Program-made: the position numbers and the translations under genes | Shown here: one piece after another, positions 1-44,623 of the stretch | Layout of the letters: each line of letters starts with the position of its first letter | How positions within the stretch are numbered: position 1 is the first letter of the stretch | Notes under the pieces: generated by a model | What the model saw: only the letters and a program-made list of their open reading frames with translations | The model's database searches: none | What the model was told of the DNA's origin: nothing | NCBI GenBank assembly: GCA_947588805.1 | Contig: CANPYR010000017.1 | Location: 1-44,623, forward strand | Direction: 5' to 3' | Length of the DNA: 44,623 nt | Origin: an uncultured Clostridia bacterium | Lineage (GTDB): Bacteria > Bacillota > Clostridia > Oscillospirales > Ruminococcaceae

Positions 1-320
1 GGGAAAATAATTTTGCAGTATTAGTGGACAAACCTGCCTCGAGATGTCCGTTATAAAGTAGAAAGATTTTTCTGATGAGATTGGCAAAAAATCATTTTTC
101 GGTGTGGAAGGAACTGATGGCTTGCAAAATCGAAAAAACTGCATTGAAGGTAATGCAGAAGAAATGCAGTTCACAAAAAATTTACAATCGGATACCTGCT
201 TTTCGTTTGAAAAATGTACGTTATAAGATGGGGAGGATAAATTATGTTCGCATAAAATTTACATTTCAGGTGTCACCAATCGTGCAAAAAATGTCCGTTA
301 AATATAGAGGAGGATTTAAA
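1..320 (+). other. Leader of the mobilization genes, candidate oriT region
   Basis: No gene is seen here. The stretch carries an inverted repeat, AACTGCATT at 137-145 and AATGCAGTT at 163-171, with an extra AATGCAG copy between the arms. It also carries four variants of a motif ATGTNCGNNATAA (44-56, 214-226, 244-256 and, with one base shifted, 291-303). Inverted repeats and iterated sites just upstream of mobC and a relaxase are typical of a transfer origin, so oriT is inferred from position only; no nic site can be named. The element continues off the left edge of the window. Confidence 0.35.
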
Positions 321-719
321 ATGCCAAAGAAATACAACACATCCAAACGCAGCGTTGTCGTCAAAACTCGTATGACCAATGAGGAGTACACAGACTTCTC
401 CGAACGAGCAAAGTTTTGCTGAATCAGTCAGTCTGAATTTATCCGTCAGGCCATTGAGAACGCTGTCATCAAGCCAATCATCACCGTCTCGCCTGTCAAT
501 GAAAAACTTCTGTCGGCTGTAGGTACGCTGACTGTCCAACTTGGCAAAATCGGCGGGAATCTAAACCAGATTGCACGGTATCTCAACGAACACGGTGTGC
601 CATATAACACACTTTATGTCGATGTGCAATCTGCGATTTCAAACCTCGCCGATCTGAAGTACGAAATCTTACAAAAGGTAGGTGATGCGGTTGGCGACGT
701 TCAAACATTTAAGCTCTAA
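321..719 (+). pseudogene. mobC: MobC-like mobilization accessory protein interrupted by an in-frame TGA
   Basis: The frame starts at ATG 321 behind GAGGAGG (307-313) and would encode 132 residues ending at TAA 717-719. Codon 34 (420-422) is TGA. Beyond it the same frame continues as a convincing MobC/ribbon-helix-helix relaxosome protein, with ISQSEFIRQAI and GKIGGNLNQIARYLNEHG. The expected local sequence in relatives is AKxCGxSQSE, so the stop sits where glycine (GGA) is expected, which suggests a single G to T change. MobC normally binds oriT and helps the relaxase nick. The frame overlaps the relaxase start by 35 bases, as is usual for this pair. The likely outcome is a truncated 33-residue peptide and reduced mobilization; a sequencing error is the alternative. 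Confidence 0.8.
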
Positions 720-2271
720 AAATTCAGATTACGGTGCTGCCGAGAAATATCTGCTTTTCGAGCATGACGAGTTCACCAACAAACCCATTCTTGACGAAAG
801 TGGAAGGCTAATCCCTCGTGAAAACTGTCGTTTCACTACTCTGAATTGCGGTGACGATGACTTCGCGATTGCCTGTATGAAGTCGAATCTCCAGTACGGC
901 AAAAACCGCAGTCGGGGCGACGTCAAAAGTCATCACTACATAATCAGTTTTGACCCACGCGACGGCATTGAAAAAGGCCTGACGGTTGACCGCGCGCAAG
1001 CGTTTGGTGAGCAGTTTTGCCGCGAGCATTTTGCAGGGCATCAAGCTATTGTCTGCACTCATGCTGATGGGCACAATCATTCGGGGAATATTCACTGCCA
1101 CATTGTCATTAACAGCTTGCGGATAGCTGACGTACCACTCCTGCCGTATATGGACAGACCCGCCGACACAAAAGCTGGCTGCAAGCACCGTTGCACCGAG
1201 GCAGCAATGAATTATTTTCGGGCAGAGGTTATGGATATGTGTCAGCGTGAGAGGCTATATCAAATCGACCTTTTTGGTGGAAGTGGCGAGCGCGTGACCG
1301 AGGGAGAATATTGGGCGAAGCGTCGCGGGCAAGTAGAGCCATCTGCCGGCGGCAAACCGACAAAATTTGAAACAGACAAGGAAAAGCTGCGGCGGATTAT
1401 TCGGAAAGCGCTTGAAGCTGCAACAAATTTTGATGAGTTTGCTGAGCTTTTGTCACAGCAGGGAGTGACAGTCAAACAAAGCCGCGGACGGTTGTCTTAT
1501 CTGACAGCCGAACGTGCCAAGCCTATAACCGCCCGCCGCTTGGGAGATGATTTCGACCTTGCCGCAATAAATGCCGTTTTTGAACATAAATCGCGACAGT
1601 TGGAGCAAAATGACGAGCAAGGCATATCTTCCCACCCAAGTATTTTGGACCGCTTACAGACGGCAAAATCCACGAAAATCGACACATATCACGACAGTAT
1701 TTCGCGAATGGTCGATGTAACGCCTGAAAAGGGTGCTGGATTTGAACATTGGGCTAAAGTGTTCAACTTGAAACAGTCTGCCAATAGCCTTGCCGAGCTT
1801 GAAAAGTACGGTTTTAAGTCACTCGAAGATTTGCAGACCGCTCTAAAAATGGCAAAGACCGAGGAAAGCGATTGCCGAGAGAATCTGAAAGCGGTTGAAG
1901 CGGAACTCCGCGACAACAAGGAGCTTCAGAAACGCGTACTTGCTTATGCAAATACAAAGTCAATTCGGGAAGAATATCGGGCGTTGAAATCTGACAAGGC
2001 AAGGGCAAAATTCCAAATAAAGCACGAAAGTGAGTTTATTATTATGGAGTCTGCCCAGAAATATTTCAAAGAGCATGGTGTTACCAAAATACCGAGCTAT
2101 AAGACGTTGCAAACCGACATTGAATGGTTGACATCACAGCAGAACGAATTATATGCGGAATTAAAGGAAAAGCACGGTGAGGTCAAGCGACTACAAATGA
2201 TCACGGATAATATAAACCGAACTTTGCATGAAGAATCAAACAAAGCAAAAGACAAAACACAAGAAATTTAA
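685..2271 (+). CDS. MobA/VirD2-type relaxase (MOBP-like mobilization nuclease)
   Basis: A relaxase that would nick one strand at oriT and stay bound to it during conjugative mobilization. The N-terminal nuclease domain (about residues 1-170) has the relaxase signature: SHHYIISFDPRD at 82-93, then a histidine cluster with H126, D128, H130, H137 and H139 in the segment THADGHNHSGNIHCHIVINS. The catalytic tyrosine cannot be fixed by eye; Y16 and Y22 are candidates. The C-terminal half (about 330-528) is charged and probably coiled coil. I chose ATG 685 over the GTG at 682; AAAGGTAGG precedes it. It overlaps the broken mobC and is followed 11 bases later by the TnpW-like gene. Codon use is less extreme than in the chromosomal genes to the right, in line with transfer. 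Confidence 0.88.
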   Translation: MRLATFKHLSSKNSDYGAAEKYLLFEHDEFTNKPILDESGRLIPRENCRFTTLNCGDDDFAIACMKSNLQYGKNRSRGDVKSHHYIISFDPRDGIEKGLTVDRAQAFGEQFCREHFAGHQAIVCTHADGHNHSGNIHCHIVINSLRIADVPLLPYMDRPADTKAGCKHRCTEAAMNYFRAEVMDMCQRERLYQIDLFGGSGERVTEGEYWAKRRGQVEPSAGGKPTKFETDKEKLRRIIRKALEAATNFDEFAELLSQQGVTVKQSRGRLSYLTAERAKPITARRLGDDFDLAAINAVFEHKSRQLEQNDEQGISSHPSILDRLQTAKSTKIDTYHDSISRMVDVTPEKGAGFEHWAKVFNLKQSANSLAELEKYGFKSLEDLQTALKMAKTEESDCRENLKAVEAELRDNKELQKRVLAYANTKSIREEYRALKSDKARAKFQIKHESEFIIMESAQKYFKEHGVTKIPSYKTLQTDIEWLTSQQNELYAELKEKHGEVKRLQMITDNINRTLHEESNKAKDKTQEI

Positions 2272-2282
2272 GGAGGATAATA

Positions 2283-2540
2283 ATGAAAGATTATGAATCA
2301 ATAGACCTTTGCGAGTGCTACGAGCCGCTTGAATATCTGCCCAAGGAAATTTTGAGGGCATGGAAACGAGAGAGCGAACCAGTACCGGAGCCTTTTTACG
2401 GAACTGAGCTTGACGGTGAGAAATTTTTCTACATAGGAAACACCCGCATAAAAGTTTCGGAGCATTTTAATAAAGACGGCAAGCGGTTAGAAGATTTGCT
2501 TGAAGATGTAATAAAATATTCCGCAAAATCATCACTTTAA
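2283..2540 (+). CDS. Small TnpW-like transposon protein
   Basis: An 85-residue acidic protein with AGGAGGATAAT just before the ATG, 11 bases after the relaxase stop and so probably cotranscribed with it. Its C-terminal half, FFYIGNTRIKVSEHFNKDG followed by a helical tail, resembles the TnpW family found beside large serine recombinases in Tn4451-like elements (a hydrophobic strand, then a V-x-x-x-F-x-x-x-G pattern). The function of TnpW is not established. The family call rests on this pattern and on its place between relaxase and recombinase. Confidence 0.55.
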   Translation: MKDYESIDLCECYEPLEYLPKEILRAWKRESEPVPEPFYGTELDGEKFFYIGNTRIKVSEHFNKDGKRLEDLLEDVIKYSAKSSL

Positions 2541-2543
2541 AGC

Positions 2544-2572
2544 TTGAAATTGCCCCACGCTTATGATATAAT
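2544..2572 (+). promoter_or_regulatory. Promoter of the serine recombinase gene
   Basis: TTGAAA (2544-2549), a 17-base spacer and TATAAT (2567-2572). It lies between the TnpW-like gene and the recombinase, so the recombinase can be transcribed apart from the mobilization genes. Confidence 0.75.
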
Positions 2573-2594
2573 TAAACCGTATTGTAAGCGTGGG
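2554..2594. promoter_or_regulatory. Perfect 10 bp inverted repeat straddling the recombinase promoter
   Basis: CCCACGCTTA (2554-2563) lies in the -35/-10 spacer and its exact inverse TAAGCGTGGG (2585-2594) lies just after the expected transcription start. The arm centres are 31 bp apart, three helical turns. Because the left arm is upstream of the start it cannot form an RNA hairpin, so a protein operator or recombinase-binding site is the better reading (inference). Confidence 0.6.
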
Positions 2595-2616
2595 TGTTTA
2601 TAAAAAGGAGGTAAAA

Positions 2617-4242
2617 ATGACACTCAACAATACAAAATATAGCACCGCGCTCTACATGAGGTTAAGTAGAGATGACGAAAACTTTGGCGACAGCGTTTCA
2701 ATAGAAACGCAACGAATAGTTTTACACAAATTCGCGCAGGAAAACGGTCTGATCGTTTATGACGAATACGTCGATGACGGTTGGAGCGGGACAAACTTCG
2801 AAAGACCTGCTTTCCAAAGAATGATGGAGGACATAGAATCCGGCAAAGTGAACTGTGTGGTCACGAAAGATTTGTCAAGATTTGGTAGAGAACACGTCAC
2901 TATGGACTACTATCTGGAGTTTGTGTTCCCTGAGATGAATGTCCGCTACATCGCGGTCAACGACAACGAAGATACGGATAAAGGCTTGAGTGATTTTGTT
3001 CCGTTCAAGAATTTGTTCAACGAGTTCATGGCAAAAGATACCAGTCGTAAGGTTAAGGCGGCATTGCACGCCAAATTCGCCGCGGGAGAGCGCACATTCA
3101 CAACGGCGCCTTTAGGCTATATGCGTCACCCCGAAAATCGGAACAAACTCGCTGTTGATCCTGATACAGCTTGGATAATCGAAAAGATTTTCGACCTTGC
3201 TTCTCATGGCGCAGGCGCAGGAAAAATCACTAAGATTTTAGTGCAAGAAAAGATTCCAACCGCAGGCTACATCGACTATAAGAAGTATGGGCAATTCGCA
3301 AAGATTTACGAAAATGCCCCTGCGGAAAAGGCTTATGCGTGGGTTATTCGAGCGGTACGCGACATTTTGAAAGACGAAACATACATCGGTAACAGCGTCC
3401 ACGGGAAGCAAACTAACGTGTCCTACAAGAACAAGAAAAGCGTTCGTAAGCCTGAAAGTGAATGGTTCCGTGTTGAAAATACGCACGAAGCAATTATCTC
3501 AAAAGATGTTTTCTATCAAGTGCAGAAGCAAATAGAGAACAGAAGACGGAGTATGAAATCAGGTACTACTCAGATTTTTGCGGGACTTGTCAAATGTGCG
3601 AACTGCGGTTGGTCATTAAGCTATTGTGAGCACAAGAACAAGAGCGGAGCGACCGGATATTTCAACTGCTCAAAGTTTCGTCAGCTTGGCAAAGTGGGAG
3701 GGCAATGCACAGCGCATTACGTCAGGTATGATACGCTTTATGCTTATGTTCTTGCGAGATTGCAGGACTGGATTTATCAGGCACATACCGATGAAAAGCA
3801 ACTACTCTCAAAGTTGCTTAAATCAAGCGATAAAGAGGCAGCAAAAGCCCATAAGAAACAGTCTGCCGAACTTAGCAAGGCTGAAAAGCGCAAGATAGAA
3901 GTAGATTGGCTTTTCGTCAAGCTCTATGAAGATTGGTCGAGTGGGCGCATTACGGAGTATAACTTCAAGATGTTGTCGCAGAAATATCAGACGGAGCAGC
4001 AAGAACTGATTGAGAAGATTGACAGGCTTAAAACGGAGCTTGCGTCTGAAAAGCAGGCTATTGCTGATGCTGAAAAGTGGATTGCTTTGATAAAGCAGTA
4101 TTCCAACCCCACGGAGCTGACTGCCGAAATGCTCAACACGCTGATTGAAAAGATTGTTGTTCATGAGGCAGTTAAAGATTCCGACGGCACCAGAACGCAA
4201 GAAATTGAAATATTTTACCGATTCGTAGGTAAAATTGATTAA
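2617..4242 (+). CDS. Large serine recombinase, TnpX-like
   Basis: A site-specific recombinase that would excise and insert the element through a 5' phosphoserine intermediate. The resolvase domain begins with YMRLSRDD, nucleophile S17, and has KDLSRFGRE with R88 and R91. A recombinase domain follows (about 165-290). A zinc beta-ribbon has C327, C330, C351 and C364, then a coiled-coil stretch (about 385-470) and a C-terminal DUF4368-like tail ending TQEIEIFYRFVGKID. 541 residues is normal for the family. I chose ATG 2617, preceded by AAAAAGGAGG, over an in-frame upstream start at 2590 with no ribosome site. It is the last gene of the element, and the attachment site should lie shortly after the stop. 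Confidence 0.92.
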   Translation: MTLNNTKYSTALYMRLSRDDENFGDSVSIETQRIVLHKFAQENGLIVYDEYVDDGWSGTNFERPAFQRMMEDIESGKVNCVVTKDLSRFGREHVTMDYYLEFVFPEMNVRYIAVNDNEDTDKGLSDFVPFKNLFNEFMAKDTSRKVKAALHAKFAAGERTFTTAPLGYMRHPENRNKLAVDPDTAWIIEKIFDLASHGAGAGKITKILVQEKIPTAGYIDYKKYGQFAKIYENAPAEKAYAWVIRAVRDILKDETYIGNSVHGKQTNVSYKNKKSVRKPESEWFRVENTHEAIISKDVFYQVQKQIENRRRSMKSGTTQIFAGLVKCANCGWSLSYCEHKNKSGATGYFNCSKFRQLGKVGGQCTAHYVRYDTLYAYVLARLQDWIYQAHTDEKQLLSKLLKSSDKEAAKAHKKQSAELSKAEKRKIEVDWLFVKLYEDWSSGRITEYNFKMLSQKYQTEQQELIEKIDRLKTELASEKQAIADAEKWIALIKQYSNPTELTAEMLNTLIEKIVVHEAVKDSDGTRTQEIEIFYRFVGKID

Positions 4243-4796
4243 AACCCATACGCACGTCTTTAAGTTTGTTAAACGGGGGCTCCCCCTTTTTTGACAGCTA
4301 TGCTGTCAAAAATATTGTAGTCGGCCGGGCGTACATACGGTATAATAAGTAGGAGCAGAATCCCGCCGCCGCTTGATTGCCCGTGGTTCATAACAAAACG
4401 AAAGATAGAAGCAGAAATTTGCAGCTACATTTCGTTCAACCTTCTCGTAATGGCAAATGAAAAATAAAAGCAGAGACTATAGCTACATTCATTCCGAACT
4501 CCTACCCAACAAAAAAATTAAAAGCTGAAAGCAACAGGCAAATTCACAGCGGCAACTCATGACGAACCCAAAGCTGCCGAGCCTATACTTTCTGCTTTTT
4601 AATTTATCACATTACCCCACGATTTATATCGCTCCCACACCTATAAACCCAAGTCACCGCTCATTTCTCACATATTATTTTCAATAATTAAAATCTTCAT
4701 CGAAGTCAAAGCCTTGAAATCATGATATCTTAATTCTTAATTCTTAATTCTGACACTCTGACTATCTGACTTCTGATCTCTGCCTACAGCGTTCCA
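4243..4796. other. Intergenic mosaic at the right edge of the mobile element
   Basis: No gene is supported in these 554 bases. The first about 25 bases should contain the right end of the element. From about 4274 the sequence is chromosomal repeat: an R3 fragment (4274-4330), an inverted R1 end (CCCGCCGCCGC, 4363-4373), two degenerate copies of a unit like GAAARATARAAGCAGARA followed by GCTACATT (4403-4435 and 4458-4488), and a low-complexity tract built from TTAATTC and TCTGACT at 4727-4783. Confidence 0.6.
4274..4330. repeat. R3 repeat fragment with terminator-like palindrome
   Basis: TTTTTGACAGC (4288-4298) and GCTGTCAAAAA (4302-4312) form a perfect 11 bp stem with a 3-base loop and T/A tracts on both sides, so it could stop transcription in both directions. 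The same core is at 23996-24020 and, inverted, at 14218-14241. The flank GGGGGCTCCCCC is a shortened form of the GGGGAGAC hairpin found in those copies. Confidence 0.7.
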
Positions 4797-5651
4797 TCAC
4801 CCCGCCAGCTGTAAAACCATCCCCGCAAAAGCCCCGACAAAATATAAGATACCCGCGATAATAAAATTCTCCTTCAAGCTCTTATTCGTCTTAAAAAGCA
4901 CCACCAAGCCGAGCCCCGCGCCTGTTGAAAGTCCGGAGATCACAGAGCCGAAGCTTAAGCTCCCGGAGACGTAGAGATTCGTCAGGACTACCGACGGCGC
5001 GCAGTTCGGGATAAGCCCTATCAGCGCGGTCAGAAACGGCTGTAAGGGACTGTCGGTCATCAAAAAACGGTTGAGCGTTTCCTCGCCCAAGAGCTCGATC
5101 CCAAGCCCTAAAACAAAGCTTACCGCAAATACGAAAACCGTGATCTGGACCGTGTGCTTTATCGCGGAATATAAAACGCCGTGCTCGTCGCAGCCGCAGT
5201 CCTCGCAGAGGTCGCGGTACGGCTCGGCTTCTTCGTTTTTGCTGCCTTTGATTAAGCGAAGCGCAAGATCGATACAAAGCCCCGCAACGGCTGCAATCAC
5301 GAGTTTTGCGGCGATGAGCGAAAGAACCTTCCCTGCGCCCTTTGGGCATGCGATGAGGATGGGGACCGCTTCGTCGGAAGTCGCGGTAAAAACTGCGATA
5401 AGCGTTCCCAAACTTATGAGCCGTCCGGAATAGAGATTTGAAGCCGCAACGGAAAATCCGCACTGCGGAAGACATCCCAAAGCCGCGCCGCCGAGAGGTC
5501 CGAGCGCGCCCATTTTCCGAAGCGCGTTAGGAAGTCGATCTGAGGCCTTATGTTCAAGATATTCGATAAGAAGATAAACTCCGAAGAGAAACGGCAGCAT
5601 CTTCGCGGTATCGATAAGAGTATCAACAAGAACGTCAAGAAAAATTTTCAT
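4797..5651 (-). CDS. Putative heavy-metal/arsenic efflux permease (ArsP_2-like)
   Basis: A polytopic membrane protein of 284 residues, about eight to ten hydrophobic segments, matching the putative 10TM heavy-metal exporter family often annotated as arsenic efflux protein. Cysteine motifs fit a thiol-liganded metal(loid): CLPQCGF near the second membrane segment, CEDCGC in the central hydrophilic loop and IPNCAPS in the second half. Two related halves (PLGGAALGCLPQCGFS and LIGLIPNCAPSVV) suggest internal duplication. The start has AAAGGAC at a good distance and a perfect promoter lies upstream. It stands alone, divergent from the lipoprotein block, with no ArsR-type regulator nearby. The substrate is inferred from the family only. 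Confidence 0.75.
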   Translation of the reverse strand: MKIFLDVLVDTLIDTAKMLPFLFGVYLLIEYLEHKASDRLPNALRKMGALGPLGGAALGCLPQCGFSVAASNLYSGRLISLGTLIAVFTATSDEAVPILIACPKGAGKVLSLIAAKLVIAAVAGLCIDLALRLIKGSKNEEAEPYRDLCEDCGCDEHGVLYSAIKHTVQITVFVFAVSFVLGLGIELLGEETLNRFLMTDSPLQPFLTALIGLIPNCAPSVVLTNLYVSGSLSFGSVISGLSTGAGLGLVVLFKTNKSLKENFIIAGILYFVGAFAGMVLQLAG

Positions 5652-5680
5652 ATATAAGTCCTTTCAGAGGTCATGTCTAT

Positions 5681-5709
5681 ATTATAATTGAAAATATTTA
5701 CTATGTCAA
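5681..5709 (-). promoter_or_regulatory. Promoter of the efflux permease gene
   Basis: On the minus strand TTGACA (complement of 5704-5709), a 17-base spacer and TATAAT (complement of 5681-5686), about 30 bases from the start codon. Confidence 0.85.
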
Positions 5710-5887
5710 GGGCGGAGGGAGCGCAAGATGCGACCAAATTATTTTCCGAATATTAAGGCCCAGGCCAGAGCAGCAGCCTTGAAGTTTTGAAAGCCGAATT
5801 CTGACCTCCGAAGAATATTGAAGATAGAAACCGAAAAACTCTTGCCTTCCCCATCCCTCCCCCATTTAATATTTTCCCATCTCCCCC

Positions 5888-5916
5888 TTGACATTCCCGT
5901 CTCTATACGTTATAAT
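5888..5916 (+). promoter_or_regulatory. Promoter of the lipoprotein block
   Basis: Consensus TTGACA (5888-5893), 17 bases, TATAAT (5911-5916). The start codon is 37 bases downstream. It should drive the solute-binding-like lipoprotein and the translationally coupled second lipoprotein. Confidence 0.88.
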
Positions 5917-5952
5917 ATAAATAATACACCACGTAGTAAAGGAGACTTACCC

Positions 5953-8052
5953 ATGTCGCATACCCCGAAAATCCTTCTTGTTACCCTTATCGCCATAATT
6001 ATCCTCCTCTCATCCTGCGGAACCTCAAAAGCTGACTCTCGCGACGCGTTCGGCGGTCTGAATTTCTCCTCGGTCGAGACAACCCCGGACGACATGAAAA
6101 CGGCGGGAGCGGAGGTCGCAGAGAGCGGCGGGACGGATATCCCGGACTCTTCGGGACCTTCGGATTCCGGGGACGGCTTGCATAGCTGGCGAAATAATCC
6201 CTATTATATCGAGTACAATTCGATGGATGTGAGCGAAAGAGCGCGGTGGGAGAGCGATAAAATGCGCGAATATCTTGAAAGGCTCGGGATCGGAGAGTAC
6301 TACGGCTTCAGATCCTATACGAATTTCTTTACCGGCGAGGAGCTCTTCCCCGGCAGCTTCGGGACCTCTTTTTTGGATGAAAAGACCTACAGATATCAGT
6401 TTGAATATTTCGACGAAGAGCTGCACGCGATGTTGATCGAGACGAACGGCGATTCAAAAATCTCTGTAAAGTTTGAGATAGAGCTTGAAGATCCGATCAC
6501 CGGCGAGACAAAAACCGACGGTTTCACGGTCGAAAACGGGGATGGCGAAAAGGGGATAGCGGCTATATATAAGATACCCGGGGACGGGTTTTATATAAAA
6601 AAATCATCCGCTTCGCTCACCGTAGACGGGAAGGAGATCCCGGCTTCGACATATTCCGATACCTCGGAGTTCATAGACCGCGTGCAGAACCTCATTGAGA
6701 TAAAATTTTCCTATTTCGGCACGCCTTATGTAAATCTACGGTATGAAAAGATGAAGCTTGAAAATCCCGGGAAAAAGATCGTTTTGTGGTTCGGGGACAG
6801 TTCTTTACAGGCATTTGATCCCGGCGACAGCGAAGAGATCAACAAAATTTTAGAGGGAATGGGTAAGGATTATCTCGTATGTTTTGCGTCAGCGGGACCT
6901 GACGCAGCGGATAAAATAGTTAATGAAAGCGAATTTTTTGACGAGATAGACATCCTTTCCACCGGCGCGGGATCGAATTATACCGAATTTGTGAAAGAAG
7001 GAAAATTTCTTCCGATAAAAGATATGCTCTACGGCGATCCGCGCGGGGAAAAATATCTTTCAACTCTTCCGAAAAATTATATCGATACTCTGACGGTCGG
7101 CGGGGATATATACGCGATATCGCCGGGGATATCTAATATTCTTCCGGGACTCGGGTACTGCGTAAATAAAGAGCTTGCGGAAAAATACGGCTGGGATATT
7201 GATAAACCCGCCTTTGAACAGACGGAGATAATCAAAGAGATAGAAGAAAAGGAGAACTGCGCGACGGCGGTCGTTTCCGGGATGAAAAACTTGGGTCCTA
7301 TGTATTATCCCAACGGGCTATGCGACATTCCGGGGGTATATTATGATCCGAATACCGGGAGAGCGGATATTATTACAAACGATCCCGACTATATTTATCT
7401 TGAAAAAAATCTCGCCGCGATATATGAGGCAGGGGTGAGCGACGGCTCGGAGCTTATTTCCAAGGGACTTAAAAACGAGATCTTTCTGAGCTTCGGAAGA
7501 AGCTCTTCACCTCATCGTCGCGGTGAAATATTAAAGATGGAATGCAATCTTATCCCGGGGGAATTTTACGACATGATAGACCTAAGATCTGAGCCGAAGA
7601 TAAGGCAGGCTTCAAAGGGAACGGGGATAGGCTCCGGGTGCGACTGCATAGACGAAGCGTTTGATTTTCTGATCCTTTCGCAGACCGACGGCGAGATAGC
7701 GAAAATAACCGTCCTGAGCGAAAGCGTTCCCTCAAACTCCGTTCTTACAAACGGCTGCAGCGCTAATATATTCCTGCCGGAGTTTTCGGAATATTTCCCG
7801 GAGGGCTATGCGGAAGATCTCAGGGAATTTTTTGAAGCTTCATCCCTTCCGGCCGCCCTCGGATTTATCTTCGACGGGACCGGGATAAAAGAATTTGAAG
7901 CGGTAAAGGCTGCGTCGGAGTCGGAGGATTTTACCTCCGCGCCTTTTGGTGAAACGTCGAAAAATTTGGAAGCAAAGCTTAAAGAAGCGGGAATTGATAC
8001 GCTGATAGATGAAATAAACCGTCAGCTTGAGGAATGGAAGAATACAAAATGA
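5953..8052 (+). CDS. Lipoprotein with solute-binding-like C-terminal domain
   Basis: A 699-residue exported lipoprotein. The signal peptide ends in lipobox LSSC with C22 as the lipidated residue, followed by a low-complexity linker (about 30-75). Residues 80-270 form a domain I do not recognise. From about 274 (KKIVLWFG) the sequence resembles a family 1 extracellular solute-binding protein: DILSTGAGSNYTEFVKEGKFLPI, then GGDIYAISPG and CVNKELAEKYGW, ending in the helix DEINRQLEEWKNTK typical of these proteins. No sugar permease genes are adjacent, so it is an orphan binding protein or a sensor-like surface protein. I chose ATG 5953 with AAAGGAGA upstream over an unsupported upstream start at 5818. 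Its TGA overlaps the next ATG by four bases (ATGA), so the two are coupled. Confidence 0.75.
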   Translation: MSHTPKILLVTLIAIIILLSSCGTSKADSRDAFGGLNFSSVETTPDDMKTAGAEVAESGGTDIPDSSGPSDSGDGLHSWRNNPYYIEYNSMDVSERARWESDKMREYLERLGIGEYYGFRSYTNFFTGEELFPGSFGTSFLDEKTYRYQFEYFDEELHAMLIETNGDSKISVKFEIELEDPITGETKTDGFTVENGDGEKGIAAIYKIPGDGFYIKKSSASLTVDGKEIPASTYSDTSEFIDRVQNLIEIKFSYFGTPYVNLRYEKMKLENPGKKIVLWFGDSSLQAFDPGDSEEINKILEGMGKDYLVCFASAGPDAADKIVNESEFFDEIDILSTGAGSNYTEFVKEGKFLPIKDMLYGDPRGEKYLSTLPKNYIDTLTVGGDIYAISPGISNILPGLGYCVNKELAEKYGWDIDKPAFEQTEIIKEIEEKENCATAVVSGMKNLGPMYYPNGLCDIPGVYYDPNTGRADIITNDPDYIYLEKNLAAIYEAGVSDGSELISKGLKNEIFLSFGRSSSPHRRGEILKMECNLIPGEFYDMIDLRSEPKIRQASKGTGIGSGCDCIDEAFDFLILSQTDGEIAKITVLSESVPSNSVLTNGCSANIFLPEFSEYFPEGYAEDLREFFEASSLPAALGFIFDGTGIKEFEAVKAASESEDFTSAPFGETSKNLEAKLKEAGIDTLIDEINRQLEEWKNTK

Positions 8053-9131
8053 AAAGATTGATTTTGATTATACTGTCTGTAATTATAATTTTACCGTTTT
8101 CATCCTGCTCCGGGACTGCAAACGTCCCGGATGAGGTAAGGCGAATCAGCACCTTTTACGCTCCAACGGGCGAGGGCGAATTTCTCTATGATTCAAAGCT
8201 TTCGTATGTAGACTACAGATCCTTACAGCAGGCGGTGGTATGCCCGTACCCGAACTGCCCGCACACCGACCCGGAGACCTGTTCGGCTTACGGGATGGTA
8301 TCGAGCATGGCGATGCCGGTATATTATAACGGTCACATATACTTTTTCAGTCAGAAGAGCGAATACCAGAGCGACGGGGAGCTTAAAATCTACAGCGAGA
8401 TCTTTAAAGCAAATTCCGACGGAACGTCAAGAATAAAGCTTGACGATGTAGACGGGGGAACGGTGAATCTCTCCTTCAACTGGGTGGTAGGGGACAAGCT
8501 GTATTTCACGCCGCAGAGCTTTAAGATGGAAAACGGGATATCGAGCAATTATACTAAATATACGCTATGGGAATTTGACTTCAACACCGAAAAGACGGAA
8601 TACCTCTGCGACCTGATCGAAGGGCTATACATAGGAGCGAGGATAAACGGATATTTCGACGGAAAATTATATATAAACGTCTCCCGCTCGAAGGAGCAGA
8701 AAGAATTATCCGTAGACGAGATCATGACCGCGAATATAGAATACGAGTCCTACGACTGCATTTACGACATAGAGACAGGAGAGCTGACGAAGTGGGATAA
8801 ATGCGCTGCAAACGGCAACGGGAAGTATCTAACCGTCGGGGACGAAGACAAAACCGAAGTATATACTCTTGACGGAAAAGTATACGATATGGAGAATATA
8901 AGCGGATATTTACAGATAGTAAACGATTTTATAATTGACGGATACGCGGGCAAGGCCATCGATCTCAAGACAGGGAAGATATACAAAGCGCTTATCGGGA
9001 AGGATACGGAGATAGTGGCGTACGTTGACGGAAAGTACATAGGGAAGACAAGAGTAATGGATGGCGGGAACATTACGGGGTATACATATGCGAAGTATGA
9101 CGGGGAAGAGATTTTTGGGGAGGAGAGTTAG
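8049..9131 (+). CDS. Lipoprotein with CX4CXHX5C knuckle, beta-propeller-like
   Basis: A 360-residue lipoprotein with lipobox FSSC (C20). The mature part begins with the compact motif CPYPNCPHTDPETC, with C65, C70, H72 and C78, which looks like a metal- or cofactor-binding knuckle. Afterwards come repeated strand segments such as NGHIYFFSQ, GDKLYFTPQ, DGKLYINVS and DGKVYDMEN, as in bladed beta-propellers of the DUF5050 type. It is a paralogue of 9635-10750. ATG 8049 overlaps the previous stop by four bases; an alternative ATG at 8034 lies inside the upstream gene. Function unknown; the partners suggest a cell-surface role. Confidence 0.7.
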   Translation: MKRLILIILSVIIILPFSSCSGTANVPDEVRRISTFYAPTGEGEFLYDSKLSYVDYRSLQQAVVCPYPNCPHTDPETCSAYGMVSSMAMPVYYNGHIYFFSQKSEYQSDGELKIYSEIFKANSDGTSRIKLDDVDGGTVNLSFNWVVGDKLYFTPQSFKMENGISSNYTKYTLWEFDFNTEKTEYLCDLIEGLYIGARINGYFDGKLYINVSRSKEQKELSVDEIMTANIEYESYDCIYDIETGELTKWDKCAANGNGKYLTVGDEDKTEVYTLDGKVYDMENISGYLQIVNDFIIDGYAGKAIDLKTGKIYKALIGKDTEIVAYVDGKYIGKTRVMDGGNITGYTYAKYDGEEIFGEES

Positions 9132-9137
9132 GGAGTC

Positions 9138-9334
9138 GGTCTGCTGTACGGCAGGGCGCAGCACGCGGACGGCCGTATGGCCGGACGGACTCGCCGGACG
9201 GAGGACGGAGAGTCGCGCGCGTAAGCGCGCCGGGCTGCGGCCGGGGTGGGAGCGGAAAGGGAAAGGCTAAAGAAAAGGTAGTTGGGAGCGAAAGCCGCGC
9301 CGGCGGCTTCATATCGTCGTGGGTGAAGCGCAGA
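9138..9334 (+). repeat. R2 structured GC-rich repeat, copy 1
   Basis: 197 bases, closely similar in sequence and identical in length to 18841-19037. It starts 7 bases after the lipoprotein stop. It can fold into several hairpins, including GGCC-GTAT-GGCC and GCGCGC-GTAA-GCGCGC (9215-9230). In the other copy the latter is GTGCGC-GTAA-GCGCAC, a compensatory C-G to T-A change. No long frame is convincing inside it. Confidence 0.75.
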
Positions 9335-9511
9335 GTGTTACGATTTTGTCTTGCAATTCGTTCTGTCAAAGCTGCGGATGGCAAAAAGCCGTATAATTAG
9401 CCGGGAAATTTCTGCCGCTGAATTTACTGCCGTACAGGAATAAAGCCGGGCTATCTAAACCTATAGCTTTCTGCTTCTGAATATCATTTCATGCTGACTC
9501 ACACCGCGGCA

Positions 9512-9597
9512 CGCGGCGGCGGGATTCGCTGCCTTTCTGCGAATCGCTGCCGACTGCGCCCACCCACCCTCCCTTCCCCGCTCATCCCGCCGCCGCG
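9512..9597. repeat. R1 palindromic repeat, short form
   Basis: 86 bases bounded by a perfect 14 bp inverted repeat, CGCGGCGGCGGGAT (9512-9525) and ATCCCGCCGCCGCG (9584-9597). The interior has the R1 signature GAATCGCTGCCGACTGCGCCC. A CTATAGCTTTCTGC module (9463-9476) lies upstream. The start codon of the next lipoprotein is 38 bases away, so the hairpin sits in or next to its promoter. Confidence 0.8.
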
Positions 9598-9634
9598 CCC
9601 CATAATATAATCACCGCCCCCAAAGGAGCCGCTT

Positions 9635-10750
9635 ATGAAACATCCCTTCGCCATCACGATGCTTCTTCTTACCCTCATCTTGACCTCCTGCGCCGCAAAC
9701 GTTTCCGTCCCCTACTGCGAACCATATTGCTCCGGGGAACTGCACGACGGCGGGATCTACTATGTGAAGATGGAATACGATACGTCCTCGGAAGATGAAA
9801 ACGTAACCGCGTTCATAGGCGGCAAGGAAGCGCCGGCTTACCGCTCGGTTAATATGCTTTACTACTTTGACGCGGAGTCGTGCGAGGAAGCGGCGGTTTG
9901 CCCGAAGCCCAACTGCCCGCATACAGACGCCGAGGAGTGCTTTGCCTTGGGGTTTTCCCACGACGTCCCGGTGATTCGGGTTGAGGATAAAATATATTGG
10001 CTGGAGCTTTTGCAGAGCTATGAGGACGGAAAGTTTTATGACGAAACGGTGATCAAAAGAGCGGATAAGTCGGGGATATCGCTTGAGAAGGTAGGAACGG
10101 TCAAGGACAGAAGCCCGTATAACACCTGTCTTTTATATCTTGACGGGAAGATCCGGTTCATAGCCGAAAAGATAGGATATGATCCTTCGGGGACTAACGG
10201 CGATGACAGGGCGTATCTGTATTCGTTTGATCCATCGGCGAAAAAAGCGCGCGAGGAGATAGATCTCGTGAAAGAGATCCTCGGCGGGAAGAGGGGAAAA
10301 GCCGGGATAATCGGGGTATTTAACGGCGAGATAATAATCGAGATTTATCATTTCCAGGAGGACATAAACGAAAAAGCCGTTGAGATAAACGTCTCGGTAG
10401 ATCCGAAAACGCTTGATATCACATATCTTGACGGCGACGTTAAAAGCGCCGGGAACGAAGCTATGGCTATTTCAAATGGCGAAGACCTTAAGATCCTGAC
10501 CGCTTCGGGCGAGGAATATATATCCGAAGCCGACTCCGCGACTATCGTGGGGGATATGGCGATATTTTCAGACGGTGAAGCGCTGAATTACAAGACAGGG
10601 GAGAGATTCAGACGTATAGCTCCGGGGAGAATTGTCGCGCAGACGGATGACGGGTATATAATTGCAGTGAATATTACTGATTCGCTCGGAGCTATTATTC
10701 ATACGGTTTATAAAAAGCTTTCGGCTGAGGAAGCTTTTGAGGGGATATAG
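9635..10750 (+). CDS. Lipoprotein with CX4CXHX5C knuckle, paralogue
   Basis: A 371-residue lipoprotein with signal peptide and lipobox LTSC (C19), preceded by AAAGGAG. The motif CPKPNCPHTDAEEC (C89, C94, H96, C102) has the same spacing as in 8049-9131, and the following strand repeats (VEDKIYWLE, LDGKIRFIAE, FNGEIIIEIY) match the paralogue in order, so the pair arose by duplication. It has an extra N-terminal region with two more cysteines (PYCEPYCSG). A repeat-filled spacer separates it from the upstream pair. Function unknown; it is followed by an ABC transporter, and a surface-lipoprotein role linked to that transporter is inference. Confidence 0.7.
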   Translation: MKHPFAITMLLLTLILTSCAANVSVPYCEPYCSGELHDGGIYYVKMEYDTSSEDENVTAFIGGKEAPAYRSVNMLYYFDAESCEEAAVCPKPNCPHTDAEECFALGFSHDVPVIRVEDKIYWLELLQSYEDGKFYDETVIKRADKSGISLEKVGTVKDRSPYNTCLLYLDGKIRFIAEKIGYDPSGTNGDDRAYLYSFDPSAKKAREEIDLVKEILGGKRGKAGIIGVFNGEIIIEIYHFQEDINEKAVEINVSVDPKTLDITYLDGDVKSAGNEAMAISNGEDLKILTASGEEYISEADSATIVGDMAIFSDGEALNYKTGERFRRIAPGRIVAQTDDGYIIAVNITDSLGAIIHTVYKKLSAEEAFEGI

Positions 10751-10767
10751 TGAGAACGGGGCCCCCT

Positions 10768-10870
10768 GTCAGAAGACAGAATTCAGAAGTCAGAGGTCAG
10801 AAGTTGTGACTATAGGTTTCTGCGCTTATAAGTGGGCGCGATGCAGCTCCATGTGCGGCTTTCGCTCCAA
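10768..10870. repeat. Low-complexity TCAGAAG tract and repeat modules
   Basis: 10768-10805 is built from variants of TCAGAAG (CAGAAGACAGA, CAGAAGTCAGAGGTCAGAAG). A CTATAGGTTTCTGC module follows (10811-10824). Similar tracts occur at 21631-21663, 4727-4783 and 19050-19075. No gene is seen between 10751 and 10956. Confidence 0.55.
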
Positions 10871-10956
10871 AACACTTTTCATATAGTCTTTCATTTCCTG
10901 CGCCCTGCCCTAATATTTAATCCCTACCCCACCCTAAAAGAAAAGGAGTCCCAATC

Positions 10957-11685
10957 ATGAACACCTTATCCTTAAACGGCGTAAATAAGCACTACGGCCC
11001 AAAGCACGCGCTTATCGACTTCGACTATACCTTCCGCGACGGAATCTACGGACTTTTAGGTCCTAACGGCGCGGGAAAATCCACGCTTATGAATATCATC
11101 ACCCAAAATATCCCGTTCGATAAGGACGGAGAGATAAGATGGAACGGTAAAAGCGTCTCGGTCTTAGGAAGCGCCTACCGCGAGATCATAGGCTTTATGC
11201 CGCAGCAGCAGGAGCTTTATCCAAGTTTTACCGCTAAAAGATTTTTGGGATATATAGCCGCGCTCAAAGGAATACCCGGCAAAAAAGCCCGGGACGAGAT
11301 CGAAAGAGTGCTTCGGCTCGTCGAGCTTTACGACCAGGCCGATCAGAAGCTGGGCGGGTTCTCGGGAGGTATGAAGCAGAGAGTTTTGATAGCCCAGACT
11401 CTTTTGGGAGATCCAAAGCTTTTGATACTTGACGAGCCGACGGCGGGTCTTGATCCTAAGCAGAGGGTTATAACAAGAAATATGATCTCGGGGCTTTCAA
11501 AGGATAAAATAGTGATAATTTCCACCCATATCGTCAGCGACATAGAAACTATTGCGGACAGGATACTGCTGATAAGGCAGGGGGAAATTATCGACGAGGG
11601 AACGGTTTCGGAGCTCTGCTCCAAGGTCGAGAACGGGAGAAAAAATCTTGAAAATCTGTATATGCAATATTACGGTGACGAGTGA
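10957..11685 (+). CDS. ABC transporter ATP-binding protein
   Basis: A 242-residue ATPase subunit. It has Walker A GPNGAGKST (about 36-44), Q-loop MPQQQELYP, signature FSGGMKQRV, Walker B LLILDEPTAGLDP and switch histidine STHIVSD, so it should be catalytically competent. The type is that of ABC-2 family transporters (multidrug, bacteriocin or lantibiotic-immunity like). AAAGGAG precedes the ATG. The stop TGA (11683-11685) overlaps the permease ATG, so the two subunits are coupled. Substrate unknown. Confidence 0.92.
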   Translation: MNTLSLNGVNKHYGPKHALIDFDYTFRDGIYGLLGPNGAGKSTLMNIITQNIPFDKDGEIRWNGKSVSVLGSAYREIIGFMPQQQELYPSFTAKRFLGYIAALKGIPGKKARDEIERVLRLVELYDQADQKLGGFSGGMKQRVLIAQTLLGDPKLLILDEPTAGLDPKQRVITRNMISGLSKDKIVIISTHIVSDIETIADRILLIRQGEIIDEGTVSELCSKVENGRKNLENLYMQYYGDE

Positions 11686-13790
11686 TGATAGTACGGGGAG
11701 AATTTTATAAGCTTATCAAAGACAGAACGTTTTTGTTCGTCGGCATATGCGTGATCGTTCTGAATATATATTCCGCGTTTTCTCAGAATTTCGGCATGCG
11801 CTGCGACGCTTCGGAGTATAAGGAATACTACGAGATAGCGAAGGGGAAAAGCTTCGAGGAAGCGTATGAATATTCCGAAGCAAGACGGGATAATATGTTC
11901 GGCGGCTGGGAACCGGGGATGTGGGAGGTCCGCTCGATGATGAACGCGGAGATAGAACAGCTCAAAGCGGTCGGGACCTATTATCAGTATCTTGAAGCGA
12001 TAGACGAGACCGCCGAGAGGATGGGGACGGTATCCATATTTGCGGATAAGGACAGCTTTTCATACAAAAACATAATGAAAACCCCGCCCGCATACGACAG
12101 GGTGAGAAGCATACATCCGACCTTCGAGCCGTCCTACGGAGTTCTTCTTGCCACCGACAATATTTTTTCCGATATTCTTTCGCTTTTCATGATCTTAAGC
12201 GCGGTCACGGCGGTGATATATAAAGAGCGGGAAGCGATGATGACGGGACTTTTAAAGCCGCTCAAATACGGAAGATACCGTCTTGCGCTCTCGAAAACTC
12301 TTGTGATATTCGCCGTCTGCGCCGCGGGATTCGGGATCATGTATTTTACAAATCTTCTTATCGGCTCCTCGCGCTTCGGGCTTGGGGATCTGAGCCGTCC
12401 CGTGCAGTCTCTGAAAGGATATCTCGGCTGTAATTTACCTATAACCGCAGGGCAGTTTATAATTTTCACATATGTAATCAAGGTCTTTGCGCTTTTTATC
12501 TGCGCGCTGATAGCGGAGCTTTTATTTATAAAGCTTAAAAACACCGCCTGCCTTATCGTTTTGGCTTTCATCGGCGCGGCCGAGACTGCTCTTTATGTAT
12601 TTATAAGCCCGACTTCGATGTTTTCGCCGCTCAAGACGCTAAATCTTGCGGCGTTTGTATGCGGAGAAAAAATCTTTAAGACATATCAGAATATCAATCT
12701 TTTCGGCGTTCCGATAAATCTTTTCCCGACGACGTTAATATTTATATCCCTGCTCTGCGTTCTCTTTTTCGTACTGTCTTTAAGGGCGTATGCGAAGATA
12801 AGCGTTTCGGAGATAAGAAAATCGAAGCGGGCGCTGATAAAAAGAAAAGCCCCGAAAAGGCTCTTCAGTTATTCTTTATACAAGCAGTTCATACTCCACC
12901 GCGGCGCGGTGATAATAATATTCGCGCTGGGGTTCAATCTCTATTCCCTGAACGGATTCATAAAATACTACAGCTCCTCCGACTCGTTCTATAACGCATA
13001 CACGCTCGAAGCGACTTCTCTTTCCTCTACGGGGGAATTATACGAATACCTGAAAAGCGAGGGGGAGGAATTGAGCGAAGAATTTAAGCTTATTTCTTCG
13101 GGAAAAGTTACCGATAACGGGGACTACTGGTCTAAGCGGCAGGGCTTCGAGAAGCTTTTGGGGCAGTATGAAAGGGCGCTTAAAATTAGTAGGACCGACG
13201 TGCAGGACATGATGTACTACACGACCGGGTGGGAAGAGATTTTCGGGATCACCCCTTCGGGAATTAAGCGCGACTATTCCCTTGGGCTTATAGCAATACT
13301 TTCGGTGTGCGCGGGAGTAGTGCCGATCGTCGCATACGACAACCGCGCGCGGCTCGGATATCTTTTATACACCACCAAATCCGGAAAAAGCAAGTATTAT
13401 CTTCACGCCGTTTTATCGTCGCTTATATATGCGTTTATAATAACCTTAGCGGTATATGTTCCCGCATATATAACCGTTTTATCAAGATACGGCGCTCCGG
13501 GTCTTACAGAGACGGCGAGGGTGATATCGGGGTACGGGAATCTTCCGAGCGCGAGCTGTCTTGAATATTTAATTATACTGACGGTCATAAGATATTTCTC
13601 GCTGTCGGCATTTTCCTGCCTTATGCTGTTCATATCGAGCCGTTCAAAAAGTCCCGCCGCGGCGACGGTAATGACGGTTTGCGCGTTCGCAGCGCCGATT
13701 GTAATTTATCTTGCCGGCGCGAATTTCATGCAGTGGCTTTGCTGGCCGATAAGCGGGAACCGTGAGGTGCTGTTAGGGATTAGAGGTTAG
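11685..13790 (+). CDS. ABC-2 type permease, duplicated architecture
   Basis: A 701-residue membrane subunit for the preceding ATPase. Each half opens with one membrane helix followed by a long non-membrane segment. In the first half the helix is TFLFVGICVIVLNIYSAF and the segment runs about 40-165; in the second the helix is VIIIFALGFNLYSL and the segment about 430-545. Clusters of membrane helices follow in each half, so the protein looks like two ABC-2 permease halves fused. The large extracytoplasmic segments could contact surface partners such as the upstream lipoproteins (inference). I chose ATG 11685, which shares its A with the upstream TGA, over the GTG at 11682. A strong terminator follows. 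Confidence 0.85.
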   Translation: MIVRGEFYKLIKDRTFLFVGICVIVLNIYSAFSQNFGMRCDASEYKEYYEIAKGKSFEEAYEYSEARRDNMFGGWEPGMWEVRSMMNAEIEQLKAVGTYYQYLEAIDETAERMGTVSIFADKDSFSYKNIMKTPPAYDRVRSIHPTFEPSYGVLLATDNIFSDILSLFMILSAVTAVIYKEREAMMTGLLKPLKYGRYRLALSKTLVIFAVCAAGFGIMYFTNLLIGSSRFGLGDLSRPVQSLKGYLGCNLPITAGQFIIFTYVIKVFALFICALIAELLFIKLKNTACLIVLAFIGAAETALYVFISPTSMFSPLKTLNLAAFVCGEKIFKTYQNINLFGVPINLFPTTLIFISLLCVLFFVLSLRAYAKISVSEIRKSKRALIKRKAPKRLFSYSLYKQFILHRGAVIIIFALGFNLYSLNGFIKYYSSSDSFYNAYTLEATSLSSTGELYEYLKSEGEELSEEFKLISSGKVTDNGDYWSKRQGFEKLLGQYERALKISRTDVQDMMYYTTGWEEIFGITPSGIKRDYSLGLIAILSVCAGVVPIVAYDNRARLGYLLYTTKSGKSKYYLHAVLSSLIYAFIITLAVYVPAYITVLSRYGAPGLTETARVISGYGNLPSASCLEYLIILTVIRYFSLSAFSCLMLFISSRSKSPAAATVMTVCAFAAPIVIYLAGANFMQWLCWPISGNREVLLGIRG

Positions 13791-13816
13791 AGGGTTAGAG
13801 GATTAGAAGATAGAAA
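13785..13816. repeat. Low-complexity TTAGAAGATAGA tract
   Basis: Variants of TTAGAGG and TTAGAAGATAGA overlap the permease stop codon. The same kind of tract is found inverted at 17896-17938 and direct at 33531-33554 and 33628-33658. Confidence 0.5.
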
Positions 13817-13817
13817 T

Positions 13818-13848
13818 AGAGCGCCGCGGGGTGTGGGCGCTCTTTTTT
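13818..13848 (+). terminator. Rho-independent terminator of the ABC transporter operon
   Basis: AGAGCGCC (13818-13825) pairs with GGCGCTCT (13836-13843), followed by a T run to 13848. Confidence 0.9.
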
Positions 13849-13938
13849 GGCGTTGGGTTGAGGAGAGGGGACGCGGAGGGAAGCGGAGCTATGGTTTTCT
13901 GCGTGTATCTTTCATTTTGAGACAGAGGAAAGCTTTGG

Positions 13939-14103
13939 GGCGGCGAGATTCGCTGCATATCTTCTGAATCACTACCGACTCCGCCCACCAAACTTGCCGG
14001 GCTTTGTCCGTGAGACAACCGAGACTGTAGTTTTTGTCGAGGGCGGTCGAACGGGAACAAAACCGGCAATGTTTTCCCGCCCTCTCCCGCGAATCTCGCC
14101 GCC
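13939..14103. repeat. R1 palindromic repeat, long form
   Basis: 165 bases bounded by a perfect 15 bp inverted repeat, GGCGGCGAGATTCGC (13939-13953) and GCGAATCTCGCCGCC (14089-14103). The interior carries an extra module with its own imperfect inverted repeat: AACTTGCCGGGCTTTGT, TCCGTGAGACAACCGA, then GTCGAACGGGAACAAAACC (14047-14065). The same module is at 26193-26360 and, as right halves only, at 17831 and 41399. Confidence 0.8.
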
Positions 14104-14215
14104 GCGCCGGGCTTCTGCTCCTAATTTTAATTTTCTACAGTCATAAAGCTTCGCAGACTGAACCTATAGTTTTCTGCCCCTGATTTTTACGTTTAGCGCA
14201 CGCCCGGTCCGGTCA

Positions 14216-14417
14216 GGTTTTGACAGCATTGGCTGTCAAAAGGGGAGACGGCCTGCGGCGTCTCCCCGTACCCCTTGGCATATACGCTTCGCTTATTCTT
14301 GCGTATATGCTTTGCTTATAGAGATTTCGCGCCTGCGGGCGCGACCAGAGGTCGTTGCGATTAAAACTCTTTGGAATCCTGCGGCCTTTTGAGGAAAGAC
14401 CGGCGAAACCTTTTCAG
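14216..14417 (-). repeat. R3 hairpin-array repeat, inverted copy
   Basis: Read on the minus strand, it begins about 16 bases after the purB stop and runs in the same order as 23826-24022. First is GGTTTCGCCGGTCTTTCC, then GGCCGCAGG, then GTCGCGCCCGCAGGCGCGAAA (21 bases, 14325-14345, given here as its conserved block). A variable hairpin follows (GCATATACGC at 14278-14287 with GCGTATATGC at 14301-14310), then the GGGGAGACG/CGTCTCCCC hairpin (14242-14267) and the TTTTGACAGC/GCTGTCAAAA palindrome (14218-14241). Likely a 3' untranslated or terminator element. Confidence 0.75.
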
Positions 14418-14432
14418 TTCCCTTTTCCTATC

Positions 14433-15857
14433 CTAAAGTATCTCGACCTCCGCGGTCTTCATTATCTCTACGCTCTCTATCTTCTCTCTTATCTCCTTCG
14501 TCATCTTCTCAACCTGCGCCGCGCATCTTCCGGTGTAAAGCGTCGGCTCTAATACCCTCTCCATCTCGCTCTCGGTCATCTTAAACTCCGGATGCGCGCT
14601 GAGCCTTCTTAGAAGGTCGCAGCTCTCGCCTTCCTTCATCCTTGCGGTCGCTTCCATCGAGCATTTTCTGATTATCTCGTGCAGCTGCTGACGGTTCCCG
14701 CCGCGCTTTACCGCTTCCATCATAAGGTTCTCGGTGGCGATAAACGGCAGATATTCCTTGACGGCCTTTTCGACCATCTTTTCATTTACATGCATGCCGT
14801 CCGTCACGTTCTGCGCGAGTCTTAGGATCGCGTCCGCGCATAGATATCCCTCGGGAAGAGAAATTCTTCTGTTTGCGGAATCGTCAAGAGTTCTTTCAAG
14901 CCACTGCGTCGAAGCTGTCATGGGCGCGTTCATAGCGTCGGCCATAAGATACCTTGACAGCGAACAGATCCTCTCGCACCTCATCGGGTTTCTCTTATAA
15001 GCCATCGCGGACGAGCCTATCTGATTCTTCTCAAACGGCTCCTCTACCTGACGGTCGTGCTGTAAAAGTCTTAAATCGTTCGCCATCCTGTAGCAGCTCT
15101 GCGCTATCGATGAAAGAACGTTAAGTATTCTTGAATCGAATTTTCTCGGATAGGTCTGTCCGGAGACAGTGAAGCATTTTTTGAATCCGAATTCTTCGGA
15201 TATCATCCTGTTCATCTCGTCTATCTTTTCCCCGTCCCCCTCAAAAAGATCCATAAAGCTCGCTTCCGTACCGGTGGTGCCGCGGCATCCCAAGAATCGG
15301 AAGCTGTCGATCACAAAATCTATCTCTTCAAGATCCGACATAAAGTCCTGAGCCCAGAGCGCGGCGCGCTTTCCGACGGTAACGAGCTGCGCGGGCTGGT
15401 AGTGGGTGTAGCCGAGGGTGGGGAGGGATTTGTATTTTTCCGCAAACGCGCAGAGATTTTTAAGTACTTTGGCTATCTCTCCTCGGAGATATTTAAGACC
15501 GTCGCGGTAAATGATAAGGTCCGCGTTGTCGGTGACATAGCAGCTCGTAGCGCCGAGGTGGATTATCCCGGCGGCTCCGGGAGCGGCCTTGCCGTAGGCG
15601 TAGATGTGCGCCATAACGTCGTGACGGACCTCTTTTTCTCTTTCGTGCTCTACCTCGTAGTCTATGTCGGTAATATGAGCTTCAAGCTCTTCCACCTGCT
15701 CTTCCGTGATGGGAAGCCCGAGCTTGTGCTCGGCTCTTGCGAGCGCGACCCAGAGCCTTCTCCAGGTCTCTATTCTTGTATCCATCGAGAAAAGCTTAAG
15801 CATATACTGAGAAGCGTAGCGCGAAGAAAGCGGCGATTCATATATATTCGTAGGCAT
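14433..15857 (-). CDS. purB: Adenylosuccinate lyase
   Basis: PurB splits adenylosuccinate into AMP and fumarate, and SAICAR into AICAR and fumarate, in the cytoplasm. The 474-residue protein has the fumarase/aspartase superfamily features: HLGATSCYVTDNAD (substrate loop), TLGYTHYQPAQLVTVGKR (catalytic histidine region) and the signature GSSAMAYKRNPMR with the mobile-loop serines. Its length fits the clostridial form. The start has AAAAAGGAG upstream. It lies 19 bases after the Nudix gene and forms an operon purA-Nudix-purB transcribed from 17728. The R3 hairpin array follows the stop. Confidence 0.95.
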   Translation of the reverse strand: MPTNIYESPLSSRYASQYMLKLFSMDTRIETWRRLWVALARAEHKLGLPITEEQVEELEAHITDIDYEVEHEREKEVRHDVMAHIYAYGKAAPGAAGIIHLGATSCYVTDNADLIIYRDGLKYLRGEIAKVLKNLCAFAEKYKSLPTLGYTHYQPAQLVTVGKRAALWAQDFMSDLEEIDFVIDSFRFLGCRGTTGTEASFMDLFEGDGEKIDEMNRMISEEFGFKKCFTVSGQTYPRKFDSRILNVLSSIAQSCYRMANDLRLLQHDRQVEEPFEKNQIGSSAMAYKRNPMRCERICSLSRYLMADAMNAPMTASTQWLERTLDDSANRRISLPEGYLCADAILRLAQNVTDGMHVNEKMVEKAVKEYLPFIATENLMMEAVKRGGNRQQLHEIIRKCSMEATARMKEGESCDLLRRLSAHPEFKMTESEMERVLEPTLYTGRCAAQVEKMTKEIREKIESVEIMKTAEVEIL

Positions 15858-15876
15858 TTTATTTTAATTCTCCTTT

Positions 15877-16341
15877 TTATTTGTTCAGGCCGTGAAAACT
15901 TGAAAAATAGTCCGATATCGGGCGGCGGCAGCTGTCAGAAAGATTTTCCGGGAGGGTATCCTTGTTAAACCATCCCACCTCCGAAACCTCGCCGTCGGAA
16001 AACTTGATCTCCCCCATGATTTTGTCGGTCGTATAAACGATATCTATGCAGGAGACCTCGTCTTTGTTTGGGTAAACGTGATGGTATCCGTCTCCGGAAT
16101 AGACTCCGAAAAGCTTCGGATTTTCGGGGACTACGTCAAGCTCCTCGCGGATCTCTCTTAAAAGCGCAGCTTCTATTGATTCGTCTATCTCTACCGCGCC
16201 GCCGTGATATCCCCAGTTTCCGTCGTCCGAGCGCTTCTGCAAAAGGATATTCCCCTTCCCGTCGCCTATGATAAGGCAGGCGCACGGCATTATAAGCGTT
16301 TTATGACCGACGGTTTTTCTAAGATCCGATATATATCCCAT
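15877..16341 (-). CDS. Nudix hydrolase
   Basis: A 154-residue Nudix protein. The Nudix box runs from G48 to about residue 70: G, five residues, E54, seven residues, then REIREEL with R62, E63, E66 and E67; the usual glycine after EEL is aspartate. The family hydrolyses a nucleoside diphosphate linked to another moiety, with Mg2+. The segment WGYHGGAVEIDE is MutT-like. It sits between purA (28 bases) and purB (19 bases), so it is cotranscribed with AMP synthesis; a nucleotide-cleaning role is plausible but the substrate is not visible from sequence. The start is preceded by a weak GGGAG. Confidence 0.85.
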   Translation of the reverse strand: MGYISDLRKTVGHKTLIMPCACLIIGDGKGNILLQKRSDDGNWGYHGGAVEIDESIEAALLREIREELDVVPENPKLFGVYSGDGYHHVYPNKDEVSCIDIVYTTDKIMGEIKFSDGEVSEVGWFNKDTLPENLSDSCRRPISDYFSSFHGLNK

Positions 16342-16369
16342 AAGCTGTTTTCCGCTCCCGCCCGGATTT

Positions 16370-17641
16370 TTATCTGATAATAATGCTGTCGCGCTCGGGT
16401 CCTACGGAGACGTATCCTATCTTGCATCCGATCTCGCGCTCTACGTACAGAACATAGTCCCGAGCTTCCTTAGGCAGGTCCTCCCACTTTCTGCAGCCCG
16501 AGATATCGCTCTTCCAGCCCTTCATATATTCGGTGACGGGCTTGCAGGAATCAAGAAGCGTAGGGAACGGGAAGCGATCGATGATCTTTCCGTCGAGCTC
16601 GTATTTTGCGCATATCGGGATCTCGTCCATAACGCTTAAGACGTCGAGCTTGGTCAGAGCTATAACGGTAGCGCCCTGGCATTCGACTCCGTAGCGGGTG
16701 GCGACGATATCTATAGGACCTACTCGGCGGGGCCTTCCGGTCTTAGCGCCGTATTCGTCCCCGGCTTCGCGGAGCTTTTCGGCCTTCTCGCCGAACCATT
16801 CGCAGGTAAACGGTCCCTCTCCTACGCAGGAGGAGTACGCCTTAACGACTCCGACGATTTTATCGAGCTTCGCCCCGGGAAGCCCCGAACCCACGGGAGC
16901 GAACGCGGCGATGGTATTTGAAGAGGTGGTATAGGGATAGATCCCGTAGTCGAGATCTCTCAGAGCGCCGAGCTGAGCTTCAAACAGAACGTTCTTACCC
17001 TCTTTTGTAGCGTTTTTGAGATACTCTCCGGTATCGCATACAAACGGACGGATCTTTTCGCCGTAGCTTTCTATCCACTTCTCAAGATCGTCCATAGTCG
17101 TCTCGGGAGCGCCGTAGACGTTTTTGAGGGTAAGATTTTTCCATTCCAAAAGATCTTTAAGATGAGATCTTAGGTGTTCGGGATAATTAAGCTCTCCCGC
17201 CATAACGGTCTTTTTTGAGTACTTATCGGAATAAAACGGAGCGATACCCTGCTTTGTCGAGCCGTACTTCTTATCCGCGAGCCTTGCTTCCTCAAGCGAA
17301 TCAAGATCGCGGTGCCAAGGAAGAAGCAAAGACGCGCGATCGCTTATCTTAAGGTTTTCCGGAGTCACATCCACGCCCCTTGCCCTGACCTCTTCGATCT
17401 CCTTATAAAGATTCTCGCAGTCGAGCGCCACGCCGTTTCCGAGGATGTTTACAACGCCCTTTGTGAATATTCCGGACGGTAGGAGATGGAGAGCGAACTT
17501 TCCGTATTCGTTGATGATGGTATGCCCTGCGTTGCCGCCGCCCTGATAGCGAACGACGACGTCGTTGTCGCGGGAAACGAGGTCGACCATTCTGCCTTTT
17601 CCTTCGTCTCCCCAGTTTATTCCTACGATAGCTGTGTTCAT
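16370..17641 (-). CDS. purA: Adenylosuccinate synthetase
   Basis: PurA joins IMP and aspartate using GTP, the first committed step to AMP. The 423-residue protein starts MNTAIVGINWGDEGKGR; the GDEGKG P-loop and catalytic aspartate are intact (the usual final K is R). YQGGGNAGHTI supplies the active-site histidine, and SSCVGEGPFTCEW and TGRPRRVGPIDIVATRYG match the conserved C-terminal blocks. I chose the ATG at 17641, with AGGAGG upstream, over a longer frame start at 17728 that lies inside the promoter. First gene of the purA-Nudix-purB operon. Confidence 0.96.
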   Translation of the reverse strand: MNTAIVGINWGDEGKGRMVDLVSRDNDVVVRYQGGGNAGHTIINEYGKFALHLLPSGIFTKGVVNILGNGVALDCENLYKEIEEVRARGVDVTPENLKISDRASLLLPWHRDLDSLEEARLADKKYGSTKQGIAPFYSDKYSKKTVMAGELNYPEHLRSHLKDLLEWKNLTLKNVYGAPETTMDDLEKWIESYGEKIRPFVCDTGEYLKNATKEGKNVLFEAQLGALRDLDYGIYPYTTSSNTIAAFAPVGSGLPGAKLDKIVGVVKAYSSCVGEGPFTCEWFGEKAEKLREAGDEYGAKTGRPRRVGPIDIVATRYGVECQGATVIALTKLDVLSVMDEIPICAKYELDGKIIDRFPFPTLLDSCKPVTEYMKGWKSDISGCRKWEDLPKEARDYVLYVEREIGCKIGYVSVGPERDSIIIR

Positions 17642-17699
17642 ATAAAAACCTCCTAAGCAAGATAACCTCAGCGCTTTCCGCTTCGGCACATACAGATAT

Positions 17700-17728
17700 A
17701 TAATACCAGATTCCCGCGCGAAATGCAA
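17700..17728 (-). promoter_or_regulatory. Promoter of the purA operon
   Basis: On the minus strand TTGCAT (complement of 17723-17728), 17 bases, TATTAT (complement of 17700-17705), with GG directly before the -10. The leader is about 50 bases and shows no purine riboswitch or obvious PurR box. Confidence 0.75.
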
Positions 17729-17830
17729 TAGGTTTTGAAAAAAAGATGTGGGGGCAAGTGTGTTTTAATCACAAGGTGAAAGATAGAAGTAAAAAGCTGA
17801 GTCTGCATTTAGCCGGGCTTTTTTCACACA

Positions 17831-17894
17831 AGTCGAACGGGAACAAAACCGGCAATGTTTTCCCGCCCTCTCTTCCGCTCATCCCGCCGCCGCT
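17831..17894. repeat. R1 long-form right half
   Basis: GTCGAACGGGAACAAAACC followed by GGCAATGTTTTCCCGCCC and ending ATCCCGCCGCCGC (17881-17893). The left half is missing. An inverted TTAGAAGATAGA-type tract follows at 17896-17938. Confidence 0.7.
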
Positions 17895-17975
17895 ATCTTC
17901 GCATTCTATCTTCTAACCTTCTAACCTCTAACCATCTAAAAGCCTCCCGCATATTATATACGCAGGAGGTGCAGA

Positions 17976-18779
17976 ATGAACAGTTTTGTATATTACGCCT
18001 TTTTGGCTACCGTCATAACCTGGCTCCTTACCGCTCTGGGAGCAGGCGTAGTGATATTTTTTAAATCCCCGGCACAGAAAATAATGAACCTGATGCTCGG
18101 ATTCGCTTCCGGGGTGATGATCGCCGCGTCATTCTGGTCGCTTTTGCAGCCTGCTATCGAGCGCGCGGAGACCGTCTCGAGACTTCCTGCGTATCTCGTC
18201 GCAGCGATAGGATTTGTCTTCGGAGCGGTGTTTATGTGGGCTTCCGATAAGATAGTGACATTCGCTGCGAAACGTGCAGACAGTATGCAGGGAAAGCCCG
18301 ACGAAAGGCTTTCAAGGATAATAATGCTGGTGCTCTCCATCACCCTCCATAACATCCCCGAAGGTCTTGCAGTAGGCGTGGCGTTTGGCGCGCTCGGGCG
18401 CGGAGAATTTGATCCCGAAGGACTTATGGGAGCAATAACTATCGCTTTAGGCATAGGGCTCCAGAATTTTCCCGAGGGCGCGGCGGTATCTTTGCCGCTT
18501 CGTCGCGAAGGATATTCACGAAAAAAAGCCTTCCTCTGGGGTCAGGCTTCCGGGATGGTAGAGCCCGTGGCAGGATTTATCGGCGCGCTTTTGGTGGTAT
18601 ATGTAGAAGCGCTCTTGCCCTATGCGTTAGCGTTTGCAGCCGGCGCGATGATACTTGTCGCGGTGCACGAGCTGATACCGGAATGCCAGAAAGGTAAGGA
18701 AAACAGCCCTTATTTTGCGACGATGGGGATAGTTGCAGGATTTACGGTAATGATGGTGATGGACATAATGCTGGGGTGA
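17976..18779 (+). CDS. ZIP family divalent metal transporter
   Basis: A 267-residue polytopic protein of the ZIP/ZupT family, which imports Zn2+ and other divalent metals. The two signature helices are intact: HNIPEG (H125, N126, E129) in transmembrane segment IV and QNFPEG (Q163, N164, E167) in segment V, together forming the binuclear metal site. A late VAVHELIPE supplies a further histidine and glutamate. GCAGGAGG precedes the ATG, and a weak -10 (TATTAT, 17952-17957) lies just upstream. It is monocistronic, followed by R2, R1 and a hairpin terminator. The exact metal is not predictable here. Confidence 0.9.
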   Translation: MNSFVYYAFLATVITWLLTALGAGVVIFFKSPAQKIMNLMLGFASGVMIAASFWSLLQPAIERAETVSRLPAYLVAAIGFVFGAVFMWASDKIVTFAAKRADSMQGKPDERLSRIIMLVLSITLHNIPEGLAVGVAFGALGRGEFDPEGLMGAITIALGIGLQNFPEGAAVSLPLRREGYSRKKAFLWGQASGMVEPVAGFIGALLVVYVEALLPYALAFAAGAMILVAVHELIPECQKGKENSPYFATMGIVAGFTVMMVMDIMLG

Positions 18780-18840
18780 AGTTGAGATTTTGGGGGAGCG
18801 GGGGACGGTCGGAAGCAGTTGCTGCGGTGGCTGTGATTTA

Positions 18841-19037
18841 GGTCTGTAGCATGGCAGGGCGCAGCCCGCGGACGGCCGTATGGCCGGACGGACTCGCCGT
18901 ACCAAGGACGGCGAGTCGTGCGCGTAAGCGCACCGGGCTGCGGCCGGGGTGGGAGCGGGAAAGGGAAAAATTACATCAAAGTCGTTGGGAGCGAAAGCAG
19001 CACTTGGAGCCATATCGCGCCGCGGGTAAAGCGCAGA
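18841..19037 (+). repeat. R2 structured GC-rich repeat, copy 2
   Basis: 197 bases, same length as 9138-9334, starting 61 bases after the ZIP stop. Hairpins are GACTCGCCGT/ACGGCGAGTC (18891-18900 with 18908-18917) and GTGCGC-GTAA-GCGCAC (18918-18933). Divergence from copy 1 is concentrated in the last 80 bases. As with copy 1, an R1 element follows (19089-19172). Confidence 0.75.
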
Positions 19038-19088
19038 AACCTATAGTTACAACTTCCGACTTCTGATTTCTCAATTCTGTTTTCTAAA

Positions 19089-19172
19089 AGCGGCGAGATT
19101 TGCTACTTTTCTGCCGTATTACTACCGATTGCGCCATCCCTCCCGCCCAAGCCCGCAAATCCCGCCGCCGCT
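19089..19172. repeat. R1 palindromic repeat, short form
   Basis: 84 bases. The left arm AGCGGCGAGATTTGC (19089-19103) pairs imperfectly with the right arm GCAAATCCCGCCGCCGCT (19155-19172). Both arms carry the TTTGC/GCAAA variant instead of TTCGC/GCGAA, a paired change relative to other copies. Confidence 0.75.
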
Positions 19173-19270
19173 ATCACACCGTAAATATAAAATATAACCA
19201 AACTACATATCTATATTTACCGTTTTCACCTCCATCCATAGCCATCCCGGCAATTCAGGGGGATCGGGCT

Positions 19271-19309
19271 AAAAAAATCAGGCAGGACCACCCTGCCTGA
19301 AATATTTTT
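19271..19309. terminator. Bidirectional hairpin terminator
   Basis: TCAGGCAGG (19278-19286) pairs with CCTGCCTGA (19292-19300). Seven A before it and TATTTTT after it give T runs on both strands, so it can end the ZIP transcript and the flavin reductase transcript. The 180 bp MITE begins at its right edge. Confidence 0.8.
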
Positions 19310-19487
19310 AAGGCGCCACCGCACAATTATTTTGGTGCAGATACGCAGTCAGATTTTTTGTCAGATGAAACAAAAACCGGAGCTAATACTTTGTGTATTA
19401 GCGAGGATTTTTGTGAAATATGACGAAAAATATGCAAGTAGATGCGCCAAAAAGGCGTTAGCCGCTAATTGCGCGGTGGTGCCTTAA
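19308..19487. mobile_element. 180 bp hairpin MITE with TTAA ends
   Basis: Both ends are TTAA (19308-19311 and 19484-19487), compatible with a TTAA target duplication. The 18 bases inside, GGCGCCACCGCACAATTA on the left, match the inverted right end (GGCACCACCGCGCAATTA) with two mismatches. The inner sequence is also an imperfect palindrome centred near 19397 (GCTAATAC-TTTGT-GTATTAGC), so the whole element folds into one long hairpin. It has no open frame and ends 3 bases from the flavin reductase stop. Confidence 0.8.
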
Positions 19488-19489
19488 CT

Positions 19490-20047
19490 TTATTTCAACT
19501 TTGCCCCGTCCTTGAAGGCGTTTCCGACTTTATCTCCTATCGCGTAATATCCCGCGCCGACTGAGTCGAAGATAATCGGACAGACTTTCTTGATATCTGG
19601 ATTTCCGTTATCCCCCAAAACGTTCTCGTCAACCGAAACGTTCACGATCTCCCCGACAACGCAGCCGTCTTCGTTGATCTTTTCAAGCTTGCACTCAATG
19701 GTCATGGGGTACTCGTTAATGATAGGCGCGTCTACAAATTCCGACTTGGTAACGCTGAAACCGGCCTTTTTAAGCTTATCCGGAACATCGTTTGCAGAAA
19801 CGATCCCTACATAGTCTGAAGCCACCGTGTTTTTTACGTCCGCAAAAGCGACGGTGAAAGCCTTTTTAAGCGCGATATTTTTGGTGGTCTTGTGACCGGC
19901 GCTAAGTGAGATCACGATCTTATTTGAATCGTAGGTCCCGCCCCAAGCCGCGTTCATAGCGTCAGGATTTCCGTTTTCGTCATATGTGCCTATAATAAGC
20001 ACAGGCATAGGATAGATCCAGGTTTTTGGTCCGAAGTTTTTACGCAT
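19490..20047 (-). CDS. Flavin reductase-like FMN-binding protein
   Basis: A 185-residue protein of the flavin reductase-like/DIM6-NTAB split-barrel family, which binds FMN and usually reduces flavin with NAD(P)H or acts as a flavoredoxin. Family features are the start FGPKTWIYPMPVLIIGTYDENGNPDAMNAAWGG and ISLSAGHKTTKNI, the conserved serine/threonine-rich phosphate-binding strand. The later YAIGDKVGNAFKDG closes the domain. AAAGGAGAG precedes the ATG. It is probably transcribed alone, with a possible TTGTCA-17-TAAAAA promoter at 20086-20114. It lies downstream of the amylase gene on the same strand, 188 bases away. Partner unknown. Confidence 0.85.
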   Translation of the reverse strand: MRKNFGPKTWIYPMPVLIIGTYDENGNPDAMNAAWGGTYDSNKIVISLSAGHKTTKNIALKKAFTVAFADVKNTVASDYVGIVSANDVPDKLKKAGFSVTKSEFVDAPIINEYPMTIECKLEKINEDGCVVGEIVNVSVDENVLGDNGNPDIKKVCPIIFDSVGAGYYAIGDKVGNAFKDGAKLK

Positions 20048-20235
20048 GATGATTCTCTCCTTTTGATAATTAGTTTTGGTATTTATTTTTACGCGTTAAA
20101 GCGCGTTTTGACAAAAATATGTAGATTTTGATTGGGATTCGTAACGAGGGGGCGGCGGTTCGCGGTAAGATACCGTGGAAGCCGCGAAAATCGTTGCAGC
20201 GGGTTTTAGTTATGCGCCCTGTTGCCCCGTAAATC

Positions 20236-21546
20236 CTACTCCGTCTTCCAAAAATAAGCCGAATACCCCGGCAGCAAGCTCCCGCCGCCAAAATCATGCT
20301 GCTCTCCCGTAATAAGATCCACAGCTCTCCCGGCTTCCGCGTTGAAGTGCGCGACAAAATCCTCCGAATCGGCGTTTATCGCCACAAGCACCCGCTCGTT
20401 TTGAGTCTTTCGCTCAAATATGCACTGCTTATTCGTCAGGAGCACCGAACGGAAGCTCCCGTAATTTAACGCTTCCGAGCCCTTTTTTGCTTCTGATAGC
20501 TTTGAAATATATTCGCAAAGCCCGTTCCACTGCGGCGCTTCAAAAGACGGACGGAGCGCGGGATCGCCCTGCGACTTTTCGGCTTTTTCTCCCCACTCGC
20601 TTCCGTAGTATACGCATGGTATCCCCGGCATACCGAACTCTAACGCGTAAATAAGCGGAAGATGCGCGGGATTTTTGAGGATAGAAGCTATTCTTGTAAC
20701 GTCGTGATTGTCAACAAAGCTAAAAAGATGCTTGCCCTTGTAAAGCGTCCAGTTTTCCGGGCCGAACTGCCGCATAAGCGAGTGATTTATCTCAAACATA
20801 TTCATCGAGTTAAAGCTTGAATACAGCCCCTTATAGCACTCGTAATTCGTAGCCGAATGCAGCATTCTGTCGTTCATAAGGCGGTTGTAGTCGCCGTGGA
20901 GCATCTCCCCCAAAAGCCAGAAATCCGGCTTAAGCGAAGAAGTAAACTGTCTTAAGCGCGCCAAAAAATTCTCGTCAAGACAGTAGGCTACGTCGAGCCG
21001 CAGCCCGTCGATCCTAAACTCCTCTATCCACCCGCGAACGCTTTCAAAGAGGTAATTTATTACGTCTTCGTTCTTAAGATTAAGCTTTACAAGGTCGTAA
21101 TTCCCCTCCCAGCCCTCATACCAGAGCCCGTCGTTATAGTTTGAATTCCCGTAAAAATCTATTCTGTTGAACCAGCCGACATACGGCGAGCCCTCGCGGT
21201 TTTTAAGCACGTCTTTAAAAGCCCGGAATCCGCGCCCGCAGTGATTAAAAACGCCGTCCAAAACGACTTTTATACCGTTTTCGTGGAGCCTGTCGCAGAC
21301 GGCGGCGAAGTCTTCGTTTGTCCCGAGACGGCAGTCGATTTTTCGGTAGTCGCGGGTGTTATAGCCGTGGGTATCGGATTCAAACACCGGGCAGAAATAT
21401 ACCGCGTTCACGCCGAGCTTTTTCAGGTGAGGGATCCAGTCGAGAACCTTAAGGATACGGGATACGGTAACGCCGTCGTTTTCAAACGGCGCGCCCGCGA
21501 ACCCGAGAGGATAGATCTGATAAAAAACGCTTTCATACGGCCACAT
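20236..21546 (-). CDS. GH13 alpha-amylase family glycosidase, cytoplasmic
   Basis: A 436-residue GH13 enzyme acting on alpha-glucans or maltodextrins. The conserved blocks are present: GVFNHCG (region I), GLRLDVAY with nucleophile D185 (region II), LLGEMLHGDY with acid/base E214 (region III) and FVDNHDVTR with D282 (region IV). There is no signal peptide, so it acts on sugars already inside the cell; this fits the malQ gene further right. I chose the ATG at 21546, preceded by AAAGGAGACC, over an upstream start at 21612 that lies in the -35 box. Neopullulanase/cyclomaltodextrinase-like activity is possible; substrate preference cannot be told. Confidence 0.9.
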   Translation of the reverse strand: MWPYESVFYQIYPLGFAGAPFENDGVTVSRILKVLDWIPHLKKLGVNAVYFCPVFESDTHGYNTRDYRKIDCRLGTNEDFAAVCDRLHENGIKVVLDGVFNHCGRGFRAFKDVLKNREGSPYVGWFNRIDFYGNSNYNDGLWYEGWEGNYDLVKLNLKNEDVINYLFESVRGWIEEFRIDGLRLDVAYCLDENFLARLRQFTSSLKPDFWLLGEMLHGDYNRLMNDRMLHSATNYECYKGLYSSFNSMNMFEINHSLMRQFGPENWTLYKGKHLFSFVDNHDVTRIASILKNPAHLPLIYALEFGMPGIPCVYYGSEWGEKAEKSQGDPALRPSFEAPQWNGLCEYISKLSEAKKGSEALNYGSFRSVLLTNKQCIFERKTQNERVLVAINADSEDFVAHFNAEAGRAVDLITGEQHDFGGGSLLPGYSAYFWKTE

Positions 21547-21583
21547 TTTTAGGTCTCCTTTGGTGTGAAAAATTTCCGGAATC

Positions 21584-21612
21584 ATTATAGCAGAAAGCGC
21601 CGTGAAAGTCAA
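21584..21612 (-). promoter_or_regulatory. Promoter of the GH13 amylase gene
   Basis: On the minus strand TTGACT (complement of 21607-21612), 17 bases, TATAAT (complement of 21584-21589). The start codon follows after about 38 bases. Confidence 0.88.
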
Positions 21613-21742
21613 TCGTGGGGGAGGGAATAGATGTCAGAAGTCAGAAATCAGATATCAGAATTTCAAGGTTTCGCCTTCGGCAAGGAATTTAAAATATGAA
21701 AACAGTGTGCGCGGAATGTACACTCTCCAAGTCTCCCCCCTG

Positions 21743-21771
21743 TTGCATTTTCACAAAAAATATGCTATACT
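21743..21771 (+). promoter_or_regulatory. Promoter of thyA-folA
   Basis: TTGCAT (21743-21748), 17 bases, TATACT (21766-21771) with TG at the extended -10 position (21763-21764). It overlaps the ends of spurious upstream frames, so translation must start downstream. Confidence 0.8.
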
Positions 21772-21797
21772 ATCCCCATACTGATTTTTTGGAGGGA

Positions 21798-22706
21798 ATG
21801 CTTGTGGCTAAATGGGACGACGTTTACTGCCTGCTTCTTAAAAAGATACTTTCAGAGGGGACTGAGGTCGAAAACCGGACCGGGATAAATACCGTTAAGA
21901 TCCCGTCGTTTTCCTTTTGCCTTGACGTCGGCGAGGAGTTCCCTATCCTTACCACCAAACAGCTCTTTATCCGTCAGGCGGTGCTTGAAATGCTCTGGTT
22001 CTATCAGGCGCAGTCTAACGACGTGAGATGGCTCAAGGATAGGGGCGTTCATATCTGGGACGAGTGGGAGATCGACGAGGAGGGGTATTGGAACGCCGTG
22101 CAGATGATCCCGGACGAGAACGGCCGGCTCAGAAAAACCGAGGTCCATAAATTCTTCGGCAAGGAGTGGGCGCATACCATCGGCACCGCTTACGGGTGGA
22201 TAGTGAAAAAGTTCAACCTGACAGGCGAACTTATAGATAAGCTTAAACATAATCCCGGCGATAGGAGAATGGTAATGTCGCTCTGGCAGAACGATTATCT
22301 TCAAACGGCCGTTCTTCCGTCCTGCGTTTGGTCGAGCGAGTGGGACGTAACCGACGGGAAGCTTAACGCTTGGATCCATCAGCGCAGCTGCGACGTTCCT
22401 CTCGGGCTCCCCTTTAACGTCACTCAGTATGCGGTGCTCCTCTCTATGCTCGCACAGGTCACGGGACTGAAACCCGGCTGTATCGACTGGTCTATCAAGG
22501 ACGCTCATATTTATGTAAATCAGATCGAAGGCGTTAAGGAACAGCTCGGAAGATATGAAAAAAACGGCTCTCTTCCCGCGCCGAAGCTATGGCTTAATCC
22601 TGAAGTCAAAGACTTCTTTGACTTCGACAGCTCCGCGGAATGCCGAGACGTTAAGCTGATCGATTATAAGCATATGGGGAAAATATCCTTTCCTATCGCG
22701 CAGTAA
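21798..22706 (+). CDS. thyA: Thymidylate synthase, B. subtilis ThyA-like subtype
   Basis: Makes dTMP from dUMP with methylenetetrahydrofolate as methyl donor and reductant, releasing dihydrofolate. The 302-residue protein has nucleophile C176 in LPSCVWSSEW, the phosphate-binding HQRSCDV, the LGLPFNVTQYAVL helix and DAHIYVNQ. The ordinary LPPCH histidine is absent; the motif and the end LWLNPEVKDFFDFD recall the B. subtilis prophage-type ThyA (TPCVYETQW). About 30 extra residues lie near 90-120. The start is uncertain: ATG 21798 is only two bases from GGAGG, while GTG 21804 has ideal spacing and yields MAKWDDVY. It is the first gene of a thyA-folA unit. Confidence 0.93.
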   Translation: MLVAKWDDVYCLLLKKILSEGTEVENRTGINTVKIPSFSFCLDVGEEFPILTTKQLFIRQAVLEMLWFYQAQSNDVRWLKDRGVHIWDEWEIDEEGYWNAVQMIPDENGRLRKTEVHKFFGKEWAHTIGTAYGWIVKKFNLTGELIDKLKHNPGDRRMVMSLWQNDYLQTAVLPSCVWSSEWDVTDGKLNAWIHQRSCDVPLGLPFNVTQYAVLLSMLAQVTGLKPGCIDWSIKDAHIYVNQIEGVKEQLGRYEKNGSLPAPKLWLNPEVKDFFDFDSSAECRDVKLIDYKHMGKISFPIAQ

Positions 22707-22723
22707 CGCAGTAATGCAGTAAT
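22700..22723. repeat. Three tandem GCAGTAAY units over the thyA stop codon
   Basis: GCAGTAAC, GCAGTAAT, GCAGTAAT. The first unit contains the thyA stop TAA (22704-22706), and each unit repeats a TAA. Confidence 0.7.
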
Positions 22724-22765
22724 AAAAAATCAAACCGGAATTAACCTGACAGGAGATTGCAAAAA

Positions 22766-23263
22766 ATGATAAAAATTATCGCCGCAGTCGGAAAACGGAA
22801 TGAGCTCGGAGCAAACGGAAGGCTTTTATGGGATCTTCCGGGGGATATGAAATTTTTCCGCGAGACTACTAAGGGCGCGACAGTTATAATGGGAAGAAAG
22901 ACGTATGAATCCATAGGAAGACCGCTTCCTAAGAGAAGAAATATCGTTATCACGTCAAATCCCGAGTACCATCCCGACGGCGCGGAGACGGTAACGTCGC
23001 TTGAAAACGCGCTCGCGCTCGCTCTTGAGCATCCCGAAAACCGGGATATTTTCATAATCGGTGGGGGAAGCGTTTACGCTGACGGGATAAAGTACGCGGA
23101 AGAGATCCTTCTCACGGAAATAGATAACGAATACCCCGAGGCGGACGTATTTTTCCCCGAATTCGACAAGAGCGGATATGTCCGCACCGTAGCCGCGATG
23201 GGAGAAGACGGCGGCGTGAGGTATGAATTCGCAAAATATACCCGAAAGAAAACAGAAGCGTAA
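22766..23263 (+). CDS. folA: Dihydrofolate reductase
   Basis: Reduces dihydrofolate to tetrahydrofolate with NADPH, regenerating the cofactor oxidised by ThyA. The 165-residue protein has IAAVGKRNELGANGRLLWDLPGDMKFF with active-site acid D27, TVIMGRKTYESIGRPLPKRRN for NADPH binding and IFIIGGGSVYADGI. ATG 22766 is preferred, with AGGAG 10 bases upstream; a TTG at 22757 is too close to that site. It lies 59 bases after thyA and is probably cotranscribed with it. Confidence 0.95.
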   Translation: MIKIIAAVGKRNELGANGRLLWDLPGDMKFFRETTKGATVIMGRKTYESIGRPLPKRRNIVITSNPEYHPDGAETVTSLENALALALEHPENRDIFIIGGGSVYADGIKYAEEILLTEIDNEYPEADVFFPEFDKSGYVRTVAAMGEDGGVRYEFAKYTRKKTEA

Positions 23264-23322
23264 TATCCGAAAAATATATTTCGTATAATTATCAAAAAAA
23301 CACCCGAAAAGGAGAAAATAAG

Positions 23323-23805
23323 ATGTTTTCATGGCTGACTCAGACCACTTTAGGAAAAATAGTCGCGACGTTTATAATTTCAATGCTTCCGGTAGTAGAG
23401 CTGCGCGGTGGGATCCCCTACGGAGTGGGATTCGGTCTCAGCCCGCTGACAGCGATGCTGACGGCGATGATAGGGAATCTTTTGCCGATACCGTTTATAC
23501 TGCTTCTTTTGGATAAGATAATGGAATTTTGCAAGAAGCAGAAAGGGTTCTTAGGCAAGTTCGCCAATTTTTTAGAGCAAAAGGCTTATAAGAATAAGGA
23601 AACGATAGATAAGTATAAAGCGCTCGGTTTGATAATACTGGTAGCGATACCGCTTCCGGGGACGGGGGCGTGGACGGGCGCGCTGGTTGCAACGGTGCTG
23701 AGGATGGATAGGAAGAAAGCGTTCCCGTGCATATGCGCGGGGGTATTGATAGCGGGAATAGCGGTTACGGTCTTGAGTTATGGAGTCAAGTCGATTGTCA
23801 GTTAG
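23323..23805 (+). CDS. Putative small multidrug export protein (COG2426-like)
   Basis: A 160-residue membrane protein of the Sm_multidrug_ex type. Features are VVELRGGIPYGVGFGL near the start and IPLPGTGAWTGALVA in the second half, with about four hydrophobic segments and a central charged loop (about 66-95). The GGIPYG and PGTGAW re-entrant motifs recall the DedA/VTT superfamily. The transport function is a family name only. AAAAGGAG precedes the ATG. It is 59 bases after folA, possibly the last gene of the same unit; an R3 hairpin array and a strong terminator follow. Confidence 0.8.
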   Translation: MFSWLTQTTLGKIVATFIISMLPVVELRGGIPYGVGFGLSPLTAMLTAMIGNLLPIPFILLLLDKIMEFCKKQKGFLGKFANFLEQKAYKNKETIDKYKALGLIILVAIPLPGTGAWTGALVATVLRMDRKKAFPCICAGVLIAGIAVTVLSYGVKSIVS

Positions 23806-23825
23806 GGGCGTAGGGAAACGGAATC

Positions 23826-24022
23826 AAAAAGGTTTCGCCGGCCTTTCCTAAAAAGGCCGCAGGGGTCCAGGGGACAGAGTCACCTAGTCGCGCCCGCAGG
23901 CGCGAAACACCCCCAGCGTTAGCAAGCGCAGGAAGGGGAGAAAAAACAGTCCGGCGGACTGTTTTTTCGTGGGGAGACACTCGCCGGGTCTCCCCTTTTT
24001 GACAGCTATGCTGTCAAAAACA
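23826..24022 (+). repeat. R3 hairpin-array repeat, direct copy
   Basis: It begins 20 bases after the stop of the export gene. Order: AAAAAGGTTTCGCCGG, the GGCCTTT-CCTAA-AAAGGCC hairpin, the GCGCCCGCAGGCGC block, a variable part with a terminator at 23941-23967, the GGGGAGAC/GTCTCCCC hairpin (23971-23995) and the TTTTTGACAGC/GCTGTCAAAAA palindrome (23996-24020). The inverted copy at 14216-14417 has the same order with a different hairpin in the variable slot. Confidence 0.78.
23941..23967. terminator. Strong bidirectional terminator inside R3
   Basis: AAAAAACAGTCC (23941-23952) and GGACTGTTTTTT (23956-23967) form a perfect 12 bp stem with a GGC loop and a T6 run. It is the natural end of the thyA-folA-export transcript. 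Confidence 0.88.
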
Positions 24023-24076
24023 CTGTAGGCAGATGGGTATACATACAGCATGATAATTAGGAGCAGAGACTTGGAA

Positions 24077-24149
24077 CGGCGGGATTTGCTGTCCCTGATG
24101 TAACTACTACCGACTGCGCCACCATCCCTACCCCGCTCATCTCGCCGCC
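24077..24149. repeat. R1 palindromic repeat, degenerate short form
   Basis: CGGCGGGATTTGC (24077-24089) at the left, the central ACTACCGACTGCGCC (24106-24120) and ATCTCGCCGCC (24139-24149) at the right. Confidence 0.65.
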
Positions 24150-24317
24150 CTTCCCCCTCACATTATTTTTCATCAACCCCAAAATCAATTTTTTATTCTC
24201 CTCATTTCCTTAAATATCAACAATATTTCCTCATGATACATCAAATATTTTCTCACAAATGGCCTGTAATCAGCACAATTACCAAAGCAGCATATTTAAA
24301 TATGTCAATACTGCTAA

Positions 24318-24346
24318 TTGCCAATCGCTCCGGGATGTGATACAAT
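24318..24346 (+). promoter_or_regulatory. Promoter of the sugar-binding lipoprotein gene
   Basis: TTGCCA (24318-24323), 17 bases, TACAAT (24341-24346). The leader is about 60 bases. The preceding stretch 24150-24317 is AT-rich and holds no gene that I can see. Confidence 0.7.
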
Positions 24347-24413
24347 GATATGGCAAAATATCAAATTTGACGCTTGCCGTCTAAACGGCTGCGTCGAAAA
24401 TCAGGAGGTAAAT

Positions 24414-25853
24414 ATGAAACGCATTCTTGCTGTTTTTCTCGCGCTTCTGATGATCGTTACGGTCGTCGGCTGCGGAAAGAAAAAACGCCAGCCGATCCAG
24501 CTCACGCTCTCTACCGAGGACTCCGAAGCTATCCTCAGAGCCGCGGGCATCACACTTCCCGACGCTGAAAACGCGCCCGGCGCGGGCAGCCATGTGAAGT
24601 GGTATTCGTGGTACGATCCGCTGGAAAACTATAATGAAGACGAAATCGTAAACACCGGTAACTGGACCTTTAAAAACAAGTATAACGGCACCGTTGAGTG
24701 GGTCGAGTGCGTGTATGAGAACTACTACGACGACCTCGCAAACTACCTCACCGCCGGAACTCCTCCGGACGCGACTCAGGCTACAAGCGGCGTTATGGCG
24801 CTCTACCCTATGAACTGCATCAAGGGTATGATCCAGCCTGTGGATCCTTACGTCGATCTTGAGGACCCGCTCTGGGTGGGGATGAAGGAATTCGCGGATA
24901 AGTTTATGCTCGGCGGTCAGCACTACCATATGGTAACGGACGTAAGCTTTGACAACGTAGTCTGCTACAACCGCAGAGTCATGAACGAGTGGGGATTTGA
25001 CGATCCTGCGGATCTGTATTACAACGACGAGTGGACCTGGGATGTATTTTACGATATGTGCATGGACTTCTCGGACGGCGACGAGGACAGATACGCGCTT
25101 GACGGATACGCATATGCGGGCGGTCTGATGGAATCTACCGGTCAGCAGCTCTTCGGACTCAATGACGAAGGAATTTTTGTCGGAAACATCGACAGTCCCG
25201 AGATCGAGCGTTCGCAGCAGCTTGTATATGATCTTGTAAAGAACGGCTGCACATATCAGAACGGCGGCTGGGCGCTCCGCGGCGACGGCTTCGGAAACGG
25301 CATGTCTGACGGAAAGTGCCTGTTCTACATAATCGCGACCTGGGCGTTTACCGGAAGAGTCGAGGAGATCACTCCGATCTGGGGAGACGTAAGCCAGAAC
25401 GAGGTAATGTTTGCTCCGCTTCCGCGCGATCCTCAGGGCGACGGGATCTATTATCTGCACTCCGGCATCTCCGGCTACAGCATAATAAAGGGCTCCTTCA
25501 ATCCCGAGGGAGTAGCGCTGTTAGCTTCCTGCGAGAGATTCAAGATAATCGATCCGACGGTAGTAAACATCGACAAGAAGCAGCTCAGAGAGATCTATCT
25601 CTGGAACGACGAGATGCTCGATATGTACGACGAATGCTACGAGCTTGCGGCCGCTCACCCGATGATGAACCTTACAAATAATCTTCCAGATAACTTAGGA
25701 AACGCGATCGCAGGTCTTCAGAACGGAACTATCCATGGCGGCTCCGAGCCGAGCTCATGGGCGCAGCTCAAGGAGAAGTACGGCGAGCAGATCGAATATT
25801 ATATCGAGGAGCTGAACCAGACGATAGCGGACTTTAACGCTTCGCAGAGCTGA
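24414..25853 (+). CDS. ABC-type extracellular solute-binding lipoprotein
   Basis: A 479-residue family 1 solute-binding protein, the class that delivers oligosaccharides to ABC importers. The signal peptide ends in lipobox VVGC (C20). Typical features are WTFKNKYNGTVEWVE (first lobe), AGTPPDATQATSG, VCYNRRVMNEWGFDDPADLY and EWTWDVFYDMCMDFS, the last being a classic binding-protein helix; the C-terminal helix is EYYIEELNQTIADFN. ATG 24414 has an ideal AGGAGG; the in-frame upstream start at 24318 is in the promoter. No permease or ATPase genes follow, so it must pair with a transporter encoded elsewhere. The GH43 enzyme downstream suggests an arabinose/xylose-containing substrate (inference). 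Confidence 0.9.
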   Translation: MKRILAVFLALLMIVTVVGCGKKKRQPIQLTLSTEDSEAILRAAGITLPDAENAPGAGSHVKWYSWYDPLENYNEDEIVNTGNWTFKNKYNGTVEWVECVYENYYDDLANYLTAGTPPDATQATSGVMALYPMNCIKGMIQPVDPYVDLEDPLWVGMKEFADKFMLGGQHYHMVTDVSFDNVVCYNRRVMNEWGFDDPADLYYNDEWTWDVFYDMCMDFSDGDEDRYALDGYAYAGGLMESTGQQLFGLNDEGIFVGNIDSPEIERSQQLVYDLVKNGCTYQNGGWALRGDGFGNGMSDGKCLFYIIATWAFTGRVEEITPIWGDVSQNEVMFAPLPRDPQGDGIYYLHSGISGYSIIKGSFNPEGVALLASCERFKIIDPTVVNIDKKQLREIYLWNDEMLDMYDECYELAAAHPMMNLTNNLPDNLGNAIAGLQNGTIHGGSEPSSWAQLKEKYGEQIEYYIEELNQTIADFNASQS

Positions 25854-25888
25854 TTTTCGTATAAAATTCAGCGGCGGCTGCGAGAGGA

Positions 25889-25922
25889 GCGGGAATGCGG
25901 GCATCTGGGCCCGCGTTCCCGC
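25889..25922 (+). terminator. GC-rich hairpin after the binding-protein gene
   Basis: GCGGGAATGCGGGC (25889-25902) pairs with GCCCGCGTTCCCGC (25909-25922), 14 bp with one G-T, loop of six. No T run follows, so it may be an mRNA-stabilising 3' hairpin rather than an intrinsic terminator. The rest of 25923-26142 shows only degenerate repeat modules. Confidence 0.5.
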
Positions 25923-26142
25923 GAGCTGCCGGTCGGCAGCGGATCTCGTCGGCCGCTTGGATTTTGTGCAGGGGTAATTATGAGCGCGGGGGCGTTACGA
26001 TTAGTTTCGTGGCGGGTTGTGGGATTTAATCGCTGCTTTCTGCGGCTGAGATTCATTTTATGCGGGAGGAAAGCCGAGGGGTAAATGCAGCTACGGTTTC
26101 GTGCTTTTATCTTCACTTTCTGCGTAAACCCTGCTTGCATTT

Positions 26143-26392
26143 GCGGCGGCGAGATTCGCTACTTTCCTGCGGAAGCACTACCGACTGCGCCCCGCCAAAC
26201 TTGCCGGGCTTTGTCCGTGAGACAACCGAAGCGGTCGTTTAACAACGCGATTAAAACTCTTTGAGGACGAGCGGTCGGTCATTTATGACCGCGAAGTCCG
26301 AAAAGTAAGTTTTAACGCTTTGTTTTTGAGAGCAGTCGAACGGGAACAAAACCGGCAATGTTTTCCCGCCCTTCTCCGCTCCTCGCCGCCGC
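26143..26392. repeat. R1 palindromic repeat, longest form
   Basis: 250 bases. The left arm is GCGGCGGCGAGATTCGC (26143-26159); the right end is CTCGCCGCCGC (26382-26392). The insert contains the AACTTGCCGGGCTTTGT and GTCGAACGGGAACAAAACC modules plus an extra block with GCGATTAAAACTCTTTG, the latter shared with 14357-14373, and a short hairpin GCGGTCGGTCATTTATGACCGC (22 bases, 26269-26290 approximately, stem GGTCAT/ATGACC). Confidence 0.7.
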
Positions 26393-26486
26393 TGTCTTCG
26401 GAGCTTCATTTCATTCTGAATGAAGGCTCTGATTGATGATTTCGGGGCTTCTGCCGCTGCGCTAATATGCATGAGGGTGCAGAGTA

Positions 26487-26571
26487 GCGGCGGCGAGATT
26501 CGCTACTTTCCTGCGGAAGCACTACCGACTGCTCCCGCCCACCCGCCCTCTCCCGCGAATCTCGCCGCCGC
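26487..26571. repeat. R1 palindromic repeat, cleanest short copy
   Basis: 85 bases with a perfect 17 bp inverted repeat, GCGGCGGCGAGATTCGC (26487-26503) and GCGAATCTCGCCGCCGC (26555-26571). The loop carries TGCGGAAGCACTACCGACTG. Confidence 0.85.
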
Positions 26572-26593
26572 CCGGCTTCCTGCCCCCGAGAAC

Positions 26594-26632
26594 CCTGCGG
26601 CCTTTTGAGGAAAGGCCGGCGAAACCTTTGTA
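26594..26632 (-). repeat. R3 fragment
   Basis: On the plus strand CCTGCGGCCTTTTGAGG then AAAGGCCGGCGAAACCTTT, matching the first 40 bases of the R3 copies in inverted orientation. It directly follows an R1 copy and lies antisense to the neighbouring genes. Confidence 0.65.
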
Positions 26633-26710
26633 GTTCCCGCTCTTTCAGGGGTGGGCGGCTGGATCTAATTTTATCTTTAATAACACCAACAATCAAAGGA
26701 GGTCTTCAAA

Positions 26711-28441
26711 ATGATCTTTATCTCTTATTCAAGATACCCTGTCTCCGAAGCCGAATACGCTCCTCGTCTCGGTCTTAGCATGCACCTCGGCGTAAAAACC
26801 GATTCCGGCTTCTCTCCTCTTAATTTCAACTACGGCGTTCTCTTCGTAAAGGCTACCCAAAATCCCGAAAATAACGCCCTTAACCCTATGAGCATTAAAA
26901 AACCTTTCGTCCTCCCGACTGATGACGGTTTCAAAATCATCGCTATCCGTACTCTCGCTAACGGCGAAAATGACGAGAGCTCTAAGGGCTGCGCAGTCGT
27001 TTTTGAATCCCCCGACCTCGTTCACTATACCGAGCTCGGACTTCTGAAGCTTGCCGACGAATATCTTGACGACGTATCTCTCAAGGTCTGCCACTGCCAC
27101 GGCGGGCTTGTCGCGAAATACTCCGTCGGCGGCGTGGTCTATAGGCGCAGACTTTCGGATATAACTTCGCCTACCGATGATGTGAAACAGTGCGGAGATT
27201 TGGGAAAAGAATATACTGATTGTAATATAGAAGGCGCATATGACGCTGTGGAATTTGAAGTTCCGGAGGATAAAGCGGAATATCTTCTCAAAAAGCTCGG
27301 CGTTCTCAAGGCGACTGCGGTGCAGTATTCAAAGGAGGTCGAAAAGGATAAGCTTGACGAGTTCCGCGTGACCGTTCACTATTCCGACGGCTCTTCGCAT
27401 CAGAAGAGAGTCGACTGGAACGAGCCGGAAAACGGTGAGATCACAGGTAAAATTCATGTCGAGCACTACGATTTCCCGATAGCGATAAACCGTGCCGACC
27501 CTTGCGTGTACTTCTATAAGGGGGAGTATTACTTCATCGCGACAAACGACGCGGACGGAAACCGCTCGCTCTATGTTCGCCGCGCTAAGACCATCCCCGA
27601 GCTTGTAAACGCTCCCGAGAAGCTTATTCTTGACGCGTATACCTATCCGCACGTAGGCGGGCTTCTCTGGGCTCCGGAGTTCCACAACGTGAACGGCAAA
27701 GAATATATCTTCCACGCCTGCACCCCGAAGGAATTCGGGGACGAGGAGTCTCACGTGATGGTATTCAAGGAAGGCGGCGAGCTTGACGACAAGGACAGCT
27801 GGGAAGCGCCTAAGAAGGTCCTGAAAAAGGACGGCTCCCCGCTTTACGACAAGGGAATAACTCTTGACATGACGACTCTTGAGAGCGCGGGGCATATCTA
27901 TGTCGCCTGGAGCCAGCGCCAATTCAACCCGATAGACCTCGGCGCGTGGGTATATATAGCCGAGATAGACAAAAACGAGCCCTGGAAGCTTATAAGCGAC
28001 CCTGTGCTTTTAACGATGCCGGAATACGGCTGGCAGAACAACCACACTCTTGTCGACGAAGGACCGTTCATGTTAAAATCCGGCGGGATGATCTATCTGA
28101 CATTCAGCTCCGCTCTTGTAGATTCGACATACTGCGTGGGGCTTCTCACCGCAAAGGACGGCGCGGATCTGCTTGATCCCAAAAACTGGGTAAAATCTAA
28201 CTATCCGCTCCTTCATTCGCTCACGAAGCCCGGAGAATACGGCCCCGGGCATAACGCCTACGTGACCGACGAGTACGGCGACATTTGGAACACCTATCAC
28301 GCAAGGCCGGGGATAAACGCGCCGCGCTCGAGCGGTATCAGGCGCGTGCACATCGGATTTGATGGCGAGCCGGTTCTGAGCCTGCTTGAGGAGAACGAGC
28401 TCCCCGAGGGGATGGAGGAGATAAGTGTCAAGATCAAGTGA
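26711..28441 (+). CDS. Glycoside hydrolase family 43, cytoplasmic
   Basis: A 576-residue enzyme of the GH43 five-bladed propeller type (arabinofuranosidase or xylosidase activities in the family). The catalytic triad is readable: base D263 in NRADPCVYFYKGEYYF, pKa modulator D386 in ITLDMTT and acid E450 in LVDEGPFML. GPGHNAYV (H514) and WAPEFHNVNGKEYIF fit the propeller blades. The N-terminal 250 residues look like a partial GH43-like propeller plus a beta-sandwich domain (about 175-250), an addition to the minimal fold. There is no signal peptide, so it would cleave imported oligosaccharides. AAAGGAGG precedes the ATG. Substrate unproven. Confidence 0.88.
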   Translation: MIFISYSRYPVSEAEYAPRLGLSMHLGVKTDSGFSPLNFNYGVLFVKATQNPENNALNPMSIKKPFVLPTDDGFKIIAIRTLANGENDESSKGCAVVFESPDLVHYTELGLLKLADEYLDDVSLKVCHCHGGLVAKYSVGGVVYRRRLSDITSPTDDVKQCGDLGKEYTDCNIEGAYDAVEFEVPEDKAEYLLKKLGVLKATAVQYSKEVEKDKLDEFRVTVHYSDGSSHQKRVDWNEPENGEITGKIHVEHYDFPIAINRADPCVYFYKGEYYFIATNDADGNRSLYVRRAKTIPELVNAPEKLILDAYTYPHVGGLLWAPEFHNVNGKEYIFHACTPKEFGDEESHVMVFKEGGELDDKDSWEAPKKVLKKDGSPLYDKGITLDMTTLESAGHIYVAWSQRQFNPIDLGAWVYIAEIDKNEPWKLISDPVLLTMPEYGWQNNHTLVDEGPFMLKSGGMIYLTFSSALVDSTYCVGLLTAKDGADLLDPKNWVKSNYPLLHSLTKPGEYGPGHNAYVTDEYGDIWNTYHARPGINAPRSSGIRRVHIGFDGEPVLSLLEENELPEGMEEISVKIK

Positions 28442-28493
28442 GGAGAGCATTAGTTTAGGCGACGGATGAAATTTTTCTCCGGAATAGGTATAC

Positions 28494-28555
28494 CCCCCCG
28501 AAGCAAATGGAGCGAATGGACGCTCCGTAAGGCTTCGGGGGGATTTCTATTTCTT
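28494..28555 (+). terminator. Terminator of the GH43 gene
   Basis: CCCCCCGAAGC (28494-28504) pairs perfectly with GCTTCGGGGGG (28532-28542); an inner GGAGCG/CGCTCC stem extends it. A T-rich tail ATTTCTATTTCTTCTT follows. Confidence 0.85.
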
Positions 28556-28582
28556 CTTGGCACAGATGGGGAGGGAAGTGCT

Positions 28583-28634
28583 GCGGCGGGATTCGCTGCA
28601 TATCTGCTGAATCGCTGCCGACTGCTTCCCCGCC
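28583..28634. repeat. R1 left-end fragment
   Basis: GCGGCGGGATTCGC (28583-28596) and the GAATCGCTGCCGACTGCTTCC core; the right arm is missing. From 28640 to 28849 the spacer is AT-rich and holds no gene that I can see. Confidence 0.65.
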
Positions 28635-28849
28635 ATCTAAATAATTGTAAACCCTCACCTCACAATAAATCAATTTTCCTCGCGCTTTGTTCAAATTGTT
28701 ACAAATCAGCACTAAAACTTTATCTATTTCGCAGGTTTTGTTATTTTAACTGTCTTTAACCCCCGCAAAAGCCTTTAAATAAAGCCTTTGCTGGCTTTTT
28801 TAACCATCGTCGGGCATGTTTTTCACAATTTAAATCCTCACAAAAACTA

Positions 28850-28878
28850 TTGACTTTTTCATGAAAATATTGTATAGT
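28850..28878 (+). promoter_or_regulatory. Promoter of the EAL/repeat protein gene
   Basis: TTGACT (28850-28855), 17 bases, TATAGT (28873-28878). The leader to the ATG is about 90 bases. Confidence 0.82.
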
Positions 28879-28900
28879 AATAATAAGCGAGACTATATAA

Positions 28901-28936
28901 AATTTCCGCGGGGGGGGGGTACTCTTCACGGGAATT
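28901..28936 (+). promoter_or_regulatory. Leader hairpin with a G10 tract in its loop
   Basis: Ten consecutive G (28910-28919) lie in the leader. AATTTCCG (28901-28908) and CGGGAATT (28929-28936) can pair, with one G-U in RNA, leaving the G run in the loop. Homopolymers of this length slip readily, so leader length may vary. Confidence 0.6.
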
Positions 28937-28975
28937 CGAAAATATATACTAAATTACCCTGAGAGAGATGATAAC

Positions 28976-31576
28976 ATGGACGCCAGCATTAACGAAAAGT
29001 GGAACGAGCTTTTCGGGACCGAATGGTCAAAGATAATGGCTATCAGCCCGGAAATGGGCGGGTTTATGATAGACCATAAAAACCGAAAGGTCATAATGGA
29101 CGATAATGCGCTTAAGCTCGCGGAGATAGACTTTGTTCCGGACTACGACGCGATGATGGGTTTCCTTGAGATCCTCTCAGGCGATAATAAGAAATTTGCC
29201 ACCTTGGCGCCGATAGTGTTTTATCAGGACGAAGATTTTGCCGCCGGTATTTTGAGATGGCATTACGACTTCTCCGGAGAACAGGCTAAAAGCGTTGTTC
29301 CTATCGTTGAAAAACCGCAGTTTGCGTCGGCGGTCAATCAGGCTAAGGGGCGTTCGCTTCTTGCGCTTATCGAGTTTCATATGTCGGACCAGCGCGATAT
29401 CAACGACGCTCAGGTGTTCGGCTGCCTTGCGGCCATAAACGAAACGCTTCCGGCGGGGATCTCTATCTGCGCAAATTATCCCAAGTGCTTCTGGCTCTTT
29501 ATTCCGGAGTATTCCGGGGATTCCGCGGAGCTGATGGAAAGCCTTAAGCGCGTAGTCGAAACAAGCGGTCACGGCGCTTCTTTGGGAAGCACGGGCGAGG
29601 AGAGGTATGTCACCTTCAACGCCGGTATAGGAATGGAAGAGGGCGCGCCGGAACAGAGGATGGCTACCGCGGAGTTTGCGCTTTATGAAGCGAATCTCGT
29701 CGGAGGCGGCGCTATATTAAAGTATTCCGTTGAGCAGTTCGAGGAGAACAGAGCGGAATACGAGAAGATGTCGAGATTCTTAAAGCTTATAAACGAAAAT
29801 CTTTTCGTATATCATTTCCAGCCGATAGTTTCCGCGAAGGACGGCGAAATAGTAGCTTATGAAATGCTCATGCGCTCCACTCCCGATATAGGGATGTTCC
29901 CACTTGAGATTCTTGACTGCGCGGAACGCTCGGACAGACTTTACGATATCGAAAGGGCGACGATGAAGAACGCGCTTGCGATCATAGAGCAGCACCAGGA
30001 TACTTTTAAGAAGAAGAAGCTCTTCGTCAACTCTATCACCGCGCATATGCTTGACGATTCGGACTGGAACGAGCTTGTCGAGCGTTACGGCGAGATGATG
30101 GAGAAGATGGTGGTTGAGTTCACCGAACAGACCGAGATAAGCGACGATACCGTAGAGGGGATACGCGACAGGCTCGGGAAGTCTAAGATAAAGATAGCTA
30201 TAGACGACTTCGGAACAGGATATTCAAACACATCCAATTTAATTAAATACAGCCCGGACGTTGTAAAGATAGACCGCTCGCTTATCACAGGTATACATAC
30301 CAAGCCGACGATAAGAAAGCTTGTTTCGGGATTCATAGAGTTCATCCATGAAAACGGATATCAGGCTCTTGCGGAGGGCGTGGAGACGTATGAAGAGCTA
30401 AAGACGATGATACAGCTCGGCTCCGACCTCATTCAGGGCTACTATGTCTCAAGACCGAAGCCGATAATGCTTTACGAAGTCTCTGACAGTGTTTGCAGGG
30501 ATATCCAGACTCTTAATATTTACAGCACCACATCCGTGATACGTCCCTACCATCCCGCAGAGGGAGAAGAGGTAGATCTCGGAGTGATACTTGCGGACGG
30601 ATATAACTCGCTGTTTATAGAGAACGAGGTAACTACTCTTTGCGGACGTTCGGATATCAAGTTCGACATGGTAATAATGATAAAGTCGAACGCGAAGGTA
30701 AGGATAAACTTTGAAAACGTCAAGTTCAAGACCGAGAAGGATTCCCCGATAGTAGCTATCGGAGACGGCTCGGAGGTATCTCTTTGGTTCTACGGGGATA
30801 ACGAGCTCGACGGCAGAGGAATATACGTTCCGAGGACGGCTACGCTTAAGATGTACGGCGAAGGGAACGTAAACATAATTGCAAATAACGAGGACTGCTA
30901 CGGAATAGGCGTGAACCGCGACAACTCCCACGGAATGATCGTTTTGGCTACGAAGGGAACGGTAAATATTACCGCAAACGGAGATACCGCGGTCGGGATC
31001 GGAGGAGGAAAGAATGAAGCCTCGCAGCCGATACAGCTTCTCGGAGGAGAAGTGAACGTTTCGGTTTCGGGCGGCTCCTGCATAGGAATAGGTGCGGCCG
31101 ACGGAAACGCGATAGTAGACTTTTCAAACGTCGTGGTAAAGATGACGATGAGCTCTCCCGATAACGTCGCGGTAGGATCCTTCAACGGGAACACCGATAT
31201 AGAGCTAAAGAACTTCACTCTCGATACCGATCAGAACGGAATATCGGTAGTAGGCGTAGGCTCGGTAGAAAGCGGCTCCGGAAAGCTTATACTCACAAAC
31301 GGGATAATGAATTCAAAGATAAAGGGCAGAACGGTGAACTATATCGGAACGCGAGAAGGAAACCTGAGCTGTCATCTTAAGAAGAACTTCATTACATTCT
31401 ACTGCGAAAGCGGTTCGGTATCGGGGATCGGGGACATGTACGGCGAGGGCGACGTGATACTTGAGCAGAACCATCTCGATTTCGACATGAGGACCGGCGA
31501 GGGTCTTGCGTACGGAAGCAAGACCGGAACGGTGAAGTGCATAGATCCGGACGACGATATCAGGATAAACCCTTAG
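28976..31576 (+). CDS. c-di-GMP phosphodiesterase (degenerate GGDEF-EAL) with C-terminal beta-helix-like repeats
   Basis: An 866-residue soluble protein with no signal peptide or membrane segment. Residues 1-120 are PAS-like at best. Residues about 125-250 resemble a GGDEF fold without the GGDEF motif. Residues about 265-505 are an EAL domain with the catalytic set kept: E296 (motif reads YEML), N352, E381 (EFTE), D410-D411 in DDFGTGYSN, K431, E467 in AEGVE and Q487 in QGYY. It should therefore hydrolyse cyclic di-GMP to pGpG. From about 530 to 850 come glycine-rich strands. At least eight units of about 30 residues, starting near 641, 671, 701, 730, 756, 786, 814 and 841, share the pattern xxxGIG then GxVNVxxxGG, as in right-handed beta-helices. 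This tail on an EAL protein is unusual. The start has only a weak GAGAGAG. A bidirectional terminator follows. Confidence 0.85.
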   Translation: MDASINEKWNELFGTEWSKIMAISPEMGGFMIDHKNRKVIMDDNALKLAEIDFVPDYDAMMGFLEILSGDNKKFATLAPIVFYQDEDFAAGILRWHYDFSGEQAKSVVPIVEKPQFASAVNQAKGRSLLALIEFHMSDQRDINDAQVFGCLAAINETLPAGISICANYPKCFWLFIPEYSGDSAELMESLKRVVETSGHGASLGSTGEERYVTFNAGIGMEEGAPEQRMATAEFALYEANLVGGGAILKYSVEQFEENRAEYEKMSRFLKLINENLFVYHFQPIVSAKDGEIVAYEMLMRSTPDIGMFPLEILDCAERSDRLYDIERATMKNALAIIEQHQDTFKKKKLFVNSITAHMLDDSDWNELVERYGEMMEKMVVEFTEQTEISDDTVEGIRDRLGKSKIKIAIDDFGTGYSNTSNLIKYSPDVVKIDRSLITGIHTKPTIRKLVSGFIEFIHENGYQALAEGVETYEELKTMIQLGSDLIQGYYVSRPKPIMLYEVSDSVCRDIQTLNIYSTTSVIRPYHPAEGEEVDLGVILADGYNSLFIENEVTTLCGRSDIKFDMVIMIKSNAKVRINFENVKFKTEKDSPIVAIGDGSEVSLWFYGDNELDGRGIYVPRTATLKMYGEGNVNIIANNEDCYGIGVNRDNSHGMIVLATKGTVNITANGDTAVGIGGGKNEASQPIQLLGGEVNVSVSGGSCIGIGAADGNAIVDFSNVVVKMTMSSPDNVAVGSFNGNTDIELKNFTLDTDQNGISVVGVGSVESGSGKLILTNGIMNSKIKGRTVNYIGTREGNLSCHLKKNFITFYCESGSVSGIGDMYGEGDVILEQNHLDFDMRTGEGLAYGSKTGTVKCIDPDDDIRINP

Positions 31577-31603
31577 GAGCGGAAAAACGAAACATGAATA
31601 TCA

Positions 31604-31630
31604 AAAAGCAGACGTATCCCGTCTGCTTTT
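31604..31630. terminator. Bidirectional terminator between convergent genes
   Basis: AAAAGCAGACG (31604-31614) and CGTCTGCTTTT (31620-31630), a perfect 11 bp stem with a 5-base loop. It serves the EAL gene (plus) and the sigma/anti-sigma operon (minus). A degenerate TTACTA tract follows at 31640-31695. Confidence 0.9.
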
Positions 31631-31715
31631 CGTATTATTACCGATCACTTCTTGTTACTTACTACTTACTAATTACTATTTACTATCTACTATCCTCTAT
31701 CCGCCATTCCCCCTC

Positions 31716-32894
31716 TCACTCCTTCAACCTTTCCCACTCCGTCAGGCTGCCTTTGGATTTGAAAGCAGATCTTACATCCCCCGTCTTCGCGTCAACAAAT
31801 GCCAAATACTCAAGCTTCGTCCCGTCCGCTGATTTTGAATACACTTCGCAGCTATAGTACTCCCCGATATCCTCAAGACCGGTCTCCGATACGCTCACGC
31901 CGTTAAAGGACTTTATACCGGATTCCGCTATCGGTACCTTCGTCATGCTGCATACAATCCAGTACCCCTCGTCGTAAGCGTTAATTCCGACCTTGGCGGC
32001 GACGGCTTTTTTGGCTTCGATTCTGCTTATATATTCCCTGCTGTCGGCGTGGACGTGGAGGTGATAGTCTTTATCATAGTCCTCTGTCTTGAGCGAGGAA
32101 TCCTCGGTCATCTCCTCGGCTCTGTACTTAACTATTTCACCGCTCACGGTATCGATAAGCGCGTGATAGATATACCCTCCGTGGCCGAGTGAAATATATA
32201 CCGTCGCGGGATCCGTTAAGTAGTTGATCTCGGAGCCGAGACTGTAGTTCTCAAAGCCGCAGCCGTCGTTTATGAGATAATCCAAAAGTATATCCGCGGC
32301 TTCGTCGGCGGTGAGATCTCCTAACGCCGAGTCCGGGTTCGGTTTATCGGAAATTTCAAACGGCAGTTCCGAATTTCTCTTTTCGCGTTCTTCTTTGACA
32401 TGCTCCTCCCAGCTCTCGTCGGCGTTTCTTTCGCAGCTCAATACCTTTTTGGTCGCAGCGTCCATTACAAGGAGGTAAGAATATCCCCCTAACTTCACGC
32501 TCACGTTATATATCGGTCTTAAGCCGGAAAAGCCGAAGTCGGCCTCGCTTTCCATCACCTCCCTGTCATATCCGAGGTCTGAAATGACCGCGCGCCCGAG
32601 ATCTTCTTTTTCACTTTGGTCCGCGTTCATAACGATATAGTCCTCCGCGGCAAGGATCACTTTCTCAGCGGTCTCGCTGTCCGCAAGGCTTGCGACTGCG
32701 GCCACGGCGCTTACCGACAGCGCAGCCAAAAGAATCGCCGCGGCGAGCGGAATTATAAATAGCTTCTTTTTATTCACTGTTCTCTCCTTTCGGCGGGGCG
32801 AAGATAATTCAAGCGCTTCCGAAATATATTCTTCGTCTATCTCTCCGAAGGCTTCTTTTAGGATCGGTATCCCGTCCGCGTTCTTATTTTTCAT
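31716..32894 (-). CDS. Single-pass membrane protein, probable anti-sigma factor
   Basis: A 392-residue protein: a short cytoplasmic N-terminus (1-43), one membrane helix (about 44-68, KLFIIPLAAAILLAALSVSAV) and a large outer part. The outer part has repeated PepSY-like units: VMDAATKKVLSCE, LIDTVSGEIVKYR and FVDAKTGDVRSAF, each a pair of strands after a helix. Its ATG overlaps the sigma factor stop by four bases (ATGA), so the two are translationally coupled, the usual arrangement for an ECF sigma factor and its membrane anti-sigma partner. No zinc-binding anti-sigma motif is visible, so the anti-sigma role is inferred from context and topology. Confidence 0.65.
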   Translation of the reverse strand: MKNKNADGIPILKEAFGEIDEEYISEALELSSPRRKERTVNKKKLFIIPLAAAILLAALSVSAVAAVASLADSETAEKVILAAEDYIVMNADQSEKEDLGRAVISDLGYDREVMESEADFGFSGLRPIYNVSVKLGGYSYLLVMDAATKKVLSCERNADESWEEHVKEEREKRNSELPFEISDKPNPDSALGDLTADEAADILLDYLINDGCGFENYSLGSEINYLTDPATVYISLGHGGYIYHALIDTVSGEIVKYRAEEMTEDSSLKTEDYDKDYHLHVHADSREYISRIEAKKAVAAKVGINAYDEGYWIVCSMTKVPIAESGIKSFNGVSVSETGLEDIGEYYSCEVYSKSADGTKLEYLAFVDAKTGDVRSAFKSKGSLTEWERLKE

Positions 32895-33448
32895 AACGTC
32901 TCGCCCTCCTGTTCCAAATATTTCCTGAGCCTGTCGCGCGTCCGCGAAAGCATGGATTTGATTTTGCTCTGTGAAAACCCCGTATCTTCGGATATCTCGG
33001 ATATCCGCTCGAACATAAAATATCTCTTTACGAAAACCGCTCGCGCAGTCGGATCCACGTCTTCCAAGAACCTGTCGATCGCGATCTTAAGATCGATCCT
33101 GCGAAACTCCTCCAAAGAGACCGAGTCCGGTATCATGAGCGCTATTTCGGAATCAAAGCTTACGGAAGAGTTCCGGGAGCGCTTTTTTGCAAGGTTGAAT
33201 TCAAGGCGTTTAAGAGAAAGATTTCTTACGATCCTGCAGGAGTATGCCCGAAGGTCGTCGGGGTTATTAGGCGGTATGGAATTCCAAAGAGCCAAAAGAG
33301 TATCGTTCACGCATTCCTCCGCGTCGGAAGCGGAGTCAAGTATATTAAGCGAAAGCTTTTTAAGCAGTCGGCAATACTTGCCGCATAGCTCCGCTACGGC
33401 CGATTGGTCGCGTTTAAAAAGCAGGTCAATGATCTCGGTATCTTCCAA
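32891..33448 (-). CDS. ECF-type RNA polymerase sigma factor
   Basis: A 185-residue sigma-70 family protein with region 2 (YCRLLKKLSLNILDSASDAEECVNDTLLALW and RIVRNLSLKR) and region 4 with a helix-turn-helix (ERISEISEDTGFSQSKIKSMLSRTRDRLRKYL), without regions 1 and 3, so ECF class. I chose TTG 33448, with AAAGGAGG 11 bases upstream; a longer TTG start at 33478 has no ribosome site of its own and contains that Shine-Dalgarno. It would direct transcription of an envelope-related regulon under control of the coupled membrane protein. No matching autoregulatory promoter could be recognised. Confidence 0.85.
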   Translation of the reverse strand: MEDTEIIDLLFKRDQSAVAELCGKYCRLLKKLSLNILDSASDAEECVNDTLLALWNSIPPNNPDDLRAYSCRIVRNLSLKRLEFNLAKKRSRNSSVSFDSEIALMIPDSVSLEEFRRIDLKIAIDRFLEDVDPTARAVFVKRYFMFERISEISEDTGFSQSKIKSMLSRTRDRLRKYLEQEGETL

Positions 33449-33530
33449 AGCGGACAGCGCCTCCTTTCCGGCTCTCAATTATTTAGTACGGATTTGTTCG
33501 CGCGAGGTCGCGGGGATTTTAGAGAATAGA

Positions 33531-33658
33531 GGGTTAGAGTGTTAGAAGATAGAGGGGAGAGCGGCGGCGGGATTTGCGGGGGATGGGCGGGAGGGCGGGC
33601 GCAGCCCGGTGCGCTCCGCTCTTAGAGAATAGAAAGTTAGATGATTAGAAGATAGAAT
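33531..33658. repeat. Low-complexity tracts flanking an inverted R1 fragment
   Basis: TTAGAG/TTAGAAGATAGA tracts at 33531-33554 and 33628-33658 surround GCGGCGGCGGGATTTGC (33561-33577), an R1 arm in inverted orientation, and a GC-rich stretch GCGCAGCCCGGTGCGC. No gene is present between 33479 and 33758. Confidence 0.6.
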
Positions 33659-33663
33659 TAAAA

Positions 33664-33694
33664 AGCAAAAAGCAGACGCTTTAAAAGCGTCCGC
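33664..33694 (-). terminator. Terminator of the exporter operon
   Basis: On the minus strand GCGGACGCTTT pairs with AAAGCGTCTGC (33672-33682 with 33684-33694, one G-U), followed by TTTTTGCTTTTT. Confidence 0.85.
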
Positions 33695-33758
33695 CCTCGC
33701 TATCCCTTTCGCCGCAGATCGGCAAAACCTGCAAGCTTAAACCGACATACGGCTCCTC

Positions 33759-35753
33759 TTACCTATCTACTAACTGTAAATCATAAAGCTTTTTATACAG
33801 CCCGTTTTGCTTTAAAAGCTCCTGATGCGACCCCTGCTCGTGTATCCTGCCGTGGTGCATTACGATTATCTTGTCCGCGTGCTGGATGGTAGAGAGCCTG
33901 TGAGCTACCATTATAGTCGTTCTGCCCTCCATAAGCTTCTCTAAAGCTTCGGTTATGAGCGTTTCGGTCTCGGTATCGATATTGGCGGTCGCTTCATCCA
34001 AAACAAGTATCGACGGTCTGTGAGCTAAGGTCCTTGCAAAACTTATAAGCTGGCGCTGACCTGCGGAAAGAGTCGAGCCGCGCTCGGTAACTGCTGAATC
34101 GTATCCGTCAGGCATCCTCTCAATAAACGTAGAAGCCCTTACGGTCTCGGCGGCGTCCCTTACGTCCTGGTCGGAGATCCCTTCGGTATCGAGCGAAATG
34201 TTTTTCTTTATATCCCCCGTGAATAGGAATACATCCTGTTGGACCTGTCCTATCGCTCCCCTTAAAACGTCGGTATCTACGCTCTTTATGTCCACCCCGT
34301 CTATAAGTATTTCTCCCTTTTGGACGTCGAAATATCTCCCGATAAGATTCAGGATCGAAGTTTTACCCGCGCCGGTCGCTCCGACGAACGCAACCTTCTC
34401 GCCCGGCGATATCGTAAAGCTCACGTCTTTAAGAATATAGTCGTCCTTTTCATACGCGAACCAGACGTTTTTGAATTCTATCCTTCCGCTCATCTTGGGC
34501 GCTATCGGGTTTTCGGGATTCACTATTTCCGGCTCAACGTCGAGCACCGAGAATACCTTCTCAGCGGAAGCAAGAGAGGACTGGAGCGTTCCGAACTGCT
34601 CGGCGAGCTCCTGGATAGGCTCGAAGAAGGAGCCTATGTAGGTAATGAAGATGAAGAGCGTTCCGAGCGAGATCTTTCCCTTGATTACAAAGCTCGCTCC
34701 GAAGCCGATAACTATTATCTTCGCGATTATCGAGACAAGAAAGATCGCGGGACGGAATATCGCGAAGATCATCATCTCCCGCCAGGACGCGTCGAAGAGC
34801 TCCTGAGATTTTTTCTCGAACTCCTTGTATTTTTCCTTCTCGCGCGCAAAGATCTGGATAAGCCTCATCCCGGAAATATGCTCCGAAAGGAATGTATTAA
34901 GCTCCGTTATCCTGTTTCTTGTGAGCTGGTACGCCTTTCTTGAAACGTATCTGAAATAGAATGTCAGCACCCCTACCACGGGAAGAAGCACGAAAGATAC
35001 CGCAGTCATCCCCGGGCTTCGCGACAGCATTATCACCGCGTAGCCGAAGATCATTATAACGTTTCTGAAAAGCCTTACAAGAATAGTAGTGAAAAGCTCG
35101 TTTATAGACTCCGTATCGTTAGAAACTCTCGTCACGAGCTTTCCCACGGGGGTGGTGTTAAAGAAGTTGAGCGAAAGGCTCTGGATGTGAGAGAATACCT
35201 GCTCGCGCATCGAATAGATTATATTCTGCCCCATCTTCTGTAAGATCCAGGTATCGGCCCAGTTGAGCGCGAATCCCGCCGCAAGGACCAAAAGATAGAT
35301 AAGCGCCGCGCGTATTATTCCCGAAAAGTCCGATTTTCTCAGGATCTTAAGCTGATCTTTGCCGAGCGGCGCGCCGTCGGAATTAGAGTCGATAAAGCTC
35401 TTTACGGTATTTTCGTCCGCGTCGGAAAGAAGCTCAGTCTCTTCTGCGGTGAGATCTTTCGCCATGTAATATTTATCCTCATACAGAAGTATCTGATAAT
35501 ATTTAGGCTCCTCCGACTTAAGCTCTTCCTCGGTAAATTCCCCGTATCTTCTTTCGAGCCGCACGCCGTCGTATACCGTCGTACCGAGCTCCGTGACCTC
35601 GTACGGCTGGTAATAGCCGTTTATATATCCGTCTATGGCGTCGCCGATTATGATCGGGCGGTAAAGCTCCACCGCGATTATAAAAAGAACAAGCACCGTC
35701 GCCGCAAGCATCGCCCATTTATGCGGTTTAAGATATCCCAAAAGTCTTTTCAC
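33759..35753 (-). CDS. ABC exporter half, BmrD-like with consensus ATPase site
   Basis: A 664-residue fused membrane-ATPase half-transporter. Between membrane helix 1 (about 15-37) and helix 2 (about 146-166) lies an extra outward domain of roughly 100 residues rich in acidic and tyrosine residues, as known in BmrD (YheH). The ATPase domain is canonical: Walker A GATGAGKT (458-465), signature LSAGQ (562-566), Walker B ILVLDEATANID with catalytic E587, and switch H618. It starts with GTG after GAGGAGG, 16 bases behind the partner gene. The pair should form a heterodimeric drug exporter; the substrate is inferred from the BmrCD likeness. Confidence 0.9.
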   Translation of the reverse strand: MKRLLGYLKPHKWAMLAATVLVLFIIAVELYRPIIIGDAIDGYINGYYQPYEVTELGTTVYDGVRLERRYGEFTEEELKSEEPKYYQILLYEDKYYMAKDLTAEETELLSDADENTVKSFIDSNSDGAPLGKDQLKILRKSDFSGIIRAALIYLLVLAAGFALNWADTWILQKMGQNIIYSMREQVFSHIQSLSLNFFNTTPVGKLVTRVSNDTESINELFTTILVRLFRNVIMIFGYAVIMLSRSPGMTAVSFVLLPVVGVLTFYFRYVSRKAYQLTRNRITELNTFLSEHISGMRLIQIFAREKEKYKEFEKKSQELFDASWREMMIFAIFRPAIFLVSIIAKIIVIGFGASFVIKGKISLGTLFIFITYIGSFFEPIQELAEQFGTLQSSLASAEKVFSVLDVEPEIVNPENPIAPKMSGRIEFKNVWFAYEKDDYILKDVSFTISPGEKVAFVGATGAGKTSILNLIGRYFDVQKGEILIDGVDIKSVDTDVLRGAIGQVQQDVFLFTGDIKKNISLDTEGISDQDVRDAAETVRASTFIERMPDGYDSAVTERGSTLSAGQRQLISFARTLAHRPSILVLDEATANIDTETETLITEALEKLMEGRTTIMVAHRLSTIQHADKIIVMHHGRIHEQGSHQELLKQNGLYKKLYDLQLVDR

Positions 35754-35769
35754 AGCTTTACCCCTCCTC

Positions 35770-37566
35770 TCAGCTTTCCTGCGGTCTTATGCCGGCGATA
35801 TCGCGGCGTATCGCCGCCTTCTGCTCGCCTATCGCGGCTTCGAGCTGCTGGCTCTCGAACATCTCCGCGTAAAGCCCGCCTTTTTTCATAAGCTCCGCGT
35901 GATTTCCTACCTCTGCGGCCTTTCCGTCCTCAAGAACCATTATTACGTCCGCGTCCTTTATCGTGGAAACTCTGTGCGCGATTATCACCGTGGTCTTTCC
36001 CGCGCGGTTTTTCTTAAGATTGGTGAGGATGTGTTCCTCGGTATCGGTATCTACCGCCGAAAGCGCGTCGTCAAGAATAAGTATCGGCGCGTTCTTCATA
36101 AGCGCCCTCGCAATAGACGAGCGCTGCTTCTGTCCTCCCGAAAGAGTGACTCCGCGCTCCCCGACTACCGTCTCGTACCCCTCCGGGAACTCGATTATAT
36201 TGTCGTGGATGCATGCGGCGCGGGAAGCTTCCACTATTCTTTCCATGCTCTTTTCATGGGTGCCGAATGCGATATTTGAAGCGAGCGTATCCGAAAACAG
36301 GAAGTTATCCTGCGGCACGTAAGCTATATTTTCTCTTAAGACGTTAAGGGGGATGTCGTTTATATCCGTCCCGTCAAGCTTGATCATCCCGGGCTTGGTG
36401 TTATAAAGGTGCAGAAGAAGATTCACAAGAGTAGATTTTCCGTTTCCGGTTCTTCCGATGATGGCGAGCGTGGTCCCCGCGGGGACTTCAAGACTCAGAT
36501 CCTTTATAGTCGGCTCGCTCGAACCCTTATGTATAAACGTCAGATCGTCAAAGGTGATCCTTCCCGAAAGGCTGTGGACCGGGGCCGGGACTTCGGGATC
36601 GGATATTTCCGTCTCGGAAGCGAATACATCCTGTATACGCCTTGCGGAAGCGAATCCCTGGGAGAACATATTTATCGCGTCGCCGCAGGCTATCATCGGC
36701 CACACGAGCATTCCGACGTACTGGTTGAAGGCCACGAATCGCCCGAGAGTTATATCTCCGACTATCGCGAGATATCCTCCGTATAAAAGCGTGATAAGGC
36801 TCGAAGAACCGATTATTACCGTCAGAAGAGGATTAACTACCGCCTGCCATTTTACGATGTCAAGGTTCTTGTCCATAGCGTTGCGGTTTGATTTTAAGAA
36901 TTCTTTAAGCTGCTGCCTTTCCCTGACGAAAGCTTTTATTACTCTTATGCCGGAAAAGCTCTCCTGGACGAAGTCGGTGAGGTCCGATACCGCTTCCTGG
37001 CGCTTTTTGTATTTTCCGTGCATGATCTTTCCGTAGTATATCTCCCCGATCATTATCACCGACATCGGGATAAGAACCAAAAGCGTGAGCTTTATGTTTA
37101 CGTATATCATCATCTGGACTATTACCATGAATCCCATCACGGTAGCGTCGAATATGCTTATTATCGCGGGACCTATCGACATTCTAATCGAGTTGAGGTC
37201 GGAGGTGAAGCGAGTCATGAGGTCTCCGGTCTTGTGGGAGTTATAGTACTCCACGTCCATCGTCTCAAGGTGCGCGAACATATCGTTTCTTATTTCCTTT
37301 TCGATGGTCCTTGCGGCTCCGAAGAGGAAGAATCTCCAGAGAAATCTTCCCGCCGCGAGGGTTATTCCCAGGACGAGTATCACAAGAAGTATTTTCATTA
37401 TCTCCGGCATTCCCATCGTCCTGTCGGTAAGACCGTCGGTTATACGGCCGGTAAGCTCGGGGATGAAGAGGTTTGCGTAGTCGACGACGAAGAGGGTTAT
37501 TATTCCGAAGACGTACTGCCACTTGTGCCGCGAGATATAGCTCATCAGAAACTTGAACGGTGACAC
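35770..37566 (-). CDS. ABC exporter half, BmrC-like with degenerate ATPase site
   Basis: A 598-residue half-transporter with six membrane helices and a C-terminal ATPase. Walker A is GRTGNGKST (371-379) and the signature is LSGGQ (475-479), but Walker B ends LILDD: aspartate D500 replaces the catalytic glutamate. The switch histidine (IIAHRVST) is kept. One degenerate and one consensus site is the hallmark of heterodimeric exporters such as BmrCD and TM287/288, and the first-encoded subunit is the degenerate one there too. GTG start with AAAGGAG. It is transcribed from 37658 with the BmrD-like gene as one operon, divergent from malQ. Confidence 0.92.
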   Translation of the reverse strand: MSPFKFLMSYISRHKWQYVFGIITLFVVDYANLFIPELTGRITDGLTDRTMGMPEIMKILLVILVLGITLAAGRFLWRFFLFGAARTIEKEIRNDMFAHLETMDVEYYNSHKTGDLMTRFTSDLNSIRMSIGPAIISIFDATVMGFMVIVQMMIYVNIKLTLLVLIPMSVIMIGEIYYGKIMHGKYKKRQEAVSDLTDFVQESFSGIRVIKAFVRERQQLKEFLKSNRNAMDKNLDIVKWQAVVNPLLTVIIGSSSLITLLYGGYLAIVGDITLGRFVAFNQYVGMLVWPMIACGDAINMFSQGFASARRIQDVFASETEISDPEVPAPVHSLSGRITFDDLTFIHKGSSEPTIKDLSLEVPAGTTLAIIGRTGNGKSTLVNLLLHLYNTKPGMIKLDGTDINDIPLNVLRENIAYVPQDNFLFSDTLASNIAFGTHEKSMERIVEASRAACIHDNIIEFPEGYETVVGERGVTLSGGQKQRSSIARALMKNAPILILDDALSAVDTDTEEHILTNLKKNRAGKTTVIIAHRVSTIKDADVIMVLEDGKAAEVGNHAELMKKGGLYAEMFESQQLEAAIGEQKAAIRRDIAGIRPQES

Positions 37567-37629
37567 TTTTTTCTCCTTTCACAGTACTAACATGTTGATA
37601 GATTATAAACTTAAAAATATAACACGCCT

Positions 37630-37658
37630 ATTATAACGCATTTTTCCGAAAGTTGCAA
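37630..37658 (-). promoter_or_regulatory. Promoter of the exporter operon
   Basis: On the minus strand TTGCAA (complement of 37653-37658), 17 bases, TATAAT (complement of 37630-37635). The leader is about 60 bases, with no attenuator seen. Confidence 0.8.
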
Positions 37659-37689
37659 TAGACTTTTTCACAGATTTTAAGGTTTTTGG

Positions 37690-37718
37690 TTGCATTTCTA
37701 TGGTGAATATGTTATAAT
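37690..37718 (+). promoter_or_regulatory. Promoter of malQ
   Basis: TTGCAT (37690-37695), 17 bases, TATAAT (37713-37718), divergent from the exporter promoter and 31 bp from its -35 box. Confidence 0.82.
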
Positions 37719-37726
37719 AAAAAAGT

Positions 37727-37802
37727 CGCGGCGTTTTACCGCGCTTAGGTGCTAAAACCTAAACCGGACCTCCGAAGGACGAGAGCGATCAGATCCGTCC
37801 GG
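37727..37802 (+). promoter_or_regulatory. Structured leader of malQ
   Basis: The about 125-base leader contains three successive hairpins: CGCGG/CCGCG (37727-37743), TTAGGT/ACCTAA (37745-37762) and CCGGAC/GTCCGG (37764-37802). No known riboswitch core is recognised and no T run follows. Confidence 0.4.
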
Positions 37803-37850
37803 CATTCGGGAGTCCGTGAAAACAGAGTATATACTGAAAGGAAAGATAAG

Positions 37851-39371
37851 ATGAGAGCAAGCGGAATACTTTTAGGGATAAATTCTCTTCCGGGAGAGCT
37901 CGGGATAGGAAAGCTCGGAAAGGAAGCTTTTGGGTTTGCCGATTTTTTAAAGTCCGCGGGACAGAAGTACTGGCAGATACTGCCCTTATCCCCGACGGGA
38001 TACGGCGACAGCCCATACCAGTCGTTTTCGACGCGCGCGGGGAATCCTTACTTCATAGACCTTGACTCGCTTTGCGAGGAGGGGCTTTTAAAGCCGGAGG
38101 AGTATAAGAACGTCAGTTTCGGCGACAACGAGAGATACATAAATTACGGAATGCTTTACGAAGCGATATTCCCGGTCTTAAGGAAGGCGTATTCGAGATT
38201 TTCTCCCGACGGGGAGTATGAAAAATTTCTCGAAAAAAACCGCGACTGGGTATCCGACTACGCGCTCTTCGCCGCCCTTAAGGATTCTCACGGCGGCAAG
38301 CCCTGGTACGAGTGGGAGGACGGTCTCAGGATGGCGGAGCCTGCGGCTACGGAACGCGCAGAGAAGGAGCTTTCCCGGGACGTTGGGTTTTATATCTTTT
38401 TGCAGTATGAATTTTATAAGCAGTGGTTTAAGCTGAAAAAGTACGTAAACGGGCTCGGGATAGAGATAATAGGAGATATGCCGATATACTGCGCCTACGA
38501 CAGCGTGGAATGCTGGAAAACGCCGGAGCTTTTTGAATTCGACGGCTCGAAGCGCCCGAGGTTCGTAGCGGGCTGCCCGCCCGACCCTTACGCGGAAGAA
38601 GGACAGCTCTGGGGAAATCCGCTCTATAACTGGAAAGACATGGAGATGAACGGCTATAAGTGGTGGATAGACAGAATAGCCTTCGCCACAGATATCTACG
38701 ACGTTTTAAGAATAGATCACTTCCGCGCCTTCGCGGGATATTACGCCATCCCCGGAAGCGATAAGAACGCGGTGAACGGTCACTGGCGCGAAGGACCGAG
38801 GATGAAGCTTTTCAACTCTACCAATTACTGGCTCGGGCCTAAAAAGATAATCGCCGAGGATCTGGGATTCATAACCGAAGACGTGGTAAAGCTTCTTAAG
38901 GATACCGGCTATCCCGGGATGAAGGTGCTGCAGTTTGCATTCGATCCCGCATGCGACAGCGTTTATCTTCCCTGCAACCTTGAGGACGTTCATTCGGTTA
39001 TTTACACCTCGACTCACGACAGCGATACCGCTAAAGGATGGGCCGAGAAGCTCGGCGGCGCGGAGCTGAGATTTGCGCTCGACTACTGCGGCGTGAAATC
39101 ACGCGAGGAGCTCCCGGACGCGCTCTTAAGGCTCGCATGGTCGTCGGTCTCAGAGACCGCGATCACTCAGATGCAGGACCTTTTAGGGCTCGGAAACGAG
39201 TCAAGGATAAACGTCCCGGCGACGGTGGGGCTTAACTGGAGATGGAGGATAACTAAGGAGGATCTCGATCCGGCGGTAGCGGAAAAATTGAGAAACCTCA
39301 CCGAGACCTATAACCGCGCCGGATGGACGCGTTATAAGCCGAGCGACGCGGAGAGAGGGTATACTCTTTAA
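37851..39371 (+). CDS. malQ: 4-alpha-glucanotransferase (amylomaltase), GH77
   Basis: Transfers alpha-1,4-glucan segments between maltodextrins, releasing glucose, in the cytoplasm. The 506 residues fit GH77. Motifs: QILPLSPTGYGDSPYQSFS near 42-60, LRIDHFRAFAGYY with nucleophile D289, IIAEDLGFIT with acid/base E336 and THDSDT with D390. I chose ATG 37851, with GAAAGGAAAG upstream, over a frame extension to 37749 inside the leader. Together with the GH13 enzyme at 20236-21546 it suggests intracellular maltodextrin or glycogen use. Confidence 0.95.
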   Translation: MRASGILLGINSLPGELGIGKLGKEAFGFADFLKSAGQKYWQILPLSPTGYGDSPYQSFSTRAGNPYFIDLDSLCEEGLLKPEEYKNVSFGDNERYINYGMLYEAIFPVLRKAYSRFSPDGEYEKFLEKNRDWVSDYALFAALKDSHGGKPWYEWEDGLRMAEPAATERAEKELSRDVGFYIFLQYEFYKQWFKLKKYVNGLGIEIIGDMPIYCAYDSVECWKTPELFEFDGSKRPRFVAGCPPDPYAEEGQLWGNPLYNWKDMEMNGYKWWIDRIAFATDIYDVLRIDHFRAFAGYYAIPGSDKNAVNGHWREGPRMKLFNSTNYWLGPKKIIAEDLGFITEDVVKLLKDTGYPGMKVLQFAFDPACDSVYLPCNLEDVHSVIYTSTHDSDTAKGWAEKLGGAELRFALDYCGVKSREELPDALLRLAWSSVSETAITQMQDLLGLGNESRINVPATVGLNWRWRITKEDLDPAVAEKLRNLTETYNRAGWTRYKPSDAERGYTL

Positions 39372-39454
39372 AGAGTCAGAAAACGCCGGCGGGGTGATAT
39401 TAAGATTTTGTTTTGGGATGGGAATTTTTACGACAGACGGAAGGAAAAGACATA

Positions 39455-40105
39455 ATGCTTGAAAGAATGGATGAGTTTTTTAACAGCCGTTTGGAGCAGT
39501 ATGAAGAGCACCAGATGACTGCGATCGAATTTGCTTGGGATTTTTATCCTTTTACCGCGTGGCAGCTTCCGAGGGAGCCGGGCGCGAAGATCTTAGATCT
39601 CGGATGCGGGACGGGGCTTGAGCTTGACGAATACTTCAGACTCAACAGAAAAGCCTGCGTGACCGGGATCGACGTATCGGACAGGATGATAAAAAAGCTC
39701 AGATATAAACACCGCGACAAGAATCTTGAAGTTATACACGGCTCGTTTTTCGATACGCAATTTTTAAGCGACGAATATGACGCCGCGGTCTCGGTGGAAG
39801 CGCTTCACCACTATTCCGAAGAAGAAAAGCTTCCCCTATACCGCAAGCTCCGCGACTCCCTTAAGCCGGGCGGGTATTTCATTCTAACCGATTTCTTCGC
39901 CGAGGGAGACGAGACCGAAAGGGTCTTAAGAGAGGAATATTTAAAGCTCCGCGCCGAACAGGGGCTTTCTGACAGGATGATATATCACTTCGATACGCCG
40001 ATGACCTCCGCGCACGAGATATCTATACTCAAAAAAGCCGGATTTAAAGAAGCGAAGGTCATAGCCGTATGGAAGAGGACCAAGACGATAAGAGCGGAGC
40101 GCTGA
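39455..40105 (+). CDS. Class I SAM-dependent methyltransferase
   Basis: A 216-residue Rossmann methyltransferase. Motif I is ILDLGCGTG (46-54), followed by the acidic loop GIDVSDRMIKKL, then SVEALHHYSEEE (motif IV region) and LKPGGYFILTDFF (post-motif). The substrate is not evident; the type resembles UbiE/COQ5-like or small-molecule methyltransferases. ATG 39455 with AAGGAAAAG is better placed than an upstream start at 39413. It lies 83 bases after malQ and may be cotranscribed with it. Confidence 0.85.
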   Translation: MLERMDEFFNSRLEQYEEHQMTAIEFAWDFYPFTAWQLPREPGAKILDLGCGTGLELDEYFRLNRKACVTGIDVSDRMIKKLRYKHRDKNLEVIHGSFFDTQFLSDEYDAAVSVEALHHYSEEEKLPLYRKLRDSLKPGGYFILTDFFAEGDETERVLREEYLKLRAEQGLSDRMIYHFDTPMTSAHEISILKKAGFKEAKVIAVWKRTKTIRAER

Positions 40106-40204
40106 AGATATTCGCTTGCGGCGCTGCGGGAATGCAAAACCGAGAAATCGGAAGCCGGAGCTTAGATAAAAAGTTAATCAAATAAGTAAGAAGGGGATGA
40201 GGAA

Positions 40205-41077
40205 GTGAACGGAAGTCTCAGAAAGCTTTTGGAGACGGCTTATTCTTCGGAGACGGCCGATCTGATTGAAGAAGGGCTATGTTCAAAAAGCGTCACTTTC
40301 CGTGCAAATCTCCTAAAGACTTCGCGCGAAGAAATCTGCGCCGCTTTTTCGGGATACGGAATACGGCTCAGCACCCCGGACTGGTGCGAATACGCATTTA
40401 TTGCCGAAAACGCTTCGGAAGACGTTATAAGAAAAACGGACGAATATAAGACCGGTAAAATCTATCTTCAGTCTCTTTCATCCATGATCCCGCCGCTTCT
40501 TTTAGAGCCCGAAAGCCGCGACAGCATTCTTGACATGTGCGCCGCCCCGGGCGGGAAAACCACTCAGATAGCGGCGATATGTCCGGGAGCGGCGATAACG
40601 GCGTGCGAAAAAAACAAGATCCGCGCCGAGCGTCTCAGATTCAATCTTGAGCGCCAAGGGGCGGGAAGAGTTAATCTTATGGTATGCGATTCAAGGCGCT
40701 TGGACGGGATGTTCAAATTCGACAAAATACTTCTTGACGCGCCCTGCTCGGGAAGCGGAACTCTAACGGACGGCGGGGAGGATTTTTCTGAGGAGCTTTA
40801 TTTGAGAATAATCTCAACCCAGACCGAGCTGATAAAAAAGGCTATGTCGCTTCTAAGACCGGGCGGGCGGCTTGTATATTCGACCTGCTCGGTGCTTCCG
40901 AATGAAAACTGCGAGCAGGTAAAAAAGGCGATAGGGATGGGCGCGAAGGTCGTGCCGATAGATCCGGACAGGTTTAAAGGCGTGCCGACGCTTCCGACAG
41001 AGATCCCGGGGGTTATATGCATACGGCCGACGGAGAGGTATGAAGGTTTCTTCGCAGCGTCGCTGGAGAGGGGGTAG
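40205..41077 (+). CDS. NOL1/NOP2/Sun family rRNA cytosine-C5 methyltransferase
   Basis: A 290-residue RNA m5C methyltransferase of the RsmB/RsmF group. Motif I is DMCAAPGGKT (110-119), motif IV LLDAPCSGSGTL with C181 and motif VI VYSTCSVLPNEN with catalytic C228. A short N-terminal domain precedes them; the long C-terminal PUA-like part of RsmF is absent, and there is no NusB-like domain as in RsmB. GTG start with GGGGATGAGGAA upstream. Which rRNA position it modifies cannot be told from sequence alone. Confidence 0.88.
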   Translation: MNGSLRKLLETAYSSETADLIEEGLCSKSVTFRANLLKTSREEICAAFSGYGIRLSTPDWCEYAFIAENASEDVIRKTDEYKTGKIYLQSLSSMIPPLLLEPESRDSILDMCAAPGGKTTQIAAICPGAAITACEKNKIRAERLRFNLERQGAGRVNLMVCDSRRLDGMFKFDKILLDAPCSGSGTLTDGGEDFSEELYLRIISTQTELIKKAMSLLRPGGRLVYSTCSVLPNENCEQVKKAIGMGAKVVPIDPDRFKGVPTLPTEIPGVICIRPTERYEGFFAASLERG

Positions 41078-41079
41078 AA

Positions 41080-41130
41080 GAGGGGGCAGTTGGCAGCGGT
41101 TACATGAGAGGCAGCGAATCCCGCCGCCGC
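41080..41130 (-). repeat. R1 left-end fragment, inverted
   Basis: Read on the minus strand it begins GCGGCGGCGGGATTCGC (complement of 41114-41130), then CTCTCATGTAACCGCTGCC and AACTGCC, following the left half of the copy at 9512. The rest of 41131-41398 has only degenerate modules, including TATAGCTTTCTGCTTTTATC (41291-41310). Confidence 0.65.
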
Positions 41131-41398
41131 TTATGCAAGCTTGCCTTTTACAGAAAGCGAGAGATAGGAGCATGGGAATGTAGGTTTAGGCAGCTAAGTC
41201 GTTTTGCCGAATAAAGTAAAAAATGAAGCGGAAAGCATGAGGCCGAGCCGGTTCCTGCATTAGGCCGGAGCGACGGGCGAAATTACCTTATAGCTTTCTG
41301 CTTTTATCTTTCAATTGCATTACGCGATAGCTAAGCGAATACAGTTACACCCCCTGCTCCTATCCTTCGTTTTGCTATGAAAAAGGGCGCGAAAGCGT

Positions 41399-41461
41399 GC
41401 GGTCGAACGGAAACAAAATCGGCAATGTTTTCCTGCCCTCTTCTGCTTATCCCGCCGCCTT
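41399..41461. repeat. R1 long-form right half
   Basis: GTCGAACGGAAACAAAATC then GGCAATGTTTTCC and the end ATCCCGCCGCC (about 41450-41460), slightly more diverged than the copy at 17831. Confidence 0.6.
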
Positions 41462-41600
41462 CCCAAAAAAACTTCCGCTCCCCCAAAGGAGAGCGGATAA
41501 AAAGAGTGTTATAATTAAATTATGTCCTTTGTTCATTTGCCCGGTTTCCCGGTCCTGTCTTGAAAATTTAAGCCTTCCGTCACACAACCGAGCTATCGCG

Positions 41601-42059
41601 TTATCCTTCGTAAAGCCCGTTCGCGTTCATATACGCCCAGAGCTTTTCGCCGTGCTGCTGCTCCTCGGCCTGGATGTGATTCAGAGCCTTTCTCGCGTTC
41701 GGATCGGTGAACTCAAATACGCTCACGTCGTAAAGGCTTGAAGCGTGCTTCTCGGAAGCGAGCATATCGGTGCAGAGAAATTTGTCGATGTTTTTAGACG
41801 TCTCGTCGCTGTAGTTTACCTTTCGGCACCAGTGATTATTCTCTCCCGAAAGCCCCGTCGGCATCTGCGGAACGGTTCCCTGAAGCATCTGAGTGATGGA
41901 ATCGTAGTGGCTCCGCTCGGTGTTCGCCATCTCGCTGAACATATTCTTAAGCTCCTCCGAGCAAGCGTCGCAGCTGTATTTGTCATACTTCTCCCAGCAG
42001 AGCTTTTCCTGCCCCTTAAGATCCTTAAGAAGCGCCGTTTCCTTAGGTGTAAGATTCAT
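41601..42059 (-). CDS. CotF-like spore coat / ferritin-like protein
   Basis: A 152-residue mostly helical protein with the pattern of Coat F proteins: MNLTPKETALLKDLKGQEKLC at the start, a helix with MANTERSHYDSITQML, and late AEEQQHGEKLWAYM. The paired glutamates and histidines (ERSH and EEQQHGE) recall the ferritin-like four-helix bundle to which CotF belongs. It is probably a spore coat component, supporting a spore-forming host. AAAGGAAA precedes the ATG. Upstream there is TATAAT (complement of 42092-42097) with a GCATA 17 bases further, which could be read by a sporulation sigma factor (weak inference). Confidence 0.75.
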   Translation of the reverse strand: MNLTPKETALLKDLKGQEKLCWEKYDKYSCDACSEELKNMFSEMANTERSHYDSITQMLQGTVPQMPTGLSGENNHWCRKVNYSDETSKNIDKFLCTDMLASEKHASSLYDVSVFEFTDPNARKALNHIQAEEQQHGEKLWAYMNANGLYEG

Positions 42060-42386
42060 GGTATCATTTCCTTTCTATTCAGAGATGGAAATATTATACC
42101 CGCAAGAAATGGGAATATGCATGAAAGAAGAAGGGCGGATGATATGTAAAATATCTATATTGATATATTCGGTGAAACGGGCGGGAAAGCCGCGTCGGCT
42201 TCGGTGCCGTCAGACCGCCCGCAGGACGCTCTCTTTGGTAAAGCTCGGAGTCCCGCTTCCGCTTATGCGACATGTCAGATAAAATTCAAGCGCAGAAGTA
42301 TTTACTATAATGCACTAAACCGACGGCACGGTAAAGGCGCAAGGCAGCTTTCGCTCCTATCGACCTTTGATTTAGTTTTTCCCTCC
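42060..42386. other. Spacer without a gene
   Basis: It holds the CotF-like promoter at the left and a GC-rich stem CGGGCGG (42179-42185) with CCGCCCG (42216-42222) enclosing further short hairpins. I see no coding region or known RNA. Confidence 0.5.
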
Positions 42387-42415
42387 TTGACCGTCTCAAA
42401 AAGATGTGATAAAAT
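42387..42415 (+). promoter_or_regulatory. Promoter of the acetyltransferase gene
   Basis: TTGACC (42387-42392), 17 bases, TAAAAT (42410-42415), about 30 bases before the ATG. Confidence 0.75.
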
Positions 42416-42446
42416 AAAAATAAATTTTCTCAGCGAGGAGATATTT

Positions 42447-42887
42447 ATGATTACTCTGAAAGAAGTAGATACAAACAATTTTAACGACGTAGTCAACCTT
42501 CCAAGGGAGAGCGTTCTGTACGTCGGCAAGCCGGAATACGTCCTTGCGGAAGCCTATATCTACAGAAGCGACAGCACCGCATACGGAATTTACAGCGAGG
42601 ACCTTCCCGTCGGGATGGTAATAATCCGCGACCGCCCCGAGGACGGCTACCCCTATTCCTTCACCGAACTTTTTATCGCCGACGGGTTCCGGAAAAAGGG
42701 CTTTGGCCGAAAAGCTGTGGAAGCGATAATGAAAAAGTTCCGCGACGACGGTCTCAGGGATTCGGTCGAGATACAGGTAAATCAAAGTAATATCCCCGCG
42801 ATAAAGATCTATCTGAAGTGCGGATTCAAGGAGATAGGGCGTGCGCGCTGGGATCCGGACTTTATGGTGATGAGAGCGGAGCTTTAA
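42447..42887 (+). CDS. GNAT family N-acetyltransferase
   Basis: A 146-residue acetyl-CoA dependent transferase. Motif A is FIADGFRKKGFGRKAVEAIM, with the RKKGFG pyrophosphate loop; motif B is NIPAIKIYLKCGFKEIGRARW. The N-terminal strands are VDTNNFNDVV and GMVIIRDRP. Similar small proteins act as spermidine/diamine or aminoglycoside-type acetyltransferases, but the acceptor cannot be read. ATG 42447 has GAGGAG at good spacing; an in-frame upstream start at 42204 lies before the promoter. Confidence 0.88.
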   Translation: MITLKEVDTNNFNDVVNLPRESVLYVGKPEYVLAEAYIYRSDSTAYGIYSEDLPVGMVIIRDRPEDGYPYSFTELFIADGFRKKGFGRKAVEAIMKKFRDDGLRDSVEIQVNQSNIPAIKIYLKCGFKEIGRARWDPDFMVMRAEL

Positions 42888-42942
42888 GATACAGATCGGG
42901 CATGAAAAAAGTAACATTCCCGAGAACCTTACAGACTTACAG

Positions 42943-43371
42943 TCAGATATGCTTTAAAATTTCCGCGATATTATCTTCCAACGGCTTAGTCCCGTCTACG
43001 CGCAGAACAGGACAGGATAAACATCCCGCCCAATTTTCAACGGTATCCTCCGAACGCGATCTGACGAGCTCAAAAAATCTGTTTTCGGATTCGTAAAGAT
43101 CGCCGCCCGGCAGCATTCGCGCCCCGAATTTCCCGAAAGAGCGCTCTTTTACACGCTCCATCCGGATATCTTTCGGTACCGAAACCAGTACTGCAAGCGT
43201 GAAAAATTCGCAAACCCGTTCGCCGTAATCGCCCTTGACGGCCGCGAGCACGAAGTTTTCATGTCCCGAAATTTCATCCCAAAAAAACAGCCGCCTGACG
43301 TCCTCGCGCTGATGAGCAAGCATAGCTTCGGTCCAAGAGCGCGGATTTTTTGTTTTGTTTGTGAGTTTCAT
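42943..43371 (-). CDS. P-loop kinase-like protein lacking its N-terminal P-loop
   Basis: A 142-residue protein resembling the C-terminal two thirds of small nucleotide/shikimate kinase-like AAA proteins: VLVSVPKDIRMERVKERSFGKFGARMLPGGD, then YESENRFFELVRSR and LSCPVLRVDGTKP. Full-length relatives begin with a GxxGxGKS/T loop and a D-x-D-D-Y-Y strand. Neither is present: the protein opens with MKLTNKTKNPRSWTEA, so roughly 40-60 residues are missing. The ATG at 43371 has a good GGAGG, and the frame runs open 93 bases further upstream through the terminator without a P-loop. It is either a decayed gene or a repurposed fragment. It sits directly behind a SAM-clan riboswitch. Confidence 0.6.
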   Translation of the reverse strand: MKLTNKTKNPRSWTEAMLAHQREDVRRLFFWDEISGHENFVLAAVKGDYGERVCEFFTLAVLVSVPKDIRMERVKERSFGKFGARMLPGGDLYESENRFFELVRSRSEDTVENWAGCLSCPVLRVDGTKPLEDNIAEILKHI

Positions 43372-43420
43372 ATTTTCGTCCTCCGAAAAATTTATTCCAG
43401 AAAGAGGACGGAAAGGCACG

Positions 43421-43445
43421 AAAAAAGCCCATCGTCCGATGGGCT
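43421..43445 (-). terminator. Riboswitch-controlled terminator
   Basis: On the minus strand AGCCCATCG pairs with CGATGGGCT (43437-43445 with 43426-43434), followed by six T. The first arm can instead pair with CGATGGGT in the 3' strand of the aptamer's P1, giving an antiterminator. Confidence 0.85.
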
Positions 43446-43446
43446 G

Positions 43447-43545
43447 AAAGTCTTGTTTACCCATCGATCAGACTTTGGCACCTTGCATTGCAGGTTGCCG
43501 GACGGTCATAGGGTCTGTCCCTCGCGTCACTCTTTATGGTAATTG
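43447..43545 (-). promoter_or_regulatory. SAM-clan riboswitch (S-box / SAM-I or SAM-I/IV type)
   Basis: Read on the minus strand, the aptamer core is AAAGAGTGACGCGAGGGACA then GACCCTATGACCGTC, CCGGCAACC (43493-43501), a short TGCAATGCA stem and GGTGCCAAAGTCTGA. This matches the conserved AGAG...GAGGGACxGxCCC, GGCAACC and GGTGCCAA blocks of S-box RNAs. P2 pairs GACG with CGTC; P3 pairs ACCTGCA with TGCAAGGT. A closing P1 can form between ACCAT (about 43540-43536) and ATGGGT (43464-43459). Forming P1 with SAM bound would free the terminator arm, so the switch is predicted to turn expression off when SAM is high. The downstream gene is the shortened kinase-like gene, not a methionine gene. Confidence 0.75.
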
Positions 43546-43546
43546 T

Positions 43547-43575
43547 ATTATAACACATATTTCGCGAGTTGTCAA
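43547..43575 (-). promoter_or_regulatory. Promoter of the riboswitch transcript
   Basis: On the minus strand consensus TTGACA (complement of 43570-43575), 17 bases, TATAAT (complement of 43547-43552). The start is expected near 43540, right at the aptamer. Confidence 0.88.
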
Positions 43576-43588
43576 GCTGTTTTCCGTG

Positions 43589-43617
43589 TTGACTTTTCCT
43601 CACAAAAGTATTATAAT
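43589..43617 (+). promoter_or_regulatory. Promoter of the SGNH hydrolase gene
   Basis: TTGACT (43589-43594), 17 bases, TATAAT (43612-43617), divergent from the riboswitch promoter. The 150-base AT-rich leader to the ATG shows no known element. Confidence 0.82.
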
Positions 43618-43767
43618 ATAAACGCCACGAAATTCAACAATTTTTATGCAAACAGAGCTATGTTTTTACAATTACAAACTTTCCTTACATATATAATTGC
43701 AAAGCCGCTTTAATCAATATGATTATTATGTGTAAACAATAAGATTTCAATACGAGGGAATACAAAG

Positions 43768-44394
43768 ATGACCGATAAAGAAATAAAAATCGAACGTTAC
43801 GCAGAGGAAAACAAGTCAGCCCAAAAGGGACAGACAGTTTTTACAGGATCGTCTCTCATGGAGATGTTTCCCATAAACAAGCTGCTCAAAGAACACGGCG
43901 ATAACACTGTCATTTATAACAGAGGAATAGGCGGTTTCATAACCGACGAGCTGCTTGAGGTTGTAGATGTGTGCGTCACCGACCTTATGCCGGCAAAGGT
44001 ATTTATCAATATCGGCACTAACGATCTCAGCCGATCGGATATTTCCATAAGTCAGCTTATTGATAACTATGATAAGATAATAACGGCAATCGAAACCGCC
44101 GTTCCCAATGTTAAGATATATCTTATGGCGTATTATCCCGTGAATTACGAGGCTGCTTCCGAGAAAATGAAGGAGTGTCTGAAGATACGCACCAATGAGA
44201 AGATAACAGCCGCCAATGCCGAAGTAAAGAAGCTTGCCGAAAAGCACGGTCAGCGTTATATTGACATCAACCGAAATCTCAAGGACGAACGCGGCAGGCT
44301 CAGGGCAGAATACACCATTGAAGGCATGCACATCAACGAGGACGGCTACCGTGCGATTTATAATGATATTATGGACTATGTAAGGGAAACGTAA
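43768..44394 (+). CDS. SGNH/GDSL-type hydrolase
   Basis: A 208-residue esterase-like protein. The SGNH blocks are present: block I FTGSSLME with nucleophile S29, block II NRGIGG (G53-G56), block III GTND with N85 and block V EGMHINEDGY with H188 (E185 replaces the usual aspartate). There is no signal peptide, so it acts inside the cell; candidates are deacetylation of acetylated sugars or lysophospholipid-type esters. GAGGGAA precedes the ATG. The GC skew and codon use (more AAG, GCC) differ slightly from the neighbours. It is followed in frame by a gene remnant. Confidence 0.88.
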   Translation: MTDKEIKIERYAEENKSAQKGQTVFTGSSLMEMFPINKLLKEHGDNTVIYNRGIGGFITDELLEVVDVCVTDLMPAKVFINIGTNDLSRSDISISQLIDNYDKIITAIETAVPNVKIYLMAYYPVNYEAASEKMKECLKIRTNEKITAANAEVKKLAEKHGQRYIDINRNLKDERGRLRAEYTIEGMHINEDGYRAIYNDIMDYVRET

Positions 44395-44580
44395 GAAAGA
44401 TTGTTATCATTTGATGTGCTGAACACCAACACGAAGAAGTTCCACCGCCCCGACTGCTCAAGCGTCGGTCAGATGAAGGACAAGAACCGGCAAGACTTCA
44501 CCGGCACTCGCGATGAAGTCATTCGCATGGGGTACGACCCGGGTAATGTCAAGTATTTTTCGCAAATTCCCATAGAATGA
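44395..44580 (+). pseudogene. Remnant of a C-terminal zinc-knuckle-like domain
   Basis: Directly after the SGNH stop, in the same frame, reads VLNTNTKKFHRPDCSSVGQM then KDKNRQDFTGTRDEVIRMGYDP and a stop at 44578-44580. The pattern (KKFHxPDCxSV ... GTRDEVIxxGYxPC) is the end domain found on clostridial nucleases and metallo-hydrolases, where PC and CxxC normally finish it; here PGNVKYFSQ replaces the cysteines. No ribosome site or good start is present, so it looks like a truncated remnant. Confidence 0.5.
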
Positions 44581-44601
44581 AGTAAAATTTTTGGATTATC
44601 A

Positions 44602-44619
44602 CCCTCGGCATGCCGAGGG
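44602..44619. terminator. Perfect palindrome near the window end
   Basis: CCCTCGGCATGCCGAGGG, 9 bp arms without a loop, probably part of a terminator whose T run would lie beyond the window. Confidence 0.5.
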
Positions 44620-44623
44620 GCAG

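Follow-up and report, generated by a model that had tools for sequence, protein, structure and literature searches.

The EAL-solenoid gene and its surroundings

The window analyzed here is a stretch of 44,623 nucleotides from an uncultured Clostridia bacterium. At positions 28976 to 31576 of its forward strand lies a single open frame of 866 residues, as the original prediction had stated, whose start codon is consistent with the starts of its relatives in an alignment (A1) inspected by eye. The following features were assigned to the gene and its immediate flanks:

28850..28878, + strand: promoter-like site TTGACT-17-TATAGT, 5′ of the gene (consensus match only)
28976..31576, + strand: gene of the EAL-solenoid protein, single open frame, 866 residues
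29018..29305, + strand: PAS-like segment, about residues 15-110, from alignment of the model to PA0861 (5xgd)
29312..29746, + strand: GGDEF fold without the GGDEF motif, about residues 113-257
29777..30466, + strand: EAL c-di-GMP phosphodiesterase domain, residues 268-497, catalytic set intact
30485..30526, + strand: helix closing the EAL domain, residues 504-517 (DSSP of the model); the solenoid part starts after it
30566..31573, + strand: C-terminal repeat domain, about residues 531-866, units of 27-32 residues, modelled as a β-solenoid
31604..31630, + strand: terminator-like hairpin of 11 pairs, directly 3′ of the stop codon

The gene is apparently transcribed alone. Seven promoter-like sites were found in the scanned region, compared to a mean of 3.6 in shuffled sequences. 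Terminator-like sites are no commoner than in shuffles (three versus a mean of 3.6), so that the hairpin at 31604..31630 is backed by its position only. A run of ten G residues (28910-28919) separates the promoter-like site from the start codon. No RNA element was found near the gene at the Rfam gathering score; the only match in the window at this score is a SAM riboswitch at 43458-43542 on the reverse strand (49.8 bits).

Positions 24318-28441, 5′ of the gene, encode an extracellular solute-binding protein as well as a GH43 enzyme that weakly matches Big_4. On the reverse strand, at 31716-37566, a PepSY protein adjoins an ECF-type σ factor, followed by two ABC exporter-type proteins. Elsewhere in the window, an ABC ATPase (10957-11685) is located at 8034-13790 amid three ORFs (365, 371, and 702 residues) that lack any Pfam match at E≤0.001. 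A MobA/VirD2-like relaxase and, after it, a large serine recombinase with DUF4368 (682-4242) appear to belong to a mobilisable element.

Domain architecture of the encoded protein

Pfam places an EAL domain (PF00563) at residues 270-494 (E 2.2e-49, 168.4 bits versus a cut-off of 31.3). The only other Pfam match of the protein at E≤1 is a sub-threshold one to SH3_15, and the NCBIfam matches at E≤0.1 are all to models of EAL-type phosphodiesterases, cyclases, or receptors. All catalytic residues listed in the original prediction are present. E381, E384, D410, D411, K431, E467, E470, and Q487 are identical in 77/77 rows of an alignment of relatives, and E296 and N352 in the 75/75 rows that are ungapped there. 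The metal-binding and catalytic roles of these residues are assigned from RocR. Given that the set is complete and invariant wherever it is covered, phosphodiesterase activity would be expected. Judged by its sequence, the enzymatic part is an EAL phosphodiesterase of the usual kind, and the protein is probably a soluble, active c-di-GMP phosphodiesterase.

The region in front of the EAL domain had been described as GGDEF-like without its motif. The GG[DE]EF motif is indeed absent, and PF00990 does not match the protein at E≤1; alignment of the structural model to PAS-GGDEF-EAL and GGDEF-EAL crystal structures suggests that the fold itself is present. As an addition to the earlier reading, a PAS-like segment probably precedes this dead GGDEF domain in the model: 5xgd aligns from model residue 10 onward (Foldseek E 4.1e-20, multi-domain rmsd ∼22), with no Pfam PAS match in this segment.

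The C-terminal repeat tail, predicted at about 350 residues, was recovered with a length of ∼335-350 residues and units of 27-32 residues, which were cut by eye. Self-similarity of the repeats peaks at a lag of 28, a value reached by 0/1000 shuffles across lags 10-59, which rules out chance repeats. An alignment of 39 diverse sequences of the domain has 12 invariant columns, each occupied by glycine, and the last six of these are spaced 28-30 positions apart. Structure prediction had been proposed as a check on the repeats. An AlphaFold2 model of the whole protein based on a 77-row alignment (mean pLDDT 87.6, pTM 0.48) shows a short helix at 535-540 that opens the repeat domain and is the last helix of the model; from residue 541 to the end there are strands and no assigned helix, with a pLDDT of 86-98 in ten-residue blocks, mostly >90. 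At a pTM of 0.48, the modelled placement of the domains relative to each other is uncertain.

Searches with the whole model (Foldseek, VIA-align 2) listed only EAL and GGDEF-EAL chains. The C-terminal part of the protein has no Pfam match at E≤1, and its profile has no credible sequence match in the PDB (best E 0.49). Divergence is faster in the solenoid than in the enzyme, with identities to the window protein of 18-62% compared to 42-80% for the EAL domain. Its net charge is acidic in 114/114 sequences (-3 to -23), and aromatic residues make up 5%.

Distribution of the C-terminal domain

Using the last 356 residues as query and a threshold of E≤0.001, we found the C-terminal domain in 96/396 sampled genomes of the same family, representing 23/126 genera. 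A few of the weakest of these 96 matches (for example G066, E 1.4e-5) may instead belong to exported repeats outside the EAL-solenoid family. Among the eight same-genus genomes listed, which include that of the window, three have no match, and the window's own genome (86% complete) contains no second match at E≤10. In a class-wide sample the domain was matched in 18/391 genomes and is present in several families. Thirteen of these 18 match strongly (E 1.4e-57 or better; 15 loci), and the five weakly matching genomes carry different, other proteins.

A scan of named genomes returned no match with the single protein as query, and alignment A2 was too variable; alignment A3 revealed 76 loci, mostly from gut Clostridia. 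These include rabbit (“Lapin”) Clostridia, Oscillospiraceae, and Ruminococcus, among them R. bicirculans 80/3, as well as Lachnospiraceae and Eubacterium from the gut of deer, goat, sheep, and buffalo. One locus labelled Bacteroides (L081) groups with Clostridia in the tree and probably stems from a mislabelled bin. An artefact of a single contig is ruled out by 20 further copies of the gene that align over their full length and by the 76 loci. The order EAL-then-solenoid, for which a domain-architecture search had been suggested with the original prediction, recurs at these loci.

The solenoid occurs together with an EAL domain

We pooled 117 proteins, all of them selected for their solenoid: the 76 loci, 40 stretches obtained by a second route, and the window, with some proteins duplicated between the routes and search loci L001-L032 kept outside the count. 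The EAL domain directly precedes the solenoid in 116/117 proteins, the remaining one ending at a contig end, and in 115/116 the distance from the end of the EAL domain to the start of the solenoid is 20-29 residues. A later check found the EAL domain before the solenoid in 44/44 more loci, many of which repeat the 117: 29 from the family search (L004-L032, both domains in 29/29) and the 15 strong class-level matches (15/15). Since the relatives were found by their solenoid, it is true by construction that they always have one; only the observation that the solenoid always occurs with an EAL domain is informative.

Identities of the EAL domain and the solenoid are correlated (r 0.93 over 2926 pairs, relatedness ignored). 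A search seeded with the EAL domain gave 35 matches including the window, and of the 30 loci read, 19 carry the solenoid and 11 lack it. All 19 with the solenoid score at least 257 bits and 10/11 without it score at most 232 bits, on a family EAL model that was built from solenoid-bearing rows. Two relatives count against complete fixity of the pairing. In L198 the EAL domain reaches 295 bits to the family EAL model and the frame ends 20 residues after it, without a solenoid; at G035:C57 a near EAL domain (E 2.1e-59) has no solenoid match in the search of same-family genomes.

The N-terminal parts vary. By our own profiles, which give rough labels, 48 of the 117 proteins are of the window type, 43 are LacI-like, 10 are of other types, eight are short, seven are cut at the 5′ end, and one is cut before the EAL domain. 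In a Pfam scan of 41 N-terminally different named relatives (E≤0.01), LacI-like domains were found in 34, GNAT in one, and GGDEF in one; a GNAT acetyltransferase domain is located ahead of EAL and solenoid at L106:1774-4125. On a tree of the EAL domain only (100 rows, identical and 5′-cut rows dropped), the N-terminal label changes 12 times, the minimum possible being four, and well-supported branches alone force three to five changes per label. The simplest history that we infer from these sequences would be that the fusion arose once, within a single EAL lineage, and that N-terminal modules were exchanged afterwards.

Relation to exported repeats and localization

The repeats had been assigned to a class that is normally exported. 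Seven stretches from the five weakly matching class-level genomes, three of them from one genome, carry exported-type ORFs of 789-2474 residues. Leader-like N-termini are visible by eye in 5/7, the other two being without a clear beginning. We compared an alignment of the C-terminal domain (A6, 39 rows) with six segments from three of the exported-type ORFs (A7). Using hhalign, the two profiles match with 98.9% and E 3e-17 over 159 columns. The A6 model matches 7/7 of these ORFs in unfiltered mode (domain E 1.8e-6 or better; a small ORF set) and 2/7 with default filters. Beta_helix_3 (PF18889) is present in both exported-type ORFs scanned with Pfam (L179, 70.5 bits; L181, 105 bits) and has no match in the window protein at E≤1. 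PMC8286594 lists PF18889 with the stalk domains of adhesins, and the A6-A7 match therefore relates the solenoid to an exported repeat class of this kind. The direction of this relationship would be from exported to cytoplasmic. In a PDB sequence search with an exported relative, the sole match was 4peu/4phb (E 0.045), a link not reproduced with profile A7; we take this entry to be the polysaccharide-binding protein Cthe_2159.

As predicted, the window protein shows no obvious signal peptide or membrane segment: its highest 19-residue hydropathy (1.45) is located at residue 147, away from the N-terminus, on the Kyte-Doolittle scale only, which is a crude measure. Hydropathy of at least 1.9 is reached by 6/117 relatives. 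Membrane-anchored forms probably exist among them, since L040, L041, and L042, a class of ∼1010 residues (1004-1022), have a strongly hydrophobic segment near the N-terminus and appear to be truly anchored. The remaining three may be overlong start calls.

Genomic and cellular context

Using the window protein as query, at least one further EAL protein with a marginal GGDEF match was found in its own genome (86% complete), which also encodes two further GGDEF proteins and a response regulator with HD_5. No PilZ domain was found there at E≤1.

Among the relatives, the GG[DE]EF motif occurs in 10/126 adjacent ORFs, 2/115 ORFs at position 2, and 4/259 at positions 3 to 5. It is thus commoner next door (10/126 versus 4/259, Fisher p 0.003; a post hoc comparison that ignores relatedness). 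The window gene has no such neighbor. Five neighbors were scanned with Pfam: three are LacI-like-GGDEF proteins (L094, L112, L134), one has GGDEF only (L111), and one is LacI-like only (L131). The LacI-like genes lie, for example, at L131:4109-5842 and, fused to GGDEF, at L134:9206-11122 and L094:9236-11569. Such neighbors possibly form sugar-sensing cyclase/phosphodiesterase pairs with the EAL-solenoid genes.

Of the genes within five positions of the window gene, the only candidate operon partners with counterparts at the 76 loci are the ubiquitous ABC class and two genes that L075 shares. L075 is the only one of the 76 loci, many of them on short contigs, that shares the solute-binding and GH43 genes of the window within this distance. 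An alpha-amylase-family enzyme and a 4-alpha-glucanotransferase are encoded in the window as well.

A model for the function of the solenoid

Based on these observations, we propose at about even odds (probability ∼0.5) that the N-terminus senses, the EAL domain is active, and the solenoid serves as a rigid arm for docking or assembly. The N-terminal module would take in a signal and set the activity of the EAL domain. The solenoid, as a rigid arm fixed to the last EAL helix, would link the enzyme either to a partner or to further copies of itself, as a dimer or higher assembly, and c-di-GMP would then be degraded at one place or in the assembled state only. In favor of this model are the invariant catalytic residues, the constant association of the solenoid with the EAL domain at a nearly fixed distance, and the swapping of N-terminal modules. 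Sensor-like domains sit elsewhere in the protein (LacI-like in 34/41). The correlation of EAL and solenoid identities (r 0.93) and the split in the EAL-seeded search also count for it, as do the solenoid pLDDT of mostly >90 and its relation to exported repeats, listed as adhesin stalks in PMC8286594. Against it, the faster divergence of the solenoid could equally mean ligand specificity. The uncertain relative placement of the domains in the model and the near EAL relatives without a solenoid match (L198, G035:C57) weigh against it as well. Its acidic charge and 5% aromatics fit a protein arm and are compatible with a glycan or ion ligand, too. The original prediction had left the choice between an intracellular scaffold and a polymer/carbohydrate sensor: the scaffold is in our view the likelier half, and the sensor half is unsupported so far, sensor-like modules being N-terminal and variable.

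A solenoid that itself acts as the input domain, binding an intracellular polymer or sugar such as a storage glucan and switching the EAL domain, appears doubtful to us. Exported β-helix proteins are often linked to glycans, and the one PDB sequence match of the exported relative (4peu/4phb, E 0.045) points the same way, but was not reproduced with profile A7. Sugar signaling is suggested by the LacI-like domains of many relatives and by LacI-like-GGDEF proteins in three of the five scanned neighbors; yet in many relatives the N-terminus already holds a sugar-sensor-like domain. The GH43, alpha-amylase-family, and 4-alpha-glucanotransferase genes of the window fit a carbohydrate ligand, whereas such neighbors are not conserved (GH43 within five genes in 1/76 loci, many contigs being short).

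Cytoplasmic β-helix polymers such as bactofilins exist, and the long regular strands at high pLDDT together with the fixed joint to the EAL domain would suit a domain that stacks or polymerises in a similar way into phosphodiesterase filaments or patches. We consider this unlikely, as Pfam gives no bactofilin match in the window protein at E≤1 and the short helix at 535-540 could cap that end of the solenoid. The solenoid might also be a passive tail, which a gene fusion added and which persists as a stabiliser without regulatory role, as the near relative L198 without a solenoid and the fast divergence would allow. This we regard as improbable in view of its retention at 18-62% identity with 12 invariant glycines in 39 rows, and of its presence across several families in the class sample alongside repeated changes at the N-terminus. 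A broader view, in which a cytoplasmic β-solenoid derived from exported adhesin or glycan-binding repeats serves as a standing control module of c-di-GMP breakdown in gut Clostridia that reads an intracellular polymer (storage glucan, for example) or builds phosphodiesterase assemblies, is tentative and in our judgment rather unlikely.

To our knowledge, little work has addressed c-di-GMP signaling in gut Ruminococcaceae and Lachnospiraceae, and we know of few accessory domains C-terminal to EAL. The solenoid is a recurrent, unnamed domain on the output side of the EAL domain; in many relatives the input side is a LacI-like binding domain, or a LacI-like diguanylate cyclase is encoded next door. 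This offers a testable path by which the sugar status of the cell could reach c-di-GMP. It also provides an example of an exported-type repeat fold employed in the cytoplasm. If true, a standing solenoid control module would be a kind of c-di-GMP control undescribed in the literature searched.

Comparison with known systems

Among the papers listed in our literature searches, none describes the EAL-solenoid architecture, judged by titles and the beginnings of abstracts. The main text of the 2022 census of c-di-GMP sensors, whose domain tables are in supplements, contains neither “β-helix” nor “solenoid” (PMC8846402). The suggestion of a new signaling architecture stands to the extent that neither Pfam nor the literature covered, partly at abstract level, provides a name for it, with the amendment that it is a recurrent family and not one odd protein. 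The combination of EAL with the modelled β-solenoid, which has no Pfam domain in this protein, appears undescribed within that literature.

The first three Foldseek rows belong to PA0861 (5xgb/5xgd/5xge), in which a PAS-like domain, the GGDEF fold, and EAL follow in the same order. 5xgd aligns over model residues 10-498, and PA0861 lacks a C-terminal solenoid. The first ∼500 residues also align with the GGDEF-EAL structure PA0575, again with a large multi-domain rmsd. PA0861 is presumably the membrane-anchored RbdA, whereas the window protein appears not to be anchored. In YkuI of Bacillus subtilis (2bas, 2w27), YkuI_C is no repeat solenoid; according to PMC8846402, YkuI_C belongs to the CACHE-like clan and is considered intracellular.

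The Cthe_2159 family (PF14262; 4peu/4phb) is weakly linked through the exported relative (E 0.045). PF14262 has no match in the window protein at E≤1 and among the relatives scanned matches only L051, with 10.1 bits against a cut-off of 25.8; we assume Cthe_2159 to be a secreted β-helix. The exported Beta_helix_3 (PF18889) proteins are long, leader-like in 5/7, and without EAL in the two scanned with Pfam, unlike the window protein, and share with its solenoid the strands and the VP and GIG turns.
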